From positions 16,100 to 80,099 of the IMG/VR virus record IMGVR_UViG_3300015263_001568: 64,000 bases of DNA, one strand, 5' to 3'. Made by a program: the position numbers and the translations under genes. Within the stretch, counting starts at the first letter, position 1; the number at the start of each line of letters is the position of its first letter. This stretch comes from a virus. The notes beneath the pieces are model-generated. The model was not told the origin of the DNA. It made no database searches and worked only from the letters and a program-made list of their open reading frames with translations. Positions 1 through 64,000 of the stretch are shown here, in pieces.

Positions 1-333
1 TACGTATGGTTTAGCGGCAGAAGCGTCAACGATGAAGTCGACAGCATCCTTTACACTGGTGAAGTCTGCGTTGGCTTTTCCTACCGTGATGGTCTCAGCA
101 ATATTTCCAACCGTTGTCGGATGCCATGCCGCCCCATCCCACTGATAGATCGTGTGCTCTACAGTGTGCCAGAAAATGTCACCAGTGTTTGGCGCTCCTG
201 GAAGTGCCGCACCACTGGGAATAATCAGTGAATCTACGACCGATAGATTTTCGGTCAGCAGGCGGTCTGGCGAGCCTATTTCTTGATAGCCACGACCAGA
301 GTCATCTATCGATGTCGCTCTACGATCTGCCAT
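1..333 (-). CDS. Tail-spike or tail-fibre-like protein, N-terminal part (runs off left edge)
   Basis: An open frame starts with ATG at 333 and continues through position 1, so only the first 111 residues are present. The start follows directly after the TAA of the upstream gene. Residues about 45-65 contain a G-D-I-F-W-H-T...Q-W-D-G-A-A-W pattern, typical of the short tail-fibre segment before a long beta-structured domain. The last visible residues (ADFTSVKDAVDFI) resemble the first coil of right-handed beta-helix (pectate-lyase-like) tail spikes. A tail-spike role is inferred from these patterns only; the receptor-binding or enzymatic part is outside the window. Confidence 0.5.
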   Translation of the reverse strand, partial: MADRRATSIDDSGRGYQEIGSPDRLLTENLSVVDSLIIPSGAALPGAPNTGDIFWHTVEHTIYQWDGAAWHPTTVGNIAETITVGKANADFTSVKDAVDFIVDASAAKPYV

Positions 334-939
334 TTACGGCCCTGATACCTTGATTGGCGGAGCGGGATGCAGAATGATAGTCACCCGACCGGTAGTAGCG
401 TACAACGTCGCATTTTCAACTTCGCCGACTAGTGTGTAGTAATGGCCGGACCCACTTATTGGGCGGGTATTCCGGAATTTTCCCGGAGTAATCCAGCTAA
501 GCACTGCTGGATCTCCTGCAACTACACCCAGCCCAGCGTCAAACAATACTTCGACAATTCCGCCGACTACAATTTGACCCGCCGTTCCGGCATAGACACC
601 AGCAAACGTTGACGTCAAAAAAGACCCTGCCAAATGGTCGGCATTGGTCGGCATAAATGTGCTGTTTCCAGACACGTAAGCTGCATAGCCAGCCGTCATC
701 GCAGTCGTGTCTTTGCCGATGATGATGACCTGCTCAAGGTCATTGAACTGCGTCAAGTCGTCGAGGTTAATGACGACAATGGTACCAGACGCAATACGGC
801 TGTACACTACCTCGGTATTGATCACATCGTCGTAGGCGACGAACTGGAAGACTTTATCCTCGCGCGGCTGAAGCGTGCCGTTCACTGGACTGCCTAGCCG
901 CAAGACGTACGTCGTCAGATTTCGGATAAGTACAGCCAT
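334..939 (-). CDS. Beta-rich virion-type protein, possible decoration or fibre protein
   Basis: This encodes 201 residues with almost no charged helices. It has two parts: a small N-terminal beta domain (residues 1-60, ending in V-V-I-N-L-D-D) and a Gly/Thr/Val-rich C-terminal part (about 85-195) whose spacing (AGQIVVGGIVEVLFDAG, then GDPAVLSW) resembles decoration proteins of the DUF2190 kind. A similar pattern occurs in the protein at 53003, next to the capsid gene. The gene overlaps its upstream neighbour as TAATG and lies among virion genes. The role is inferred from composition and position; no family assignment is certain. Confidence 0.5.
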   Translation of the reverse strand: MAVLIRNLTTYVLRLGSPVNGTLQPREDKVFQFVAYDDVINTEVVYSRIASGTIVVINLDDLTQFNDLEQVIIIGKDTTAMTAGYAAYVSGNSTFMPTNADHLAGSFLTSTFAGVYAGTAGQIVVGGIVEVLFDAGLGVVAGDPAVLSWITPGKFRNTRPISGSGHYYTLVGEVENATLYATTGRVTIILHPAPPIKVSGP

Positions 940-1376
940 TAGTATAGTGTCGAGGGCACCTGGACCACGTAGGTCGGTGGCTCGGGTGTAGTGTCACCGA
1001 CGCCAACCTCGTCGCCGCTCATAGCCTTCATCTTGGTGACGTTCAGGCGGCACAGCTCGGTGTTGGCGTCGTAGAGGTCCGGATCCTCCCCCGGATTGGC
1101 CCGGAAATAGCCCTTCGCTGCGTCGGAACCAGGGCGGACTACCTGGCATGACCCATAGCCTGACGAAGGCAGCAGAGCGGCTCCTGTGGGCCATGAGGAG
1201 AAGAACACTTCCATGGCGGCGTTTAGCGCACCTTGTAGGTCTGACGCCCACACTAGTTGGCTAAACCAAAAGGTCCGGCTGCGGGCAATCTTGCCCTCGT
1301 ACTGAGGTTGGCCGGTGAAGCCTACCTGCCAGGCAGCGAGCCCTTCCTGGGGCCATGTGCGAACCCCGTGTGTCAT
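939..1376 (-). CDS. Hypothetical protein, virion neighbourhood
   Basis: This encodes 145 residues of unknown function. The N-terminal half is rich in aromatic residues (W8, W16, F37, W38, F39, W44) and the C-terminus is a Pro/Thr-rich tail, as in small tail or head-completion proteins. It is translationally coupled to both neighbours: its stop overlaps the next ATG as TAATG, and its start overlaps the upstream gene by four bases. No motif was recognised; a virion role is suggested only by its place beside the tail-spike-like and beta-rich genes. Confidence 0.5.
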   Translation of the reverse strand: MTHGVRTWPQEGLAAWQVGFTGQPQYEGKIARSRTFWFSQLVWASDLQGALNAAMEVFFSSWPTGAALLPSSGYGSCQVVRPGSDAAKGYFRANPGEDPDLYDANTELCRLNVTKMKAMSGDEVGVGDTTPEPPTYVVQVPSTLY

Positions 1377-2212
1377 CCTTCGTACTTCCGCAAAATGTCT
1401 TGTATGGACGACTTGAACTCGCTTACGCGGCCAAGTAGCAAGTCCGTCAAGTTGATTTCGTGGTTGTATTTGTTGGATTTGAACACACCGGTTAGCGTGT
1501 GGATGTCGCCAGGATTAAGCTGCCGACGTTCGGCGAGCGCATCCAAGTAAGCAGCGCTCAATCGATAGCTCTCGGTCACCGAGCCCGTACCATGATCACT
1601 AGCTGCTATAGACTTGCAGAGGTCGTCTAGCGCTTCGCCTAGACCGTCGGCTTTAGGCACAGGCACAATGGCATAACCGAAATATTCTGTGTATGGGTCT
1701 TGGCGCAGCTTGAAAAACACACCGCCATCGTTGGCTCGAAGCAGACTCTGGATCTTGCGATTCGGGCTGCTGGATGGCTTGTCGGTAGACCACCAGCATC
1801 CGACGAAGACCATGCCTTCAAACTTCAAGCCACGATGCAGCGGCTTTTCCTTGCCCTTGTACGAGTGGCGCTCCAATCGAACGTCGCCCGTGTCTTTGTC
1901 CTTTTTCCAGCGAAAGCCTGGAGGAGGATTATCCTCAATTTCACGGATCAGCTCGGTCACTACATCGCCTACCAGCATGCCAGTTGTAGCCAGCATGCGG
2001 CAGACTTGGAGCTTCAGTTCTTCAGGAATGTAGGGGTGCTCTGCTTGGCGCACCGGAACGTTGCAGCTTAAATTTTCAAGCCACTCGATGACCCTTTCCC
2101 GTGCCAAGCCTAGCTTGTATATCCACGGAAAAATCATCGTCGCCAGGACGTGCGCAATATCGCGCGTCCCGGCTTCCCGGTACACTGCTCCGGCGTATCG
2201 AATACGTAGCAT
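1373..2212 (-). CDS. Hypothetical protein, 279 residues
   Basis: No recognised domain. The protein is mixed alpha/beta with a helical first third (about 20-90), a central strand-rich segment (about 95-190, including FEGMVFVGCWWSTDK) and a helical C-terminus. It is the second of four tightly packed genes ending in the tail-spike-like gene, and overlaps the next gene by four bases. It may be a structural or assembly protein, but nothing in the sequence proves this. Confidence 0.5.
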   Translation of the reverse strand: MLRIRYAGAVYREAGTRDIAHVLATMIFPWIYKLGLARERVIEWLENLSCNVPVRQAEHPYIPEELKLQVCRMLATTGMLVGDVVTELIREIEDNPPPGFRWKKDKDTGDVRLERHSYKGKEKPLHRGLKFEGMVFVGCWWSTDKPSSSPNRKIQSLLRANDGGVFFKLRQDPYTEYFGYAIVPVPKADGLGEALDDLCKSIAASDHGTGSVTESYRLSAAYLDALAERRQLNPGDIHTLTGVFKSNKYNHEINLTDLLLGRVSEFKSSIQDILRKYEG

Positions 2213-2233
2213 GTCCCGACCTCCGCCGGGCAG

Positions 2234-3058
2234 CTACTTTAGGCCGGTGCCCTTGAGTGTAACAAGCTTGCGTGCGAAGTCAGGGTCACCGTACATCTTG
2301 GTATAGATGTTGATGAACTCCTGCGTAGACTCCTGGGCGACGCGCGGCGACTTATCGGTGATGTCGACGACGTTACCCTTGTGCACCTGGAGCACTTCAC
2401 CATTGGCGCGCACACGCAGAGTATCGGCGCCGACGAACTCCACCTCACCGAACTGTCGGTAGCCGTCACGGATGAAGGTGATACGATCACCAACATCGTA
2501 GCTCAGCATCCCAGCCTGGTGCAGGTGTGCAAACCGCGGACGATGGTGCGCCGTTCCCTTGCGGATTTTGCGCTGCCGGTTTTCCAAAATGGCAGCGATG
2601 TCATCCCGAGCAACGCGCACCAGGAACTTGTTGCCATTTTCATCCGCCATCGCTTCCCAGATGCGATTGCTCTCATCGGCAAAGCGCTGCGTACCATTGC
2701 TCGCCGTGTGCACGGGGATCATGTGCCGCGCATGGCTGATAGGTGCCAGCTCTGGCTGCTGCACAACAATACCGCTGACAGCGTCAATTTCGCTACCAGT
2801 GGACTTTTCATGCAGCCGCACGCTCTCCAACGCCAGGCGGAGCTGACCCTCAAAGGTGCTGGTGACCCACTGGTCAACCTGACTACCCTTCGGGCGGCCA
2901 AACTGTGCGTTGAACCCGATCAGAACCTTCGCAGAGTGGTCATCCACCACGTCCCAGTCCGACAGATAAAAGTCGGGACGTCCCGACCGAGTGCTGGCCA
3001 CTCGCTCGTTGATTCGGCGGGTGAGCTTGTCCGAGATGGTCTTCAGCAAGTCCGACAT
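2234..3058 (-). CDS. Hypothetical protein with KOW/SH3-like C-terminal segment
   Basis: The start is placed at the ATG at 3058 because AAGGAG lies about ten bases upstream; the frame extends to 3100 but that extension has no ribosome site. The resulting 274-residue protein has a helical N-terminus (SDLLKTISDKLTRRINERV). Near residues 195-245 a YDVGDRITFIRDG...LRVRANGEV pattern resembles a small SH3-like beta barrel. No catalytic motif is visible. It may be a virion or nucleic-acid-binding protein. Confidence 0.5.
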   Translation of the reverse strand: MSDLLKTISDKLTRRINERVASTRSGRPDFYLSDWDVVDDHSAKVLIGFNAQFGRPKGSQVDQWVTSTFEGQLRLALESVRLHEKSTGSEIDAVSGIVVQQPELAPISHARHMIPVHTASNGTQRFADESNRIWEAMADENGNKFLVRVARDDIAAILENRQRKIRKGTAHHRPRFAHLHQAGMLSYDVGDRITFIRDGYRQFGEVEFVGADTLRVRANGEVLQVHKGNVVDITDKSPRVAQESTQEFINIYTKMYGDPDFARKLVTLKGTGLK

Positions 3059-3147
3059 TTTCTTGCGTCTCCTTATAGGTTTTACGCACTCCAGTTCCAT
3101 GCGGAGTGCCGCAGTACCCCATAAGGTTAACTACAAAAATGGTCGGA

Positions 3148-4008
3148 CTACTCGCGAAGCGGTACGGAATGTCGACTACACAGCTTCTTAAATTCGGACT
3201 GCGATACGCCTACCGCGTTGGCCATGGCAGCAACCGCCGAAAAGCGCTCGGCGCACATCGTCAGCAAGCGTTTGATGGAAAGGTGGAATTCTTCTTCAAG
3301 GCGAATGTCGATAGGAGGCTTTTTATCGCGACATTGCTTACTACAGTAAGATATCGTGTCCTTTTTCAGGTAGGGCTTTTCAAACGAGCGCTCACAGACG
3401 GCGCAGACATTGGCGCTGGGAATGCGTGTAACGAGGTCTGTGTCTACTTCCTTGAGAATTTCCTCTTGCAGCGCACCTTTTCGCAGATTTGCCAACGTAC
3501 GCGTCAGCATCGAGCGCACCGCTGTAGGTGACATACCCAGCAAAATGGACAAGTCGTGATTTGTTAGTATTGGCCCCTGGCGACCTTCGTAGCGCATATT
3601 GCGCGCCAGGTAGTGCAAGATGCAGTTGCGCGCCCAAGGATGGTCTGTGTGGAACGCACAGCTCCGCACGGCACAGGGCTGATGTATTGCAATGTTATCC
3701 AGCTCTGGGCAGTAGAACGGCGGCTCGTGGTCAATGGTGCGCGGCTCGTCGTAGAGCTGCTCCATGTTTCCCGAGAAAATGTGCTCGACGTATTCGATGA
3801 CACTGTCGGCCGTCATAGGACCGACAGTGTCCTCCAGAATTTTCAAATTAGCGGGGTATTGATGACAAGGCCAAGATGCCTTGCCCGCGCAGAGGTTGAG
3901 TCGGCTTTTCGTGATGCCGATGTCGAGCAGGAGCTGCCCCGCACGATGGCACACCTTGTACATTGGGCAGGACGGATTAAGGTCCTTTTTGGCAATCCGG
4001 CCTGTCAT
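3148..4008 (-). CDS. Cys-rich protein with sigma-4-like helix-turn-helix, probable transcription regulator
   Basis: This 286-residue protein has several probable metal-binding clusters: an N-terminal Cys set (residues 14-48, C-P-M-Y-K-V-C-H and W-P-C-H), a central one (C-A-V-R-S-C) and a zinc-ribbon-like CxxC...CSKQC near residues 202-227. Between the second and third is a helix-turn-helix (DLSILLGMSPTAVRSMLTR) of the kind found in sigma region 4. A second possible HTH lies at the C-terminus (ANAVGVSQSEFKKLC). The combination suggests a DNA-binding regulator that could act with the sigma factor at 20119, but this is inference. It is separated from the virion genes by an 89-base gap. Confidence 0.55.
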   Translation of the reverse strand: MTGRIAKKDLNPSCPMYKVCHRAGQLLLDIGITKSRLNLCAGKASWPCHQYPANLKILEDTVGPMTADSVIEYVEHIFSGNMEQLYDEPRTIDHEPPFYCPELDNIAIHQPCAVRSCAFHTDHPWARNCILHYLARNMRYEGRQGPILTNHDLSILLGMSPTAVRSMLTRTLANLRKGALQEEILKEVDTDLVTRIPSANVCAVCERSFEKPYLKKDTISYCSKQCRDKKPPIDIRLEEEFHLSIKRLLTMCAERFSAVAAMANAVGVSQSEFKKLCSRHSVPLRE

Positions 4009-4022
4009 CCAACGTCACGCGA

Positions 4023-4721
4023 TCACTCGACTTCCCAAGAATCGGAACCGTCATCGGTATCGGCTGACGCAAAGTCTAGATCGTCATCGTCTTCCATTGC
4101 GTGCAGCTTTAGCTGAGAAGACTTCTTGGACTTCTTCTTGTCCTTCTTGCTCTTCTTCGCCTTCTTGTCCTTCTTCGGGCGCCCACGCTTCTTGGGAGCC
4201 TCCTCCGTTTCGGCCTCGACGTCCTTGTCCTTCTTCGGGCGCCCGCGCTTCTTAGCAGGAGGAGCCTCGTCAGCCTCGGCGTCCTTGTTCTTCTTCGGAC
4301 GCCCACGCTTCTTGGGAGCCTCGTCAGCCTCGGCGTCCTTGTTCTTCTTCGGGCGCCCGCGCTTCTTGGGAGCCTCTTCCGTGGTCTCAGACTTCCTCGG
4401 GCGCCCGCGCTTCTTGGGAGCCTCTTCGGCCGCAGCAGCAGCCTTCGGAGGACGTCCACGGCGCTTCTGTGGCGCTGGCGCTGTATCGGCACTCTCCGTC
4501 GCTGGAGCGGCAAGTGGCTCCACCTTGTCGATGCTCTGCACATCTGCGGTAGGAATGTACCGCGTGATGCGCTGATGCAGTGCTGGGCGGCCTCGCCCCT
4601 GCTTCACTACAACATCGAATTGGACCTGCACGAAGCTGCTATCCATTCCGAGAAGCAAGCCATCGACGTTTGCCTTCTTACCTTTGAGGGTTACGCTTAC
4701 CTGTTCGGCCTTCTTTGGCAT
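4023..4721 (-). CDS. AT-hook protein (six canonical hooks), probable nucleoid-binding protein
   Basis: This encodes 232 residues. Residues 5-65 form a compact beta-rich segment. From about residue 85 to 190 there are six copies of a basic AT-hook core (R-G-R-P flanked by K/R) separated by short acidic linkers such as DAEADEAP. An extra RGRP occurs inside the N-terminal part. The tail is a Lys stretch followed by an acidic end. AT hooks bind the minor groove of A/T-rich DNA and are typical of chromatin proteins. The gene has a strong ribosome site (AGGAGG just upstream), unlike most neighbours, suggesting abundant product. A role in condensing or marking phage DNA is inference. Confidence 0.75.
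   Translation of the reverse strand: MPKKAEQVSVTLKGKKANVDGLLLGMDSSFVQVQFDVVVKQGRGRPALHQRITRYIPTADVQSIDKVEPLAAPATESADTAPAPQKRRGRPPKAAAAAEEAPKKRGRPRKSETTEEAPKKRGRPKKNKDAEADEAPKKRGRPKKNKDAEADEAPPAKKRGRPKKDKDVEAETEEAPKKRGRPKKDKKAKKSKKDKKKSKKSSQLKLHAMEDDDDLDFASADTDDGSDSWEVE
4177..4471. repeat. Imperfect tandem repeat encoding AT hooks
   Basis: Units of roughly 50-70 bases repeat within the AT-hook gene, each containing a version of cttcgggcgcccgcgcttct followed by a short acidic-linker sequence. Copies differ mainly in linker length, which points to expansion by slippage or unequal recombination inside the coding frame. Confidence 0.7.
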
Positions 4722-4751
4722 TTTGCCTCCTATCGTCTGCCGACTGTCTGT

Positions 4752-6347
4752 CTATGTGAGGTCTTCACGTAGTCGAATGAATCGGTTAAATCGTCCAATC
4801 GCAACTTCTGTCTTATCACCTTGAACGCGAAAGTCAACCTTCATCCCAACGATGTCTTTGCGTTTTTGCCAGTACGTCATACGCTGGTCGTTATCCGACG
4901 CATGAGCAAACCCCCCACCAACATGAAATTGGCGCCCTTTGTACTTCACCACAAAGTAGCCGAGGCGCTCACCATAACGGTACGAGCAATGCCCCTTCCG
5001 ATGCGTAGAAATCCGGCGGTCCGTCGCATCACTAATAGCTTCACGTAGTTCGGCGCTAAGTGCCCGCGGCCGATCTACAGAACAATGCAAGTACGAACCA
5101 TCGTCTTCGACAGATCCCCACTCCTCCATGATGGCACGTACCTTCTTGACGTCTGCCTTGGAGGCACCCGCGTGCTTGCCCTTACCCGCCACCGCATCAA
5201 CGATGGTACCGGTCACATCATCCTCTGGCTTCAACTTCAGGCACAGGTCGGTACGCTTGAACACATGTGGTGCCTTGGGGTCTTTGACCATGATGCCTTC
5301 AAACGATTGGTCGAGGCACCAATCGTAGTAGGCTTGCATCTCGTCCACGTCCAACACCATCCGATGCGCCAGAATCCACACATTGCTGGAAAATTTGGCA
5401 ACGCGCTTGGCTTTTTGCCAATTGGCTACCGTTGACAATAGCGCCCTTTTACGACGGCTCCACGCCACGTCAAACGATCCGCGCATGTAGTTTGGCAGCC
5501 AGGACCAATCGAATAGCACGCAGCGCACTTCCTTCAAAAAGTCGCGCTTGTTGAAGTTCTTTGTGCTGCGGATCAAACTTGACGTACGGTTCCAGCTTCC
5601 ATCCACTGCCAGAAATTCACCGTCCAAAAAGACGGGTTTGTCTTCGCGCGTCTTGGTGATGCGGTTAAGCGCGCGAGCGATATCACAGAGCTGCGAAGAA
5701 AATTCCGCTACCTGCTCGATGTGCTCACGGCGCTTATTTCCGCGCGTGTAAATGTGAATGCGCTGCTCAGCCGGAAAGGCAAATACCAATGCGCGCTCGC
5801 CATCCAGCTTGGGCTCCACCGCCAAGGGAAAACGTGGGCGCTTGCTGCCCTTGTAGACGTCTTCGTACTTCTTTGCCAGCAAGCAGCCGTTAAAGCTCCA
5901 TCCGCGGTCTTTTTCCTCGGTAGAACGCCAGAAGTCCTTTCCCCAAATCTTGGTGATGGTCTTTTTGCTTACACCGATACGTAAATCGTGGTTGAGGATG
6001 CGGCGAAACCACTTCGCGAGATGCTTGGGAACCGACACCAGTAGCCGGTCTGTAGCCATGGAGGCTGTCTGCCCAGTCATTTCGCGTGACGTCAAAGCCT
6101 TTGCCAAGCGCACGAACTTGTCCCACGCTTCCCGCTCATCGGGAACCGTTACCGCCGGGACAAGGTTGGCAGTAGGATGCACATGGTACATGTCGCCACC
6201 GAGTGCCATCAAGACAATGGTACGCAGCAACTGGTTGTCTTTTTCCTGCTCCAAGACAGTCTCTTTGGAGAGGCGACTAGACATGTTCTCCATGTGATCG
6301 AGAGCCTTAATAGCGGCCTCGATTTCTGCCTTCGTGACGCGCGGCAT
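4752..6347 (-). CDS. ATP-dependent DNA ligase
   Basis: Joins nicks in duplex DNA through an enzyme-AMP intermediate during replication and recombination. The 531-residue length is close to T4 gp30. The nucleotidyltransferase motifs are in order: motif I KLDGER with the adenylated Lys at residue 180, motif III (FLDGEFLAVD), motif IIIa (VLFDWSWLP), motif IV (EGIMVKDP) and motif V (LKLKPE). An N-terminal helical domain (1-150) precedes them and an OB-fold region follows. It is translationally coupled to the acidic protein upstream (TAATG). There is no sign of truncation. Confidence 0.93.
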   Translation of the reverse strand: MPRVTKAEIEAAIKALDHMENMSSRLSKETVLEQEKDNQLLRTIVLMALGGDMYHVHPTANLVPAVTVPDEREAWDKFVRLAKALTSREMTGQTASMATDRLLVSVPKHLAKWFRRILNHDLRIGVSKKTITKIWGKDFWRSTEEKDRGWSFNGCLLAKKYEDVYKGSKRPRFPLAVEPKLDGERALVFAFPAEQRIHIYTRGNKRREHIEQVAEFSSQLCDIARALNRITKTREDKPVFLDGEFLAVDGSWNRTSSLIRSTKNFNKRDFLKEVRCVLFDWSWLPNYMRGSFDVAWSRRKRALLSTVANWQKAKRVAKFSSNVWILAHRMVLDVDEMQAYYDWCLDQSFEGIMVKDPKAPHVFKRTDLCLKLKPEDDVTGTIVDAVAGKGKHAGASKADVKKVRAIMEEWGSVEDDGSYLHCSVDRPRALSAELREAISDATDRRISTHRKGHCSYRYGERLGYFVVKYKGRQFHVGGGFAHASDNDQRMTYWQKRKDIVGMKVDFRVQGDKTEVAIGRFNRFIRLREDLT

Positions 6348-7501
6348 TATTCTGCCTTGGTGGTATGGTGGTGCACGGCCTTTTTGACGATGGCCGGCTT
6401 GTACAGCTCACGGAAGTCCTTGAGAGGATACGTCAACGTGATGCCCGCGTGCACGCCTTCGATGCAAATCAGCGAAACCTGCCCTGCGGCATTTTTCGCC
6501 ACGAAGCCCTTGCATGCCATTCCGGTAGCACGGTCCGTCCACGTCACGGTGTCGCCCAGCGCGAACTTGAACTTTTCCTTGTCCTTCGTGCTGCCACGTC
6601 GGCGCATGACGACGCTGTAGTCGCTGAAGAACCTACGCGCGAGGTCGATCTGCTCAGCGTTGGTAAAGCCATTCAGAATATCCTGAACGCTTTGCAGTGC
6701 GTCATCGATCTTCAGCGCCGGATAGGACCTCTGGCACTTTTCCTCGAACCACTTCAACACGCGCTCTTGTCCCCGCAAGTAGTTGTAATGAACTTCCGAA
6801 GCGCGCTTGAGAAGCTCAATCGTGGGCTCGTCCATCCCCATAGCCTCTGGCACCACGTCGGCCATCTCATGGCTAATGAAGAATGACTGGCAGCTCCACT
6901 TGTCCTCACGCATCGGCTCGCCGCTGACCGTGTTCTTCTCGCTGCACACCGCTCCATGAGGGCCTACATACTTCCACACTGCGCACTGTCGGCATTCCAA
7001 GGGGATGACATCGCCGACCACATAGTCCTTACCAGCATGCTGGTAGCCCTTCTGCACTGTGTAGGTAGACGGTAACTGTTTCGGCTTCGGTCCACGCTTT
7101 GCTTGCTCCTTGGAAGACGTTGCAGCCTTTGCAGGCGCAGCAGACTTTACAGGAGCTGCCTTCGCTCCCTTTTTTGGCGGAGCGGGCTCGTCATCCTCGT
7201 CTTCGTCTTCATACTCGAAATCATCATCCTCCTCGTCGCCATCCTCCTCTTCATCGAAGTCCTCGTCGTCTTCGTCCTCGTCGTCTTCGTCGTCCTCCTC
7301 TTCGTCCTCCTCCTCTCCATCCTCGCTATCTTCCCCGTCCTCGCTATCTTCCCCGTCCTCATCCTCATCGTCGAACTCTTCGTCGTCCTCGTCTTCCCCT
7401 TCCTCGTCCTCGAACTCTTCGTCGTCCTCGGTAATATCCTCGTCTTCGTCGTCCAGTGCCTCAACCGCGGCTTCTAGCTTTTTCCGGCTATCCTTAGACA
7501 T
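6347..7501 (-). CDS. Protein with long acidic disordered N-terminus and Cys-containing C-terminal domain
   Basis: Residues 15-105 are almost entirely Asp and Glu. A Pro/Ala/Lys linker follows to about 140, then a folded part with C-x2-C (CRQC) and two further Cys (residues about 170-205), helices, and a late SH3-like strand segment (FALGDTVTWTDRATG). A strong AGGAGG ribosome site precedes the ATG. Acidic regions like this can mimic DNA or bind basic DNA-packaging proteins; the gene lies near an AT-hook and a histone-like gene. No enzymatic motif was recognised, so function is unknown. Confidence 0.6.
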   Translation of the reverse strand: MSKDSRKKLEAAVEALDDEDEDITEDDEEFEDEEGEDEDDEEFDDEDEDGEDSEDGEDSEDGEEEDEEEDDEDDEDEDDEDFDEEEDGDEEDDDFEYEDEDEDDEPAPPKKGAKAAPVKSAAPAKAATSSKEQAKRGPKPKQLPSTYTVQKGYQHAGKDYVVGDVIPLECRQCAVWKYVGPHGAVCSEKNTVSGEPMREDKWSCQSFFISHEMADVVPEAMGMDEPTIELLKRASEVHYNYLRGQERVLKWFEEKCQRSYPALKIDDALQSVQDILNGFTNAEQIDLARRFFSDYSVVMRRRGSTKDKEKFKFALGDTVTWTDRATGMACKGFVAKNAAGQVSLICIEGVHAGITLTYPLKDFRELYKPAIVKKAVHHHTTKAE

Positions 7502-7509
7502 GTGGCCTC

Positions 7510-8301
7510 CTATTCGTCGTCTTCGATTTCTGCCAGGGCTCCGACAACCAATCGTATGTCATCGGCGTCGACTTTATGTTCCTGCGCAATCGCTTCGATA
7601 TTTACTTCTTCGCGGTCTTGCGCCTCAAAATAATGGTTCACAGCTTGGCCGAGATAGATCCCATCACCGTCAATGCCTTCAACCCAACGGTAAAAGCTCA
7701 CTGCGGTATTTTTTCCTACACCTACCTTGGTCAAACGCTTACACGTTTTCTTCCACAAATCCTGGCTAATGTCGTCCATCAAACGCTTCACTGTCAACCG
7801 GCGAATTCGGTCGTGGTAGCGTTCATCGACTTCTGCAAGGATTTTGTCGAACCACCATTGCAAGCGCCGCCGCGGTGCTTTAGCCTTTTTGTCTACAACG
7901 AGCGCAGCTTCTTTGACAGAGGAAGCAAGCGGGATGTCCACAGCCTCTTCCTCGATGCGTTGATTTACCACATCCGGAAGCTGCCGCAGCATCTCGACCA
8001 CTTTGCCTTCGCGTGTTACTGCGTCAATGATGGGGACACCCATACGATTAAGGTCTTCTGGATTGCCAAAAACCAGCAAGCGGTGAATGCTACTATGGTG
8101 CTCGCGCAGCGCTTGCAACTTGCTCGTATCGCGCAGTAGCACAATGTGCCGCTTGTTCGTGTCTGACAAATCCAAGTCTTCAGGCAGCTCCGGTAGTGGC
8201 GGATACACATGCATCCGCTCGCCTCGATTGTACTTGTAATGGATTACAATGACTTCTGGCGAGAGCACCGAAAAGCCTACCGCTCGCACGGTTTCGCTCA
8301 T
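7510..8301 (-). CDS. Hypothetical protein, 263 residues
   Basis: No recognised family. The N-terminal third looks alpha/beta (HIVLLRDTSKLQALREHHSS, then LLVFGNPEDL), the centre is basic and helical (residues about 135-200), and the C-terminus ends in short acidic helices. It sits between the SbcC-like operon and the acidic protein and starts in an ATGA overlap with the upstream gene, so it is probably co-expressed with recombination genes. Confidence 0.5.
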   Translation of the reverse strand: MSETVRAVGFSVLSPEVIVIHYKYNRGERMHVYPPLPELPEDLDLSDTNKRHIVLLRDTSKLQALREHHSSIHRLLVFGNPEDLNRMGVPIIDAVTREGKVVEMLRQLPDVVNQRIEEEAVDIPLASSVKEAALVVDKKAKAPRRRLQWWFDKILAEVDERYHDRIRRLTVKRLMDDISQDLWKKTCKRLTKVGVGKNTAVSFYRWVEGIDGDGIYLGQAVNHYFEAQDREEVNIEAIAQEHKVDADDIRLVVGALAEIEDDE

Positions 8302-8864
8302 TGTTGCACTATCCTTCTTAGGCGTTCAAACAGCGGCGCTCGCGCACTGGAAAATGGGAGTACCACGGACAGGTAGCCTGTGTCAATGGCGGTGATTTCC
8401 GTGTTCAGCGGGGCCTTGGTGTTCGCATCATCGCCAATGAATTTTACCTGGATACGTTTGTTGCCCTGCACATCTTTCAGCCGAACATTAGGCTTGCTGC
8501 TGATCAAGCTTGGATGGCTGACAATTGAAAATCCGGTGTCTGTTACGATGAACGGCAGCTTTTCAGGAAGAAAGCCCGCAATCTCCTGCACTGTATTGTG
8601 CAGCAGCTTATGGGTATCATCCCAACGCTCGTCGTACTCTTGACACAAATCCCAATACAACATAGCCGCAGTCTTATCCGACTCGATGCGCGCCATGCGT
8701 TGCAGCAATGCCATGCTGGAAAGAGTAAATGAGCGGCCGTCTTTCATGAGGATGCGCAGCGCGCCATCACCGAACGATATCTGCTGCACTATGTTGGGGT
8801 TTAGGAACTCGTACAACGACGCGCTTCCTTCACGGTACATCTGTAGAAAAACGTTGACCAACAT
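8298..8864 (-). CDS. Hypothetical protein downstream of SbcC-like gene
   Basis: The frame is open from an ATG at 8939, but that start would overlap the SbcC-like gene by 74 bases, unlike the 1-4 base overlaps usual here. The ATG at 8864, directly after the SbcC-like stop, is therefore preferred and gives 188 residues. No motif was recognised; there is a central helical part and a beta-rich end (TGYLSVVLPFSSA). Ribosome sites are weak for both starts, so the start is uncertain. Confidence 0.45.
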   Translation of the reverse strand: MLVNVFLQMYREGSASLYEFLNPNIVQQISFGDGALRILMKDGRSFTLSSMALLQRMARIESDKTAAMLYWDLCQEYDERWDDTHKLLHNTVQEIAGFLPEKLPFIVTDTGFSIVSHPSLISSKPNVRLKDVQGNKRIQVKFIGDDANTKAPLNTEITAIDTGYLSVVLPFSSARAPLFERLRRIVQQ

Positions 8865-8865
8865 A

Positions 8866-11295
8866 TTAGCTTCGATCGTAGCGTGCTGCAATTTGTTGAT
8901 AGCGCGCAGGGATGCCGCCTCTATACAGCGTTGACTCATTATTTTCGCGAACAGCCCACCACACTTGGTCCCAAACGGGATCTGCCAAAACTTCAGGCCG
9001 ATGGCTTACGACGAACACCGAGCCGAACTTTTGGCGCAGCATGCCTAGGATGCTGATCAAGCCAGCCGTCCCCTGCGGGTCGAGGCTTCCAAATGGTTCG
9101 TCTACAATGAGCACGTTTGTCGATGACTCTGTGTAGCGCTCTTTAAGGTCTCGCATACCAAACAGCATTGCCAATCCACTTTTGTGCTGCTCGCCTCCAG
9201 ATAGCAAGCTGCTACGCGTGGCAATATTACCATCTCGGCGACGGAGTTGGAATTGTATCGCATCCATGCTCTCTGACAACTCCAAGTCCACCGTGCGTCG
9301 GGGCCAGAGCACACTACTATACACCGGTACAGTAGTCTCAGTCGCGTCCTGCAAGATGGCGCGAAATCGATCTTGCTTGAGACCTTGGCTGCCGAATGCT
9401 TTCTTGAGGGCCTCCAGGCAGCGCTTGTTGCGCAGGATGCCAGTACCCTTAGCCAACCCCTTACGGACTTGAGCAAGCCGTGCCTGGAGCGTCTCCGATG
9501 CGCTGAGGCGCTCTTCCAGGATGGCTATCTGCCGACTCAGGTCTTCGGTCTGCGCAGTAGCGGAGCTGACGATCTTCTCGGCTCTGGCTAGCTGCTCCGC
9601 AGTCTGCTCGCGATTGCCTTTGGGAAGATCATCCATCTGGTCAATCCGAGTGCGCACCCGAGCAATAGCCTTCGCTCGTCGGCGCAGAGCGTTCGCCTTT
9701 TTGTGCAACCCGGCGATCTGCTCTTCTGGAACCGTACCGCGTGCATCTATTTCTTGTATCTGAATCTCAAGATCGTGCTTTTGCTGCGAAATTTCTTTTT
9801 CAGCCACCAGTTCTTTTTCCCGCTTGGTGGCTGTACGGATATCGCGCTGCACCTCTACCGGTGTGCGGGTGGTATCGATGGACTTGAGCCGTGCAGCTAA
9901 CTGCTCATACTTTTCTGAAGTTTCTAGCGCCGACTTGGCAGCGAATATTTCCTTCTTGACTTTACGCAGCTGCTGTCGGGCACCGCGCAGCTTTTCCCGC
10001 AGTGCTTCTGGATCGCTTTTTGTGTCGAGAGGGCGGTGGCACGTTGGGCAAACGCTCTTGTCTAAATGGCGTACTGTTACCTCTATCTCACGCTCTAGCG
10101 CCCCTTCTTCACGCATATACGCTTCTACTTGCTTGCGCAGCGGCTCAACATTTTCAGGCGGCTTGTCGAGTCCGGCCAGCTCTTCCGTGATTTCGTATCG
10201 CTGCTCAGCCTGTGGTAGCTCGGTATTTTGTAGGTAGCGCAGCTGTGACTTTACTTCGCTCAAGTCGGTGTCGATGTCCGCTAAGGCACGTCCAGACAGC
10301 TTGGACAGCTGGCGCTCAAGAATGTCTCTTCGTTGCGCTGCTTCACGTTGACGTTGCGCTGTATGATATGCATCCGACGCATCGGTGGCTTGTTGGTCGA
10401 TGGATTCGACTTCGGCGTCATCGATATCCGACGGTTTGTCGTACCATTTCCCGAGGTCTGCATCGTCCCAGATCACTCTGACCTGCTCAATAAGTTGCTT
10501 GCGCTGGTCGAGCTGGTTCAAGCGATCTCGTAGCTCCCGTGATTCCTGTACAGCCGCGTTGGACTCTGTGCGCAGCTCTTTTAGCTGGCGCTTGCGCTTC
10601 TTGAGTCTGGAACGCATTTTGTCGACATCACCAATATCGCCAGCGCGCGCTTCGAGGCTACCCAACTCGCGTTCCAAAGCCTCGATGTCGACCAAGCTAG
10701 TGGCCACGGATTTTTCACGGTCTCGGAAAATGGCGTACATGTTGTCGAAGACATCAAGCCCAAACATCTCTGTCAGGCGTTTGTAGCGATCGCTTCGCTT
10801 ACCATGCAGTAGCACATGGCTTAGCTTCTGCGGCAGGTACACCAAGTTGAAAAAGCTTGTGTCATCCAGACCTAGGTGAGCCTCACGGATCCATTTATGC
10901 GGCGCACGCGCAGCTCTGCTCGGAATGATGTTTTGGCCTGTGGACGTGTCCACAACACGGATCGCATCACCGTGAAGCGTGTGCTTACGATATTGTCGAA
11001 TTTCAAACGGGCGGCCATCTACGCGGTATTTTAGCACCGCCTCGAAGTCTTTTCCCGCAAGGTCGTTGACAACGTCGTTCTTGGAAAATTCCTGGCCCGA
11101 GCCTCGACCTCCGTAGCCTACCTGGATACTGGAAAATATTTCCCACAGTGAGGTTTTTCCACAAGCCAGGAAGCCACCATCGTCTACGTTCAATCCGCGC
11201 ACCAACACCAACCCTTGACCATCCAACGGTAAGTCGCAGTGGCGGTAGACGTAGCCGTTTTTGAACGTCAGGTGATCGTACTGAATGTGCGGCAT
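8866..11295 (-). CDS. sbcC: SbcC/Rad50/T4 gp46-like recombination nuclease ATPase subunit
   Basis: ATPase partner of the SbcD-like nuclease at 13241; together such pairs process double-strand ends for recombination-dependent replication. The 809-residue protein has an N-terminal Walker A (GFLACGKTS, residues 41-49, with Cys in place of the usual small residue), long coiled coils (about 200-410 and 425-620) around a zinc hook (C416-P-T-C419), then an ABC signature (LLSGGEQ, about 710), Walker B (VLIVDEPFGSLD) and an H-loop (VVSHR). This is the normal Rad50 order. It is coupled as TAATG to the upstream Lys-rich protein. Confidence 0.92.
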   Translation of the reverse strand: MPHIQYDHLTFKNGYVYRHCDLPLDGQGLVLVRGLNVDDGGFLACGKTSLWEIFSSIQVGYGGRGSGQEFSKNDVVNDLAGKDFEAVLKYRVDGRPFEIRQYRKHTLHGDAIRVVDTSTGQNIIPSRAARAPHKWIREAHLGLDDTSFFNLVYLPQKLSHVLLHGKRSDRYKRLTEMFGLDVFDNMYAIFRDREKSVATSLVDIEALERELGSLEARAGDIGDVDKMRSRLKKRKRQLKELRTESNAAVQESRELRDRLNQLDQRKQLIEQVRVIWDDADLGKWYDKPSDIDDAEVESIDQQATDASDAYHTAQRQREAAQRRDILERQLSKLSGRALADIDTDLSEVKSQLRYLQNTELPQAEQRYEITEELAGLDKPPENVEPLRKQVEAYMREEGALEREIEVTVRHLDKSVCPTCHRPLDTKSDPEALREKLRGARQQLRKVKKEIFAAKSALETSEKYEQLAARLKSIDTTRTPVEVQRDIRTATKREKELVAEKEISQQKHDLEIQIQEIDARGTVPEEQIAGLHKKANALRRRAKAIARVRTRIDQMDDLPKGNREQTAEQLARAEKIVSSATAQTEDLSRQIAILEERLSASETLQARLAQVRKGLAKGTGILRNKRCLEALKKAFGSQGLKQDRFRAILQDATETTVPVYSSVLWPRRTVDLELSESMDAIQFQLRRRDGNIATRSSLLSGGEQHKSGLAMLFGMRDLKERYTESSTNVLIVDEPFGSLDPQGTAGLISILGMLRQKFGSVFVVSHRPEVLADPVWDQVWWAVRENNESTLYRGGIPARYQQIAARYDRS

Positions 11296-11819
11296 TATGG
11301 TGTGGGTTTCTTCGGCTTCTTCGGTTTAGTGGCGGTGCTCTTAGGCTTGCTAGTTTTCGTCTTCGTTGTCTTTGCTTTACTCGTCGGCTTTACGACAGAG
11401 GTACTTTCTGCTTTTGGTTTGCGCTTAGTGGTGCGCTTTACCGGCGGAGGCGGTTCTTCCACAGTAGGAACTTCTGGTGCAGTAGGAACTTCTGGGGCAG
11501 CTTCTATGACAACTGTAGTTTCTGGCTCGATGATGGGCGTATCGATCGGCTCGGGGATGACGTCTTCCAGCACTTCTGGTGGCAAAGGCGCCATTTTTGC
11601 TTGTGCCAGCTCCAACAAACGAATGAAGTCCCCCATCAATACAAGGCGCCGGCCACGGCCCACCAAACCAGACCGCAGATGCTGCTCCTGGTCTTCACGT
11701 AGCTGCATCACTACATAGACGTTGTTGACATCCTCTTCAATAGCAGCCGCCAGATCACGGGCGTTCCTGCTAGAGAGAAATGCAGCCAACGTCACATGTG
11801 GGTCAGATTTTTCAGACAT
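11295..11819 (-). CDS. Hypothetical protein with disordered Lys/Pro/Thr tail
   Basis: The ATG at 11819 is preferred over a GTG at 11828 because AGGTGG lies just upstream of it. Residues 1-75 form a probable helical domain; residues 80-174 are disordered, first Pro/Glu/Thr-rich, then Lys/Thr-rich. The basic tail resembles those on several other proteins of this phage and may bind DNA. It lies between the clamp loader and SbcC genes and is coupled to both. Function unknown. Confidence 0.5.
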   Translation of the reverse strand: MSEKSDPHVTLAAFLSSRNARDLAAAIEEDVNNVYVVMQLREDQEQHLRSGLVGRGRRLVLMGDFIRLLELAQAKMAPLPPEVLEDVIPEPIDTPIIEPETTVVIEAAPEVPTAPEVPTVEEPPPPVKRTTKRKPKAESTSVVKPTSKAKTTKTKTSKPKSTATKPKKPKKPTP

Positions 11820-11820
11820 C

Positions 11821-12042
11821 TTACCCACCTGTCAGTAGCGCAATGTACGGGACCAACTCAGCTGGAACAGGGTCTAGGGTTACGTTGGTGGATGGGTAAT
11901 CAGCGCAGTTAGTATTTGTGCAGACAGCTTTAGTCACCACAAAATGGAACACTGTGTTTTCAGGCTCCACATCTGTGCGGCGCACTTCACTTCCCGTGAC
12001 CATGAAATTGGTGTGGTTGCCGCAGACATTGCAAGTTGGCAT
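11821..12042 (-). CDS. Small zinc-ribbon protein
   Basis: This encodes 73 residues with two Cys pairs: C4-x2-C7 near the N-terminus and C-x4-C around residues 41-46 (CTNTNC). The spacing fits a single zinc ribbon. Three bases separate it from the clamp loader stop. Small zinc ribbons are frequent among phage replication genes, but the partner is unknown. Confidence 0.55.
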   Translation of the reverse strand: MPTCNVCGNHTNFMVTGSEVRRTDVEPENTVFHFVVTKAVCTNTNCADYPSTNVTLDPVPAELVPYIALLTGG

Positions 12043-12045
12043 TTC

Positions 12046-13236
12046 CTACTCTCCTTTACGCCGACGAGGTTTCTCTGACCAGGAAGACGTCACCGCAATG
12101 GCGCGCAACGTAGCCATATCGAGTAAGCCATGCTGGCTAGCGTACGATCGAGAGCGCTCTTGCACTCCGAGGAAAATGTCCAGCAGCTTGGCAATGTCTT
12201 GTATCTTCGCTACGTCGTGGTGCCCGTTTGGTAAACTAACACCTTTAAGATACCACGAATTTTGACTTATAGGAAGACGGCTTGGCTCCACCCAAGTGTA
12301 GAGAATTTGCTGAATGGTGGTGATCACACGGTTCAGAAAGAATACTAGGTCTACGGAGTCCGCCATGGCCTTTTGTACAGCAGCGAGCGTCTGCTCATAT
12401 CGACCTTGGAACAACCCATCTACATACTGCTGCACGATGACGTAGCTGGCATAAGACTCCGACTCCTCCAGCACCTTCGGCAGCAGCGTTTCTAGGTCGA
12501 CTTTTCCATCAGCAACTTCCACAGCGTTTCTGAGCTGCGATAGCAAGGTCAGCGCATCTCTTGGATGACCGGCTGAAATTTCCGCGATCTTCTTCAGCCC
12601 TGTCTTCAGCTCTGCTTTCTTGAGCCCACTAGTGTGCAGTTCTTCTGCTTTGGCCACCCGCGCGAGCAGGCGATAGCACTCTGGCACCGTGACTGGGTTT
12701 AGATGGTAGCGTTGGCAACGGCTCAGAATGGTGCGCGGCACCAATTCCGGATTGGTGGTGCACAGAATAAAGCGCGTTCTCGGTGGTGGTTCCTCAAATA
12801 TCTTGAGCGCTGCTTGAAACGCGTCTTTGGTGATCTGGTGAGCTTCATCGAAGATGTACACCCGAAAGCGGCCAAAGCGCGGGGCGTACGCGATGTGCTG
12901 TTTCAGATCGCGAATATCACCGATGCCGCGGTTCGAGGCTGCGTTGATTTCCACAACGTCTGGGTGCTCCCCTTCACCACGGATGGCTTTCAACATGATT
13001 TTGCAGCTTGGGCATTCACCACAAGGCTCTTCCGCTGACTTTCGGCACACCAGATAGCGAGCGATCAAACGCGAGAAGCTGGTCTTGCCGGAGGAGTATG
13101 GGCCACTGAACAGAATCGTTGGAGCGATCCGCCCAGACTTGAGCATGCCACGGATATTATCCACGACATGTTCTTGGCCGATGACTTCCTCTAGCGTGGT
13201 TGGTCGATACTTGTTTGCGAGGCTTTTCGATTCCAT
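12046..13236 (-). CDS. dnaX: DnaX-like sliding clamp loader ATPase subunit
   Basis: Opens the sliding clamp (probably the product at 44655) and loads it on primed DNA. The 396-residue protein matches bacterial gamma/tau: KYRPTTLEEVIGQ at the N-terminus, Walker A GPYSSGKT (K51), a four-Cys zinc module (C64, C72, C75, C78), DEAH (FDEAHQITKDAF) and the SRC motif (ILSRCQRY) with its arginine finger. The frame is open to 13275, but the ATG at 13236 gives the conserved start; GAGG lies 12 bases upstream. It begins just inside the end of the SbcD-like gene. No second loader subunit is visible, so it may work as a homo-oligomer or with host subunits. Confidence 0.9.
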   Translation of the reverse strand: MESKSLANKYRPTTLEEVIGQEHVVDNIRGMLKSGRIAPTILFSGPYSSGKTSFSRLIARYLVCRKSAEEPCGECPSCKIMLKAIRGEGEHPDVVEINAASNRGIGDIRDLKQHIAYAPRFGRFRVYIFDEAHQITKDAFQAALKIFEEPPPRTRFILCTTNPELVPRTILSRCQRYHLNPVTVPECYRLLARVAKAEELHTSGLKKAELKTGLKKIAEISAGHPRDALTLLSQLRNAVEVADGKVDLETLLPKVLEESESYASYVIVQQYVDGLFQGRYEQTLAAVQKAMADSVDLVFFLNRVITTIQQILYTWVEPSRLPISQNSWYLKGVSLPNGHHDVAKIQDIAKLLDIFLGVQERSRSYASQHGLLDMATLRAIAVTSSWSEKPRRRKGE

Positions 13237-13240
13237 TTGT

Positions 13241-14302
13241 CTAGTCATCCTCGTAGGGGTTGCTGAAGGAAACACCTAGTTCCTTTGCCGCCGCGTCGAC
13301 GAACTTGAACGCGTGTGGCAAATACTCCTCCGGCAGACCAGCTTGCAGCAGTGTGTTGTCCAACCCGTCGAAAATGCCATGCACTCGGCGCGCATTCTGT
13401 GGAAGCGCTCGCGCCGGCATCTCTTCTCCAGGTTCAACATTCATCGGTAAAGGCATGGTGGACGTGGGCATCGCGTGGAGCTTCACAAAAGCTTCAGCCG
13501 CGCTAGGCCACACGTCAGGAACTTCATGTAGTTCAATCAGCTTGGTAGAACGTATTGGGACGTATTTCGGATTCGTTGGATCGGCGGTATCGACGACCAA
13601 AACGCCTTTGTCGAGGTCTTCTCCAAATCTCGTTTGGTGCGGTGCGCCGCAGTACCACGCATTGGGCAAAATCGACTGCCGTTTATGGATGTCTCCAAGT
13701 GCCCAATAAGTAACGCCGTCGATCGGTTCCAAGTGCACTTGCGCATTCGACGTCACCATGAGCCCAGTATCCGTTTTGCTACCCACCACATTTTCATGCA
13801 GCACGACAATGATTGGCTCACGATGACGCTGCGCATACCGCACCATCGAGTGCACCATCAAGTAGACCTCTGCATCCTTCCACCCGTGACTGGGATCTCT
13901 AGCGGGAAACAGAAGCAGCTGACATCCATGCATCGACTTTATCAATGGCAAGCCGTCATGAATGAAATGCTTCCCCAAAATGTCGGTCATCCGGCTCAAG
14001 TAGCTAAGCGACGTATCCCCAATTTGACTTGAACGCACATCATGGTTCCCGCTGATCATCACGATGGGAACCGGCGACGACGCCAGCCAGTCCGTGAGGA
14101 CTTGTCGTTCTTGATGCAGGATGTCGCGGCGTTCCCAAATGTCACCAGCAACGATGGTAAAGTCGACGCGGTGCTTTCTAGCCGCCTTATGTATGCCCTC
14201 CAACGTCTGCACCATCCGACGCAAATACGCGGCCTGACTATGATCAGAGAACCGCCGCAGCGCATTGATGTGCAAATCGGACGTATGCAGAAACCTAGGC
14301 AT
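13241..14302 (-). CDS. sbcD: SbcD/Mre11/T4 gp47-like nuclease subunit
   Basis: Metal-dependent exo/endonuclease acting with the SbcC-like ATPase. The 353-residue protein carries the calcineurin-type phosphoesterase motifs in order: SDLHIN (residues 8-13), GDIWE, SGNHD, a His in VLHENV and GDIHKRQ. These supply the two-metal site. It lies in the same operon as its partner, with the clamp loader and two small genes between them, an order often seen in large phages. Upstream it abuts the HNH gene. Confidence 0.92.
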   Translation of the reverse strand: MPRFLHTSDLHINALRRFSDHSQAAYLRRMVQTLEGIHKAARKHRVDFTIVAGDIWERRDILHQERQVLTDWLASSPVPIVMISGNHDVRSSQIGDTSLSYLSRMTDILGKHFIHDGLPLIKSMHGCQLLLFPARDPSHGWKDAEVYLMVHSMVRYAQRHREPIIVVLHENVVGSKTDTGLMVTSNAQVHLEPIDGVTYWALGDIHKRQSILPNAWYCGAPHQTRFGEDLDKGVLVVDTADPTNPKYVPIRSTKLIELHEVPDVWPSAAEAFVKLHAMPTSTMPLPMNVEPGEEMPARALPQNARRVHGIFDGLDNTLLQAGLPEEYLPHAFKFVDAAAKELGVSFSNPYEDD

Positions 14303-14676
14303 CAGAGGTCGTGCGGCCGAGCCGTCTTGCGCGCATTCTCCTGCACGCGCTTTACAGCCTTCAGCATCATGCCATAGACTTCGTGGGCAAGAGCGCTGGT
14401 AAGCTTGGGATCGATGCGCACGTCGTGGTACTTGAAGTATTCCTTGATTTTAGAAGCGGTCAGGATCTTGACGCCCATCTCCTTAACGGCCTTCTGGTGC
14501 GCCTCCAACCGAGCGCGCTTGTCATTGCTCTGAGCCGACCCATCAGCACCCTTCTTGGACTTCTTTTTCTTCTTTGCCACAGGAGCATCACCCTCGGTCT
14601 TTGCCTTCTTCTTTTTCTTCTTCGCTGTGGTGGCGTCGCCGTCGGTGATGGTCTTCTTAGTCTTCTTTTTCTTCAT
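14302..14676 (-). other. Possible internal translation product: Lys-rich linker plus histone-fold-like domain
   Basis: In the HNH frame an ATG at 14674-14676 is preceded, eight bases upstream, by AAGGAG. Initiation there would give a 124-residue basic protein containing only the Lys-rich linker and histone-fold-like domain, with no nuclease. Most neighbouring genes have weaker ribosome sites than this internal one. Confidence 0.45.
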
Positions 14677-15219
14677 TGAGTCGGCTCCTTGTCCATGCCG
14701 TTTATGATGACATGGTATGCAGAGTGTGCGCATGTTAGCGAGGTCACATTGTCCTCCACCTTGATGCACAGGAATGATGTGGTCGGCATCCCAATAGCCC
14801 CGAGATTTTCGTGCCCCACGCGGTGCTCCCAAGATACGCTGCCAATGCATGGCATCGATAGTGCGCTCGGCAGACACAGTGTCGAGACCGCATTCTGCGC
14901 ATATACCACGGTCGCGAGAGTAGACTTGTCTGCGTAGATATCTCGGATCGCTACGGAGTTTGAACTCTTCCACACAATGGTCTGAGCAAAACGTGCGGCG
15001 CCCTTTCGGCACCTCGATTTTGCAGTAGCGGCAGAGGCTGCGGCCGTTCGCACCTTTGGGCAATAGCTGCGGGTAGCGAACACGTCCGCGGAACGCGCCA
15101 CTACGCATAGTGCCGTCTGCCTCAAAGTACATTTTCGTGTACTGTGCACGTAGTTGCTCAACCTCTGTGTCAGACAGCGCACTTAAAGGCCGACGGCGTC
15201 TTCGATGGCGTTTTCTCAT
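14302..15219 (-). CDS. HNH endonuclease fused to a histone-fold-like C-terminal domain
   Basis: This 305-residue frame has three parts. Residues 60-82 hold a CxxC...C-x3-HC zinc cluster. Residues 105-175 are an HNH nuclease: C107-x2-C110, then WDADHIIPVHQ (H147) and CIPCHHKRH. Residues 182-230 are a Lys-rich linker (KKKKKK blocks). Residues 235-305 form three predicted helices ending in ARKTARPHDL, very like the end of archaeal and eukaryotic histone folds (R-K-T-V-x-x-E-D-I), with a long central helix (DPKLTSALAHEVYGMMLKAV). A strong AAGGAG precedes the in-frame ATG at 14676, so the basic part could also be made alone. The histone-fold reading is inference from pattern. Confidence 0.75.
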   Translation of the reverse strand: MRKRHRRRRRPLSALSDTEVEQLRAQYTKMYFEADGTMRSGAFRGRVRYPQLLPKGANGRSLCRYCKIEVPKGRRTFCSDHCVEEFKLRSDPRYLRRQVYSRDRGICAECGLDTVSAERTIDAMHWQRILGAPRGARKSRGYWDADHIIPVHQGGGQCDLANMRTLCIPCHHKRHGQGADSMKKKKTKKTITDGDATTAKKKKKKAKTEGDAPVAKKKKKSKKGADGSAQSNDKRARLEAHQKAVKEMGVKILTASKIKEYFKYHDVRIDPKLTSALAHEVYGMMLKAVKRVQENARKTARPHDL

Positions 15220-15630
15220 CGGCTAGTATTTGCTGCGCATAGCGACCTGGAAACGTTACAGGATTTATCTTTCGCAACATGGTCAAAATCGCTTTGGATG
15301 GCTTTACCCAACCTAACGCCAGTGCTGACAGCGCAATTGTTTGCAGGTTCTCGTCATTCAGGCATTCACGAAGAATGATCTGCTGCTGCCGCATGTCGGA
15401 AACAAGCACGCCAAGATACACTTCCAAGGCTTGTCCACGCAGCAGAAAGTCCAGATTAGTATCTCGGATGAGGGCACGTATTTGGCGTCCGGTTCCTTTG
15501 TCATCCGAAATGATGGCGTCTTCTAGCTGCGCCAGTGCGCTTTATACTCTCGTGGTCGATCCTCCAAGAGCAAGTAGCGAACTTGTTCCAATACTGATTC
15601 CGGTGGTGATGTTGCATTAACTGGTAGCAT
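15170..15630 (-). CDS. Hypothetical protein, coding frame broken by a -1 shift
   Basis: An ATG at 15630 overlaps the upstream stop as TAATG, the usual junction here. It opens a frame reading MLPVNATSPPESVLEQV... but stops at 15523-15525 after 35 codons. A second frame, open from 15541 to 15170, continues with protein-like sequence (SALAQLEDAII... to the end) but has no ATG and only a TTG at 15427. Joining them needs a -1 shift between about 15541 and 15526; one extra A in the AAA at 15541-15543 would restore a 153-residue protein. It could be a sequencing error, a mutation or programmed frameshifting. The product is helical, of unknown function. Confidence 0.5.
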
Positions 15631-16598
15631 TAAGACCTATGCAAAATAGCTCCTACTGGAAGCTTGGTGCTCTTCCAGCCTCGGTGCTTTTGTAGTTCCT
15701 CAACGTAGACTACCGCGGCCCCCTGTAGGCCACCGAGCTGCTGGAGCACCGCAGCAGCACGATCACGCGATGGTCGTGCCCAGAATACCGTATTCGAGCC
15801 GTCGTAGAAACTCGTGACTTTTTCAATGGGCGAATGGTCGATTTGCATCGTGAGCAGCCGCCCATGTACATCGCCCAAGCGACTATCGATCAAGTCAAGC
15901 TGCTGGTAGAAAGCTGCTGCTTGACGCCGATCAAACGCCTCTTCTGGATGCCGAGGTTGCAGCAAGCCTGTACGTCGCCGGAGACCGGCTACAAGCTGTC
16001 GCCGTGCTTCCAGGTAGAAGGCCCATATGGTTGCCGACAAAGGCTTCCTATGGGCCTCTACAGGCGTCCAGGTAGCAAGCCAGACATCCTGCGCAGCGAC
16101 CGGCATCAGCCGACTCAGGGCAAACAAGCGCTGCCGTTCAACGCCCGTGCGCAGTGCATGAAAGAGGCCGAAGGCTAAACTATTGATATCATTGAAAACT
16201 TCAATGGACGAAGGCGGAAACCCAAGCCAAGGCGGACTGCCGTTACCGAGAAGGTCTACGCGCGTGCGAAATGCCTTCCAAAATGGCTCGACCACTTCTT
16301 CGACCGCACCTTTCGTGGTGAGCCACTTTGACACACTTTCTGCCCAACGAGTAGCCTTTGCCGCAGCGAGCACGAGGACGTTTCGCTGGGCATCCTGTAA
16401 ACGCTGTAGGAAGCTCTTGAGGTCACTCAAGGGTTTCGCTACCTGCCAGGTACCACTGGGGCCTTCCTTGGCGCCTCGTGGCGTCCAGGAGGCATCCCAA
16501 GACTGTGCTGCATGGATAGTGCAGTGTGGCCCGCCGTTGCGCTTGCCGTGGATGACGCACACAGTGTCCGCAAGGCTATTCGTCATCGTCATCGGCAT
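15630..16598 (-). CDS. Hypothetical protein between recombinase and broken gene
   Basis: This encodes 322 residues of unknown function, helical and rich in Trp, Arg and Ala after residue 50. The first 50 residues contain a C-V-I-H-G-K-R-N-G-G-P-H-C segment that could hold a metal. Three in-frame ATGs at 16598, 16592 and 16586 compete as start; all overlap the end of the recombinase gene by 11-23 bases. Its position suggests recombination or replication, without direct proof. Confidence 0.5.
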   Translation of the reverse strand: MPMTMTNSLADTVCVIHGKRNGGPHCTIHAAQSWDASWTPRGAKEGPSGTWQVAKPLSDLKSFLQRLQDAQRNVLVLAAAKATRWAESVSKWLTTKGAVEEVVEPFWKAFRTRVDLLGNGSPPWLGFPPSSIEVFNDINSLAFGLFHALRTGVERQRLFALSRLMPVAAQDVWLATWTPVEAHRKPLSATIWAFYLEARRQLVAGLRRRTGLLQPRHPEEAFDRRQAAAFYQQLDLIDSRLGDVHGRLLTMQIDHSPIEKVTSFYDGSNTVFWARPSRDRAAAVLQQLGGLQGAAVVYVEELQKHRGWKSTKLPVGAILHRS

Positions 16599-17865
16599 AA
16601 TAGCGGGACCGCGGAGCTGCGTCTGTCTTCGATTTGGTCTTCTTGGCTTTCTTTGATTTTTTGGTAACAGCTGTCGTTTCTATGACAATTGGAGTCTTCG
16701 TACGCGGCTTCTTGGTGGTAGCCGTCGCAACCACATCCTCTCCATAGTCCTTGTCGAAGTTGTACGTACGATTACCAGAAATCTCAAAAAAGCGGTCGTA
16801 GTTTTCAGGCTGCTGCAACATCAGAAAGAACTTCTGTCGATTGCGCGGACTGTAGCTCATCTTACGAAACGATGGCAGGTCCCACTTCTTGTTATCGAGG
16901 CCCTTGAGGTTGATCGAACGCCTTCCAGCCGCCGTCTTCAAAAATCCCAAGGCTGCCAAGAATTGCTGCGTGTCGTACGCCTTATCCACGCCATGGCCTG
17001 GGATGATCTGCAAATCAACGGTGAGCCAACTAGGAAAGCACTTGTTCTTTGTGGTGCGCACCGTCGCCGGAATAATTTGGACACCCATACTATCCCGGCT
17101 CTCTTTTCCAAGTGTCTTGTCACTGCGTCGACTTACGCGCAGCTTGTAGTCCGGATAAAATCGCAGCGCTTTTCCGCCAGTTTCTTGGTCAGGGGCACCA
17201 TAGGCACCAATGTTGCTCCGCACTTGATTTGTGCCGACCAACACGCCGCCTTTTTTGCGCAGGCGTACCTTAATTTGCTTCAGGTACTGACTATGCATCC
17301 TAGGCTCCGGTGTGATGCCACCACCCGTGCCTGTTTCCTCATCCACGTTTTCACTGCTCAATGCCGCAAAACTGTCGACAAAAAATGCGATAGTTGGAGG
17401 ACCCGACGTCACATCCGGCATCCGATTAAGCGTGCGCATGATGAGGCGATATGTGTCTTCTCCCGTGTCAGGCTGTGCGTAGTAAAAAGACGCGTACTTC
17501 TGCTTACCAACGCTTAGCTTGTGCTCAATCCGTAGTCCTTGCCGCTGCATGAACACAGGATCGGCACCAGTTTCTGGATCGAGGAACACTACAGGAATGC
17601 CTTGTAGCTGTGCCGACACGGCAATTTCTTGTAGTAAGGTAGATTTACCAACGTGTTCTCCGCCAAAGATGGTGCAGAACCGACCACGCTGAAGTCCGCC
17701 ACCGAAAATCAAATCCAGCGATAGGACACCTGTAGAAAGGCAGTCGAGGACACGCTGACCTTTCATCAGATTGATTGGGTCTAATCCATCAATGGAGGCA
17801 AACGCTTCGGCAACAGCCTGAGAAGGATGTACCAGGTTGTATTCGCGCTTTTTCTTTTTCGCCAT
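16576..17865 (-). CDS. uvsX: RecA/UvsX-like strand-exchange recombinase
   Basis: Forms filaments on ssDNA and catalyses strand invasion for recombination-dependent replication and repair. The 429-residue protein has Walker A GGEHVGKS (residues 68-75), a catalytic-Glu region (FLDPETGADP), Walker B (IAFFVDSFAAL), and the L2-type segment GTNQVRSNIGAYG followed by ETGGKALRFY, all in RecA order. A Lys-rich stretch and an acidic end (DDDDE) form a C-terminal tail like that of RecA. It lies beside the probable ssDNA-binding protein, as expected for functional partners. Confidence 0.92.
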   Translation of the reverse strand: MAKKKKREYNLVHPSQAVAEAFASIDGLDPINLMKGQRVLDCLSTGVLSLDLIFGGGLQRGRFCTIFGGEHVGKSTLLQEIAVSAQLQGIPVVFLDPETGADPVFMQRQGLRIEHKLSVGKQKYASFYYAQPDTGEDTYRLIMRTLNRMPDVTSGPPTIAFFVDSFAALSSENVDEETGTGGGITPEPRMHSQYLKQIKVRLRKKGGVLVGTNQVRSNIGAYGAPDQETGGKALRFYPDYKLRVSRRSDKTLGKESRDSMGVQIIPATVRTTKNKCFPSWLTVDLQIIPGHGVDKAYDTQQFLAALGFLKTAAGRRSINLKGLDNKKWDLPSFRKMSYSPRNRQKFFLMLQQPENYDRFFEISGNRTYNFDKDYGEDVVATATTKKPRTKTPIVIETTAVTKKSKKAKKTKSKTDAAPRSRYYADDDDE

Positions 17866-18243
17866 TTAGTACATCAACGGAGTGAAGATGCTGGATAGCA
17901 CGGAGTAGTTAGCCAACCCGTGATGCCGGGCTGCTTCCACTCCTCCAACACGAACACGGATTTGAGGCAGCATCGCGACGCCTAGCTCGGTGGCGCCTTC
18001 AAGTGCTTGGGTGATGACGATGGGAGCGCGAAATTCGTGCCGCTCCACAAAATGGGCGATAACGCGTTTAGCCTTCTCACTTAGAAAGTCGTCTCCGAGC
18101 AGTACGATCCCCAAGTCTGGAAATACCCTTGTAAGGCTAACCACGGCTTGCCACGGTACAGGAAGCAACCGTCCAAAGTAATAACGAATATCGGCTCTAA
18201 TGTAGTCCATTACCGTGACAAGTACAGACAAGCCGGAAGCCAT
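17866..18243 (-). CDS. Hypothetical protein, 125 residues
   Basis: The ATG at 18243 is chosen over a TTG at 18249. The protein looks like a small alpha/beta fold (VVSLTRVFPDLGIVLLGDDFLSE, then APIVITQALEG). No catalytic motif was recognised. It sits directly upstream of the recombinase gene with no gap and downstream of the probable ssDNA-binding protein, so a recombination role is possible. Confidence 0.5.
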   Translation of the reverse strand: MASGLSVLVTVMDYIRADIRYYFGRLLPVPWQAVVSLTRVFPDLGIVLLGDDFLSEKAKRVIAHFVERHEFRAPIVITQALEGATELGVAMLPQIRVRVGGVEAARHHGLANYSVLSSIFTPLMY

Positions 18244-18298
18244 AGGCAACGTCTACATTTCACTTCAGCTAGATGCTGCCCATAGCACGCCGGTGCCG

Positions 18299-20047
18299 TT
18301 ACCGCCCGCGACCTTTTCCCGAGCGCTTCTTTGCCGGTGGCTCGTCGTCCTCATCCTCCTCATCCTCGTCGTCCTCGTCCTCATCGTCTAGATCGTCGTC
18401 GTAGTCCTCATCCTCCTCATCCTCGTCGTCTAGATCGTCGTCGTCATCCTCGTCCTCGTCGTCCTCATCCTCGTCGTCCTCGTCGTCCTCATCCTCGTCG
18501 TCGTCCTCGTCGTCCTCATCCTCGTCGTCTAGATCGTCGTCGTCCTCGTCGTCCTCATCCTCATCCTCGTCGTCCTCGTCGTCCTCGTCCTCGTCGTCCT
18601 CATCCTCGTCGTCTAGATCGTCGTCGTCCTCGTCGTCCTCGTCCTCGTCGTCTTCGTCCTCGTCGTCCCCATCCTCGTCGTCCTCGTCCTCGTCCTCGTC
18701 GTCTTCGTCCTCGTCGTCCCCATCCTCGTCGTCCTCGTCCTCGTCCTCGTCGTCCTCGTCCTCGTCGTCCTCGTCCCACTCTTCGTCGTCATCTTGTACA
18801 AAGCTACGCCCACTGGGTGGCGTCTCCGCCTCGTCTTCGTCGTCGTCATCATCATCTAGATCAGGCTTGGATGGCTTGGCCTTTTTAGCCGGCTTCTTTG
18901 CCGACTTTTTCGCGCTGCTCTTCTTTGCAGGCTTGGCATCTTCTTCATCCTCGTCCTCATCATCTAGGTCAGGCTTGGACTTTTTCGCGCTGTTCTTCTT
19001 TGCAGGCTTGGCGTCCTCATCAGCGCCCTTTTTACCTTTCTTACCCCAGCCCTTCCAGTCATCACCAGCGTCGTCATCGTCATCATCCGACTTCGATTTG
19101 GACTTCTTCGGCTTCTCAGCCTTCACCTTGCCGGCCTTCTTGCTCTTGTCCTTGACCTTGGACTTTTTCTTATCCTTGTCTTTTGTCTTGGCGGCCTTCT
19201 TACCCTTGGACTTCTTCGGAGTCTCTTCCTCTTCGGCATCGTCATCAGTCTCGTACTCGAAGTCGTCATCAGTGACTTTGGATTTCTTCTTGGAACTACT
19301 GCTTGTGCTCTTCACTGCGCTTCTCCCAGTTGTTTTTTCCAGTAGAGTGTAGAGACCCACCCGTTCTAGATCAATGCGTGTAGTGGCGCCGTCTTGCAGA
19401 CCGGCATTCCACATGCTCAAAAAGTCCTGTTCTCCTCCCTCGTACACGCGCTTGCCAACTTTGATTTGATAAATGTCATCGAGTTGCTTAATGGGTAGCC
19501 GGTCACCCTTTACGAACGCATCCTTTTCCTTAGAGTCCTTAGCGTCCTTATTGTGCGTCCAGTACACGGACACACCATACTTCGGATGTACGATGGTGCC
19601 CTCACCGCCCCTAATGGTCTTGCTGATATTTAGCAAGTCGGTGTACCCATACTTGTTCAACTGCATCGCCCCAGTACCGTTTTGCACATTGCCCTGCTCC
19701 AATGCAGTAATGTTGAAACTATGTGCGATGTAGCGCCGTTGTGGGTAAAAGAGAAGTTCTTCTGGCAGATCGTCACCGGTGAAGTCAGCGCACAAAGGGC
19801 AATCGCACTTGTTCGCCGGAAGGGTGCTATCGTTCACTGGATCGAAGTTCGAGCAAAGCTGCGGGAACGTCTTTACTTCACCCTTCTTGTTTATAAACCT
19901 GATCCAGTGCCACACGAGCACAAAAATGTGTCCGTAAAGCCTATGGATGTGTTGTCGACCGCCAGCTGGCGGTTCGTGATAATGCGCCTTGCCGTCCCAC
20001 CGTTCACGCTTGTTGCTCGTACGTGGCGGATTATTCCAATCGTGCAT
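18299..20047 (-). CDS. Probable gp32-like ssDNA-binding protein with a very long acidic tail
   Basis: Residues 1-235 look folded and contain a Cys set with spacing C-x15-C-x-C-x2-C (around residues 69-88), aromatic residues and a HPKYGVSVYW strand, comparable to the zinc-containing OB fold of T4 gp32. Residues 240-400 are Lys/Ser-rich and mixed charge; residues 400-570 are nearly pure Asp/Glu with a few Leu-Asp-Asp and Tyr interruptions; the last ten are basic (RSGKGRGR). Bacterial and phage SSBs have short acidic tails that bind partners; this one is far longer. The ribosome site is good (CGAGGAG). Neighbours are recombination genes. The SSB assignment is inference. Confidence 0.5.
   Translation of the reverse strand: MHDWNNPPRTSNKRERWDGKAHYHEPPAGGRQHIHRLYGHIFVLVWHWIRFINKKGEVKTFPQLCSNFDPVNDSTLPANKCDCPLCADFTGDDLPEELLFYPQRRYIAHSFNITALEQGNVQNGTGAMQLNKYGYTDLLNISKTIRGGEGTIVHPKYGVSVYWTHNKDAKDSKEKDAFVKGDRLPIKQLDDIYQIKVGKRVYEGGEQDFLSMWNAGLQDGATTRIDLERVGLYTLLEKTTGRSAVKSTSSSSKKKSKVTDDDFEYETDDDAEEEETPKKSKGKKAAKTKDKDKKKSKVKDKSKKAGKVKAEKPKKSKSKSDDDDDDAGDDWKGWGKKGKKGADEDAKPAKKNSAKKSKPDLDDEDEDEEDAKPAKKSSAKKSAKKPAKKAKPSKPDLDDDDDDEDEAETPPSGRSFVQDDDEEWDEDDEDEDDEDEDEDDEDGDDEDEDDEDEDEDDEDGDDEDEDDEDEDDEDDDDLDDEDEDDEDEDDEDDEDEDEDDEDDDDLDDEDEDDEDDDEDEDDEDDEDEDDEDEDDDDDLDDEDEEDEDYDDDLDDEDEDDEDEEDEDDEPPAKKRSGKGRGR
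18331..18790. repeat. Low-complexity Asp/Glu-coding tandem repeat
   Basis: About 460 bases consist of gtc/ctc/atc triplets that encode the acidic tail of the SSB-like protein on the minus strand. A longer unit containing tcgtctagatcgtcgtcgtc recurs at least four times, between about 18385 and 18630. The region is prone to slippage and its length may vary between isolates. Confidence 0.75.
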
Positions 20048-20070
20048 GCTTTCTCCTCGACAGGTTGGTG

Positions 20071-20080
20071 ACGTTAACGT
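20071..20080. promoter_or_regulatory. Perfect 10-base palindrome, possible operator
   Basis: ACGTTAACGT is a perfect palindrome located just downstream of the putative -10 box and upstream of the ribosome site of the SSB-like gene, about where transcription would begin. A dimeric repressor could bind here, but a palindrome of this length can arise by chance. Confidence 0.25.
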
Positions 20081-20087
20081 GAAAGCT

Positions 20088-20117
20088 ATTATCGTAGTTC
20101 GCTGCGAAAAGCAAGAA
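20088..20117 (-). promoter_or_regulatory. Putative promoter for the SSB-recombinase operon
   Basis: On the minus strand GATAAT (20088-20093) is preceded by TTCTTG (20112-20117) with an 18-base spacer, or TTGCTT with 15. It lies in the 71-base gap between the sigma gene and the SSB-like gene. This is an unproven match to the sigma-70 consensus. Confidence 0.4.
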
Positions 20118-20118
20118 G

Positions 20119-21495
20119 TTACGTAAGTAGCGGGATTCCCTCGGAAGGTTTACCAGGTGTTGTGTCTCGCATGCTACGGTGCAACTGCGCTGCTTTGGCC
20201 AATTGGCGTAAGCGCTCTTTCAATCCTTCGGTAAGGTTGAGCCCTTCGTTCAGTACGCCTTCGATGTAGCCATACTTGAGGCAAACGAGGCGCCGCTCAT
20301 CGGGTTCTAGGTGGTCCAGGATAGCCTCAATCGATTCCCGCATGTAGCCCAGCTCTTCTTCGTCCTCCCCATCTTCACCTGTTTGCAGATAATCGTAGCC
20401 AGACTCGCCATCGGGTGTCACGGTGCTCAACGGGACTACTTTAGCTTGCTGCACCTTTTGTCGTACGCTGACGATGGTCTTTGTAGACAAGCCACTCAGC
20501 TCGGAGACATCTTCATCGGTATACGTGTCTCGCGTTGCAGCGACAGCTTGCAGACGCCGTTCAGCAGCACGTATTTTCTGCCAGTTTTCCAGTACAGAAT
20601 TCGGTAACCGGATGATGGGGCTGAAGTGCTTACGGCTCTTCATGATGCGTTCGCGGATCCAAGTTTGCGCGAATGTTGGGAAGCTTGCTCCCTTGCGCAC
20701 GTTAAACCGGGACACCGCTGTAGCCAGCCCCATGCTTCCAGCCTGGAAAAAGTCGAGCGCTTCGATTTCGCTTTCTGCGGCGCTGCGGGCTAGTTTTGGT
20801 ACGAGGCGCATGTACGCCTTGATAATCCGCTCTTGGCGCTTGCGGACTTTTTCCATCAAGCTCCGAATGATGCGATATGTCCCATACAGCTCATTCGGAA
20901 GCACGCACCCAACCGACATCTCGAACATTTGAACGTCGTCGATGAGATCACCGATACGGCGCATGTCTTCAATCAATGGTTTTCGTCGGCGGTCACGGCG
21001 AATGCGCAATGTCAGCACAGCCAACGCATCACGCGCTTCCATGTAGCCTTTGGCTTCTTTGAGGAAGGACAACAGGATATTTTCGTAAAGGCTGGTGCTG
21101 AGGCGCAAACTGCGGAGGATTTTCTTGACGAGTGGTACCGCTACTTCGCGCTCGGTTTTGCTGAGTTTGAACAGGTCGAAGCCGATGCCAAAAATGCGGG
21201 AGTTCGTTGACCCGATTTCGATGTCTTGCCCGACGTCTATTTTTCGGCGCGAGATGCTACCGCGGTAGACTTTTCGATTTTTTATGTGGCCGCAGGCAAT
21301 CTCTGACAAGAGGTAACAGAGGTTGTCCTCGACATAGGTAGTGGTTTGCAACAGGACGTGAATCCCGTAGCTCATAAGTTCTTCAATTTCCAAGAAAACC
21401 TTTGTAAGTGCATCCCGCTCCAACGGAGGGTACTGTAGGGTTCTCTTTACCAGGGCATTGAAGGTGTCGTAGGTTTCGCTTGTCTGTCGTGCCAT
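20119..21495 (-). CDS. Sigma-70-family transcription factor lacking a recognisable region 4.2
   Basis: Would direct RNA polymerase to phage promoters. The 458-residue protein has an unusual helical N-terminal half (1-215). Region 2 spans about 220-290: ALDFFQAGSMGLATAVSRF matches the core-binding and -10 segments, and FPTFAQTWIRERIMKSRK matches 2.3-2.4. A region-3-like helix-turn-helix is at 325-350 (TDEDVSELSGLSTKTIVSV). Region 4.1 is suggested by LEPDERRLVCLKYGY (396-410), but the -35-binding HTH of 4.2 is not visible in the last 45 residues. It is the first gene of the leftward arm and diverges from the SWIM protein gene. Confidence 0.8.
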   Translation of the reverse strand: MARQTSETYDTFNALVKRTLQYPPLERDALTKVFLEIEELMSYGIHVLLQTTTYVEDNLCYLLSEIACGHIKNRKVYRGSISRRKIDVGQDIEIGSTNSRIFGIGFDLFKLSKTEREVAVPLVKKILRSLRLSTSLYENILLSFLKEAKGYMEARDALAVLTLRIRRDRRRKPLIEDMRRIGDLIDDVQMFEMSVGCVLPNELYGTYRIIRSLMEKVRKRQERIIKAYMRLVPKLARSAAESEIEALDFFQAGSMGLATAVSRFNVRKGASFPTFAQTWIRERIMKSRKHFSPIIRLPNSVLENWQKIRAAERRLQAVAATRDTYTDEDVSELSGLSTKTIVSVRQKVQQAKVVPLSTVTPDGESGYDYLQTGEDGEDEEELGYMRESIEAILDHLEPDERRLVCLKYGYIEGVLNEGLNLTEGLKERLRQLAKAAQLHRSMRDTTPGKPSEGIPLLT

Positions 21496-21562
21496 TTACA
21501 TCAGGATGCGTTAAACTGTAGTACACAGCTTGGCCACACAGGGCCAGTCCAAAGGAAGACAA

Positions 21563-22168
21563 ATGCCACGTGGGAAGTCTACGTTAGACCGGTTGTCACT
21601 GCAAGACATGATCCGCATGACAACTTCACCTATCCGAGCGCGTGCCCGAAGAGGTTGTCGGCCCATTCAGCAAAGCTACGAGCTTAGCACAAAGGAAGGG
21701 TTTTCGCGACCATCACGTGCAAAAGAACCCAGCTATACCAACGAACTGAAGCTGGTGTCGCGCTGCACGCAGAAGCGCCATGCTAGCTATATCCGATTCT
21801 ACGGGGAGCCGGGGCTGAAAACGCCCGTTTGGGTATGGTGCGACTGCGACTACTTCAAATACTACTTGGAAGTGTCGTTGGCGCGGCGGGGATCGTCATC
21901 GCTGCGTGCATCGAATGGCAAGGCGCCAACCATCCGCAACCCGCACATGAACGCCTACCTCTGCAAGCACCTCATGCTGGCCGCAGAGATCGCTTTGACA
22001 AAAAAGGACCTTATACGTCCGTTTTTGGAGCAGGAGATGTCCGACATTCCAGAAACCGAAGAATTACCAAAGCATGCAGAAACTGAGCTAGAAGTTGAAC
22101 CAGAAGAGGAAGCGGTAGCAGAGGAAGAGGAAGCTTCTGTGGAGGGTGAAGAAGAAGCAGAAGTCTAG
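21563..22168 (+). CDS. SWIM-type zinc-finger protein with acidic tail
   Basis: The ATG at 21563 is preferred to an upstream in-frame TTG because AAAGGAAG lies just before it. The 201-residue protein contains C-D-C (about residue 97) followed some 45 residues later by C-K-H, matching the CxCx(n)CxH SWIM zinc motif. SWIM domains occur in DNA-binding and recombination-linked proteins. Residues about 165-201 are almost all Glu, Val and Ala. It is divergent from the sigma gene and ends in a four-base overlap with the convergent KH gene. The partner and role are unknown. Confidence 0.65.
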   Translation: MPRGKSTLDRLSLQDMIRMTTSPIRARARRGCRPIQQSYELSTKEGFSRPSRAKEPSYTNELKLVSRCTQKRHASYIRFYGEPGLKTPVWVWCDCDYFKYYLEVSLARRGSSSLRASNGKAPTIRNPHMNAYLCKHLMLAAEIALTKKDLIRPFLEQEMSDIPETEELPKHAETELEVEPEEEAVAEEEEASVEGEEEAEV

Positions 22169-22464
22169 CCAGCAGCTTCGACGACTTGAATGTTGACCTT
22201 ACGCGATACGCTACCAGCAGCTGCCCCAATCAGAGATCGGATGGCGCGGATGGTATGGCCACGAGTGCCAATGATGCGACCGATGTCAGTTTTGTCGACT
22301 TCAAACTCCATCACAGTCCATTGACGGCCGCGAGTGATGGTAACGTTGACTTTGTCTGGCCTACCAACAATTTTCAGAATGGATAGTACGGCTAGCGCTT
22401 CAATATCCATGTCAACGTGGTTTGGTAGCAATTCAGTGGCAGCGACAGTCGTTGGTTCCGGCAT
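22165..22464 (-). CDS. KhpA-like KH-domain RNA-binding protein
   Basis: The 99-residue protein has the KhpA pattern: an N-terminal helix (VDMDIEALAVLSILKIVGRP), strands, then IGRIIGTRGHTIRAIRSLI with the RNA-contacting GxxG loop (GTRG, residues 66-69). Bacterial KhpA binds RNA, often with KhpB. A phage copy could modulate RNA or translation; that is inference. AGGAG lies about seven bases before the ATG. It is convergent with the SWIM gene and downstream of the PD-(D/E)XK gene. Confidence 0.8.
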   Translation of the reverse strand: MPEPTTVAATELLPNHVDMDIEALAVLSILKIVGRPDKVNVTITRGRQWTVMEFEVDKTDIGRIIGTRGHTIRAIRSLIGAAAGSVSRKVNIQVVEAAG

Positions 22465-22473
22465 TGTTAGCTC

Positions 22474-23376
22474 CTAGCGTTTCTTCTTTTTCTTCTTTTT
22501 CTTCTGCTCAGGAACCGGTTCCAGCTTTGTCTCCAGCAGCGGGTCGAAGCAGAGGACCTTCCACGGGCACCACACTGCGTATTTGTCAGTTTGGTGGATG
22601 CACAGCCCTTCTGGAGGTGTAGCGCTCTTTAGACTGCGCTTGCCGGTTCTTATGAGTCCCACCGTTTTGTGGAACAACTTCTGACTGAGCGGTAGCTGCA
22701 TGGGGAGCCAAGTGCGGTTGGCGGCTCCCCGGTCTATATAGACTAGAACGATTTTGTCGATCTTGACACCACCGAACTGATCCGTGTCGCTCAGCGAATT
22801 GATGGCATTAGCGTAGTAATTGACCTGTAAATAGTTCTCCTCTTTCGGAAGCCCATCTCTACGTAAATCCATAATTTTGTAGTGACCAGATCCCTTGAAG
22901 TCCACCAAGAATGCAAGTTTGCCGATCTTGACAATCATGTCGATGTGACCTGACGCCGGAAGCTCCTTGGTCGGCTCGATGGCGTACTCTTGGTAGCGCA
23001 TTTCTTGGCCACATTTCGAGCACGTCTGGATGCCCAACTTGTGCCGCTTAATGCGATTGCAGGACTTGCATACCCAATTTCCGTAGGTATGGTCCTGCAT
23101 GGCTATGCCGAACCACTTTTGGAGAACTTCGTGCAGCGCTGTACCCGCCTCAGTAGCCGCCTCGCTAGCGAATGTTTCCCGTCGCTGTGGCAGGTCTTCA
23201 GGGCGCGTGCGCTTGAAAATGTGGTAGGCGCGCGGGCACACCGGAAACGAGCTGGCACGCAGCTCCAACTGCTCTTTCTTGCGCGCCTTGCGCTCTCCAC
23301 GGCGCACCCGTTCAAATCCCGTAGCCAGCTTCGGGTTCAGCGGTTCTAGCCTTGGGATCGGAAATTCTTTAGACAT
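22474..23376 (-). CDS. PD-(D/E)XK (RecB/Cas4-like) nuclease
   Basis: The 300-residue protein shows the RecB-like signature: a conserved first helix (GTALHEVLQKWF), GHIDMIV with the catalytic Asp, VDFKGSGHYK with the D-x-K pair, and QVNYYANAI with the QxxxY-type helix. A zinc ribbon (CKSC...CSKC, about residues 113-132) is inserted before the core, and a C-x(n)-C near the end (WCPWKVLC) could belong to a Cas4-like metal site. The last nine residues are Lys/Arg. It lies back to back with the primase gene. A role in DNA end processing or host DNA breakdown is likely but unproven. Confidence 0.8.
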   Translation of the reverse strand: MSKEFPIPRLEPLNPKLATGFERVRRGERKARKKEQLELRASSFPVCPRAYHIFKRTRPEDLPQRRETFASEAATEAGTALHEVLQKWFGIAMQDHTYGNWVCKSCNRIKRHKLGIQTCSKCGQEMRYQEYAIEPTKELPASGHIDMIVKIGKLAFLVDFKGSGHYKIMDLRRDGLPKEENYLQVNYYANAINSLSDTDQFGGVKIDKIVLVYIDRGAANRTWLPMQLPLSQKLFHKTVGLIRTGKRSLKSATPPEGLCIHQTDKYAVWCPWKVLCFDPLLETKLEPVPEQKKKKKKKKR

Positions 23377-23387
23377 CAGCTTCCTTC

Positions 23388-23396
23388 TGCTAGAAT
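23388..23396 (+). promoter_or_regulatory. TGCTAGAAT motif before primase, possible extended -10 box
   Basis: TGC-TAGAAT matches an extended -10 element (TGnTAnnnT) and ends seven bases before the ATG at 23404. The following bases, GGCGC, recur after the same hexamer at 41626. Transcription from here would give a nearly leaderless mRNA. No -35 box was seen. Confidence 0.35.
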
Positions 23397-23403
23397 GGCG
23401 CCT

Positions 23404-24351
23404 ATGGCGCGTGAAGACCTATCTGACTTTATCGAGTCGGAAATGCGGCGTCTGGGCTTCGTGGTGGAAGGAATGAACTCTTCCAGCTCGTGGCTCAAAA
23501 CCCGATGCGTCAATCCGCAACACAACGACTCTACACCAAGCTTTTCCATCAATCGGTACACCGGCTACTTTCAGTGCTTCGGTTGCGGCATATCCGGCAA
23601 GCAATGGAACGACCTCAGTCAGTGGATACCGGTAAAGGAAATTAGCGAAGATGACGATGACCTACAAATCGATCCTTTCCGTGTGCTGCGCCGAAAGCGC
23701 GAAGAAAAGAAGCGGCGGGAAAGTGTCATCTTTACCATTCCTTGGGACGCTGATCCATGGAAAGGCCCGTGGCAGCTACCGAACACTGACTTCAAAATAT
23801 CTCAACAAACACTGCAAGCGCTTGATGCACGCCGCTACTACGACGATCGGGACAACTGCTATCGTATATTGTTTCCGTGCTGGCAGCAAGAAGAGTTGTA
23901 CGGATGGACGGCGCGCCGCTTAGACGACGCGGAGTTCAAGAAAAAGGACCAGAAGCCGCCTAGGCGTTGGCGAAATTGCGACAATTTCCGTGCCATAGAC
24001 GTGTTGTTCCCGTTAGACATCGTCATGCGCATGCACAGTCGCTATGTCGTGTTGGTTGAAGGTCCGGGCGACGCCATACGTTTGGTCAACTACGACATCC
24101 CAGCGTTAGCCATTTTGGGCACGAAGAATTGGAATCCGCGGCTAGGCTTGGTATTGTTGCACTACATCGGCGCAGAGGTCGTCATTTTGGCGCTAGATTC
24201 TGACGATGCCGGAAGGATGGCGAGGGCGCGCATCGAATTGGATCTGCAAGACCACTTTGCGGTCAAAAATTTCCGTCCGCCGGAAGGTCATGATCCAGCA
24301 TCGATGCCGCTGCGCGATGTGCGGCGCTTGTGGAAAGGAACGCGGCGCTAG
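23404..24351 (+). CDS. DNA primase with CHC2-type zinc finger and Toprim domain
   Basis: Makes RNA primers for lagging-strand synthesis, probably with the DnaB helicase at 42219. The 315-residue protein has a CHC2 zinc finger (C35, H40, C58, C61), a short linker, and a Toprim domain with VVLVEGPGDAIRL (catalytic Glu) and LALDSDDAGRM (DxD). It is shorter than bacterial DnaG and has no helicase-binding C-terminal domain. The ATG at 23404 is preferred to 23395 because the latter lies inside the TAGAAT motif. The start is only 27 bases from the divergent nuclease start. Confidence 0.87.
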   Translation: MAREDLSDFIESEMRRLGFVVEGMNSSSSWLKTRCVNPQHNDSTPSFSINRYTGYFQCFGCGISGKQWNDLSQWIPVKEISEDDDDLQIDPFRVLRRKREEKKRRESVIFTIPWDADPWKGPWQLPNTDFKISQQTLQALDARRYYDDRDNCYRILFPCWQQEELYGWTARRLDDAEFKKKDQKPPRRWRNCDNFRAIDVLFPLDIVMRMHSRYVVLVEGPGDAIRLVNYDIPALAILGTKNWNPRLGLVLLHYIGAEVVILALDSDDAGRMARARIELDLQDHFAVKNFRPPEGHDPASMPLRDVRRLWKGTRR

Positions 24352-25274
24352 AAGAGATTTACTAAGCTGGAAGCTGCCGATTCTATTTTTGCCGCTGCTG
24401 CACTTGTAGCAGTGTTAGCAAAAGGATTAGCCAAACGCGATTTAGCGGAAGATGACGACGGCGCATACAACGGTGTGGGCGACACATTTGGGTTTGAAGC
24501 CACACGTTGACCTTGCAATAGCTTGGTGCTACGTCGCAGCGCTTCGTTGCGCCCTTGGCTGTTGACCCACATCTGGTACGTACTCGCCATTTGGCTGAAA
24601 CTTGTCAACCTTGGAACCGTCCAATATACTTGGAAATTCGCTTGCCACACGAGCTGATTTGCATGGTCTGCTGATTCTTCCCACGTTACAGGCTCTCCAG
24701 TGAAGTAGCCTTCCAACCGCAACACCGGGAAGGCCCGCGTGTACATGATGATTACGTGGCGGTTCTCAAACGCTCCCAGCAGTGCTGGAGAGTCGACCAG
24801 CTCCCAAAATTCGTAGAAGTTCTCCAATCCAGGAGGAACCTGTACGTTCTGAAAATCCAGGCCGAAATCCGTAGCACCTTGAATAGACTGCGCGTACGTC
24901 TCATCAATTGCTCCAGCGGATGGCATAATGTTACCAGTCTGGAACGTAATGTTGAGCGTAAATTCGTCCAAGTATGTGTTGCGATATCTGTTACGCCAGG
25001 TGTTCCGCACGGCGCCGGCTGCTGTCTTTACCACCGTTTCGCGCCGCGGTACAGACCAGCTAATTTGTCTAGGATTAACAAACAGCTGAATATAGCGACC
25101 GTTGGCCATCCATGAGGTCGTCGAAAGCAGCATGCCACTACGTGGTTCGTTGTAGTGACGGAATTGATTGCGCACCACACGATTGCGCAAACGGCTGTTT
25201 TTCGTCATCAGGGTGTCAAGGCGTAGACCTTGGCTTCCCCCGCGCGGAATCAATATCTGGCGTACTAGTGCCAT
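24348..25274 (-). CDS. Probable tail or baseplate protein
   Basis: This encodes 308 residues, of which the first 240 look beta-rich and the last 65 are a disordered Ser/Ala tail. The segment IQLFVNPRQISWSVPRR followed by a Tyr/Asn-rich stretch and NITFQTGNIM resembles tail-tip and baseplate hub-type proteins, where an F-x-N-P motif precedes an extended strand and a strand-Gly-Asn turn. It overlaps the convergent primase gene by four bases and is coupled (TAATG) to the next virion-type gene. The assignment is from pattern and context. Confidence 0.5.
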   Translation of the reverse strand: MALVRQILIPRGGSQGLRLDTLMTKNSRLRNRVVRNQFRHYNEPRSGMLLSTTSWMANGRYIQLFVNPRQISWSVPRRETVVKTAAGAVRNTWRNRYRNTYLDEFTLNITFQTGNIMPSAGAIDETYAQSIQGATDFGLDFQNVQVPPGLENFYEFWELVDSPALLGAFENRHVIIMYTRAFPVLRLEGYFTGEPVTWEESADHANQLVWQANFQVYWTVPRLTSFSQMASTYQMWVNSQGRNEALRRSTKLLQGQRVASNPNVSPTPLYAPSSSSAKSRLANPFANTATSAAAAKIESAASSLVNLF

Positions 25275-26059
25275 TATCGGCGCCGCCGGCGCTTACCGTG
25301 CTGCTCATCCGCGAGTTGCCGAGACGCCATCAGCTGACGCGCCCAAGATGTAATCGCTGGGAATGCGCGAGCGCGATCCAGAATGTAGCTCAAGTCCTCC
25401 TGGGTGTAGGAGTCCTCGTCGACGGTGTCGAGGTCGGCCAGAACATCCTGCTTGGACGCGGGATCGGCTTCTAGCGTTCCAATCAGGTTCAGCACGCGGG
25501 CATTCACCGACGTGTCCATCTTCAGCTTGGCTTTCGTGATTTCAGCATCACGCAGCATGTCCGGCGCATTGGGATCGATGGCTGCTAGCTGCATTGCCAT
25601 CATGGCATCCTCGTCGTCATCGCGCCATTCAATGCCGTCTGTCTCAGCCAGCTCCGGATCGTGCTTTCCTTCATCCTTTGTGCGCAAACCATAGCGCTCG
25701 CGGGCCGGTGTCAGGTTGAGCTTCTGACTCAGGTTGCTCTTGCCGTATTCGCGCGCAATGGCTTCCTGCGCACCAGGACGGCTCAGCAAGGACTCTGCTG
25801 CCTGCGGGTCTACTAGCTCCAAGCCTCCCGCGTGTAACAGGCGCATGAAGTCGGTAGACTCCACAATGCGATTGCGCGGCACCCGTGACGCCAGGTCGAT
25901 GGGGTACTTCATGTTCGGGATCATGACCGTCGAAGAGTTGCCGTGGATGTCTTTGAACACCAGCATCAGCTTCATGCCCTGGCCATTGTGCAGCCGAGAT
26001 GTGGTGTTCTTGACATAGATGGGCCCGCTACCCTTGATCAGTTCGTGAATATTCGGCAT
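25274..26059 (-). CDS. Hypothetical virion-associated protein
   Basis: The 261-residue protein has an N-terminal beta domain (residues 1-65, IYVKNTTSRLHNGQGMKLML) followed by R-I-V-E-S-T-D-F-M-R-L-L-H-A-G-G-L-E-L, then an acidic helical middle and a basic end (KRRRRR). The arrangement of a small beta domain plus a helical 'position' segment resembles the protein at 28291. AGGAG precedes the ATG. A structural role is inferred from its neighbours. Confidence 0.5.
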   Translation of the reverse strand: MPNIHELIKGSGPIYVKNTTSRLHNGQGMKLMLVFKDIHGNSSTVMIPNMKYPIDLASRVPRNRIVESTDFMRLLHAGGLELVDPQAAESLLSRPGAQEAIAREYGKSNLSQKLNLTPARERYGLRTKDEGKHDPELAETDGIEWRDDDEDAMMAMQLAAIDPNAPDMLRDAEITKAKLKMDTSVNARVLNLIGTLEADPASKQDVLADLDTVDEDSYTQEDLSYILDRARAFPAITSWARQLMASRQLADEQHGKRRRRR

Positions 26060-26076
26060 CGTCTTTTCTTCTCCTG

Positions 26077-27273
26077 TTAGTAGAGCCCTACCTGGGCGAG
26101 TAGTGCCTGAGTATCATACGGTGCTCCGACTCCTAGGCCGAAGTTACCAACACGCCAGACACGGTTTGTATAGCGGAAGTTCTTGGGACGAACGCCGGAC
26201 CGTGCAACACCGCACATCCGGCGGAAAATCTGCTTTTTCGCCTCGGCGAATTTGTTGAGCATTTCGCCAAGAGCGCTGATTACGCCACTGTAGTCGTGGT
26301 TGTACTCTAGCGTAACGGTCTGACCGCCATGGCTAAAATTCAGCTCGATTTCCAGAATCTGCTGCGACTGCAAAGCCCAGATGGCAGCGGCGATGAGTGT
26401 TGACGTAGCGAGTGCATTAGAACCGGTAACCGGAATTTGGCTCAGAGTCCAGTCAGTCTCAGGATAGATCATGTTCACGTAGCCGAGACCATGCTGGATA
26501 TAATCGTACATGTCAGAGGTGGCGTAGCTCTGCACCAACCCGATTTTCTTGTGGAGCTTGTCGACCAATATGCGCAACGGCATGTTGAGCAGCCAGAAAT
26601 TGCTCTCCGGAACCTTGATGTTACGTTGCAGATATTCGGTCTCCGACACGGATGAATCCCGCACTTTCCAGAAAATGACGTACTCACCTTCATTCAAGGC
26701 ATCCGTGTCGAAGAAATAACGGTACTGACCGTTTTCAATTTCGCGACCAATTTTTCTCTGCGGGTTGGACCGCACCAAACATTGGCTGTTTAGATCGCTC
26801 TCCGTGACATCCGTTTCCCGGCCAAAGCGCGTCGTCACAACCTTTTGAGCGAAGTAGCGAATGTCGAGTCCGATTTCGTAGGCCCGACTCGTGCGCTGAA
26901 TGCTTACGCGCTCTTGAGTTCCGGCCATCGTCAGGAGGGTCCATTGCCGGTCTTCATACTTCGCTTCGACCTTGTCTACGACATCAAATTCTTCGGAGAT
27001 GTCCTTATTGTGACCCGCATAAGTCACCATGAACCAGTCGATACGCCATCGACGTTCATCGGTGTTTAGCTCGGCATCTTCTGGCACGAACCACATGAAG
27101 CGGTAGCGGCCCTTACCAGTAGGTGCGCCGACGCCGTACTTCACCACCGTTCCGGCCGGATCTTTGATCTGTACCGTAACGGGGGTGCTCTGGTCAGCCG
27201 GCACCATGGGCTCACCATCGACGTCAATGAAGTCCGCCTCGAAAGGCACTGTAGTTCCACGAATGAAGCGCAT
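26077..27273 (-). CDS. Large beta-rich virion protein
   Basis: The frame is open to 27345, but the ATG at 27273 begins the sequence MRFIRGTTVPFEADFIDVDG, which looks like a natural N-terminus, giving 398 residues. Two immunoglobulin-like segments are suggested (VTVQIKDPAGTVV...YRFMWFVPEDA and FDTDALNEGEYVIFWKVRD), followed by an alpha/beta C-terminal domain. This two-Ig pattern is frequent in head-tail and tail proteins of large phages. It is divergent from the gene at 27346. Confidence 0.5.
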   Translation of the reverse strand: MRFIRGTTVPFEADFIDVDGEPMVPADQSTPVTVQIKDPAGTVVKYGVGAPTGKGRYRFMWFVPEDAELNTDERRWRIDWFMVTYAGHNKDISEEFDVVDKVEAKYEDRQWTLLTMAGTQERVSIQRTSRAYEIGLDIRYFAQKVVTTRFGRETDVTESDLNSQCLVRSNPQRKIGREIENGQYRYFFDTDALNEGEYVIFWKVRDSSVSETEYLQRNIKVPESNFWLLNMPLRILVDKLHKKIGLVQSYATSDMYDYIQHGLGYVNMIYPETDWTLSQIPVTGSNALATSTLIAAAIWALQSQQILEIELNFSHGGQTVTLEYNHDYSGVISALGEMLNKFAEAKKQIFRRMCGVARSGVRPKNFRYTNRVWRVGNFGLGVGAPYDTQALLAQVGLY

Positions 27274-27345
27274 ACATAGAGAATAGTAAGAAACGCCTTT
27301 TCTGGTTACGCTATGGTGGAGTCGTGCCTCGGCACGTGTATCCAT

Positions 27346-28281
27346 ATGGGAACAAAAGCATATCGACCACAGAGGGACGACTACGTCCCAGACGGCTCAG
27401 AGGTTCTAGACGACCACCCGCATACGATTGCGCGTGAGCTGCTTCTGCCACGCATCGCAGCGCGGAATAAAAAAGCCGTCAAGACCATCCGAACCGAACT
27501 CTATTACTTCGCTAAAATACGCGCCGGCCGCAGGTGCTCCTGCTTTGAAAGTGAGATCGCTCCGGATTCACTTTGCTCGGCGTGCTTTAGTACCGGCATC
27601 GTCGGAGGCTATTTGAAGTACGGCACCGACCTGTTCACGCTGGACGTCACCCATCCAAATATCCGCTCTGTAAACGTCATTCCCAACCACGAAATCAAGG
27701 AAAAGCCTACGCCGCTTACGCTAGTCGATGGCAGCACATTTGGCTTTGCCGAATTTACCGTGCAGCTGGGAACCAACATTGGGCTGCATGACGCTTTTCT
27801 ATCGATTACAAAGGCACCGGATGGCAGCTCCGTCGATGCTTTTTTGAAAAGTCCTGCGGACCAGACGTACGTCGCTTTCACCAAGCAGAATTTCGACCAA
27901 CGGTTGCTCAACCACACTTTGCAGGTGCGCATCGAATTGCGCCGACCTAACGCTGCTTCTAAGACGCCGCGCTTTTACTGCCTGCATGGTCGCTATCGGC
28001 GCATCAGCGACTTGAAGCTGACGGCGAACGTTCCACGCACTGAGCGCTCGCAATTTCTCGGCGACCACGGTCTGACGGACCAATGGCAGTCGCAGCACTT
28101 TTTCCTCGACAACACCATTAAAAACATCACGACGGAAGACTTCGTCGCCACGCCTGATGGGCAAACGCGATGGAAGATCCACAACGTGAACCCCTTCGAT
28201 CCTGAAAACCAGCTGTTGAGCTGGGATGTCGATACCCGACTCGTGCATCCTTACGAGTCGTACAACTACGTGCCCCTCTAG
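27346..28281 (+). CDS. Virion-type protein with Cys-rich motif
   Basis: Two ATGs compete (27313 and 27346); the second is used because it starts MGTKAYRPQ, but neither has a clear ribosome site. The 311-residue protein has a CSC-x(10)-CSAC cluster at about residues 60-77, followed by G-I-V-G-G-Y, a metal-binding motif common in structural proteins of large phages. The rest is beta-rich. It is the first gene of the long rightward transcription unit. The exact structural role is unknown. Confidence 0.55.
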   Translation: MGTKAYRPQRDDYVPDGSEVLDDHPHTIARELLLPRIAARNKKAVKTIRTELYYFAKIRAGRRCSCFESEIAPDSLCSACFSTGIVGGYLKYGTDLFTLDVTHPNIRSVNVIPNHEIKEKPTPLTLVDGSTFGFAEFTVQLGTNIGLHDAFLSITKAPDGSSVDAFLKSPADQTYVAFTKQNFDQRLLNHTLQVRIELRRPNAASKTPRFYCLHGRYRRISDLKLTANVPRTERSQFLGDHGLTDQWQSQHFFLDNTIKNITTEDFVATPDGQTRWKIHNVNPFDPENQLLSWDVDTRLVHPYESYNYVPL

Positions 28282-28290
28282 GAGACTTTC

Positions 28291-28947
28291 ATGTCGCTGT
28301 ACGAGATCACAAATGTTAGCGACAAGCGCGTCGCTGTCTCTTCACGCGAATATCGGCCTCTGCATTTTAGTCTCGGCCCTGGAGAACGCATCGGTGTCTT
28401 GATCGAGGACCTCAAACGCTGGTCACAGTGGGGCAAGCAGGATCTCGCGGAATACGTACAAAAAGGCTTCTTGCAGATTGAAGCCCGCGATACGGTGCAT
28501 GTCGTTCAGGATAAAGCACACCGCTTGCCACTTTCTACCTCCGGGCGCTCGGGTGCTACAGGCTTGACTACGGCGGTCGATCGTGCGAATCTGTTCAAGG
28601 CTGTGTACAATGCCCACATCCCATCAACGTTGTTTCATAGCGTTGCTGATGGCGTGAATACAATCACGTCTCCGGATGTGGATCCCACAGACACACCAGC
28701 TACGCAGCTCACCGATATGATCACGCTGCTGACAGAAGCACAGCTAGACTACGACGCGCACCGTACACAAGCCGGCGTGCATGTCGTAGATGACACCACC
28801 AATGCTACTGCACTCGTTGCCCCAGTAGACCTAGACACCTGTATTGGCGTGCTTGACGAGCTATATGCGTTGTTCAACTCTCACCTTGCTTGGTTCTACG
28901 ACGCTGCTGCTGCGCCGCTGACGCCGGTAGACATCATCACTCTCTGA
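28291..28947 (+). CDS. Hypothetical virion-associated protein
   Basis: The 218-residue protein begins with a small beta domain (MSLYEITNVSDKRVAV... then LGPGERIGVLIEDL) followed by a helical segment and ends in a Thr/Asp/Ala-rich helical region (residues 110-218). The start is supported by AGGAG eight bases upstream. It resembles the first parts of the proteins at 25274 and 334 in layout. It ends in a TGATG overlap with the RuvC-like gene. Confidence 0.5.
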   Translation: MSLYEITNVSDKRVAVSSREYRPLHFSLGPGERIGVLIEDLKRWSQWGKQDLAEYVQKGFLQIEARDTVHVVQDKAHRLPLSTSGRSGATGLTTAVDRANLFKAVYNAHIPSTLFHSVADGVNTITSPDVDPTDTPATQLTDMITLLTEAQLDYDAHRTQAGVHVVDDTTNATALVAPVDLDTCIGVLDELYALFNSHLAWFYDAAAAPLTPVDIITL

Positions 28948-29471
28948 TGCGCGTTCTTGGGATAGACCCCGGAAAAGTCAACTTCGGTTGGGCAATTTAC
29001 GGAAATGATGGATTGGAGCGCCATGGTGTCATCGACGGCGCAGAAGCGCTCGAAGACTTAGCAGCATGGCGCATACGGTTCTCCCGCATCGTAAAGAACT
29101 ACAAGCCAGACGCGCTTTGCGTCGAGCGGTACGCACGGCGCTTTGGCAAAGGCGGTCAGAAGGAAAGCGAGATCATGAACATCATGATCGGTCATGCTTT
29201 GGAAATCTGCCTTTGCCGAAAAATCAGCTGCACGTTGGTTACGGCCAGCACGCACAAAGGCTGGACGGCAAAAAACTTCGACGTGCAGCCTTATCCCAAG
29301 GCTAAGAAAAACGGCAGCGTTGAGAAAAAGTGGGACCTTGGAACGTACGAAGAATGGAAGCACCTTGCGGCAGATTATTCGTACCATGAAGTAGATGCTG
29401 CCAACGTGGCCAAGTATGGTCACGATGTCATTTTTACCAACATAGGAGACGACGATGAAGACGATTCGTGA
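28947..29471 (+). CDS. RuvC-like RNase H-fold nuclease, probable Holliday junction resolvase
   Basis: The 174-residue protein has the RuvC signature: LGIDPGKVNFGWAI with the first Asp at residue 7, a second acid in ALCVERY (E60), and HEVDAANVAKYG with the C-terminal acid pair. RuvC-type enzymes resolve four-way junctions, needed before packaging of branched phage DNA. The true start is the ATG at 28947, which overlaps the upstream stop as TGATG; the frame is open further upstream. The final residues are acidic (DDDEDDS). Confidence 0.8.
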   Translation: MRVLGIDPGKVNFGWAIYGNDGLERHGVIDGAEALEDLAAWRIRFSRIVKNYKPDALCVERYARRFGKGGQKESEIMNIMIGHALEICLCRKISCTLVTASTHKGWTAKNFDVQPYPKAKKNGSVEKKWDLGTYEEWKHLAADYSYHEVDAANVAKYGHDVIFTNIGDDDEDDS

Positions 29472-30132
29472 ACGCGACCTCGCAGAGCACGGGATTCCGA
29501 AAATCATGGTGAAGGGCCGTGTGGTCCCTAGCCAGCTGCCGACGCCAATGAACGTACCCGCCACCACAGAAACGTTGACCGCTGCATTGCAACAGTCTGG
29601 ACAAGCGCGGAACGCTGCGGAGGAGCGTGCAGCCAAGCTGGAAAAAGAGCTGCTCGACGTCAAGTACGAACTCGACAAGCTTGGTGCGGCTGGCATCTCA
29701 AAAGACGTACTGGAAGGCGTAGAGACAGAGCTGCAAGAAGCGCTCGAAGAAGCACGACGGCAGCGAGAGCGCGCCGACCAGCAAGCAGGCGAACTAGATA
29801 ATCTGCACAATAGCGTGCGCGAGCTGAAGTCTAGCCACCGTACCCTGCAAGGAAAGATCACCGATGCCGAGGCAGCGCTTGAAGAGCGAACGCTGCTTAT
29901 GGAAGAGAATGACCAGCTCAAAGCAGAACTCGCGGCGCTGAAGTCTGCGGGCATCGGTCTCATGTCGCCTACCGACGTCAATGAGATCGATGAAGTCAAG
30001 CGCCTCACCCGCACCGACGACAGCCTCATTATCGAAGGCCTGTCAAACGGTGAGGACTTCAAGATCAGCATGAAATACGATTCTTATCGCGCGTTCCGTC
30101 GCATGAAGCCCATCAACGACGAGGCCGCATAA
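29455..30132 (+). CDS. Coiled-coil protein
   Basis: The 225-residue protein has a long coiled coil from about residue 45 to 165 (heptads rich in Glu, Leu, Ala, Arg), preceded by a short N-terminal segment and followed by a small folded part (DDSLIIEGLSNGEDFKISM). It overlaps the RuvC-like gene by 17 bases. Scaffold-like or tether roles are possible; nothing specific is visible. Confidence 0.6.
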   Translation: MKTIRERDLAEHGIPKIMVKGRVVPSQLPTPMNVPATTETLTAALQQSGQARNAAEERAAKLEKELLDVKYELDKLGAAGISKDVLEGVETELQEALEEARRQRERADQQAGELDNLHNSVRELKSSHRTLQGKITDAEAALEERTLLMEENDQLKAELAALKSAGIGLMSPTDVNEIDEVKRLTRTDDSLIIEGLSNGEDFKISMKYDSYRAFRRMKPINDEAA

Positions 30133-30143
30133 AGGAACGACTG

Positions 30144-30323
30144 ATGGACACACCACAACCACAGCAACCGCAACCTCAATCCCCCACCACGCCGACGCAT
30201 TCTTCCGAGGCGTGCCCGAAGTGTGGCGGCCCCCGCAAGCGACAGCTCTTCCGCACCGGCTCTGTGCAGCATCCTGGGCGCGATGTTGACGTCTGTACCG
30301 CCTGTGGCAAAGTCGTAGAATAG
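30144..30323 (+). CDS. Small zinc-ribbon protein, 59 residues
   Basis: An ATG at 30144, with AAAGGA upstream, opens a 59-codon frame. The first 20 residues are Pro/Gln/Thr-rich; then CPKCGG and, 25 residues later, CTACGK form a two-pair zinc ribbon. It fits exactly between the coiled-coil gene and the promoter region, in the same direction. The ribbon could contact DNA, RNA polymerase or another protein. Confidence 0.6.
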   Translation: MDTPQPQQPQPQSPTTPTHSSEACPKCGGPRKRQLFRTGSVQHPGRDVDVCTACGKVVE

Positions 30324-30343
30324 CCACTAGTTAGCGATACTCC

Positions 30344-30371
30344 TTGACCGGTTCCACAGGCCAGATAAGAT
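30344..30371 (+). promoter_or_regulatory. Putative promoter before the ribonucleotide reductase operon
   Basis: TTGACC (30344-30349) and TAAGAT (30366-30371) are 16 bases apart in a 116-base gap after the zinc-ribbon gene. A start near 30378 would give a leader of about 60 bases with AAGGAG before the TTG start at 30440. This is a sigma-70-like match without experimental support. Confidence 0.45.
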
Positions 30372-30439
30372 AGCTAGTCCAGCACGTCTTGGGCGGCTGT
30401 CCTTCCGGACCTGGCAGGAACCACAAGGAGAGGCCAGAG

Positions 30440-30943
30440 TTGAGCCCGCGTATCGCCATCTCGACTACTGGCTACCCCGTCAAGACGGGTGTGGCAACGG
30501 AGATACAGGTTGGTAGCCTCCGTCACCTTCTACAAGCCGCGGAGAGCCTCGCTGAGCAGCCCTACCGGCTTGTGGCTATCTACCCCTTTGGCCAACCTCG
30601 AAAAGCCGTATACGACGTCCTAGACAGCCTGGAGAAGTCCCTTTGCTCTGCCAAGGTGCTGGTGGTCTGCCGGCACGGCGCGCAGGCCATAGTGCCCGAC
30701 TTCCTTCAGCCGCACCAACGGCTCCGGCGGCCAAACGGGCACATCGATGTCATGGTCCACGTTGACCGTGACTTGGCGTGGGAGCCGCCCACGAATCTTT
30801 CGCTCGACATCCATCCGACGACAGGGCGATTCAGCCGCTGGGCTATTCAACAAGGCTTGGTGCCGATCGTTCTGCGCCGGATAACGTCTGTTCAAAAGTG
30901 CAAGGACCTCTACAACCTTCTAACCGCTGAGGCAGCTCTATGA
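30440..30943 (+). CDS. Hypothetical protein upstream of ribonucleotide reductase
   Basis: The start is taken as TTG at 30440 because AAGGAG lies nine bases upstream; the frame is open to 30389. The 167-residue protein looks alpha/beta (YRLVAIYPFGQPRKAVYDVL, VLVVCRHGAQAIVPDF) with conserved-looking His/Arg positions. It overlaps the reductase start by four bases (ATGA-type), implying translational coupling. No family was recognised. Confidence 0.55.
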   Translation: MSPRIAISTTGYPVKTGVATEIQVGSLRHLLQAAESLAEQPYRLVAIYPFGQPRKAVYDVLDSLEKSLCSAKVLVVCRHGAQAIVPDFLQPHQRLRRPNGHIDVMVHVDRDLAWEPPTNLSLDIHPTTGRFSRWAIQQGLVPIVLRRITSVQKCKDLYNLLTAEAAL

Positions 30944-33900
30944 TCCAAGCGACCTATCAACAGCGAATCATGCTCGACCGCTACGCGCAGAAGGACCCGC
31001 ACGCAAAGCCAAAGGAAGGCGACTTGGTCATCGTCAAGATGACGCGCTCTTTTTCTTTGGATGGCGAGGAGATCACATCGCGTGAGCTTGGGCAAATTAC
31101 CGAGGTCACCAATGGCGGCGGACCGGCACGCTACACTGTCGAGCTGGAAAATGAGATCGTAGCCGATCTCGATCGTAGCCGTGTAGAAGTCATCGTTGAA
31201 AAGACACCCGAGGACATCTGGCAGCGCTTGGCCAACGGCATCTGCAAAGCTGAATTTCTATATCTCAGCAATCCTCCGGACAGCCTTGCCTGGCAGCACA
31301 TTCAGTACCAGCTTGATCAAGCCGTGCTCCCGGACCAATGGAAGCCCATCCGGGAATTCCGCGACAAAGTCTATTCGGCGTTGTCACGCAATGAGTTCAT
31401 TCCAGCCGGTAGAATCCAAGTTGGCCTCGGTCGAGAAGACCTCACGCTGACCCTGTTCAACTGCTACGTGCTGCCGCGACCTGAAGATTCTAGGCACGGC
31501 ATCACACGCCGCTGGGGTGAGATGTTCGAGATTTTCGCGCGTGGCGGCGGTATTGGATTTGACGTTAGCAGCATGCGCCCCGCCGGTGCGCCAGTTGCCA
31601 AAGTCAGTGGGCGATCCAGCGGCGCCATCAGTTGGATGGAGCAATGGAGCCAAGTCACCGGAGAAGTGGAGCAGGGCGGCTGCTTTTCTGGCAATACACG
31701 CATTGCCACCACCAAAGGTTTAATCCGCGCAGAGGATCTAGCGAACCGTATTGACGCCGGCGCGCCGCACTGTGTGTATACGCATTCTCGTCCTCCAAGA
31801 CACGTCACGCACGTTTTCCGAAATGGCCAGAAACGATTCTTTCGCGTGACCACCAAACGTGGCTATGAAATCGAAGTCACGGGTGACCACAAGATGGGTG
31901 TGCTCAAAGAAGGGCGCATTGAAACGGTGCCGCTAAAGCACCTTTCTGTTGGCGACAATGTGCTTCTATTGCTTCCAAAATGCCAATTCCCCGAGAAGTC
32001 CGCTGTGGAGTTGTCGGCAATCGACTACGAAAAGCCAAAGATGAGCACCACGCTCAACGAAGACGTGCGCTTTCCAATCACACTAAATGGGAAGCTCGCG
32101 TATGTACTCGGCTACATGTACGGCAACGGTAGCGTCATCATGGGCAAGAAAGTCACATGGTCGTCGCCCAAAGGCATTTCGATGTCCGTGCCAACCAGTC
32201 GAGAAGACATTGCATGCAAACTGCAAGATTATATCCTCGACTGTTTTGGAGTGGTCGCCGAAATGGAGCCAGGCGACGGAGCCTGCGTGAATGTGAAACT
32301 GTACTCGCGCATCGTGGTGGAGTGGCTGAATACGAATGGCCTACTGAAGAAAAAAGCTGCGGATATCCGTGTACCCGAGCAGATATTTCATGCACCGGAA
32401 ACGGTAGTCAGCTCATTCGTTTCCGGCTACTTCGACGCAGATGGATCCGACCGCGGCATCAAAGGAGGCTACGGATTCGACTCTATCAGCAAAGGTATGC
32501 TGCAAGACGTGCAGAAGATTCTAGCCAGCTTTGGCATCGCTGCCAAGCTACGTCCAGAAGACCGGTCTTCTACAGGGTGGAGCACCCTCTACAGACTATC
32601 TGTAACGGGACCCGTATTTAAGGAACGCTTCATGGACTTCGCACGCTGGTCGATGAAGGCACAGCGACATACATCCAGGCGTGACACGAACATGTACCCG
32701 ATGGAAGCCTTCAAATCGTGCCAGGTGGATCCCAAGCTCTATAAAGGCTTGGTAGCAATTTCCTATGACGTGGTCTCGTATGCTGCGGTTAGCCGCGTTT
32801 TGGATCGCGCCGGTGATGAAGGACTGGGTGGGTCTGAACAGGCTGCCAAGATGGACGCACTGCTAAACGTTCTACCGGATGCCATTGATAGCATCGAAGA
32901 CGTCGGCATGATGGACGCTTTTGACTTTGAAGTCGATGAAGTCCACATGCTCAGCGGCGATGGATTCTACACCTCGAATTCCCGAAGAGGCGCTACGCTC
33001 TTTGGTATCGCGCCTTGGCATCCTGATGTCGAGCGCTTCATCGAGGTCAAGTCGGAGCGCAGCGCTTTCCGCATGTCGGGTGACGAGCTGCTTCAAAGCC
33101 TCAACCCCGAGATCATGGAGCAGTTCGGCGCACAGCTTCGTAAAATCTTCGTTGGGAAGGAAGATGCTGCCTCGATCAGCCGCAGCAAAGACCTCATCAA
33201 GAACGCCAATATCAGCGTGCTGTTCACCGAGGCGTTCATGGATGCCGTCGAGCGCGATGACTACTGGGACTTCGTTTTCCCTGACACCTCAGATCCGGAG
33301 TACGACGCCATCTGGCATGGTGACATCGAGGCTTGGCGCGCGTTGGGCAAGCCCGTCATCCACTACGGCACCAAGAAGGCACGTGATCTTTGGTACCGCC
33401 TCATCGACCGTGCGTGGGCGTCGGGAGAGCCAGGTGTCCTTTTTGTCGATAGAATGAACGAAATGAGCAATAGCTGGTACTATGCGCCCATAGAGTGCAC
33501 AAACCCGTGCGTTACCGGTGATTCGCTCATCTACACCAGCCGCGGTCTGATCACGGTGGACGATCTGATGGCGGAGCGCACGCAGCCCCAATATCTTGTC
33601 GACAGCCGCTTCGGCTACGAGCCTACATTTTCTGAAGGCACCAAATTCTGGTGCTCGGGTGAGAAGCCCATCTATCGTCTAGAGACTAAAGAAGGCTACA
33701 CCATCCGCGCCACAGCCGACCACAAGATCATGACGTCGCGCGGGTGGGTGCAACTTGCGAAGTTAAAGGAAGGCGACAAAGTGCACATCGCCAATCGCGG
33801 TGGCGCTTTCGGAAAAGAAGGCACGCTAGAGTTCGGCCGCGTCTTGGGCTGGTTCATTGGCGATGGATATTTCACTGGTGAAAAAGCCATATTGGATTTC

Positions 33901-36900
33901 TACGGAGATAAGCATCAGCTAGCCGACACATTCGTAGGCTACGTGCAAGACTTGGTCGGGCACGACAAGGACTATAATCCACAGTACAACATCACAGGGT
34001 ACACGGTTGAGGCGCGCGATCTGGTAACCATTCAATCCGAACGCCTCTACCAAATGCTGCACGAGTTTGGAATCACGGAAGACACCAAGCTGCGCGTGCC
34101 GAAGATCGTGCAGCGTGGCACCGCTGACATGCAGCGCGGGTTCCTTCAGGCGCTGTTTGATGCGGATGGCTCAGTTCAGGGGTCAAACAAGAATCCTACG
34201 ACAGTCATTCGGCTGACCTCTATCTCGGATGACTTGTTAATCGGTGTACAGCAGCTTTTGTTGAACTTCGGCATCGCTTGCCGCATCTACTGGGAACGCC
34301 GACCTGCCGGCTACCGTAAACTGCCGGATGGCAAGGGGGGCTTGAAGCGCTACTGGTGCCAGGCGTATCACGAGCTAGAAATCTCAAAAGCAAATCTGCA
34401 AGTGTTTGCGGACGAAATCGGGTTCCTCCGTGATGTCCACCAAGGTAAGCTACGAACGCGCCTTGCCGCCTACATCCGACCACCACAGGCCGAAAAGTTC
34501 ACTGCACGCGTGTTCAGAATCGAAAGCGATGGTGTAGAGAAGGTCTACGACGTCACCGTTCACAACACCCACAGCTTCGTAAGTAGTGGAATTTGCTTAG
34601 CAAATTGCGGTGAGCAGAGTTTACCAGCCAACTCGGTTTGTAACTTGGGTCACATCAATTTAGCACAGTTTGTTCGTGCCTCCAGTGAAAATTTCCCAAC
34701 CAGCTCCCGCACCAGCGAAGACGCGCAGCGAGCCTTCAATCTGCCGCACTTTAGGGACGTCGTAGCAACGTGCGTTCGTTTCCTCGACAACGTGATTGAT
34801 GTCGAGAATTTCTTTATCCCTGCCGTCGAAGAACGCCAACGTGCTGAACGCCGTGTTGGCCTTGGCATTCTTGGCTACGGAGAGCTGCTAGTACGTCTTG
34901 GGCTTCGCTATGGATCTGACGAGGCGGTCGACTTCACGCACTGGCTTTTCCAGCAGCTCGCTGAAGCCAGCTATAGAGCGTCTGTTGACTTGGCAAAGGA
35001 CCGTGGTGAATTTCCGCTATTTGATGCTGAGAAGTTCCTCCAGTCTGGCTTCATGAAGGGCATGCCGTCAGAAGTACGCGACGCAATACGCGAGCACGGT
35101 ATTCGCAACGTCACATTGAATACGATCGCGCCAACGGGTTCCGTGGGCACCGCGGTTGGCACCACTACAGGCATCGAACCCTATATTGCCTTGAATTGGC
35201 TAGCCCGTAGTCGCGTTGGTGAAGCAGCGGAAAAAGCCAACGTGATGGAAAAGCTGGAAGAGAAATTCGGTGAGCGTAGCAATTGGCCCGACTACTTCGT
35301 AACCATCGCCAACATCACGCCATCGGAGCACGTCAGAACGCAAGCAGCAGCGCAGCGTTGGATTGATTCCTCCATCTCCAAGTGCGTTACCGGAGATACC
35401 CTGATAGCGACAACGGACGGACTTATCCGTATTGCATCGCTGCACCAAGGGGAAGCGGCCGACAGTTTCAGAGATGCAGAGCTAGAAGTGGCTTCGGTAG
35501 GACCGAATCAGAAAACGTCTGCCTTCTATTACGGCGGACCTAGGACGGTGAAGAAGGTAGTCCTTCATTCTGGTCATACCGTGAAAGGCACGGAAAATCA
35601 TCGACTGCTTGTCGGCACAGTAGACGGTCTGCGTTGGGTAAGGATGGATCAAATACAAGAAGGCGATCTAGTAGCCGCCCGTTATGGCGCGGATATTTGG
35701 TCATCGCAGCCGTCAAAATTTGCTGACTTCTCCCCAAGCCAAAAATATGGAAATCAGAAGTCCGTTAAGCACCCGATTGAGATGACTGAGGACTTGGCCT
35801 GGCTTCTGGGTGCCTACGCGGCCGAGGGCCATACTACACAATCCACTTGGACAATCACCATCACAAACTCAGTAGAGGCGGTGCTACAAAAGGCCGTAGC
35901 TGTCTGGGAATCAGAATTTGGCGTTGCTGCACGCATAACTCGACAGAGCGGGAAATGCCCTGGTGTAGAAGTCGCCTCAAAAGAAATCGTAGAATTCTTT
36001 GACTACCTTGGGTGTGGCCATAGATCGAACGAAAAGCGGATTCCGGAGGTGGTACTACGCTCTCCAAAACCGATGGTTCTAGCATTTCTACAAGGTCTGT
36101 TTTTGGATGCCTACACTACTGATGGCACGCTAACAAAATGGGCCATCTGCCTAAATTCCAATGGCATGTTGGATGACCTACAAGCGATCCTTACCAACTT
36201 GGGTGTTATTCACAGCCGAATCTCCAAGTACAACCCTGACTACGACAAGCATTATGACGAAGTGTACGCCTGTGGATTAGACGCGCAGAAGCTCATGTCC
36301 ATGGTGCCGTTCATGGAACCGGACAAGAAGGCACGCGCGGACGCCATTCTAGCAAAAGACCTTAGTAGCTGTATCAACAAAGCAGACATCGTGCCTGTTG
36401 ACCGCCGTGCTTTGCATGAACTGATTCCACATGGGAAACGGAAAGCCTTCGGCGCTGCGCTACGAAATGTGAATACTACGTTCCCAAGCCGGCATACGAT
36501 TGAACGGTTTGCCGCAGCGTACCCAAACGCGCTACCAGATTACGTGAGAACCATCTTGGACAGCGACCTGCATTTCAGCCCCGTGATGTCGATTGCGGAC
36601 GACGGTGTGCAGGAAGTTTTTGACCTATCCGTTCCTGACAACCATGCTTTTGTAGGAAATGGGATCGTAAACCACAACACGGTCAACCTACCGCAGAGCG
36701 CTACCATAGAGGACGTGAGCGAAGCCTACCTGGAAATGTACCGCCAAGGTTGCAAAGGCGGAACGGTATATCGTGACCGCTCACGCGATCGGCAGGTGCT
36801 CTACACTCTCGATGAACAGCCGGCAATCGTCGAAGAGCTTACCACTGCGGAATTTGAAGAAGCAGCGCCTGAAGGGTGCCTGCGCCCGCGGCTGTCTGTC

Positions 36901-37545
36901 GGCATCGCGCCATTGTTCACGCAAGACACGCCGGTCGGGCATATCCATGTTGCCATTCGGCATCATCCTGACAATCATCAACCGTACGACATTTTCGTCG
37001 TGAGTGGCAAAGGCAACGTCGGCGCTGATGTGCAGGCATTGGCACGATTGATGTCGATGATCATGCGGTGGCCCAACAACGCACGCATCAATCAGACCAC
37101 GCGACTGGAAATGATTCATCATCAGCTGCAAGGGATTGTCGGCCACGGCCAAGTGGGCTTTGGCCCCAATGCTGTCGTCAGCTTGCCCGATGGTATCGCT
37201 CGGTCCATCCGGCGATACCTCGAAGGTGAGTACCCGCAAACTGTACCGGCCGATACACTTGACCCCGCCCTGAAGACTGTTTTGGCTAAGCTGATACAGC
37301 ATCAAGGCAAAGACACCACGCTAGAAGCCATCCTGAGCCTTCTGGAGGCGTCGGCGAGCAACAACAATGGGATGGCCCCAATAGAGCTGACGTCCGCTGA
37401 CGGCGCCTCTGAGGCGCTGCATTGGGACGTGCCGAACGACTTCAGCTTCCCCTACGACATGTGCCCTAGCTGTGGGCGGACGACGCTGCTACGGATACCT
37501 GGTAAGTGCGCAGATTGTAAGGAATGTGGATATTCTGCGTGCTAA
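30940..37545 (+). CDS. nrdJ: Class II (adenosylcobalamin-dependent) ribonucleotide reductase with three inteins
   Basis: Reduces ribonucleotides to deoxyribonucleotides. The 2201-residue precursor contains about 970 extein residues once the three inteins (residues 248-680, 857-1222, 1482-1913) are removed. Class II features: FNCYVLP with the first active-site Cys, NPCGEQSLP with the thiyl-radical Cys, GCKGGTVYRDRSR, a TSCPD-type domain near the end (GHIHVAIRHHP...VGFGPNAVV) and a C-terminal zinc ribbon (CPSCG...CADCKECGYSAC). An SH3-like insert lies at residues 25-85. Class I C-terminal tyrosines are absent. It is the only nucleotide-metabolism gene in the window. Extein junctions appear intact. 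Confidence 0.9.
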   Translation: MIQATYQQRIMLDRYAQKDPHAKPKEGDLVIVKMTRSFSLDGEEITSRELGQITEVTNGGGPARYTVELENEIVADLDRSRVEVIVEKTPEDIWQRLANGICKAEFLYLSNPPDSLAWQHIQYQLDQAVLPDQWKPIREFRDKVYSALSRNEFIPAGRIQVGLGREDLTLTLFNCYVLPRPEDSRHGITRRWGEMFEIFARGGGIGFDVSSMRPAGAPVAKVSGRSSGAISWMEQWSQVTGEVEQGGCFSGNTRIATTKGLIRAEDLANRIDAGAPHCVYTHSRPPRHVTHVFRNGQKRFFRVTTKRGYEIEVTGDHKMGVLKEGRIETVPLKHLSVGDNVLLLLPKCQFPEKSAVELSAIDYEKPKMSTTLNEDVRFPITLNGKLAYVLGYMYGNGSVIMGKKVTWSSPKGISMSVPTSREDIACKLQDYILDCFGVVAEMEPGDGACVNVKLYSRIVVEWLNTNGLLKKKAADIRVPEQIFHAPETVVSSFVSGYFDADGSDRGIKGGYGFDSISKGMLQDVQKILASFGIAAKLRPEDRSSTGWSTLYRLSVTGPVFKERFMDFARWSMKAQRHTSRRDTNMYPMEAFKSCQVDPKLYKGLVAISYDVVSYAAVSRVLDRAGDEGLGGSEQAAKMDALLNVLPDAIDSIEDVGMMDAFDFEVDEVHMLSGDGFYTSNSRRGATLFGIAPWHPDVERFIEVKSERSAFRMSGDELLQSLNPEIMEQFGAQLRKIFVGKEDAASISRSKDLIKNANISVLFTEAFMDAVERDDYWDFVFPDTSDPEYDAIWHGDIEAWRALGKPVIHYGTKKARDLWYRLIDRAWASGEPGVLFVDRMNEMSNSWYYAPIECTNPCVTGDSLIYTSRGLITVDDLMAERTQPQYLVDSRFGYEPTFSEGTKFWCSGEKPIYRLETKEGYTIRATADHKIMTSRGWVQLAKLKEGDKVHIANRGGAFGKEGTLEFGRVLGWFIGDGYFTGEKAILDFYGDKHQLADTFVGYVQDLVGHDKDYNPQYNITGYTVEARDLVTIQSERLYQMLHEFGITEDTKLRVPKIVQRGTADMQRGFLQALFDADGSVQGSNKNPTTVIRLTSISDDLLIGVQQLLLNFGIACRIYWERRPAGYRKLPDGKGGLKRYWCQAYHELEISKANLQVFADEIGFLRDVHQGKLRTRLAAYIRPPQAEKFTARVFRIESDGVEKVYDVTVHNTHSFVSSGICLANCGEQSLPANSVCNLGHINLAQFVRASSENFPTSSRTSEDAQRAFNLPHFRDVVATCVRFLDNVIDVENFFIPAVEERQRAERRVGLGILGYGELLVRLGLRYGSDEAVDFTHWLFQQLAEASYRASVDLAKDRGEFPLFDAEKFLQSGFMKGMPSEVRDAIREHGIRNVTLNTIAPTGSVGTAVGTTTGIEPYIALNWLARSRVGEAAEKANVMEKLEEKFGERSNWPDYFVTIANITPSEHVRTQAAAQRWIDSSISKCVTGDTLIATTDGLIRIASLHQGEAADSFRDAELEVASVGPNQKTSAFYYGGPRTVKKVVLHSGHTVKGTENHRLLVGTVDGLRWVRMDQIQEGDLVAARYGADIWSSQPSKFADFSPSQKYGNQKSVKHPIEMTEDLAWLLGAYAAEGHTTQSTWTITITNSVEAVLQKAVAVWESEFGVAARITRQSGKCPGVEVASKEIVEFFDYLGCGHRSNEKRIPEVVLRSPKPMVLAFLQGLFLDAYTTDGTLTKWAICLNSNGMLDDLQAILTNLGVIHSRISKYNPDYDKHYDEVYACGLDAQKLMSMVPFMEPDKKARADAILAKDLSSCINKADIVPVDRRALHELIPHGKRKAFGAALRNVNTTFPSRHTIERFAAAYPNALPDYVRTILDSDLHFSPVMSIADDGVQEVFDLSVPDNHAFVGNGIVNHNTVNLPQSATIEDVSEAYLEMYRQGCKGGTVYRDRSRDRQVLYTLDEQPAIVEELTTAEFEEAAPEGCLRPRLSVGIAPLFTQDTPVGHIHVAIRHHPDNHQPYDIFVVSGKGNVGADVQALARLMSMIMRWPNNARINQTTRLEMIHHQLQGIVGHGQVGFGPNAVVSLPDGIARSIRRYLEGEYPQTVPADTLDPALKTVLAKLIQHQGKDTTLEAILSLLEASASNNNGMAPIELTSADGASEALHWDVPNDFSFPYDMCPSCGRTTLLRIPGKCADCKECGYSAC
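31681..32979 (+). other. Intein 1 of NrdJ (433 residues, LAGLIDADG type)
   Basis: Starts with C-F-S-G-N-T-R-I (block A) and ends HMLSGDGFYTSN before Ser (extein QGG/SRRGA). Block B is VTGDHKMG. The homing-endonuclease motifs are LGYMYGNGS and VSGYFDADGS. The penultimate residue is Ser rather than the usual His, which occurs in some active inteins. Confidence 0.85.
33508..34605 (+). other. Intein 2 of NrdJ (366 residues, LAGLIDADG type)
   Basis: Starts CVTGDSLIYTSRG and ends HSFVSSGICLAN before the Cys of NP/CGE, the catalytic radical Cys of the reductase. Block B is ATADHKIM. Endonuclease motifs are LGWFIGDGYF and LQALFDADGS. The penultimate residue is Ala. Without splicing the reductase cannot work. 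Confidence 0.88.
35383..36678 (+). other. Intein 3 of NrdJ (432 residues, LAGLIDADG type)
   Basis: Starts CVTGDTLIATTDG and ends NHAFVGNGIVNHN before Thr (extein SISK/TVNLP). Block B is GTENHRLL and the end is the canonical His-Asn. The first endonuclease motif is LLGAYAAEGH; the second, LQGLFLDAYTTDG, departs from the usual F-D-A-D-G, so endonuclease activity may be weakened. Confidence 0.85.
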
Positions 37546-37579
37546 GCTAGTCCATTGACTAAGATCATCCACCAAGATC

Positions 37580-38533
37580 ATGACCATGCCCCACGAATCA
37601 CAGCACGTCAAAAAACGGACACCAACGGATGAATTTGAGGCCATCGAGCGGCTAGACCGCCTGTTTGAGGTACGCCTCGACAGCACGGATGCACCGTTAG
37701 AGCCGGGCGACTTCATCACGTTCGAGGAATGGGACCAGCAGCAGCGCCAGTACACCGGCCGCCGCATGTCCTACCGAGTTAGCTACGCCATCCACACCAA
37801 GGAGCTGGCTTCACGTTATGGGTGGTCGGAAGACGACATCGCTAAGCGTGGAATGAATCTGTATGGATTGGTTCCACCAGACTATCGACGGATGCGCAGC
37901 GTTTTTGCGCACGCGTTCGTCATCGCCCTTGTCGTCCAAAAGTTCGATTCTGATCGCCAATGGGAGCTGGTAGAAGGCCCCACATTTTTACCTTTTTTGC
38001 TGTGCCCTACCATCGACATCAGCTCACTGATATCTTTTTCCAACATCGACCGGTGGCCTGCGGGGATTTACTCCGTCCACTGGATGATTGACTTAGACAA
38101 CCCGGAGCATGTTGGGATAGCAGAAATCAAGATTGTCGACATGCTGGTGTGGACGTGGACGTCCTATCTCGAAAACGAAATTGAAGAGGAGCGCACGCAG
38201 CTCTTCTTGCAAGAGCTAGACCCGCAAGCATTGCGAAATGGTGATACGATCAACATTGACGGCAAGAAGCTTATCCCTGCGCATCCGGACGAAATTGGCG
38301 CTTTGTACGGGGCTGACGAAGAGGATGACGATGGGAATGTGGATATTGAAGATGAAGGTACAGATGACGATTTAGCTGAAGACGATGACCCTTGGAGTAC
38401 GGCGCGCTACGAAGCTGCCGCTGGCAGTGATGAGCGGCGCTCGCAAGAATTCATTCACAGGCTCCTCCATGGGAAAATATCAGACGATGAACTAGAACAG
38501 GCCATGTTCGACAAGGACGCAGGAGACGTATAA
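37580..38533 (+). CDS. DUF3850/ASCH-like N-terminal domain with acidic C-terminal region
   Basis: Residues about 20-85 match the pattern of DUF3850 (a PUA/ASCH-like RNA-binding fold): F-E-V-R-L followed by EPGDFITFEEWDQQQRQYTG and R-V-S-Y. The middle is a mixed hydrophobic domain (SVFAHAFVIALVVQKFDS) and residues 240-285 are acidic. The 317-residue protein is longer than the domain alone. It is coupled to the next gene (TAATG). A role in RNA or modified-base recognition is inference from the fold. Confidence 0.55.
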   Translation: MTMPHESQHVKKRTPTDEFEAIERLDRLFEVRLDSTDAPLEPGDFITFEEWDQQQRQYTGRRMSYRVSYAIHTKELASRYGWSEDDIAKRGMNLYGLVPPDYRRMRSVFAHAFVIALVVQKFDSDRQWELVEGPTFLPFLLCPTIDISSLISFSNIDRWPAGIYSVHWMIDLDNPEHVGIAEIKIVDMLVWTWTSYLENEIEEERTQLFLQELDPQALRNGDTINIDGKKLIPAHPDEIGALYGADEEDDDGNVDIEDEGTDDDLAEDDDPWSTARYEAAAGSDERRSQEFIHRLLHGKISDDELEQAMFDKDAGDV

Positions 38534-38895
38534 TGACCGAACATCCATGGGAAGAGCGGCCAGCTTGGGTAGTGTTGATGCTACTATCCTCCAAAGCTGA
38601 TGTAGATCGCGCTGCGGCGGCGTACTTCGGCCCAGACAAAGCAGCTAGCGAAACATTCATAGCGGAATTTGGGATCGACCTAACGCAGTTCATCGGGCAC
38701 TACTTGGAGGTCGATGTGGCCGAAGCCCCCATGGGACCGTTCGTCAAGGGACGTGTGCGCCCCATCGTCAGCATTAGCAAAGATGGGGAAAAGTACCGTC
38801 CTCGGGTATTCAGCCATCAAGAAGGCTTGTTCAACACAAACACAGGATTGGCGTGGGTGTCGGTTGAGGATTGGGAAAGCCTAATCGGCGCATGA
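38533..38895 (+). CDS. Hypothetical protein, 120 residues
   Basis: A compact alpha/beta protein (AWVVLMLLSSKADVDRAAAAYF, then VRPIVSISKDGEKYRPRVF). It is coupled on both sides, TAATG to the upstream and ATGA to the downstream gene, in a run of five small genes before the UvsW-like helicase. No motif was recognised. Confidence 0.5.
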   Translation: MTEHPWEERPAWVVLMLLSSKADVDRAAAAYFGPDKAASETFIAEFGIDLTQFIGHYLEVDVAEAPMGPFVKGRVRPIVSISKDGEKYRPRVFSHQEGLFNTNTGLAWVSVEDWESLIGA

Positions 38896-39284
38896 ACAAG
38901 AAATCCCAAACCGAATTATTCGCGCCGCGCTTTAAGGGCAAGGCCGCTGAGATAATCGACCTCAGCGAAAAAGAGCACGAGGCCATCGCTTTACGTATTA
39001 GCGATGAGCAGGCGCTCCTTGTCATGTGGGACGTAGACGAGTCTGGAGCGCGCCGATTCCGTATCCGTATGCTGGGCTTTGACAGTAATGGCCGTCCCAT
39101 TTTCAAACAGTTCCGCCAGAACGAAAAGGCCACTGCCTTCATGGGCGAGATTGCCATCATGGGTCCTGGAAGCTCCGAACTATGGTCGTCGATGGGCTAC
39201 GAAGATCCAGATGACATCGACGCCGAAGGCAACATCACCAACAAACCGCGGGAGATCGTAATCATCCCGGTACAGGATTATTGA
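38892..39284 (+). CDS. Hypothetical protein, 130 residues
   Basis: The start is the ATG at 38892, overlapping the upstream stop as ATGA; the frame is open to 38871 without need. The N-terminus (KSQTELFAPRFKGKA) is basic, the centre has beta strands (LLVMWDVDESGARRFRIRML), and the end is a Pro/Ile strand. No family was recognised; it is one of the small genes before the helicase. Confidence 0.5.
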   Translation: MNKKSQTELFAPRFKGKAAEIIDLSEKEHEAIALRISDEQALLVMWDVDESGARRFRIRMLGFDSNGRPIFKQFRQNEKATAFMGEIAIMGPGSSELWSSMGYEDPDDIDAEGNITNKPREIVIIPVQDY

Positions 39285-39862
39285 TGTCAGACCAAGAGGA
39301 CTTTGAACGTGTAAAGCCCTTGTTGTCAGTCCGTGACGAGCCAGCAGGCACCATTTACACACCGCCTGATGGGCAGCCCGTCGACAATGAAGGCATCTAT
39401 CTTCCTGACGATCCCAGCGTGATGACCGACAGGCTCGTCAACTGGGAACGGCGCTTTCTCCTGCCGTTGGCGCAAATCGTTTCCCGTGTTTTTCGCGTCC
39501 TTCCAATCACGGATGATGTGTACCGCACCTTGCCACAGGATACGCGGAACTCGGTACTGTGCGTTGTGCTCAGCCGCTCCGAAATTCAGCAAGTCGCCGG
39601 AGCGGACGCCATTCGCTGGCCGGCTATCCGTGTCGTTGTGAAGCAGTATGAAGTCGTTAGGATCAACGTAGTCTGCGATTTCAGCCGCAAAGTCTGCGAC
39701 GTCGAATTCATGGACTTGTGGCGCAACGCAAAGCCCGGCTACGAGCGCATTATCGATCCCAATGGTCGTGCCATTGGCCCTCAGACCATCTATCAAATTC
39801 TCACACGCTACGCGGCCATTGAAGGCATTTTGCCCAGCGTGATGATCCCTTCGGTGCGCTGA
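39284..39862 (+). CDS. Hypothetical protein, 192 residues
   Basis: The ATG at 39284 overlaps the upstream stop (TGATG). The protein is predicted to be mixed alpha/beta, with a Pro-rich disordered N-terminus (TIYTPPDGQPVDNEGIYLPD) and a more hydrophobic core (FLLPLAQIVSRVFRVLP). No catalytic motif was found. Confidence 0.5.
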   Translation: MSDQEDFERVKPLLSVRDEPAGTIYTPPDGQPVDNEGIYLPDDPSVMTDRLVNWERRFLLPLAQIVSRVFRVLPITDDVYRTLPQDTRNSVLCVVLSRSEIQQVAGADAIRWPAIRVVVKQYEVVRINVVCDFSRKVCDVEFMDLWRNAKPGYERIIDPNGRAIGPQTIYQILTRYAAIEGILPSVMIPSVR

Positions 39863-40119
39863 TGGCCAATCCACGTACCAGTGAAAGTTTAGAAGCGCTG
39901 CTTGCCGACCTTGCCGAAGCAAAAAAGCGCTGTGCTAGGGACGAAGAGCAGCTACAAACACTGTGGCAATTGGTGCACCACCTGATCTTGTTGGAAGACC
40001 CACGCATCGATGCTGTTCTGCAAAAGTTGAACATCACATTCACCGTCGACGGCAAGCAGATTTTCCCCCGCCACAAGCCGCTGTCTCCTACCGTTATCTA
40101 CGACACCAAAACCAATTAA
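39862..40119 (+). CDS. Small helical protein, 85 residues
   Basis: The first half is an amphipathic helix or short coiled coil (SLEALLADLAEAKKRCARDE), the second half a short beta segment (ITFTVDGKQIF). It starts in a TGATG overlap and ends one base before the helicase ATG. Function unknown. Confidence 0.5.
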   Translation: MANPRTSESLEALLADLAEAKKRCARDEEQLQTLWQLVHHLILLEDPRIDAVLQKLNITFTVDGKQIFPRHKPLSPTVIYDTKTN

Positions 40120-40120
40120 A

Positions 40121-41611
40121 ATGCCGAAAATCGTCCTCGCTAACCAGTGTTTTGTGCCCGAATCCATGATAACGCGAGATGATTTACAACGATGGTATTA
40201 CGAATGGGAAGAAGACGTTGTCGAGGACAAGCTGGACGAAAATGGTGTGGTGATTTTTGACGGTGATGGTAAACCCATGACGGTGCGCACCAAGGTGCAA
40301 AAATCACTGAAAACGTATGAATGGGTAGTGGATGACAGCGGCCGGCGTTGGGTTGGTCTGCCACGCGGAAATTTCAACAAAGTGCGCCCGCTGTTGCGCG
40401 CCAACCGAAAAGACGTCGTAGACCTACGCTGTCACGCGCCGCTCGATCTCGGAATGGCTATCAACAAGAGCACGCGTTCTGATCCGCGTTGGAAATCACA
40501 GAAGGATGCAGTCAAAGAGTGGCTGCAATATGGCTGGGGAATCATCCGTGGGGAGCCTGGTAGCGGAAAAACCACAATGGGCATCGCTGCCATTGCCGCC
40601 GTCAAGCAGCGCACGCTCATCTTGTCTGCACGGCGCGACGGCAACACGCACTGGATTAACCAGTTGCGCAAGCACACCAACTTGCAAGAGATAGAGGAGC
40701 TAGAAGGGCGCGAACTAGTAGGCGTCTACAAAGCGAAGAGAAACCGCATCTGGCCAATCACTGTGGTGACGGTGCAATCATTCCTGCATGACAAGGGGCA
40801 CGGGCGCCTCGCTGAGCTGCAACAGAAATTCGGTATGGTGCTCATCGACGAAGTGCACGAGTTCGGCTCGCCAAAATTCTCGTATATCCTGAGCTGCACC
40901 AATCCTCGCTACATCCTAGGTGTAACCGCCACGCCAAAACGTAGTGACAGAAAACACCACCTGGTGTATGACCTCGTGGGTCCGGTTGTAGCCCAAGCAA
41001 AATCAAAGCAGATGAAGCCAAAAGTCACGTTCATTCTTACAGGCGTCATGGCGCCGGAATGGATTTACAAACAGCCATTTCCTCCGCACTACCGCTGGCA
41101 AAAGTGCTTGGAAACGCTTGTCGCATCCGAAAAGCGCTACGACATCATCATACGGGAGCTGTTGCGGGACATCGAGCGCGGGCGCATCATCGCCTGCGTC
41201 TCTGAGCGACGAGAAGTCGTGCAGCGCTTGTTTAGCACGCTGTGCGACCGCGGCGTGGATAATGTCGCGTACGTAGACGGCGGCACAAAAAACCGCGAAG
41301 CGATATACGAGTCCGTGCGTGATGGCCAAGTGCAAGTGCTGTGCGCCGGGAAGGTGCTGAACGCTCTGGTTGACATCGCGGTGCTCGACTGCATTCACCT
41401 GGTGACGCCGGTGAACAACGAAAAGAGCGTGAAGCAGATTTACGGACGCGGAAACCGCTGGTTTGAAAATAAGGTGACGCCGGAAGTCAAAGACTACGTA
41501 GACCAAGGCGGCCAGCTGACGGGAGCGTTCAAAAATCGCAACCGTATATGTCTGGAGAATGACTGGCAGACCGAAGTAATAGACGGCGCGCGCAGTTCTT
41601 TCTGGAAGTAA
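40121..41611 (+). CDS. UvsW-like superfamily 2 DNA helicase
   Basis: ATP-dependent branch migration or strand annealing, as in T4 UvsW, which processes recombination intermediates. The 496-residue protein has an N-terminal domain of about 120 residues, Walker A GEPGSGKTT (K150), motif Ia (LILSARRDGN), DExH as LIDEVHEF, motif III GVTATPKR, and motifs V-VI near the end (QIYGRGNRWF). Spacing and order fit SF2. It begins just after a one-base gap and lies upstream of the DnaB helicase cluster. Confidence 0.88.
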   Translation: MPKIVLANQCFVPESMITRDDLQRWYYEWEEDVVEDKLDENGVVIFDGDGKPMTVRTKVQKSLKTYEWVVDDSGRRWVGLPRGNFNKVRPLLRANRKDVVDLRCHAPLDLGMAINKSTRSDPRWKSQKDAVKEWLQYGWGIIRGEPGSGKTTMGIAAIAAVKQRTLILSARRDGNTHWINQLRKHTNLQEIEELEGRELVGVYKAKRNRIWPITVVTVQSFLHDKGHGRLAELQQKFGMVLIDEVHEFGSPKFSYILSCTNPRYILGVTATPKRSDRKHHLVYDLVGPVVAQAKSKQMKPKVTFILTGVMAPEWIYKQPFPPHYRWQKCLETLVASEKRYDIIIRELLRDIERGRIIACVSERREVVQRLFSTLCDRGVDNVAYVDGGTKNREAIYESVRDGQVQVLCAGKVLNALVDIAVLDCIHLVTPVNNEKSVKQIYGRGNRWFENKVTPEVKDYVDQGGQLTGAFKNRNRICLENDWQTEVIDGARSSFWK

Positions 41612-41625
41612 GGTGGGTACTTGAG

Positions 41626-41631
41626 TAGAAT
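41626..41631 (+). promoter_or_regulatory. TAGAAT motif before the loader-like gene
   Basis: TAGAATGGCGCG is followed immediately by the ATG at 41638, six bases after the hexamer. The first eleven bases are identical to those before the primase gene (23391). TTGAG lies directly upstream. This may be a -10 element producing a near-leaderless transcript. Confidence 0.35.
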
Positions 41632-41637
41632 GGCGCG

Positions 41638-42222
41638 ATGACACAAAACGTCAACAAGACCAACAGCTCAGAGGTTATGCATAACCTGCGCTTGGCCGGT
41701 AACGATACTGAACGGGTATTGGCCAAAGCAGGCATACCGCGCCGATTCTGGCACTTGTCCATTTCGCAAATCAACTTCATCCCTACGCCATTTTACGGTG
41801 CTTCGCTGTCTACTATTGCACAACGGCACTGGGTGAACTACCTGGTAAAGTCCACGAAATGGAACCGCCATCGAGTGGTCGTCATTGGCTCATCGCCAAC
41901 CGATGAAGGTGCAATAGCGCTTGCGTCGTACATTCTTGAGCGCGCGGCGCGCAGAAACTGCCCTGTGATGTTTGACGACGTGGCCCACAATGAGCGCACA
42001 TGGTACGACCCATACCCGTACTTCTTCGCGCTTCAGAACGTCACGAAGAACATCACAAGAGAGCGCAGCATTTTAGTTCGAGATGCGATGCGCAGGTTTT
42101 ACAGCGCCACGACGATCATTTGCGTGGCAGGAATCACCGATCCGTACAAGTTCGCCTGCAACCATCTAAATGTGTACCCAGATGCAGCGCTGCGCGTCAT
42201 GGACATCGTGACCCCGCCATGA
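41638..42222 (+). CDS. Possible helicase loader (DnaC-like) without a canonical Walker A
   Basis: The 194-residue protein starts with a helix followed by AKAGIPRRFWHLSISQIN, the pattern found before the ATPase core of DnaC/DnaI-type loaders. The next hydrophobic strand reads HRVVVIGSSPTDEGAIAL, where a P-loop GxxxxGK[ST] would normally stand; the Lys is missing. A later VMFDDV could match Walker B. It overlaps the DnaB gene as ATGA, the expected position for a loader. The idea that it loads DnaB without ATP binding is inference. Confidence 0.5.
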   Translation: MTQNVNKTNSSEVMHNLRLAGNDTERVLAKAGIPRRFWHLSISQINFIPTPFYGASLSTIAQRHWVNYLVKSTKWNRHRVVVIGSSPTDEGAIALASYILERAARRNCPVMFDDVAHNERTWYDPYPYFFALQNVTKNITRERSILVRDAMRRFYSATTIICVAGITDPYKFACNHLNVYPDAALRVMDIVTPP

Positions 42223-43589
42223 AGCAAAAAGCACCGCACATTGAAAACTCTGTACTTCTTGCGCTGCTGGAATCCAAAGACGTTGACGTAAGGGCGCTGA
42301 TTCTCAAGCAGCTAACCGTCGACGACTTTGGAACGGACTGGGGTCGAGAAGTCTTCGAGCGTATCCTACTTTTACGCAGTCTCAATAAGCCTATTGGAGG
42401 CGTGTTAGACGTTGCCGAAGACCCTGCTATTTCCGAAGAAGCCCGTACTTGGCTGCGCAGTACGCCAAAGAACCGGCGCGTGGCGCGCACTATCAGCTTA
42501 GACAAAATAGAATACCGCGTTGAAGTGCTGCACCAGCACAGTAAAATACGCGTTCTGTCAAAAGGAGTGGACGACATCATCAAGGTCGCCGAAGGCAAGC
42601 AGCTGACGCCAGACATGGAACGATCCATTATCAAAAGTCTGGAAACCATGCACAACGCTATGCATCGTACCAGTGAGGCACAGCCCTTCTTGCACCTTGG
42701 TAAGCGGGCAAGCATACCGGAAGTAAAGTCGCTAACTGAGGAACTCCTAGACCCTGAACAGGTGCACTTTATTCCAACCGGATTTTCTGCTATCGACGAG
42801 CACATGCATGGCTTTGAACCGGGAACGTTGGTCGTACTATCCGGTCCGCCAGCCGGTGGGAAAAGCCTGGTAGCCAATACAATGGCGATAAACCAGTACA
42901 AGATATCAAAGTGTGACGTGTGCGTCGTTTCGTTGGAAATGAACAAAAAACAGCAACTACGCCGCATGATCGCAAACTTGACGCAGTTCAACCACAACTT
43001 GGTACGAGACCCCTCCAAATTACGAGAAACACAAATAGCGCACATCAAGCAAGAGATGCGAAGATTCGTTCAGTGGGGTAAAAAACGCGACTGTGAATTC
43101 ACGATTCGCGATGTCGCTAACACGGACTATACTCCCACCAAGTTGGAAAATGAGCTGGCGCAGTTTCATTACGACGTCATTTACGTCGACTACATCACCC
43201 TACTCAGCACCAAAGAGCACAAGACACTTTGGGAAATGCAGATGGAGTTCAGCCGGCAACTGCGTGTCATTGCGCAAAAACTCAACTGCGTAATGGTGGT
43301 GTTGACACAGCTGAGCGACGATGAGAAAGTCAAGTATGGAAGGGCTATCGAAGAAAACGCAGACTACTGGTTCTGGTGGAACTGGGATGCGCAGAGCCGG
43401 GAGTATGGTGAGACCGACATCCTGCTACAGAAAGCTCGGCATGCGGAAGGCTTCACAAAATTCCGGACCCATTTTAAGTTCGCCGAGATGCGCGTCACCG
43501 TGTATGGCAAGAACGAAGCCGGCTTCGTTCCCGACAATCTGAGAATGAAAAAGGGAATGGCCAGCGGACCAACCGCAGGAGGCTTCTAA
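42219..43589 (+). CDS. dnaB: DnaB-family replicative helicase
   Basis: Unwinds DNA at the fork, 5' to 3', as a hexamer. The ATG at 42219 overlaps the upstream stop as ATGA; the frame is open further upstream but without support. The 456-residue protein has an N-terminal helical domain (1-150) and a RecA-like core with Walker A GPPAGGKS (K215), VVSLEMNKKQQLRRM, Walker B-type IYVDYITLL and the VVLTQLSDDEKVKYG segment. This is the typical DnaB layout. It sits with the loader-like, exonuclease and clamp genes. Confidence 0.9.
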   Translation: MKQKAPHIENSVLLALLESKDVDVRALILKQLTVDDFGTDWGREVFERILLLRSLNKPIGGVLDVAEDPAISEEARTWLRSTPKNRRVARTISLDKIEYRVEVLHQHSKIRVLSKGVDDIIKVAEGKQLTPDMERSIIKSLETMHNAMHRTSEAQPFLHLGKRASIPEVKSLTEELLDPEQVHFIPTGFSAIDEHMHGFEPGTLVVLSGPPAGGKSLVANTMAINQYKISKCDVCVVSLEMNKKQQLRRMIANLTQFNHNLVRDPSKLRETQIAHIKQEMRRFVQWGKKRDCEFTIRDVANTDYTPTKLENELAQFHYDVIYVDYITLLSTKEHKTLWEMQMEFSRQLRVIAQKLNCVMVVLTQLSDDEKVKYGRAIEENADYWFWWNWDAQSREYGETDILLQKARHAEGFTKFRTHFKFAEMRVTVYGKNEAGFVPDNLRMKKGMASGPTAGGF

Positions 43590-43597
43590 GCAGATGG

Positions 43598-43777
43598 CTA
43601 CGCCGCGCGAACGATACGCACGCGGTCCCGCTCGACGACAACGATGGACGTGTCGGCGATCCGAACGCCTAGCTGCTGCCAGACTTCGGGCGACCGCGGA
43701 GCACGACGGAGGCGCTCCAACTGCTCTGGACTTACCGAGAGGTACTTGCCAGAAGTATTTGAGCTGTAGTCTTCCAT
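43598..43777 (-). CDS. Possible small antisense-oriented protein, 59 residues
   Basis: On the minus strand an ATG at 43777 opens a 59-codon frame to TAG at 43598, filling the gap between the DnaB and exonuclease genes. The translation is protein-like (SPEQLERLRRAPRSPEVWQQ, then VRIADTSIVVVERD) with balanced charges. The competing plus-strand frame at 43594 is Arg/Ala-rich and looks like a shadow. There is no clear ribosome site, and the neighbours all run on the other strand, so it is tentative. Confidence 0.35.
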   Translation of the reverse strand: MEDYSSNTSGKYLSVSPEQLERLRRAPRSPEVWQQLGVRIADTSIVVVERDRVRIVRAA

Positions 43778-43781
43778 ACAA

Positions 43782-43790
43782 TGCTAGAAT
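43782..43790 (+). promoter_or_regulatory. TGCTAGAAT motif before the exonuclease gene
   Basis: TGC-TAGAAT is the same nonamer as before the primase gene and matches an extended -10 box. The exonuclease ATG (43815) lies 24 bases downstream, so here a short leader would exist. No convincing -35 box was seen. Confidence 0.35.
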
Positions 43791-43814
43791 GACACCGTAA
43801 TACCAAATGTCAAG

Positions 43815-44654
43815 ATGAAAGCGCTATTCACCATACCACGTCGTCCGCGGGTGCTCTTGTTCGATTGGTCGAATGTCGTAGCCCGCGCGTACAGCATCGT
43901 CGATGGGAACGGTTTGCTCCTGCTGTGCAAGATGCTCCGCAGCTACCGCCGCAAGTTCCCGTACTGGCAATTTGCCTTCTTCCTTGAAGGCTCCGGTGTT
44001 GCGCAACGTCGCAAAATCTTTGCGAATTATAAGCAACAACGCGAAGGAGATGGGCCTACAAAAAGGCATCCCGAGTCGATCGACTTATTGGAATGTTTGA
44101 CCGGAACCGTGGTGCAAGCAGCCAAGGGAGAATCCGACGACGCCATCGCCAGCTACATTGCGCAGCACTGCCAAGACGCCGCAAAAGTCGTCATCGTGTC
44201 CGAAGACCGTGACCTCTGGCAGCTCATCAACCGCCAAGTTCATGTGCTCACTCGCAAGGGGGAGATCGCTCCCGAAGACTGCCAACAGTTGCTAGGTGTC
44301 CCGCCGGCCAATGTCCGAATGCTGAAGGCCCTTAGCGGAGACACCTCAGACAACATCCCAGGTGTGCCGCGCGCCAAGCGCAGTACCCTCCAACGTCTTG
44401 CCAAGCGCTGCGAGACCTTGAAGGAACTGGGTGCCCTCCTGGATGCAGATGAGCTACAAGCTAAGGAAGCAGCTAGAATCATTAGCTTTCGTAGCCAAAT
44501 CATTTGCAACTGGAAGGTCATCGGGCTACGGTCTGACTTGAAGCTGACCATCACAAAACACAAGGAGCCTGCGAGCGTCCTGGTCGACTACCTCGCATCC
44601 CAAGGCCACCGACTAGACCCACGAGACGCGAAGCTCATAGCCGAGGAGATGTAG
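43815..44654 (+). CDS. 5'-3' exonuclease of FEN/T4 RNase H type
   Basis: Removes RNA primers and flaps during lagging-strand maturation, before sealing by the ligase at 4752. The 279-residue protein has VLLFDWSNV with the first metal-binding Asp (D17), the KGESDDAIASY motif, VIVSEDRDLWQLI with a further Asp pair, and LSGDTSDNIPGVP, the helix-hairpin-helix entry shared with polymerase I exonuclease domains. The size and order are normal. The clamp gene follows directly, and such exonucleases often bind the clamp. Confidence 0.88.
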   Translation: MKALFTIPRRPRVLLFDWSNVVARAYSIVDGNGLLLLCKMLRSYRRKFPYWQFAFFLEGSGVAQRRKIFANYKQQREGDGPTKRHPESIDLLECLTGTVVQAAKGESDDAIASYIAQHCQDAAKVVIVSEDRDLWQLINRQVHVLTRKGEIAPEDCQQLLGVPPANVRMLKALSGDTSDNIPGVPRAKRSTLQRLAKRCETLKELGALLDADELQAKEAARIISFRSQIICNWKVIGLRSDLKLTITKHKEPASVLVDYLASQGHRLDPRDAKLIAEEM

Positions 44655-45842
44655 ATGAAAGCCACAGTAGACACCAAAATCCTGCGGTCAGCGCTCAAGA
44701 GCATGACGGTGCTCCATGGATTCGGCAAGCAGAGCGCCGGAGAGGGCTCTCAGGGCTGCTTGTTGACTGTCACGGATAAGGACACCCTCGTCCTGGAAAC
44801 GACCAATGGCGGGGCTTACATCAAGCGAGTCATTCCTGCCCAGACCCTGCGTGCTGGCCAGGTGGCGGTCGACGGCGCCCAAATCCTAAAGCAGAATCTG
44901 TCGGGAACCGTCACTCTGGAAAGCTCGGGTAGCCAGCTCCGCTTGAGCTTCCGGCAGAGCGCCAAGGCCGAGATGGAGGTCGAAGCCTCCTTGGCCGAGA
45001 TGATCATCGACAGCCGGCCTCGCGGAAAGAAAAAGATGGCCGAGATGCCGTTTGCGCTATTCAAGGCCGCTGTGACCGCCGTCACCTACCCTTCCGTAAT
45101 GAAGGAGCAAGAGCTGCACGTGCAAATCCGTCTGCGTCGAGGCAAACGCCGTAGTCGTCTCGAAGTGAGCGGCATCGACAATATCTCGTACGCTTTTTAC
45201 CGGGCGATTGCCACCGACATTAAGGTCGAGTCCGACGACTTTCGGTTCATTCTTGGCTCCGACTTGCTCAAGAAGGCGCTCGCCGAAATCGATGCCGAAG
45301 GCGCGATGTTCATCGGTTTGGGGCGCGATGACACGGCAATTTTCATCGCCGAAAATTTTGAGCTGCACCATCCGAAGCTCGACGAAGACTGGATCGACAT
45401 CGAGCATCTAATCGAAGGCGAACCGGATGGCTGGTTCGAGATCACGCACAAGCAGCTGCTGGGGGCTGTCGATACCGTGCGGCGCATTGACGCACCACCG
45501 GATGCACCGTTGCGTCTTACCGTCGAGTATCTTCCCACCAACGGCGCAAAGTCGAAGAAAAAGAAGAAGGCCAATGAGGAGAAAAAGGTGCGCATCTCGA
45601 CGGCGTCAAATCGAGCACAGCTTCAGGAAGACCTCATTGTGCTGGACGCCGCGGTTCCAGAGGGTGACCTGTCCTATCAGACAAGCGAAACAACCTTGTC
45701 CAACTTTTTGAAGCTCCTCCCAAGCGAGCTTCCACTTAGGCTGGAGTCATGGGAAAAGCACTGCATCCGCGTAATGCCAAACGGAATGAAAAGCGGAACA
45801 AAGGTAGAGTACATGCTACCGATGTTCTCAGCCGAGGACTAG
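44655..45842 (+). CDS. dnaN: DnaN-like sliding clamp
   Basis: Ring-shaped processivity factor for the polymerase, loaded by the DnaX-like protein. The 395-residue length and three-domain layout match bacterial beta clamps, not the shorter T4 gp45: an N-terminal DTKILRSALKSM helix, a middle domain, a C-terminal domain with VRISTASNRAQ and the final strand KVEYMLPMFS, close to the E. coli ending Y-V-V-M-P-M-R-L. A Lys-rich insertion (SKKKKKANEEKK) sits at about residues 297-310 in the last domain. The start follows the exonuclease stop immediately. Confidence 0.85.
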   Translation: MKATVDTKILRSALKSMTVLHGFGKQSAGEGSQGCLLTVTDKDTLVLETTNGGAYIKRVIPAQTLRAGQVAVDGAQILKQNLSGTVTLESSGSQLRLSFRQSAKAEMEVEASLAEMIIDSRPRGKKKMAEMPFALFKAAVTAVTYPSVMKEQELHVQIRLRRGKRRSRLEVSGIDNISYAFYRAIATDIKVESDDFRFILGSDLLKKALAEIDAEGAMFIGLGRDDTAIFIAENFELHHPKLDEDWIDIEHLIEGEPDGWFEITHKQLLGAVDTVRRIDAPPDAPLRLTVEYLPTNGAKSKKKKKANEEKKVRISTASNRAQLQEDLIVLDAAVPEGDLSYQTSETTLSNFLKLLPSELPLRLESWEKHCIRVMPNGMKSGTKVEYMLPMFSAED

Positions 45843-46321
45843 CAAACCTCGACAACATCTTGGGCTGCTGGGAGCAGTTCGATGAAGAGTTCTTCGTCGA
45901 AGTCGACCAAGCATTCGTGCTGCGCCTAAAATCGGTTCTGTACGGAGAAGAGGTCTACGTAAAGAATCTGGCACAACATGGAAATGTCCGACTGCTTGGC
46001 GTATTTGGCCGCCGGGTGCGGCGTGAGCGCATGCTTGGCTACATCGTCGAATTCGTGGGTTCGCCTATCATCCACGGCTATACATGGTTCCTCGCCCTCA
46101 GCTACACTGCGGCGACGGATGTACGGCGGAAGCCATTGCGCTACCTGTTCACCGACGAGAATATTCGGCTGGCGCGCGCTGGAATTGGCGTAGAGGAAGG
46201 TGGGATGCAGAAGTTTGACTATTGGGTTGGCTACCGCGATAAGGACCGGCAGCACGACGAAGAAGGCGCCGCTGGCTCGGTCGCCATCCACACCTCTGGT
46301 GGATGGAGAGCGGGGCTATGA
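45749..46321 (+). CDS. Hypothetical protein overlapping the clamp gene
   Basis: The only ATG (45749) would overlap the clamp gene by 94 bases; the next alternative is a TTG at 45860. The segment NLDNILGCWEQFDEEFFVEV and what follows is protein-like (190 residues from the ATG), with a beta-rich middle (VRLLGVFGRRVRRERMLGYI). Function unknown. The start is uncertain; the body of the gene after about 45850 is more secure. Confidence 0.5.
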   Translation: MGKALHPRNAKRNEKRNKGRVHATDVLSRGLANLDNILGCWEQFDEEFFVEVDQAFVLRLKSVLYGEEVYVKNLAQHGNVRLLGVFGRRVRRERMLGYIVEFVGSPIIHGYTWFLALSYTAATDVRRKPLRYLFTDENIRLARAGIGVEEGGMQKFDYWVGYRDKDRQHDEEGAAGSVAIHTSGGWRAGL

Positions 46322-46356
46322 GCGAGTCGAGCTGCCCACTGATGGAAACCTAAGAC

Positions 46357-48429
46357 ATGGCCATCAGCCTAAAAGGTATGACGCCGCAGCAAAAAGCCGC
46401 CGTTCGTCACCGCGAAGGGGCTGCCATCGTTATCGCCATTCCGGGAAGCGGTAAAACAAGAATAATTACACACCGGATCGCGGACCTCATCGATGATGGC
46501 GTGCGTCCGGGTGAAATCCTTGCCGTCACCTTTACCAACAAAGCCGCCGACGAGATGAAGACGCGTGTCCGTGGCATGATCGGGAAGGTAGCTAACTCGG
46601 TTTGGATATCCACCTTCCACAGCATGTGCGTGCGGATGCTGCGTGTAAACCCCGTTGAGTTCAACGTACCGAGGAAGTTCACTATCGCAGACAGCGACAC
46701 GTCGGTACAAATAGCAGCACAAGCGATTGCGTACGTCACTGGTGAGACCATTGAAGAAGTAAAGCAAACGGACAGCGCGTCCATGATGGCAAAAGTCATC
46801 GAGGGCTTGAAACGTAATGCACGTCGTCCTGCCGATGTGCGGAAGACAAACAAAAAACTCTACAATGTGTACAAAAAGTACGAGGGGCTTCTGTACGACA
46901 ACCAGATGCTGGATTTCAGCGACTTGATACTGCGCGTCGTGCTTGGATTCCGCGAAAGACCTGACTTGAGAAAATCCTGGTCCGAACGCTTCGTTCACAT
47001 GCTAGTGGATGAATATCAGGACACGAACGCCTCACAATACGAGCTGGTGAAACAGCTATCTTCCGTCCACGGTAATCCGTTCGTGGTGGGGGATGATGAC
47101 CAGAGCATTTACGGTTTCCGAGACGCCGACATTCGGAATATCCGCCGGTTCGAGCGCGAGCTAAAAGCAAAGATTTACCTGTTGGATCGAAATTTCCGTT
47201 CGACAGGCAACATCACCGCGGTGGCCAATGCAGTAATTCAGCACAACGACCGGTTCATCGACAAGGTGATCACTCCGGTAAAGGATGCAGGACGGCCGGT
47301 GCGACTGATCCGGGCCCACGACGAAAATCATCAGGCTATGTTCATCGTGGACGAAATTTCCGCACTGGCCAAGCGCGACCCAAATGTCTACGGGAAAACA
47401 GCGGTACTGTACCGTACAAATGTGCAATCCAGACGTATTTCAGACAGGATGACCGGGCGTGGTATGCCACACCGTGTGCTTGGCGCGCTGACTTTTTACC
47501 AGCGTGCCATCGTCAAAGACGTGCTGGCATACTTATCCGTACTACACAATCCGCGAGACAACGTCTCCTTTACGCGTCTGTACAACAAACCCATACGAAA
47601 AATCGGCAAAGTGGGCTTTGCTGAGTACACACAAGCAGTAGAAGCCTACAACGAAGACAACGGCAAAAAGCTGTCGCTGTACCAAGGTTTGGGTAAGCGC
47701 TGCTACAGCGAAACGGTTCGAGGCGCCGCTGCCGCTGGATTCCAGCAACTGCGCGCAGTATTTTCGCAGCTGCGCAAACTGCCTCATGACCATGTGTGCC
47801 TCTTGATAGATCACATCATCAAGCATACGCGAATTCGTGAAATCGCTGTAGAGGCAATGCAGAAGACAAAGTCCGACGCGCAGCAGCGGAAGTACATGGA
47901 CCAGGTGGATAATCTGGACGAGCTGCTGATGGTGGCATCGGAATTCGACGACGATCCGGGCGGTGGACTTTCAGCGTTCCTGGAGTACGTAGCGCTCATG
48001 CAGAACGACTCCGCACGTAGCAAAGAGGACGACGAAAATCGCGTGACGCTGATGACGTGTCATCGCGCTAAGGGAACCGAGTTCAAGCACGTGTATTTGA
48101 TTGGCTCGGTAGAAGGCTTATTCCCGATGCCCTATCGTGATCCGGAAGAGACCATCGGGAGCTTTGAGGACGCGAATGATCCAAGCAACGAAGGCGTAGG
48201 TAACGAAGTACAACAGCACTACGAAGAAGAGCGCCGTGTTTTCTTTGTTGGGATGACGCGCGCCGAAGACCACCTTACGCTGATAGCGCCTGCATGCCGG
48301 CAAGTACGGTCTGGAAATCAAGACACTATGCTGTCGCGATTTGTCATTGAAGCCAGAGAATCCGACGTAATAGATGAGATCGATCTTACAGCGCAAGGAG
48401 ATGGCTACAGAAATGCCAGATACCGTTAA
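46357..48429 (+). CDS. UvrD/Rep-family superfamily 1 helicase
   Basis: A 3'-5' SF1A helicase, probably used in replication restart or repair. The 690-residue protein has Walker A IPGSGKT (K33), motif Ia AVTFTNKAADEMK, Walker B as VDEYQDT, motif III GDDDQSIYGFRDAD, motif IV NFRS, motif V CHRAKGTEF and motif VI EERRVFFVGMTRA. All are in normal order with the expected spacing and no truncation; Dda-like small phage helicases are shorter. Confidence 0.92.
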   Translation: MAISLKGMTPQQKAAVRHREGAAIVIAIPGSGKTRIITHRIADLIDDGVRPGEILAVTFTNKAADEMKTRVRGMIGKVANSVWISTFHSMCVRMLRVNPVEFNVPRKFTIADSDTSVQIAAQAIAYVTGETIEEVKQTDSASMMAKVIEGLKRNARRPADVRKTNKKLYNVYKKYEGLLYDNQMLDFSDLILRVVLGFRERPDLRKSWSERFVHMLVDEYQDTNASQYELVKQLSSVHGNPFVVGDDDQSIYGFRDADIRNIRRFERELKAKIYLLDRNFRSTGNITAVANAVIQHNDRFIDKVITPVKDAGRPVRLIRAHDENHQAMFIVDEISALAKRDPNVYGKTAVLYRTNVQSRRISDRMTGRGMPHRVLGALTFYQRAIVKDVLAYLSVLHNPRDNVSFTRLYNKPIRKIGKVGFAEYTQAVEAYNEDNGKKLSLYQGLGKRCYSETVRGAAAAGFQQLRAVFSQLRKLPHDHVCLLIDHIIKHTRIREIAVEAMQKTKSDAQQRKYMDQVDNLDELLMVASEFDDDPGGGLSAFLEYVALMQNDSARSKEDDENRVTLMTCHRAKGTEFKHVYLIGSVEGLFPMPYRDPEETIGSFEDANDPSNEGVGNEVQQHYEEERRVFFVGMTRAEDHLTLIAPACRQVRSGNQDTMLSRFVIEARESDVIDEIDLTAQGDGYRNARYR

Positions 48430-48685
48430 GCTGCTCACGTTCGATGTCGCAACTGGAGCAACTCGTATGGCGCGTGAGGGAGACGATGCGCTGCTGTACG
48501 GATTGGACGACATGCAGTTCATGCGCATTATTCGGAAGTCCGCAGAATATCCTACGCCGCCAGAAGTTGTCGTCGATCCTGACACCAATCTTCCGCTGCG
48601 CCCATTGTACTTGAACGGAGCGACAGGAAAGGCCGTTCGCGCCGTACCAATTTCCTGGACTGAAGGCCGTCCATATCAGGTGTAG
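48413..48685 (+). CDS. Hypothetical protein, 90 residues
   Basis: The ATG at 48413 (MPDTVKLLTFDV) is preferred; AAGGAG lies 12 bases before it, and the frame is open to 48374. It overlaps the helicase end by 17 bases. The protein has a beta-type N-terminus and a Pro-rich C-terminal part (DPDTNLPLRPLYLNG). No family was recognised. Confidence 0.5.
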   Translation: MPDTVKLLTFDVATGATRMAREGDDALLYGLDDMQFMRIIRKSAEYPTPPEVVVDPDTNLPLRPLYLNGATGKAVRAVPISWTEGRPYQV

Positions 48686-48689
48686 AACG

Positions 48690-48965
48690 ATGCCAAAGCT
48701 AAAAGCATACAACACACCAAGCGGCACCGTGTATCAGTTCCGCTGTCCAGGTTGCGACGCTGCACGGCATTCCGTGAACGCTACTTGGAAATTCAATGGC
48801 AACATGGAAGCGCCAACGTTTTCGCCGTCTATTTTGGTAACAGGTGGCGGAGATTCGAGCTATCGCTGCCATAGCTTTGTGGAAGACGGAAAAATCCGCT
48901 TCCTACAGGATTGCTCGCACACGTTGGCGGGAAAGACGGTGGACTTACCAGAATGGACTGATTGA
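48690..48965 (+). CDS. Small CxxC protein of DUF6527 type
   Basis: The 91-residue protein shows the DUF6527 pattern: CPGC near residue 19, W-K-F-N-G, PTFSPSILV, then C-H-S-F-V-E-D-G-K-I-R-F-L and a Cys/His-containing DCSHTLAGKTV. The Cys and His residues suggest a metal site. The family is common in phages and has no known function. It lies four bases after the previous gene. Confidence 0.65.
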   Translation: MPKLKAYNTPSGTVYQFRCPGCDAARHSVNATWKFNGNMEAPTFSPSILVTGGGDSSYRCHSFVEDGKIRFLQDCSHTLAGKTVDLPEWTD

Positions 48966-48968
48966 CAG

Positions 48969-49055
48969 ATGCCAGATAAAAAAGTGCCCCTGGTAGTGGA
49001 AAGGAACACTACCAGGGGCGGGGCCACAAGGACCTTGGAGAAAAGCAAGACCTAG
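48969..49055 (+). CDS. Possible 28-residue leader-type peptide
   Basis: ATG at 48969, four bases after the previous stop, opens a 29-codon frame (MPDKKVPLVVERN...) ending with TAG at 49053. A 13-bp perfect hairpin lies entirely inside the frame, so ribosome movement would open it. There is no strong ribosome site. It could be a leader peptide, or just the reading of a structural element. Confidence 0.25.
   Translation: MPDKKVPLVVERNTTRGGATRTLEKSKT
48978..49019 (-). terminator. Perfect 13-bp hairpin with T-tract on the minus strand
   Basis: GCCCCTGGTAGTG (48986-48998) pairs with CACTACCAGGGGC (49007-49019) around an 8-base loop. Six A residues at 48978-48983 become a T6 tract on the minus strand, the form of an intrinsic terminator for leftward transcription. 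There is no T-tract rightward, although all neighbouring genes run rightward. Confidence 0.55.
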
Positions 49056-49065
49056 CCTACCACGC

Positions 49066-50514
49066 GTGCTAGGACTGTTCAAGCACAAAATGTTTTCCCT
49101 CAGCTTGGGTCCAACATCGCGGCACCAGAACGGTGCGCCGCTGACGAGCCACCTCCCAGAACGCCAAACACGCGGTCTAGACGAGGCTGTAGGCTTGCAA
49201 GGACCCCGGAAGGCCCGATACTCGCGCTGGTTCAACACCGGCCGCTGGTGGCGCCGCTGCCCCGAGCAGATAGCCGTGTGGCTGGAAACCGTACCCGCTG
49301 CGGGCGCCACCATTCTCGGAATCGCCACACTCAATCGAGAGCCAGTAGGCCGCACCACACTTCTCAACCGCTGGAAACCACACCAGTATCTACAGTCCAC
49401 CCGCGCTTTCTACTGGGATCTGAATGACGCGGAGCACGTCCGTGCACTGTTCCAGACGATGCGTCACCTTGGCGCCATGCAGGCCGGCATCGAAGCACGG
49501 CTGCCACGGCATGGACTACAGGGTCACGAACGCCGTGAGCTGTGCCGCAGTCCCATGCCCCACTTGTGGACTCGCCTGGGCGATATAGTCAATGGGCATG
49601 AAATCGTTGAACTAATTGAGAAAACCCACGAAGGGCGAACACCCGAGCGGCTGTACCGCGTGTACCGCGAGCAGCATACGAACGGTGGGCTGAAGACTTT
49701 CTTCAACGAAGCCACCGAGATATCCATCGCTCCCAAGGCAATAGAGCCCCTGCTAGGCGCCATCAGAAGCTTGCTGTGGGGCTTGCGCCATCGGCTGAAG
49801 GGACGACCACAGGATGAGGAAGCTCAAACCAGAGGGCGCTCTCCGCGCACCTGGATTGCCCGACCACATGCGCTGCTAGATCGCCTGGCCAGCCACTACC
49901 ATTGGCTGGACTTCATCCAGGAACCCTACCTGTGGGATATCAACGTACACAAAGCGTGCCGGCGGCTGCGACCGAACGCGCCAACACGAGCACGGTGGTG
50001 GGACCCCAAAGAGCCTGTCAGCTTGGCAGGCTACAGTGCCCGCTACCTGAACCGCGCACTCGCTTGTCACGCAGGTCAGTTGCGGTGGGATCCCTATTGG
50101 GGAAGTCAGTACCGGGCCGAAGAGGACGCGGCACGAGCAGTGATGGAAGGTTGGCAGCAAACCATTGTGTTGCTGATGAACCTCGCACTCGTGCTGGTGC
50201 TGCTGCGCCGTACGCGGCAACCGAAGAAACCAGCTGAAAGCTTTCTACGACCGCGCCGGTTAACGCATGTTGGCCAGTGCATTCGCATCAATTCGCGTGC
50301 GCGAGGACCGCCTAGAATTGCGCATGCCCATATGCCGTGCAAGAGCCGCGTTTGCGGCATGGATAGGTCTGTCCTTCGCTATATTTTTACCCGATCAGCG
50401 GCTTCACCTGCCATCAGAAGTACAATTTACGCCGATGCGGATCACGCCGGTAGGCCGGATGATGTCGCACTTTTTTGCCGGCAGCGTCTTGACCTTCGTT
50501 TTTTGTTTCGATAA
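49066..50514 (+). CDS. Orphan Trp/Arg-rich protein, 482 residues
   Basis: A long frame with GTG at 49066 (or ATG at 49090). Residues 55-385 look protein-like, helical and Trp-rich (WDLNDAEHVRALFQTMRHLG, EIVELIEKTHEGRTPERLYR). Residues 345-375 include a hydrophobic stretch (QQTIVLLMNLALVLVLLRR) that could be a membrane anchor. The first 50 and last 90 residues are Arg/Ser/Pro-rich and may not be native; another frame (50324) covers the end. No ribosome site or known family was seen. Codon and amino-acid use differ from neighbours, suggesting recent acquisition. Confidence 0.5.
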   Translation: MLGLFKHKMFSLSLGPTSRHQNGAPLTSHLPERQTRGLDEAVGLQGPRKARYSRWFNTGRWWRRCPEQIAVWLETVPAAGATILGIATLNREPVGRTTLLNRWKPHQYLQSTRAFYWDLNDAEHVRALFQTMRHLGAMQAGIEARLPRHGLQGHERRELCRSPMPHLWTRLGDIVNGHEIVELIEKTHEGRTPERLYRVYREQHTNGGLKTFFNEATEISIAPKAIEPLLGAIRSLLWGLRHRLKGRPQDEEAQTRGRSPRTWIARPHALLDRLASHYHWLDFIQEPYLWDINVHKACRRLRPNAPTRARWWDPKEPVSLAGYSARYLNRALACHAGQLRWDPYWGSQYRAEEDAARAVMEGWQQTIVLLMNLALVLVLLRRTRQPKKPAESFLRPRRLTHVGQCIRINSRARGPPRIAHAHMPCKSRVCGMDRSVLRYIFTRSAASPAIRSTIYADADHAGRPDDVALFCRQRLDLRFLFR

Positions 50515-50521
50515 AATATGA
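50324..50521 (+). CDS. Possible small membrane protein, 65 residues
   Basis: A frame +1 to the end of the previous gene starts at ATG 50324 (an upstream ATG is at 50267). It encodes two hydrophobic segments (ARAAFAAWIGLSFAIFL and HFFAGSVLTFVFCF). TAGAATTGCGC lies five bases before the ATG, resembling the motifs before the primase and loader-like genes. The two overlapping frames cannot both be assumed real. Small two-segment proteins near lysis genes can be holin-like, but no lysis gene is seen here. Confidence 0.35.
   Translation: MPICRARAAFAAWIGLSFAIFLPDQRLHLPSEVQFTPMRITPVGRMMSHFFAGSVLTFVFCFDKI
50489..50517 (+). promoter_or_regulatory. Strong sigma-70-like promoter before 50565
   Basis: TTGACC (50489-50494) and TAAAAT (50512-50517) are separated by exactly 17 bases, the best host-type promoter seen in the window. 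A start near 50525 gives a leader of about 40 bases with TTGGAG before the ATG at 50565. It would let the next four genes be transcribed early by host polymerase. Confidence 0.6.
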
Positions 50522-50564
50522 GACGTCTGTATTAGCCAAACGCAGCCTTCTTGTTGGAGCTACT

Positions 50565-51089
50565 ATGCCGAAGAAAGACTTAGCAGCAAAAAATGCTGAC
50601 GCCAAATTGGCGGCTATACGTGAGACACTTACTTCGGTTGGAGAGACGCTCATCGTGCCGAGCAACCTTCTAAAGGTATTGAAGTCACTTCTCAACACCA
50701 AGGACTTGATACCAAAGGTGCTTAACGCTGATGACAAAGCGTCGGTACGCCGAGCGCAAGCATCGCTACAGCAACTTCAGGAAGCGCAAGACAAGGCGGT
50801 GTCGATTCACTTCTCCATCCGCCGTCGTCTTGAGCTGCTGCTACAGATTGAATTGGAAGCCAAACACATTTTGCTTAGTGAACGCGTTATGCCAGACAGT
50901 GCATCTGGCCCACGGCAGCAAAACTGCCTTTTAGCGCAATTTCCTCAACTGGCACTTCATCACGCACGATGGAACGAACTCGATAAACTCTGTACATTGG
51001 TGCAGGTTCATCTAGGTCGAGCAATGCGAACCATTGAGCTACAAATGAAGCTTGATGACAACGTACGGTGGGCACAATACCGTAGTTGA
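50565..51089 (+). CDS. Helical hypothetical protein, 174 residues
   Basis: Almost wholly alpha-helical, with coiled-coil-like stretches (ASVRRAQASLQQLQEAQDKA and EAKHILLSERVM). TTGGAG precedes the ATG. It is the first gene after the host-type promoter, a place where phages keep early takeover genes, but nothing in the sequence reveals a function. Confidence 0.55.
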   Translation: MPKKDLAAKNADAKLAAIRETLTSVGETLIVPSNLLKVLKSLLNTKDLIPKVLNADDKASVRRAQASLQQLQEAQDKAVSIHFSIRRRLELLLQIELEAKHILLSERVMPDSASGPRQQNCLLAQFPQLALHHARWNELDKLCTLVQVHLGRAMRTIELQMKLDDNVRWAQYRS

Positions 51090-51101
51090 TGAGAAAAAGA
51101 A

Positions 51102-51284
51102 GTGTCAGTGTCCGAAAAGCCCTGGGACAGGTGTGCACAGGCACTGGGACGATTCAAAATCTTTCTTTCTGAAGGGGAAACCCCAAGGAGCCGAGCGGTA
51201 AAAGAAAGGAGCAGTGACTCCAATGAAAGACCCCTCGCCGCCGCCCCCGGCCGCGCCCGGCCACGACAGAAGGGTTATGGTTGA
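51102..51284 (+). CDS. Possible small protein, 60 residues
   Basis: A GTG at 51102 starts a 60-codon frame that ends in TGA overlapping the next ATG (TGATG), the junction type used throughout this phage. The second half is Arg/Ala/Pro-rich and the GC content rises locally. Ribosome site weak. The coupling is the main support. Confidence 0.4.
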   Translation: MSVSEKPWDRCAQALGRFKIFLSEGETPRSRAVKERSSDSNERPLAAAPGRARPRQKGYG

Positions 51285-51745
51285 TGGAAAACTTGCGAAA
51301 GACGCTACCGTCCACACTACCCAGACTGAGCAAGCCTCAGTTGAAAGCGCTTGAGGCGGTAAAGACCGCCAAATGTCTTCGGTTAGACAACACTAGTACA
51401 GTGAAATGGTCGACGGCTGCTTCGCTAGATAAGCTTGGTCTGTGCGTCATCGTCTGGGATAACGGAAATCACTGGGGACCTGCCGCGCTTGAAATGCGCT
51501 ATTCTCCTTGGGCGCGCTGTTTTTCGCGGGGGCACTGGAAAGACGATACATTTGTCCAACCGGCTTGGGATGCGAAAGTAGCGGGCATAACGGAGATTCT
51601 CGATGGGCAGGAAAAGGTGGACGAGATGCGGTTAGCCTACGTTGAACACTTGTCTGATATGGCACGTCTGCTGGTGGAGGCAACCAGTGCAGTCAAGGAT
51701 GAGTACAACCGCGCCACTGGATTGGCGTACATGTACCAAAGATGA
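51284..51745 (+). CDS. Hypothetical protein, 153 residues
   Basis: The ATG at 51284 overlaps the preceding stop. The protein has a basic N-terminus, a beta-rich centre (LGLCVIVWDNGNHWGPAALE) and a helical C-terminus. No motif was recognised. It overlaps the MmcB-like gene by four bases. Confidence 0.5.
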   Translation: MENLRKTLPSTLPRLSKPQLKALEAVKTAKCLRLDNTSTVKWSTAASLDKLGLCVIVWDNGNHWGPAALEMRYSPWARCFSRGHWKDDTFVQPAWDAKVAGITEILDGQEKVDEMRLAYVEHLSDMARLLVEATSAVKDEYNRATGLAYMYQR

Positions 51746-52557
51746 CATCATCCGATAAAGCAACGACCGTTGACGACCTTAGTGCTGCACTTCGCCAACG
51801 CTATCCCTCCGACGCCTACTTTTTGCTATTTGAGGTGCGCAACGCTACCGGATTTGGTGGCCGAACGCGCTTTGCAGACGCGCTAGCCTTGGGGCTGTGG
51901 CCTTCCCGTGGGCTGGAGCTGGAGGGCTTCGAGATGAAGGTCTCACGTAGTGATTGGCTACGTGAGCTGCGCAAACCCAACAAGGCCGAAGAGATATATC
52001 GCTACTGCGACCGCTGGTGGGTGGTGGCGCCGTCTGGCATTGTGCAAAAAGAAGAGCTACCACCGCATTGGGGGTTGCTCACACTAGGAAAAACGTTGCG
52101 CTGTGCTTTTCAAGCGCCTCGATTGAAGCCACAACCGCTAGATCGTTCCTTCTTGGCTTCTGTGCTGCGTGAAGTTCACCGACAGTTGTCTATGGAATCT
52201 ATTATCGAAAAAGAGGTGGCGAAGCGGGTTGACGCGCGCTTGAAAGCTCTCAGCGATCTAAATAAGAAGCGTACCAACACCTCACGTGCGGAAACCAACT
52301 CCATATACGAAAAGCTTGCTGCCTTTACGCGCATGTCAGGTGTGCAGCTTAACGCTTGGTCGGATGAGGGTGAATTTGCGAAGGTCGGTGCGGTGCTGCG
52401 CGCTATTCGTACGCCTGACGTCAAAGCTTATTTGCTGAACGAGCTGACCAGAACGGCAACCAACATAGATCACCACGCACGCGGCGTAGCTAGGCAACAA
52501 GAATTGCTGCGTGATGCTTTGAAAGCTCTTTCAGACGTACAGGAGCACGACGATTGA
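51742..52557 (+). CDS. MmcB-like PD-(D/E)XK nuclease-type protein
   Basis: Residues 25-105 contain the segment common in phage MmcB-like proteins: RFADALALGLWPSRG, LEGFEMKVSRSDWLREL, then KAEEIYRYCDRWWVVAP, which supplies the D...E-x-K pattern of the PD-(D/E)XK fold. The C-terminal part (about 145-271) is helical. Such proteins are thought to act on damaged or foreign DNA, but activity is unproven. It ends the accessory unit, followed by a terminator. Confidence 0.65.
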   Translation: MTSSDKATTVDDLSAALRQRYPSDAYFLLFEVRNATGFGGRTRFADALALGLWPSRGLELEGFEMKVSRSDWLRELRKPNKAEEIYRYCDRWWVVAPSGIVQKEELPPHWGLLTLGKTLRCAFQAPRLKPQPLDRSFLASVLREVHRQLSMESIIEKEVAKRVDARLKALSDLNKKRTNTSRAETNSIYEKLAAFTRMSGVQLNAWSDEGEFAKVGAVLRAIRTPDVKAYLLNELTRTATNIDHHARGVARQQELLRDALKALSDVQEHDD

Positions 52558-52696
52558 GCGCGTTCTAGAGCAGGCTGTTGACCTTCTCTAGCTCGGCATG
52601 GATTCGTCGTAGCGCCATGATAGAACTCTTCCAGACAGTCCAGAAGCAGACGCAGGCTACGTCAATTCGTTTGAGCAGTCCTGCGATACCAACAAA

Positions 52697-52726
52697 AGCC
52701 CGCTAAACCATAGCGGGCTTTTTCTC
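52697..52726 (+). terminator. Intrinsic terminator before the capsid unit
   Basis: AGCCCGCTA (52697-52705) pairs perfectly with TAGCGGGCT (52711-52719) around AACCA, followed by TTTTT and a pyrimidine run. It ends the unit that began near 50489. The 139 bases between the MmcB-like stop (52557) and this hairpin hold no supported gene. Confidence 0.85.
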
Positions 52727-52796
52727 TATCTGCCTCTTCTCCGTTTCAACTTGTCGGCGAAAACCAAAAACCTAGTCTACTCTATTTTAATCCTAC

Positions 52797-52996
52797 CACA
52801 ACATCACCAAAAGCCGGGCTTGCCCGACGACAACATCACCACCGGGTAGAGCCCGGCTGCGGCGGAACAAAAATCTCCGCCACTACCCACAACATCATCA
52901 AAGGCCAATCGGCCAACCACATCACCCAAACAACCGAAGTATGCCGCAGTTTCGATTGCGGCGAAATAAATACGCTGCCGATGGCAGCAATAGGAG
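52797..52996 (+). ncRNA. Structured 5' leader of the capsid unit: successive hairpins with ACAACATCACC linkers
   Basis: About 200 bases before the ATG at 53003 hold consecutive short stems: 52815-52826 (CGGG/CCCG), 52842-52856 (CCGGG/CCCGG), 52861-52881 (GGCGGA/TCCGCC), 52903-52914 (GGCC/GGCC), 52943-52962 (GCCGCAGT/ATTGCGGC around TTCG), and 52974-52988 (GCTGCC/GGCAGC). They are separated by near-identical A/C-rich linkers of the form ACAACATCACC at about 52798, 52829, 52889 and 52917. AGCCGGGC (52812-52819) can instead pair with GCCCGGCT (52851-52858), an alternative fold. AGGAG at 52992-52996 is the ribosome site. A role in high expression or mRNA stability is inference. Confidence 0.6.
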
Positions 52997-53002
52997 AACA
53001 AC

Positions 53003-53779
53003 ATGGCTCTTAATCCTGGAGTCACTGCCCCCGGCGCAGCGGTATTCGCCAAGTACGACATGGCGCGTAGCCGCTTCGAGCACCGATGGGCATACGACAT
53101 CGAGGCCGGGGTCAACATCCTCGAAGAGGGTTCGCTGCTGGTACGCAAGGCCGGCGCGGGCACGACCGAGGTTGTGGCCCCATCTGCTGACGCTGCTGGT
53201 GAAGTGCCCCTGGGCATCGCACTACACGGCGCCATCAATGCGGTCACCTTCACCAAGGTGATCAATGCAACCGTTCCGGCGGTTGCTCCGCTGACCATCA
53301 ACACGGGTCTGACCAACATCACGACCTACGGTGCGGCTCCGCAGGTGCTGGCATACGACAACACCAGCGCCGCGTATCGTGTGACGGTGGTTGGTGCACC
53401 TGGTGCCAACCAGGTCGGCGTGACGCTCGCCAGCGGTCTGCTGACGGCAGATGCCGGTCTGGCCGGCCACAGCATGACCTTCACCATCCAGTGGACCCTG
53501 ACGGCCCTGGAGTCGCAGCTTCTGCTGCGCGAGTCTCACATCAACCGCGGTGCTGAGGCCCTTTTCGGCCAGATCATCGTGGGCTGGGGACAGTGCGAGG
53601 TGTTCACCACGATGTACGACGCCGGTGCGACGTATGCCGTGGGCGATGTTCTCGACCTCGGTGCGGGTGGCATCTTCACCAGCACTGCCCGTGCTGTGAA
53701 CAACGTTGCATTTGGCCGCGTGACCAGCGTTCCCACAACCGACGACCCCTACCTGGGCGTCTACTTCATCACGCCGTAA
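53003..53779 (+). CDS. Decoration-like virion protein beside the capsid gene
   Basis: The 258-residue protein is Gly/Ala/Thr/Val-rich with few charges, predicted to be mostly beta. It carries segments such as GDVLDLGAGGIFTST and GRVTSVPTTDDPYLGVYF, the pattern of head-decoration or fibre proteins. It directly precedes the major capsid gene, shares its GC-rich, highly biased codon use, and follows the structured leader, so it is probably made in large amounts. A tail-tube identity cannot be excluded. Confidence 0.6.
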   Translation: MALNPGVTAPGAAVFAKYDMARSRFEHRWAYDIEAGVNILEEGSLLVRKAGAGTTEVVAPSADAAGEVPLGIALHGAINAVTFTKVINATVPAVAPLTINTGLTNITTYGAAPQVLAYDNTSAAYRVTVVGAPGANQVGVTLASGLLTADAGLAGHSMTFTIQWTLTALESQLLLRESHINRGAEALFGQIIVGWGQCEVFTTMYDAGATYAVGDVLDLGAGGIFTSTARAVNNVAFGRVTSVPTTDDPYLGVYFITP

Positions 53780-53792
53780 GGAGAAGCTGAGC

Positions 53793-55019
53793 ATGTCCGT
53801 ATTCGCTAAGAAGAAGACGGCCACCGCTGCTCCCCGGCTGGTGGACCGACAGGGTAATGATGTGGCGGATGGATTTTCCTTCCGCCGTAATCCCCGCAGC
53901 GGCTCGATCATGCGCGCCGGTACGGCTGGCAGCCTCGCCCCGCAGGGCGGCTCCCGCCTCGTTGGCGCCAATGGCGAGTACAATGCGTACAGCAAGCAGC
54001 AGCTCGTCGAAATCATCGATGGTCTGCTGTCGCAGGCAGCGAGCGGCGACGTTCGCCTCGACACGGGCGTTAGCCAGATCATGCAGCAGCGCATGGCGGC
54101 TCCCCGTGGCGTGACGATGGCGCCGAGTAACACCTGGAACCAGGAAGGTCACCTGGTTCACGCCGCGCTCGCGGATCGTTTCCCCGAGCACGGTGGTCCG
54201 TTCCACGTCCTGGGTGAAGTCTTCACGGACCAGATTTCGGAGACGATGGGCCGGCTGGGCTTCACCAACAAGATTTTCGCGCAGCAGGACATTCCTGAGC
54301 AGGGCACGGCGCGCGTTCGTGTTCGCCAGAAGGATGTCGTGGCGTGGGTGATGATGGCCGACGGTCACACCGCCGAGTCCAAGGTTCGCCAGCGCTACGT
54401 CTACCCGAAGGCGTTCGACATCAATGCCCTCATCATGATCTACGAGGCCGACATCCACGAAGCCGGCAGCGCGATCATCGAGGACAAGTACAACGACGCG
54501 CTCGAACAGACGATGGTCCGTGAGGACAACATCTCCAAGTTCCTGCTCGACCAGGCGGCGCCCTCGACCAACGACGTGATCGCGTTCAACGCCTTCACTC
54601 CGTCGGTCTTCGCCGAGCTGCGCGACCAGGTGTGGCGTTGGAGCCTCCCGGTTCCGCACGCCCTGATGAGCCGCGATCTGTGGACTGACCTCTTTGCCGA
54701 TGCTGACTGGCAGCGTTGGTACTCGCCGATCGAGAAGCACGAGTACGCCGTCGAAGGCAAGCTCGGCAAGCTCGCCGACGTCGAGATCATCACCGACGGG
54801 TTCATCTACGACACCTTGCGGGTGCTTCAGCCCGGCGAGGTGTACTTCCTTTCCGCTCCGGCCACACTGGGCATGAAGTCCAACTTCACGGCTCTCCAGA
54901 GCGAGATGATCAACCAGCACATGCTGGGTCGCAATGCGCGCGGCTGGTTCCTCGCGCAGCGTGAGGCACTCACCCTGATCAACTCCCGCGGTGTGTCCAA
55001 GGGCCAGAAGGTGGTCTAA
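53793..55019 (+). CDS. Major capsid protein
   Basis: The 408-residue protein has features of HK97-type capsid proteins of large phages: a basic, Gly/Ser-rich N-terminal arm (1-85), a long E-loop-like and helical middle (HLVHAALADRFPEHGGPFHV, ISETMGRLGFTNKIF), a P-domain-like segment and a C-terminal A-domain with ALMSRDLWTDLFAD and GEVYFLSAPATLGM. GC content and codon bias are the highest in the window, as expected for the most abundant virion protein. A terminator follows. The fold assignment is by pattern; no other gene in the window competes for this role. Confidence 0.75.
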   Translation: MSVFAKKKTATAAPRLVDRQGNDVADGFSFRRNPRSGSIMRAGTAGSLAPQGGSRLVGANGEYNAYSKQQLVEIIDGLLSQAASGDVRLDTGVSQIMQQRMAAPRGVTMAPSNTWNQEGHLVHAALADRFPEHGGPFHVLGEVFTDQISETMGRLGFTNKIFAQQDIPEQGTARVRVRQKDVVAWVMMADGHTAESKVRQRYVYPKAFDINALIMIYEADIHEAGSAIIEDKYNDALEQTMVREDNISKFLLDQAAPSTNDVIAFNAFTPSVFAELRDQVWRWSLPVPHALMSRDLWTDLFADADWQRWYSPIEKHEYAVEGKLGKLADVEIITDGFIYDTLRVLQPGEVYFLSAPATLGMKSNFTALQSEMINQHMLGRNARGWFLAQREALTLINSRGVSKGQKVV

Positions 55020-55061
55020 CGACCTCCTGACGGCGTAAACCCATCCACTGAGCATGTCTTA

Positions 55062-55103
55062 AAGCCCGCGAGCGCATCGTCCTTTGCTCGCGGGCTTCTT
55101 TAT
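55062..55103 (+). terminator. Intrinsic terminator after the major capsid gene
   Basis: AAGCCCGCGAGC (55062-55073) pairs with GCTCGCGGGCTT (55086-55097), 12 bp, followed by CTTTAT. It closes the two-gene capsid unit that begins at the leader. Confidence 0.85.
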
Positions 55104-55153
55104 ATGCCCAGCTGAGTGTGCTAATTTAGCGGTCACCATCCAGGAAGGAAAAA

Positions 55154-55498
55154 ATGAAATACCCCAACAGCATCATGGTCAAAGGCCACCGTTACGAAAA
55201 GGTTACGGCAGCCGAACCTGGAACTGCGTTGTCAAATGCTGCGCTTGGTGCCGCCGAGGATTTGTCAGCCATTGCTGTGTTGGCAGCTGCGCTGGAGAAG
55301 CAGATGCAAAACCTAGGTGACATGCCACATCATACACCGCAGATAAAAGCGCTCTCAACGCTAACATTGAGAGCCGCTACGCATACCGTTAAATCGCTAG
55401 AATCCGAAATCTCCGGTATTTTGAAGCAGCTTTCAGACATGAAGAAACGCGCTATGGATGTAGCGGACACGCTTCGCCACCAGATGCCGCAGCGCTGA
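55154..55498 (+). CDS. Small protein with N-terminal I-x-x-x-G-x-x-Y motif
   Basis: The 114-residue protein starts MKYPNSIMVKGHRYEKV, carrying IMVKGHRY at residues 7-14, then is wholly helical (ALSNAALGAAEDLSAIAVLA; LKQLSDMKKRAMDVADTLRH). GGAAGG precedes the ATG. It is the first gene after the capsid terminator and the first of a run of motif-bearing genes. It could be an internal virion or scaffold protein, but that is inference. Confidence 0.55.
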   Translation: MKYPNSIMVKGHRYEKVTAAEPGTALSNAALGAAEDLSAIAVLAAALEKQMQNLGDMPHHTPQIKALSTLTLRAATHTVKSLESEISGILKQLSDMKKRAMDVADTLRHQMPQR

Positions 55499-55514
55499 TT
55501 AAAGGGATAATTGG

Positions 55515-57866
55515 ATGGCAAACGTACCCCGACGTGGCGGAATTCAGACGCAGCTCATGGTCCAGAAAAATCTTGAAAAAGATATTGACTGGGCACGTAA
55601 GCTACAAGAGCAGGAAGAAGCTCAGCGTCTGAAGGATGAAGAAAAGGCCAAAAAGAAAGAAGAGAAGGAACGCCAAAAGGCGGAGAAAGGACCCGGGATG
55701 CTATCCAAGTTGTGGAAGAAGCTGAAGGGCTCTGCCGACCTAACACTCGACAACCTACGCCGCGCCTTCCCTAAGCTTTCCGCCGTCGATGCGGAGCGCC
55801 TCTTCGATGACATCCAAGACGCCCAGGACTCCGCAGAAGTGTTGGCCACGCTACAGTTCGCCAACCGGATGCTGGCAGGTCATGGCGTAGAAGGCATGCG
55901 GGCTGAAGGGGTCACGTTGGGCCAGCCCTACAACGACCAAGTAGCCCTCTACGTCAACATGGGCGACGACAGCGCGCAGACGCTCCTCTTTGGAACCGAG
56001 GACGGTCGCTGGTACCTGATGTCCTATGCGGACTTCGAGGGGCAACAGGGGTCTCAGGAGAGCCAGGAGAGGCACGCTGCGCGAGAAGCCTTCATCCACC
56101 AAAATCCAGACGGCATCTCGGTCGAGATGTTTGAAGACGATACACTCTGCTTGGTGCACCAAGCGGCTGACTTGGAAGACGCCGAGCTGATGGCTCAGGA
56201 ATGGGAAGCCTCTGGGATCCCCGAAGCGGACACACCACCATCATTGGAGTTCGAGGAATTCGAGGAAAACAACATGATACCTGCCAGCATTCGTTACCAC
56301 GGCGCGCGCTACGAGTTGGTCGAAGCCAAAGTCCAAGGATGGTTCGGCTTCCAGCAAGATCCCAAGACGCTCACCGAAATGTGGATTAACGCTCACAAGG
56401 ATGCTGACGTTGTAGGCGCTGTAGATGAAGCGTTCGGCTTATCCGGCATGAAGTCTACAGAAGCGAATCCACTGCGTGAGAAAATCATGCAGGTGGCAGC
56501 CATTCCCACCGAGATGGCCATGACGGCCATTTCCAAAGCGTTCGCCAAAGCGTCTCGGTTGCCCAATCCGTCGATGGCCAGCCAGCTCGACAAATATGGC
56601 GTGTCGATCAACCTGATTGACGATTCCATCGGCGTGGTCGGCGCCGCTGCTCTGTTGCAAGCGCTGGGCAAGGACGCTAGCCAATATGTGGCGGCTGCCA
56701 AGGATGCCATGGAAGAGTGGGTCGCCAGCTACGGTGAATTGTCGGCAAAGTCCGACAAGGTGAAGACGATCGACCCAATCAAGCTGACGCAGCAGTTCAA
56801 TGACGCCATCGACAGCGCGCTGCAAAAGTCCACCAAGGATGTGGAGAAGCGCCTGCAAGCGTTGAAGCCGGCTGGAGAAGCCAAGGCCGCTTCGTCGGAG
56901 CGCATCATGTACCGTGGTGCCGTGTACGTGCGCACGGCCGTCAGCTATTGGTTCGGCATGGACGACGAGATGGAACAGCACATGGGGATCGACGAAATCG
57001 AACTCCCCGATGGCGTTCCCGAGTTGTCCGCGGCAGACCAAGAAAAGTTGCGAGAATCCTACCGCGACAAGCTGCGCAGCTATGCACCGGATCCGGAGTT
57101 TTTCCTTGACGTGGTAAAAAGTGCCGTAGACCGCGCCCTCACGGCGATGTATGAAGAAGCAGGCGCAACCCCTTCGAAGCATTACCTGATTAAGAACATC
57201 GGCGATGACTATGCCCATGAGGAATGGTTCGGCTTCATCGGCGGTGTACCCGAGTACAACTTCAAGGACGAGTACGGCCCAGAATTGGAAGCGGACCTTG
57301 GGATGTCGGAGGAAGACATCTGGAGCGTGCTAGACAATGCTGCTGATGAAGGCGCCACTGCCGAAGCAGATGCGCTTGAAGAAGCTGTCTACGATGCGTT
57401 CAAGCAGGCAAAGGCTGATATTCTTGAAGAGGCCAAAGAAATGGCTTCGATGTCCGATGAAGATGAGGACGACGTCTATGAAGACCCGCGGCAGACCAAG
57501 CTGAAGTTCGAGGGTCGCGCAAAGTCCCGGCGAGTACGGCACGCTGCACCGGCTGGGTATGTGGTGGAAATGTTCGAGGAACGCCGTGATCCGGAAGAGC
57601 CGGAAGACTACGAACAGCTACAGTATGCTGAACCCCAGCATTACGACACGATCGCAGACATCGCGCGCGACTGGACTAAGGGAAACTGGGAGGGCCTGTG
57701 GCGTGAAGACATCGCAGAAATGACCGATGGAGTTGCCATCTATAGCTATTTGGACGAGGACTACCACTTGCCATACGATCGACATTACCAGTTGTTCATC
57801 ACGCGAGAAGATGGACAGCCGCTTTCAGAAGACGAGTACGACCAGATTGACAAAGCGTTCTCCTGA
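55515..57866 (+). CDS. Modular protein with two I-x-x-x-G-x-x-Y motifs and a duplicated C-terminal domain
   Basis: The 783-residue protein reads as four modules. Module A (1-250) has a Lys/Glu-rich coiled coil (20-60). Module B starts at M254 with IRYHGARY (259-266). Module C starts near 464 with IMYRGAVY. Module D (681-783) matches, without gaps, the last 103 residues of the next gene at about 58 of 103 positions. Modules B and C each begin at an in-frame ATG (56274, 56907) preceded by GAGGA or GGAG at good spacing, so shorter products are possible. Function unknown; a virion or host-interaction role is suggested by its place. Confidence 0.65.
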   Translation: MANVPRRGGIQTQLMVQKNLEKDIDWARKLQEQEEAQRLKDEEKAKKKEEKERQKAEKGPGMLSKLWKKLKGSADLTLDNLRRAFPKLSAVDAERLFDDIQDAQDSAEVLATLQFANRMLAGHGVEGMRAEGVTLGQPYNDQVALYVNMGDDSAQTLLFGTEDGRWYLMSYADFEGQQGSQESQERHAAREAFIHQNPDGISVEMFEDDTLCLVHQAADLEDAELMAQEWEASGIPEADTPPSLEFEEFEENNMIPASIRYHGARYELVEAKVQGWFGFQQDPKTLTEMWINAHKDADVVGAVDEAFGLSGMKSTEANPLREKIMQVAAIPTEMAMTAISKAFAKASRLPNPSMASQLDKYGVSINLIDDSIGVVGAAALLQALGKDASQYVAAAKDAMEEWVASYGELSAKSDKVKTIDPIKLTQQFNDAIDSALQKSTKDVEKRLQALKPAGEAKAASSERIMYRGAVYVRTAVSYWFGMDDEMEQHMGIDEIELPDGVPELSAADQEKLRESYRDKLRSYAPDPEFFLDVVKSAVDRALTAMYEEAGATPSKHYLIKNIGDDYAHEEWFGFIGGVPEYNFKDEYGPELEADLGMSEEDIWSVLDNAADEGATAEADALEEAVYDAFKQAKADILEEAKEMASMSDEDEDDVYEDPRQTKLKFEGRAKSRRVRHAAPAGYVVEMFEERRDPEEPEDYEQLQYAEPQHYDTIADIARDWTKGNWEGLWREDIAEMTDGVAIYSYLDEDYHLPYDRHYQLFITREDGQPLSEDEYDQIDKAFS

Positions 57867-57876
57867 GAGGCTCAAG

Positions 57877-58440
57877 ATGTACAAGCACATTCGCTACCAC
57901 GGCCGTCTGTACCAAGCTGTATCGAGCGGCTGGCTCTACGCCTTGATGCACAAGTACCCCGGCGCCTTTGACCTGTTGGAGCCCTACCTCGACAATCCAC
58001 CCACCGATGAAGTCGAGATCCAGCAGTTGACACAAGAAGCGCGCGACTGGCAGGAAGCGTGGGATGCTGGGCGTAAAAATGTGATCTGGCAGCCGCGCAC
58101 TTCACAAAAGTCTCGCCACGCTGCTTCTGGCTATTTGGTGGAGGTTGTCGAAGAGCGGCGCGATCTGGAAAATCCAGAAGACTACGAGCAAATTCAATAC
58201 ACCGATCCGGAACACTTCGACACCATCGAAGACATCATCGAAGTCTGGACTCGTGGAAACTGGGTTGGAATGTGGGGGCAAGACATCTTCGAGCAGAACG
58301 GCAATTTGGCTATCGTGAGCTACGATGCTGAAGACTATGGCCAGCCATACGTTAGTCACTTCATGATGTTCGTTGAGCGCGAAGACGGAAAGCCAATGTC
58401 TGACTCCGAGATGGTCCAGTTTGAAAAAGCCTTCTCCTGA
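57877..58440 (+). CDS. Paralogue of the C-terminal module of the preceding protein
   Basis: The ATG at 57877 follows AGAGG and begins MYKHIRYHGRLYQAV, with the motif at residues 5-12. Residues 85-187 align without gaps to the C-terminal 103 residues of the 55515 protein (shared GYxVE, EERRD, PEDYEQ, GNW, EREDG/TREDG and KAFS). Just before that domain both proteins have K-S-R...H-A-A. The frame is open upstream to 57727, but that part overlaps the previous gene. Function unknown. Confidence 0.65.
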   Translation: MYKHIRYHGRLYQAVSSGWLYALMHKYPGAFDLLEPYLDNPPTDEVEIQQLTQEARDWQEAWDAGRKNVIWQPRTSQKSRHAASGYLVEVVEERRDLENPEDYEQIQYTDPEHFDTIEDIIEVWTRGNWVGMWGQDIFEQNGNLAIVSYDAEDYGQPYVSHFMMFVEREDGKPMSDSEMVQFEKAFS

Positions 58441-58451
58441 AAGGAAGCACG

Positions 58452-58769
58452 ATGAAAACTAAAAAGAAAGAACAGAAAGAGCGGCTTTACTCTGTGCGCT
58501 GCTCATACACTGTTGATGTGGTCGTAAGCGCCGCCAGTAGCGATGCCGCGCGAAAGGTTGCGGAGAAGCACGCCGCCGGATCTGAATATGACGCAGACAG
58601 AGAGCAAAAGAGCGGAAAATGGGTAGCGGAAACCGCAGTACAAATAGAGTCTCTACAGGAATTGCCAGCATCGTGGTACCCAGAGGATCAACCATACACA
58701 AAGTACGGAAATCCGTATGACCCTGAGTATCCATACAGTGAGCCTACAATCGAAGAATACCTAAAGTGA
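58452..58769 (+). CDS. Small protein, tandem paralogue of the next gene
   Basis: The 105-residue protein has a Lys-rich start then LYSVRCSYTVDVVVSAASSD, an alternating beta pattern, and ends with D-Q-P-Y and E-P-T-I-E-E-Y-L. The next gene begins LYDVECTVSIHLVVESANIG and has D-Q-P-Y and N-T-I-G-E-I-L at matching places, so the two arose by duplication. AGGAAG precedes the ATG. Confidence 0.55.
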   Translation: MKTKKKEQKERLYSVRCSYTVDVVVSAASSDAARKVAEKHAAGSEYDADREQKSGKWVAETAVQIESLQELPASWYPEDQPYTKYGNPYDPEYPYSEPTIEEYLK

Positions 58770-58781
58770 TAGATACCTGCT

Positions 58782-59471
58782 ATGCCACTCTACGACGTTG
58801 AATGCACAGTTTCGATTCATCTTGTGGTGGAGTCTGCCAATATTGGCGCTGCTAAGGAAATTGCGGTGCAATCTGCCGAGACTGAATATGATGATCTACG
58901 TGTCGTAGACTGGTACGTCAGTGGTGCGCATCGTATTCGTGGCGCTAGCGATATTGGGCCTACCTGGAACATGGGTGACCAGCCCTATGATCGCCCTGGT
59001 GGGTACAAGTCTGAAAATACCATTGGCGAGATTTTGGGAAGAAGGTCTGCACACTATCGTCGCGCCGCGGATGACCCCTACGGTCAAGGTCTCGACCTGA
59101 AAAATCTGGAAGGTGAAAAGGGCGGACCCGCCACCACACCAGGATTTTATGGCCGCTATCCAGCCATCATGGATGCACTGTCCAATGCGTGGGTGGAGCT
59201 TGAAGCTGTACAGCATCCGGCCATGGATTGGTCGGAATTCGAGAAGCGCTACATGCTGAAAATCCGGCAGCTGGATGACGTCATCGAAGCCGGATCTGCG
59301 GATGCTCTCAAAGGTCGCCTCGTACCGTACTTGGTGGCGATGGGATATGATAAAGACGCAGCTGCACGTGTTGAACCGGAAGTCATCGACTTTGTAGAGA
59401 CGCTGAAGACGGAGGAAGCCACCGAACGCGAGCGTGACGAATACGAATATCTCAAGGACATGGGGAGATGA
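58782..59471 (+). CDS. Two-domain paralogue of the preceding small protein
   Basis: Residues 1-85 resemble the whole 58452 protein (see that entry). Residues 86-100 (RRSAHYRRAADDPYGQ) look like the basic, Ala-Ala junctions that precede added modules in neighbouring proteins. Residues 105-229 form a separate helical domain (ALSNAWVELEAVQHPAMDW; RLVPYLVAMGYDKDAAARVE). It overlaps the next gene as ATGA. Function unknown. Confidence 0.55.
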   Translation: MPLYDVECTVSIHLVVESANIGAAKEIAVQSAETEYDDLRVVDWYVSGAHRIRGASDIGPTWNMGDQPYDRPGGYKSENTIGEILGRRSAHYRRAADDPYGQGLDLKNLEGEKGGPATTPGFYGRYPAIMDALSNAWVELEAVQHPAMDWSEFEKRYMLKIRQLDDVIEAGSADALKGRLVPYLVAMGYDKDAAARVEPEVIDFVETLKTEEATERERDEYEYLKDMGR

Positions 59472-60223
59472 CACTCACCCTCAGCATGGCGCTTTTGATG
59501 GTCCTCTGCATCTACGCCATCAAGTGGCTCGGCGCACGACAGCAAGCATCGCACCTACCACATTTGCTGGTGCTGGGTAGCTTTGGTAGCATTCTATTGT
59601 TAGGCGTGCTGGCGTTGACGTTCATCTACGACCGTTACGAGCAGACGGATAAAGAGCGCATCGGTGCCGTGAAAAAAGCAGTGGTCAAGTCACCGTGTCC
59701 GCAATATGGGCAGGTGGCTATCAAGTACCGTGGACAGACATGGTGCACGGATGAGATGCAAGTCACGCATCTCAAAAATGGCCAAGTTAGTCTGCTGCTC
59801 ACACCCTCAGGTAGCCCACCTGACGCCACCTTGTTCAAGCTGAACATTGCACGCAACAAGCCGCCACACCTTCAGGGTATAGCGGCTGCTGAACCAGAGC
59901 GCAAAGACCGCTCGGGCTTGCTGAATCGCTACGCTGAGATTGTGTACTTCTTGGCGTTGGTGCTGGGCGTGCTTAGTAGCTTCTACATGAGCTGGTACGA
60001 AGAGCGCAAGAAAAATCCCGAACTGAAATTTGACCACAACCAAGTTGTTGTGTCGTTCATTCTAGCCGTGTTGGTGTACGTCAGCGTCTACAGTACCATC
60101 GAGAAGGACAAGGGCATTGCCACAACCGGATTGTTGGCTTGCTTTCAGAACGGGTTTTTCTGGCAATCCATCATGAAAAACCGTATGGGCGGCGAGTCTA
60201 AAGAAGAAGGAAAGGCAGCGTGA
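59468..60223 (+). CDS. Membrane protein with four to five predicted segments
   Basis: Hydrophobic stretches lie at about residues 2-22 (LTLSMALLMVLCIYAIKWL), 32-54 (LVLGSFGSILLLGVLALTFI), 157-175 (EIVYFLALVLGVLSSFYM) and 192-209 (VVVSFILAVLVYVSVYS), with a fifth weaker one near 220. Between the second and third is a soluble loop of about 100 residues containing two Cys and IKYRGQTW, a near match to the recurrent motif. No known holin or transporter pattern was recognised. Confidence 0.6.
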   Translation: MTLTLSMALLMVLCIYAIKWLGARQQASHLPHLLVLGSFGSILLLGVLALTFIYDRYEQTDKERIGAVKKAVVKSPCPQYGQVAIKYRGQTWCTDEMQVTHLKNGQVSLLLTPSGSPPDATLFKLNIARNKPPHLQGIAAAEPERKDRSGLLNRYAEIVYFLALVLGVLSSFYMSWYEERKKNPELKFDHNQVVVSFILAVLVYVSVYSTIEKDKGIATTGLLACFQNGFFWQSIMKNRMGGESKEEGKAA

Positions 60224-60543
60224 TGAAAAAGCACACTATCATGGTCAACGGACATCGCTACGTTAGTTCTGCGTATGATTCCCTCGGTGACGTAGTAATG
60301 GACATTTTTGTTTACCTCACAGAAGAGGAATTAGAAAAAGTCGCACGCAAATGGGCGGCTAGCATAGCAGACATTGAAATTGTGATGTTTGAATGGATGG
60401 ACCAGCACCGCAGTGGGGCAAACGACCTGTTCGACATCCTCCGCGAAGTGCTTACTAGCAGACGCCGTAAAGAAATCTTGGAGCGCTCCAATATTTCTGA
60501 GTACAGCGCCGACCTACCGCAGCAATTTTTGCACAAACCGTAG
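60223..60543 (+). CDS. Small protein with N-terminal I-x-x-x-G-x-x-Y motif
   Basis: The ATG at 60223 overlaps the upstream stop as TGATG. The 106-residue protein starts MKKHTIMVNGHRYVSS, with the motif at residues 6-13 almost identical to that of the 55154 protein (IMVKGHRY). The rest is helical (ELEKVARKWAASIADIEIVM). Function unknown. Confidence 0.55.
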   Translation: MKKHTIMVNGHRYVSSAYDSLGDVVMDIFVYLTEEELEKVARKWAASIADIEIVMFEWMDQHRSGANDLFDILREVLTSRRRKEILERSNISEYSADLPQQFLHKP

Positions 60544-60549
60544 GTAGTT

Positions 60550-60972
60550 ATGGCTGATCCAGTTAGCATTGGCACGTTGTTGGCCGCTCTAGCCGCCGGT
60601 GGAAGTGCTGGCGTCGCCGCGCTGCGAAAACCAGAAGCGGCATTACCCCAAGCACCTCTTGAGCAAATCGCGCTCGTCAACGATACCGTCCTGCACTTCA
60701 AGAGCATTTTCCAAAGCCTGACCAACGAGGAAGTGGCGGCTACGGTGAAGGCTGTGGAGCGCATTGCGGAAATCGTAAACCGTGAGGACCCCGACAATCC
60801 TGGACAGAAATTGGTCTGGAAGTCAACGTCCATGCAGAAAATTCTGCGGCAAATGGCGGAAAACGACGAGCAGCAAACGCGCATCTTGAAGTCGCTTGCT
60901 GATTCCGTATCCGCCATTAATGAACGCCTACAATACCTAGAGATTTTCGTCAAAATGCAGCAGGGCAAGTAG
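60550..60972 (+). CDS. Hypothetical protein with hydrophobic N-terminus and coiled coil
   Basis: Residues 4-25 (PVSIGTLLAALAAGGSAGVA) are hydrophobic and Gly/Ala-rich and could insert in a membrane or pack in a virion core. Residues 45-140 are helical with coiled-coil features (QTRILKSLADSVSAINERLQ). Six bases separate it from the preceding gene. Function unknown. Confidence 0.5.
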   Translation: MADPVSIGTLLAALAAGGSAGVAALRKPEAALPQAPLEQIALVNDTVLHFKSIFQSLTNEEVAATVKAVERIAEIVNREDPDNPGQKLVWKSTSMQKILRQMAENDEQQTRILKSLADSVSAINERLQYLEIFVKMQQGK

Positions 60973-60973
60973 A

Positions 60974-61399
60974 ATGGCGAAAGCACCTCCTGGACCGCTG
61001 AGTGAAACCGCAGCCCAGCCCGTTGGCATGATGGAAATGATCGACTCGGAAATTGCAGAACGGCGTGCCATCAAATATGCCGAATGCAACAACGATGAGA
61101 TGCTGCACGCTGTCAACGGTCGCGGACGTCTGCTGAACGCGTTACTTCAGCAGACCACCAATTTGAGAAAAATCACGACTGCCAGCATGCCGAAAATATC
61201 AGCGGACATGGCAGTGCGCTTAAAGAGTGCCTTCGAGGCCGCAGACGCGAAGAAGGCGGAAGACGTCACACTGGACACGTTGGAAGCTAGCGTGACGCAC
61301 ATTCATGAAACGGTAACTCAAACATCATCCGACGACGATTTTCAAGAGCAGCTGTCCGCCCTGAAGCGTGATGCTGCATTGGCAGAAGAAAGCGAATGA
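60974..61399 (+). CDS. Helical hypothetical protein, 141 residues
   Basis: Mostly helical (AERRAIKYAECNNDEMLHAV, GRGRLLNALLQQTTNLRKIT) with an acidic end. The ATG follows the previous stop by one base. It overlaps the next gene as ATGA. No known motif. Confidence 0.5.
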   Translation: MAKAPPGPLSETAAQPVGMMEMIDSEIAERRAIKYAECNNDEMLHAVNGRGRLLNALLQQTTNLRKITTASMPKISADMAVRLKSAFEAADAKKAEDVTLDTLEASVTHIHETVTQTSSDDDFQEQLSALKRDAALAEESE

Positions 61400-61974
61400 A
61401 ACGCATTGCTCGCATACGCCATTGTCGCGACGAAGACCTAGACCCGCATCATGAGCTGCCGGTGGAAGATCAGCGGTGGTGTCTCTACAGTGATGATGGA
61501 AAGACATTGCGCGGGCGGCATAAAAATCGCCGTGATGCTAAAGACCAGGATCGCAACCTGCGAGGAAGATGGGGCATGAAAAAGACCAGCGTTACCGATC
61601 CACGCAAAGCCATTGCTGACAATGTAAAAGCCATTTCAGCTGATATTTTCAAGAGCACAAAGCGCATCGATGCCGACATCGGAGGCATGGTCACACTGGT
61701 GAAGCAATTTCCCAAGGCCATTACCGATGCGGAAAAGAAGCAGCTGGTAGAGGCACACAATGTCCTTCAGGATGCCATGGACAAGCTGGAACAGAGTGCG
61801 CAGCAGCATGAAGAAATATCCGTTACGTTAAGCAATACTCCAGCTCCAGCTGTGCAGGATGATGGTAATGGTACTGTGGAACAGAAGGCTGCCAGCTGGA
61901 AGCGTCGTCCAGTGCGCCGACCTGCACCTGAAATGATCCGCGTCAACGGCGCAATCTACCGTCGTCTGCGCTAG
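61396..61974 (+). CDS. Modular protein: WCLYxxDGK segment plus C-terminal I-x-x-x-G-x-x-Y motif
   Basis: The 192-residue protein has EDQRWCLYSDDGKTLRGRH at residues 24-42, followed by a basic stretch, then a helical region (about 60-140), a short Pro/Thr linker and K-A-A-S-W before the terminal IRVNGAIYRRLR (residues 181-192). The first segment is repeated in the next large ORF (EQKWCLYTHDGKKLLGRH), and W-C-x-Y-x-x-D-G-K patterns are common in phage proteins of unknown role. Here the recurrent motif is at the C-terminus, not the N-terminus. Confidence 0.6.
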   Translation: MKRIARIRHCRDEDLDPHHELPVEDQRWCLYSDDGKTLRGRHKNRRDAKDQDRNLRGRWGMKKTSVTDPRKAIADNVKAISADIFKSTKRIDADIGGMVTLVKQFPKAITDAEKKQLVEAHNVLQDAMDKLEQSAQQHEEISVTLSNTPAPAVQDDGNGTVEQKAASWKRRPVRRPAPEMIRVNGAIYRRLR

Positions 61975-61983
61975 GAGTACGAT

Positions 61984-62382
61984 ATGCACCCTCGAACAAT
62001 CAAGCACCAGGGCAAGGTTTACGTTCTCGATCGCAAGGCAACGGCGAAGCTTCGTCGCAAAGCCGCTACATCGGAGGAAGTTCTTGATGAGCTTCTAGCT
62101 GAAGTACGCGATGCCAGCGATAAACTTCACGGACGCAAGGACAAGGACAGCCTTGTGGATGGCATCGAGTTCCTGAAAAACGCAGTGGATAATACCACTA
62201 GCAGTATTCAGGAGATTATTGACGAGGCTGAGCGATATATCTCTGACCTAGAAGACGCGTCGGATGCTCTGGACAATCTGTTGTTCGATCTTAGTTCCGA
62301 CGACGTGTTCGACTTCAATGACCCTGACGACGTAATTGACGTGCAGGATCAAGCTTACGATGCGGTAGAGAAGTTTGGGTAG
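61984..62382 (+). CDS. Small acidic protein with N-terminal I-x-x-x-G-x-x-Y motif
   Basis: AGGAG precedes the ATG at 61984. The 132-residue protein starts MHPRTIKHQGKVYVLDRK (motif at residues 6-13), then A-T-A-K-L-R-R-K-A-A-T-S before a helical acidic domain (DELLAEVRDASDKL; ISDLEDASDALDNLLFDLSS). This is the same layout as the neighbouring motif-bearing proteins. Function unknown. Confidence 0.6.
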   Translation: MHPRTIKHQGKVYVLDRKATAKLRRKAATSEEVLDELLAEVRDASDKLHGRKDKDSLVDGIEFLKNAVDNTTSSIQEIIDEAERYISDLEDASDALDNLLFDLSSDDVFDFNDPDDVIDVQDQAYDAVEKFG

Positions 62383-62388
62383 GTTGAC

Positions 62389-64000
62389 ATGCTATTCAAC
62401 CTGTCTGATATTGGCGTTCCGGAAGCTGAGCAGCTCAGCTGGCTCACCGATATCTTTGCGTCATATCGAGAGCTGACCTACCAGTCGTCGATTCCAAGTG
62501 CGTTTGACATGCTGTACGAAAATGCGCTGGACAAGAATTTTGACCGGCGTGTTGATGTTCCAGCTTCAGACCTACACACGTTGGAGGCCGCGATACGAGA
62601 TGCGCTTTCCAACCGTGAACTTAGTCTGGATGAAGCATGGGATGTGGTGCAGACCGCTGAAAATTCCGATTATCCCGTGTACGATCCGCAAACGCTACGC
62701 GATGCTGAAGAGCTGTTGCAGGCAGGTGACGACCCCTCCTATTTTGGAGAATTTCAAGGCCCCCTAGACAAGCTCACCAAGCTTCTACGGCAGCACAGCG
62801 GATCCACCATCCGCACCGCGGTTATCAAGAAGTGTCGGAAGCAAGACATGGATGACCGTCCTGCCAGTGAGCAAAAATGGTGCCTCTATACCCATGACGG
62901 CAAAAAGCTACTTGGACGGCATCCAACAGAAGAAGCCGCTAAAAAGCAAGAGCGCGCCATTCACGTGCACAAAGGGTTTTTGAACGAAGGAGAAAAAATG
63001 CGGACAAAACATGCCGGCTACGATACCGATGAGTCGGTCGCCGACGAGCTGAAGCTGTACATGGATAACGAATCGGACCTGTATGACAACAAGTTGCGTT
63101 CCATCTATCCTGGTCTGGTGCGCAAGCTCGCCGCAGGACGTTACAACTCGGAGATGGCTGTGGCTGCCTTTGCCTATTTGGTAGAGCGCGGAGCTAAGAA
63201 GTACGCGCGCGAGTTCGGCACTTCTGAGCGTGAGTGGAGCCAAATGTTCCCCAAGAACATTCGCCAGATGGTAGCTACTGAGTACCGCGACGAATTTGAA
63301 TCAGAGGTCCGGAATCACGAGTACGATTTCGAGCAGTGGGTGCCGAAAAAGTACCAAGGTGTTGACTTGGCCGACATGTTGAAAAAGCGGTCTGATCTTA
63401 CAAAAGGTGCAACAATGCGAGAGCGAACGGCAAAGAAGTGGAAGTCTCTTCCTCGTGGGTGGAACAAGGAATCCATGAAGGATTATTGGGACAGCGTTGG
63501 TGGTAGCGTGAGCAAGTGTGTCAAGGGGCTGGAAGGTACCGACATCGATGACCCAGGTGCTTTTTGCGCCAGTCTCAAGGACCGCCTAGAAGGTTCAGGC
63601 TGGCGGCACGAGAAGCGCTCCAGTGCCGCACCGAAGTACATTAAGGTGGCTGGTCGCATCTACGTAGCGGAAGGCGGTCCCATTGATGCATCCGACCACT
63701 TCGATCAGCGCAAAATGGACGAAGAAGTCGTACAGTGGGCCTGTGACGACGACGTGCTGGATTACGACGGCAACATGGCGCTCAATCTGTCGACCGAGCT
63801 GAGTAGCTACGGCTATTCCGGTCGCGACGTGTACAACTTGTTGGAAGGCGTTGGTCATGATCTTCCGGAATTCGGCAGTGACGAATGGGAAGATATGGCT
63901 AACGACTTCCTCGGTTACCCGGAGCAGTACCTCTCGGCGGATAAGCTCACCCAGAATTCCGCACTTCCATCTGGTAGCTATGCTTTCGGATGGGACCACA
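62389..64000 (+). CDS. Large modular protein, C-terminal part beyond the right edge
   Basis: An ATG at 62389 opens a frame with no stop to the window end (at least 537 residues). Modules: 1-140 helical; EQKWCLYTHDGKKLLGRH at about 167-184; from M204 (62998, preceded by AAGGAG) a helical unit with DELKLYMDNESDLYD and AVAAFAYLVERGAKKYAREF; from M343 (63415, preceded by AAGGTG) PRGWNKESMKDYWDSVGG and DDPGAFCASLKDRLEGSGW; then R-S-S-A-A-P followed by IKVAGRIY (from 63640) and a further acidic domain. The recurrence of short units suggests assembly from parts of other genes. Function unknown. Confidence 0.65.
   Translation, partial: MLFNLSDIGVPEAEQLSWLTDIFASYRELTYQSSIPSAFDMLYENALDKNFDRRVDVPASDLHTLEAAIRDALSNRELSLDEAWDVVQTAENSDYPVYDPQTLRDAEELLQAGDDPSYFGEFQGPLDKLTKLLRQHSGSTIRTAVIKKCRKQDMDDRPASEQKWCLYTHDGKKLLGRHPTEEAAKKQERAIHVHKGFLNEGEKMRTKHAGYDTDESVADELKLYMDNESDLYDNKLRSIYPGLVRKLAAGRYNSEMAVAAFAYLVERGAKKYAREFGTSEREWSQMFPKNIRQMVATEYRDEFESEVRNHEYDFEQWVPKKYQGVDLADMLKKRSDLTKGATMRERTAKKWKSLPRGWNKESMKDYWDSVGGSVSKCVKGLEGTDIDDPGAFCASLKDRLEGSGWRHEKRSSAAPKYIKVAGRIYVAEGGPIDASDHFDQRKMDEEVVQWACDDDVLDYDGNMALNLSTELSSYGYSGRDVYNLLEGVGHDLPEFGSDEWEDMANDFLGYPEQYLSADKLTQNSALPSGSYAFGWDH

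Follow-up and report, generated by a model that had tools for sequence, protein, structure and literature searches.

A short portable peptide in many unlike proteins of an uncultured giant-phage clade, clustered in the head operon and probably docking proteins into the prohead

The DNA analysed here, called the window, is a 64,000-nucleotide stretch, bases 16100-80099 of an 80,099-bp IMG/VR record (labelled G000). Two head genes without the peptide described below lie towards its end. One encodes a virion structural protein (53003..53779, +), homologous to gene 283788 of the related contig G006 (PHROG 16710). Downstream of it, the major capsid protein (MCP) gene (53793..55019, +; PHROG 2522, 2e-46) directly precedes a cluster of genes whose products carry a short peptide tag. 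The MCP shows about 28% identity to its counterparts in PaBG, Lu11, Motura and related jumbo phages.

The first gene after the MCP (CDS 55154-55498) encodes a 114-aa protein with the tag IMVKGHRY at residues 7-14 (55172..55195, +; 27.3 bits with the profile described below). It is followed by a 783-aa modular protein (55515..57866, +) with two internal tags: IRYHGARY at residue 259 (56289..56312, +; 32.5 bits) and IMYRGAVY at residue 464 (56904..56927, +; 27.7 bits). The next product, encoded from about 57877 (MYKHIRYHGRLY) to 58440, has IRYHGRLY at its N-terminus (57889..57912, +; 24.5 bits). By eye, the products of 55515-57866 and 57877-58440 appear to end in a common domain of roughly 100 aa (EERRDxExPEDYEQ...), which would be a local duplication next to the capsid genes. 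Further on, IRVNGAIY stands four residues from the C-terminus of ORF 61396-61974 (192 aa; tag at 61936..61959, +; 27.5 bits) and IKHQGKVY at the N-terminus of ORF 61984-62382 (132 aa; 61999..62022, +; 26.2 bits). The last tag, IKVAGRIY, is internal, at residue 418 of ORF 62389-64000, left incomplete by the end of the contig (63640..63663, +; 28.4 bits).

A six-frame scan with I[KRM][YHV].G..[YW] yields 10 sites in the window, against a mean of 0.245 and a maximum of 2 in 200 shuffles of the residues of the frames. All eight cores listed in the first-pass annotation are found where it placed them, and seven of them, at 24-33 bits, are members of the family. The eighth, IMVNGHRY near the N-terminus of ORF 60220-60543 (60238..60261, +), is doubtful at 4.3 bits, because its core matches but its flanks misfit. 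The near match IKYRGQTW, added to the same list, exists at 59720 rather than 59717, but with −4.9 bits it is not a member. Three further sites occur on the 80-kb record. One, absent from the earlier list, is IRYAGAVY at the N-terminus of ORF 1373-2212 (2180..2203, −), whose homologue in contig G001 retains a degenerate copy of the tag; the other two, G000:402(−) and G000:9793(−), lie outside the window and also score well with the 16-position profile.

With an MCP profile search we recovered IMG/VR loci whose MCP is 56-64% identical to that of the window, and extra related contigs came from DNA-pattern scans for the tag. We read four contigs in full: G000 itself, G001 (105,713 bp), G006 (349,793 bp) and G007 (73,299 bp). 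The many genes that they have in common show them to be one clade. The profile, iterated on these four, finds 113 sites at 9 bits or more, against one in reversed proteins. The consensus is P-x-x-I-[KR]-[YVF]-[KRN]-G-x-x-Y-x-[LR]-[AV], about 14 residues. Counting Ile as position 1, Gly 5 is found in 105 of 108 sites and Tyr 8 in 107; the other positions are Ile 1, K/R 2, Tyr/Val/Phe 3, K/R/N 4, Leu/Arg 10 and Ala/Val 11. The basic stretch with Ala-Ala noted earlier as a flank is not constant: the constant flank is Pro at −2 (78/108), and the residues after the tag are small, mainly Ala. Information in the alignment falls off beyond about −6 and +13.

The tag family is restricted to this clade. 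At a threshold of 18 bits, clade loci outside the training set contain 92 sites in 114 kb, not all independent because the loci are related to each other, and none in reversed proteins. In 86 non-clade loci (1.48 Mb), the same threshold gives 5 matches, all of one sequence, IPYKGRF[SI], in which the final Tyr is missing; by eye they look like part of NAD-dependent DNA ligase. Tags occur in every locus with an MCP identity of at least 56%, up to 23 in 20 kb, and are absent from loci at 38% or below; no family of such tags was seen near the MCP in seven sampled jumbo phages of the PaBG/Lu11/Motura type. Multi-tag contigs from the IMG/VR DNA-pattern scans all belong to this clade, single matches being mostly due to chance. 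One contig, L095, has a single good tag, the remaining genes being those of the clade. GTDB genomes contained no MCP relatives, tblastn with the consensus tag against named phages gave no credible match, and no prior description of the tag was found in open-access full text.

Three proteins of G006 on which the profile fired were dropped: an SbcC homologue and a tail-fibre-like protein (15 bits each), and the NAD synthase at 228344, whose motif we take to be native to NadE. The gene of the latter (228344-230415; Pfam 3e-62) adjoins a nicotinate phosphoribosyltransferase-like gene, recognized by eye, and the two would form a phage NAD-salvage pair.

The tag is self-contained, with no sequence shared outside the motif of about 16 residues. 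Among 108 sites, 70 are near the start or a Met, 5 stand at the C-terminus and 33 inside the chain; a T4-type targeting sequence would always be N-terminal, which the tag is not. Searched against Pfam, PHROG and NCBIfam, 82 tagged proteins show any one family in at most 3, and no library profile recurs over the motif across members. Could the motif be an ordinary β-hairpin of one globular domain, reused by chance? Its residues alternate as in a β-hairpin, and in a 383-aa family (10 sequences), the one protein family to which the hairpin model applies, strands 286-289 and 292-295 are modelled exactly at the tag. This hairpin sits in a stretch that links confidently modelled regions but is itself mostly under pLDDT 50, and a fold search of the family against the PDB and viral models returned no significant match. 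Conservation ending beyond about 16 residues, the scatter of library families, and copies at the extreme C-terminus or in tandems spaced 15-25 residues make the globular-domain reading very improbable.

At the DNA level, codon choice at the conserved residues approximates genome usage at most positions tested, an argument against a mobile DNA element, and conservation of the kind expected from a Rickettsia palindromic element is not seen. A selfish in-frame element of this type, devoid of a function for the phage, would explain how the same peptide came to many unrelated genes, sometimes in tandem; we regard it as extremely improbable, given that the peptide is conserved under free codons and that homologues of 22-58% identity keep the tag positions. 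In a family at 28-58% identity, the Tyr, Gly, Tyr and Leu of the tag are invariant columns.

The tag is portable. A tagged P-loop kinase-like protein (AAA_33) aligns to its phage relatives from residue 23-24 or so, just past the tag; with a Klebsiella phage relative the alignment extends further upstream, yet the annotated gene starts at that same point. Topoisomerase IB is tagged at its N-terminus in G001 as well as in G006 (tblastn of the G006 enzyme against phages gave no match), and a cyclic-phosphate-processing receiver protein has tags further along the chain and near the C-terminus. A 178-aa protein of G007 starts with the tag and is 48% identical to the final 179 residues of a G006 protein of 465 aa; the match begins at the internal tag of the latter, so that some internal tags, at least, mark fused tagged units. 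In the 783-aa window protein, residues 66-174 are similar to a tagged protein that is free-standing in G006; tblastn of the whole 783-aa protein against phages found no match.

Other features of the tagged proteins are two small recurring modules, CLYTHDGKxLxGRHxxxxxAxKQER and DDPGAFCASLKDRxEGxGWR, shuffled between them (window 61396-61974 and 62389-64000; G006 282311-283462 and 286991-287968), and DUF5661, present in three. A by-eye reading of one tagged domain (G007 65118, G006 260291) as ADP-ribosyltransferase-like was dropped, its model having a pLDDT of 39.6.

Tagged genes cluster in the portal-protease-MCP operon. In G006, G001 and G007, the head operon starts with the portal and two or three untagged genes, after which a small protein (about 80 aa) carries the tag. 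Next come a protein of 566-780 aa that lacks it and is rich in glutamate in G006, and the prohead protease (PHROG 18299, 7e-51 in G006), then a mixture of genes with and without tags, the structural protein, the MCP and, after it, mostly tagged genes. With genes taken as simple longest-ORF calls, which makes the counts approximate, 13 of 24 genes in this interval of G006 are tagged, compared with 34 of 470 overall (p 2e-10); the enrichment has p 1e-6 in G001, 1e-5 in G007 and 2e-4 in G000. In T4, the genes between portal and MCP are those of core, protease and scaffold proteins. The MCP, portal, protease, structural protein and 566-aa protein themselves carry no tag. Tagged genes also occur elsewhere, in a second cluster and scattered singly, and one clade contig has a tagged gene among tail genes. 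The proposal of the first-pass annotation is borne out in part: there is a short tag common to unrelated proteins beside capsid genes, and related contigs also place tags with head genes, while carriage of the tagged proteins in the virion and their cleavage are predictions. What it had named as fatal, namely that the motif belongs to a known domain or lacks such co-location in relatives, was looked for and did not occur.

A tag common to small head-operon proteins and ordinary enzymes, in ends or linkers, is best explained by a docking peptide for a common receptor. We therefore consider it probable that the motif serves as a portable docking peptide, drawing scaffold and cargo proteins into the prohead. 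The tag would lie in flexible ends and linkers and form a small β-hairpin, perhaps only once bound. During head assembly it would bring head-core proteins to the growing prohead together with cargo, such as topoisomerase IB, the P-loop kinase-like enzyme and the cyclic-phosphate-processing receiver protein. Since some thirty genes are tagged in G006, one would expect an abundant receptor that itself has no tag: we infer either the inner face of the MCP (53793..55019 in the window) or, encoded upstream of the protease, the acidic scaffold-like protein (566 aa in G006), which the basic character of the tag would suit. Cargo would then be enclosed in the head and could be injected. With so few candidate partners, the docking idea is directly testable.

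Several observations run against docking in the head: tagged genes outside the head operon, in one clade contig among tail genes, and protease sites that are not clearly enriched after the tag. LxE occurs 19 times there where 19.5 are expected and AxE 18 times where 12.2 are expected (p 0.05), although neither may be the specificity of this protease. The tag might instead tether proteins within the infected cell, to a compartment for replication or assembly, the membrane or a host factor, rather than to the virion, clustering with head genes then reflecting shared late expression. Tagged nucleic-acid enzymes (topoisomerase IB, the kinase-like protein) and tagged genes far from the head operon would fit. 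In the window, however, RecA, clamp loader, primase, UvrD-type helicase and ligase are untagged, as are the sigma-like genes, and enrichment is strongest between portal, protease and MCP; we judge an intracellular tether unlikely. Anchoring on the outside of the virion, as capsid decoration or on the tail, seems more unlikely still. The head-operon location and the tagged gene among tail genes agree with it, but enzymes such as topoisomerase IB and the kinase-like protein are unexpected on a virion surface, and tags also lie within the linkers of large proteins.

Docking into the prohead resembles systems already described. The capsid-targeting sequence (CTS) of T4 is a short, mostly N-terminal peptide of otherwise unlike internal proteins; it suffices to carry foreign proteins into the head, and the internal proteins vary strongly among relatives (PMC9026906, PMC5694885). 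The tag is likewise a short peptide common to several unlike proteins. Its sequence is unrelated, however, it also occurs C-terminally, internally and in tandem, and it marks dozens of proteins against the few of T4; LxE and AxE sites, which could mark its removal by the prohead protease, give no clear signal after it.

The MCP of tailed phages has the HK97 fold. Encapsulin cargo-loading peptides are short, stand at either end of the cargo, are encoded beside an HK97-type shell gene and bind the inner face of the shell (PMC7355545). The N- and C-terminal copies of the tag beside the MCP match this pattern. In contrast to those peptides, the tag belongs to a phage, is unrelated in sequence, is found in linkers too and occurs in far more proteins, and for it shell binding is a supposition. 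Giant phages of the SPN3US type have internal head proteins mostly with propeptides of more than 100 residues, cut at AxE (PMC5694885), and the Dar proteins of P1 are without a common consensus (PMC9024508). SPN3US-type phages and P1 (with DarB) are large and have many internal head proteins, probably targeted via N-terminal segments, as would hold for this clade, but neither has a common 14-residue tag. We assign the tag to none of these systems; by analogy, it would work like the T4 CTS and the encapsulin peptides.

A broader proposal is that one universal 14-residue hairpin tag, placed anywhere in the chain of at least some thirty scaffold and cargo proteins, serves as an address label for the head interior, and that new genes, whole enzymes included, become virion-carried by gaining it. 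We hold the case for and against this to be about evenly balanced. If the tag is a head-loading label, sequence alone would predict which giant-phage proteins of unknown function are taken into the virion; some would be enzymes that may become active immediately on entry. Phages would then have evolved a universal, position-independent cargo code separately from the T4 system, and the tag could be used to load proteins into large capsids.

The contigs hold other unusual genes. Three further, diverged MCP homologues (201946-203031, 232243-233226 and 248007-248843) coexist in the 350-kb contig G006, and G007 has a second portal-like gene (68154-69044); these are possibly vertex or minor capsid proteins, or remnants. 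In the window, a 2201-aa ORF (30940-37545) has its best match to a G006 gene over residues 1219-1484 only, at 59% identity, and may hold insertions such as inteins.
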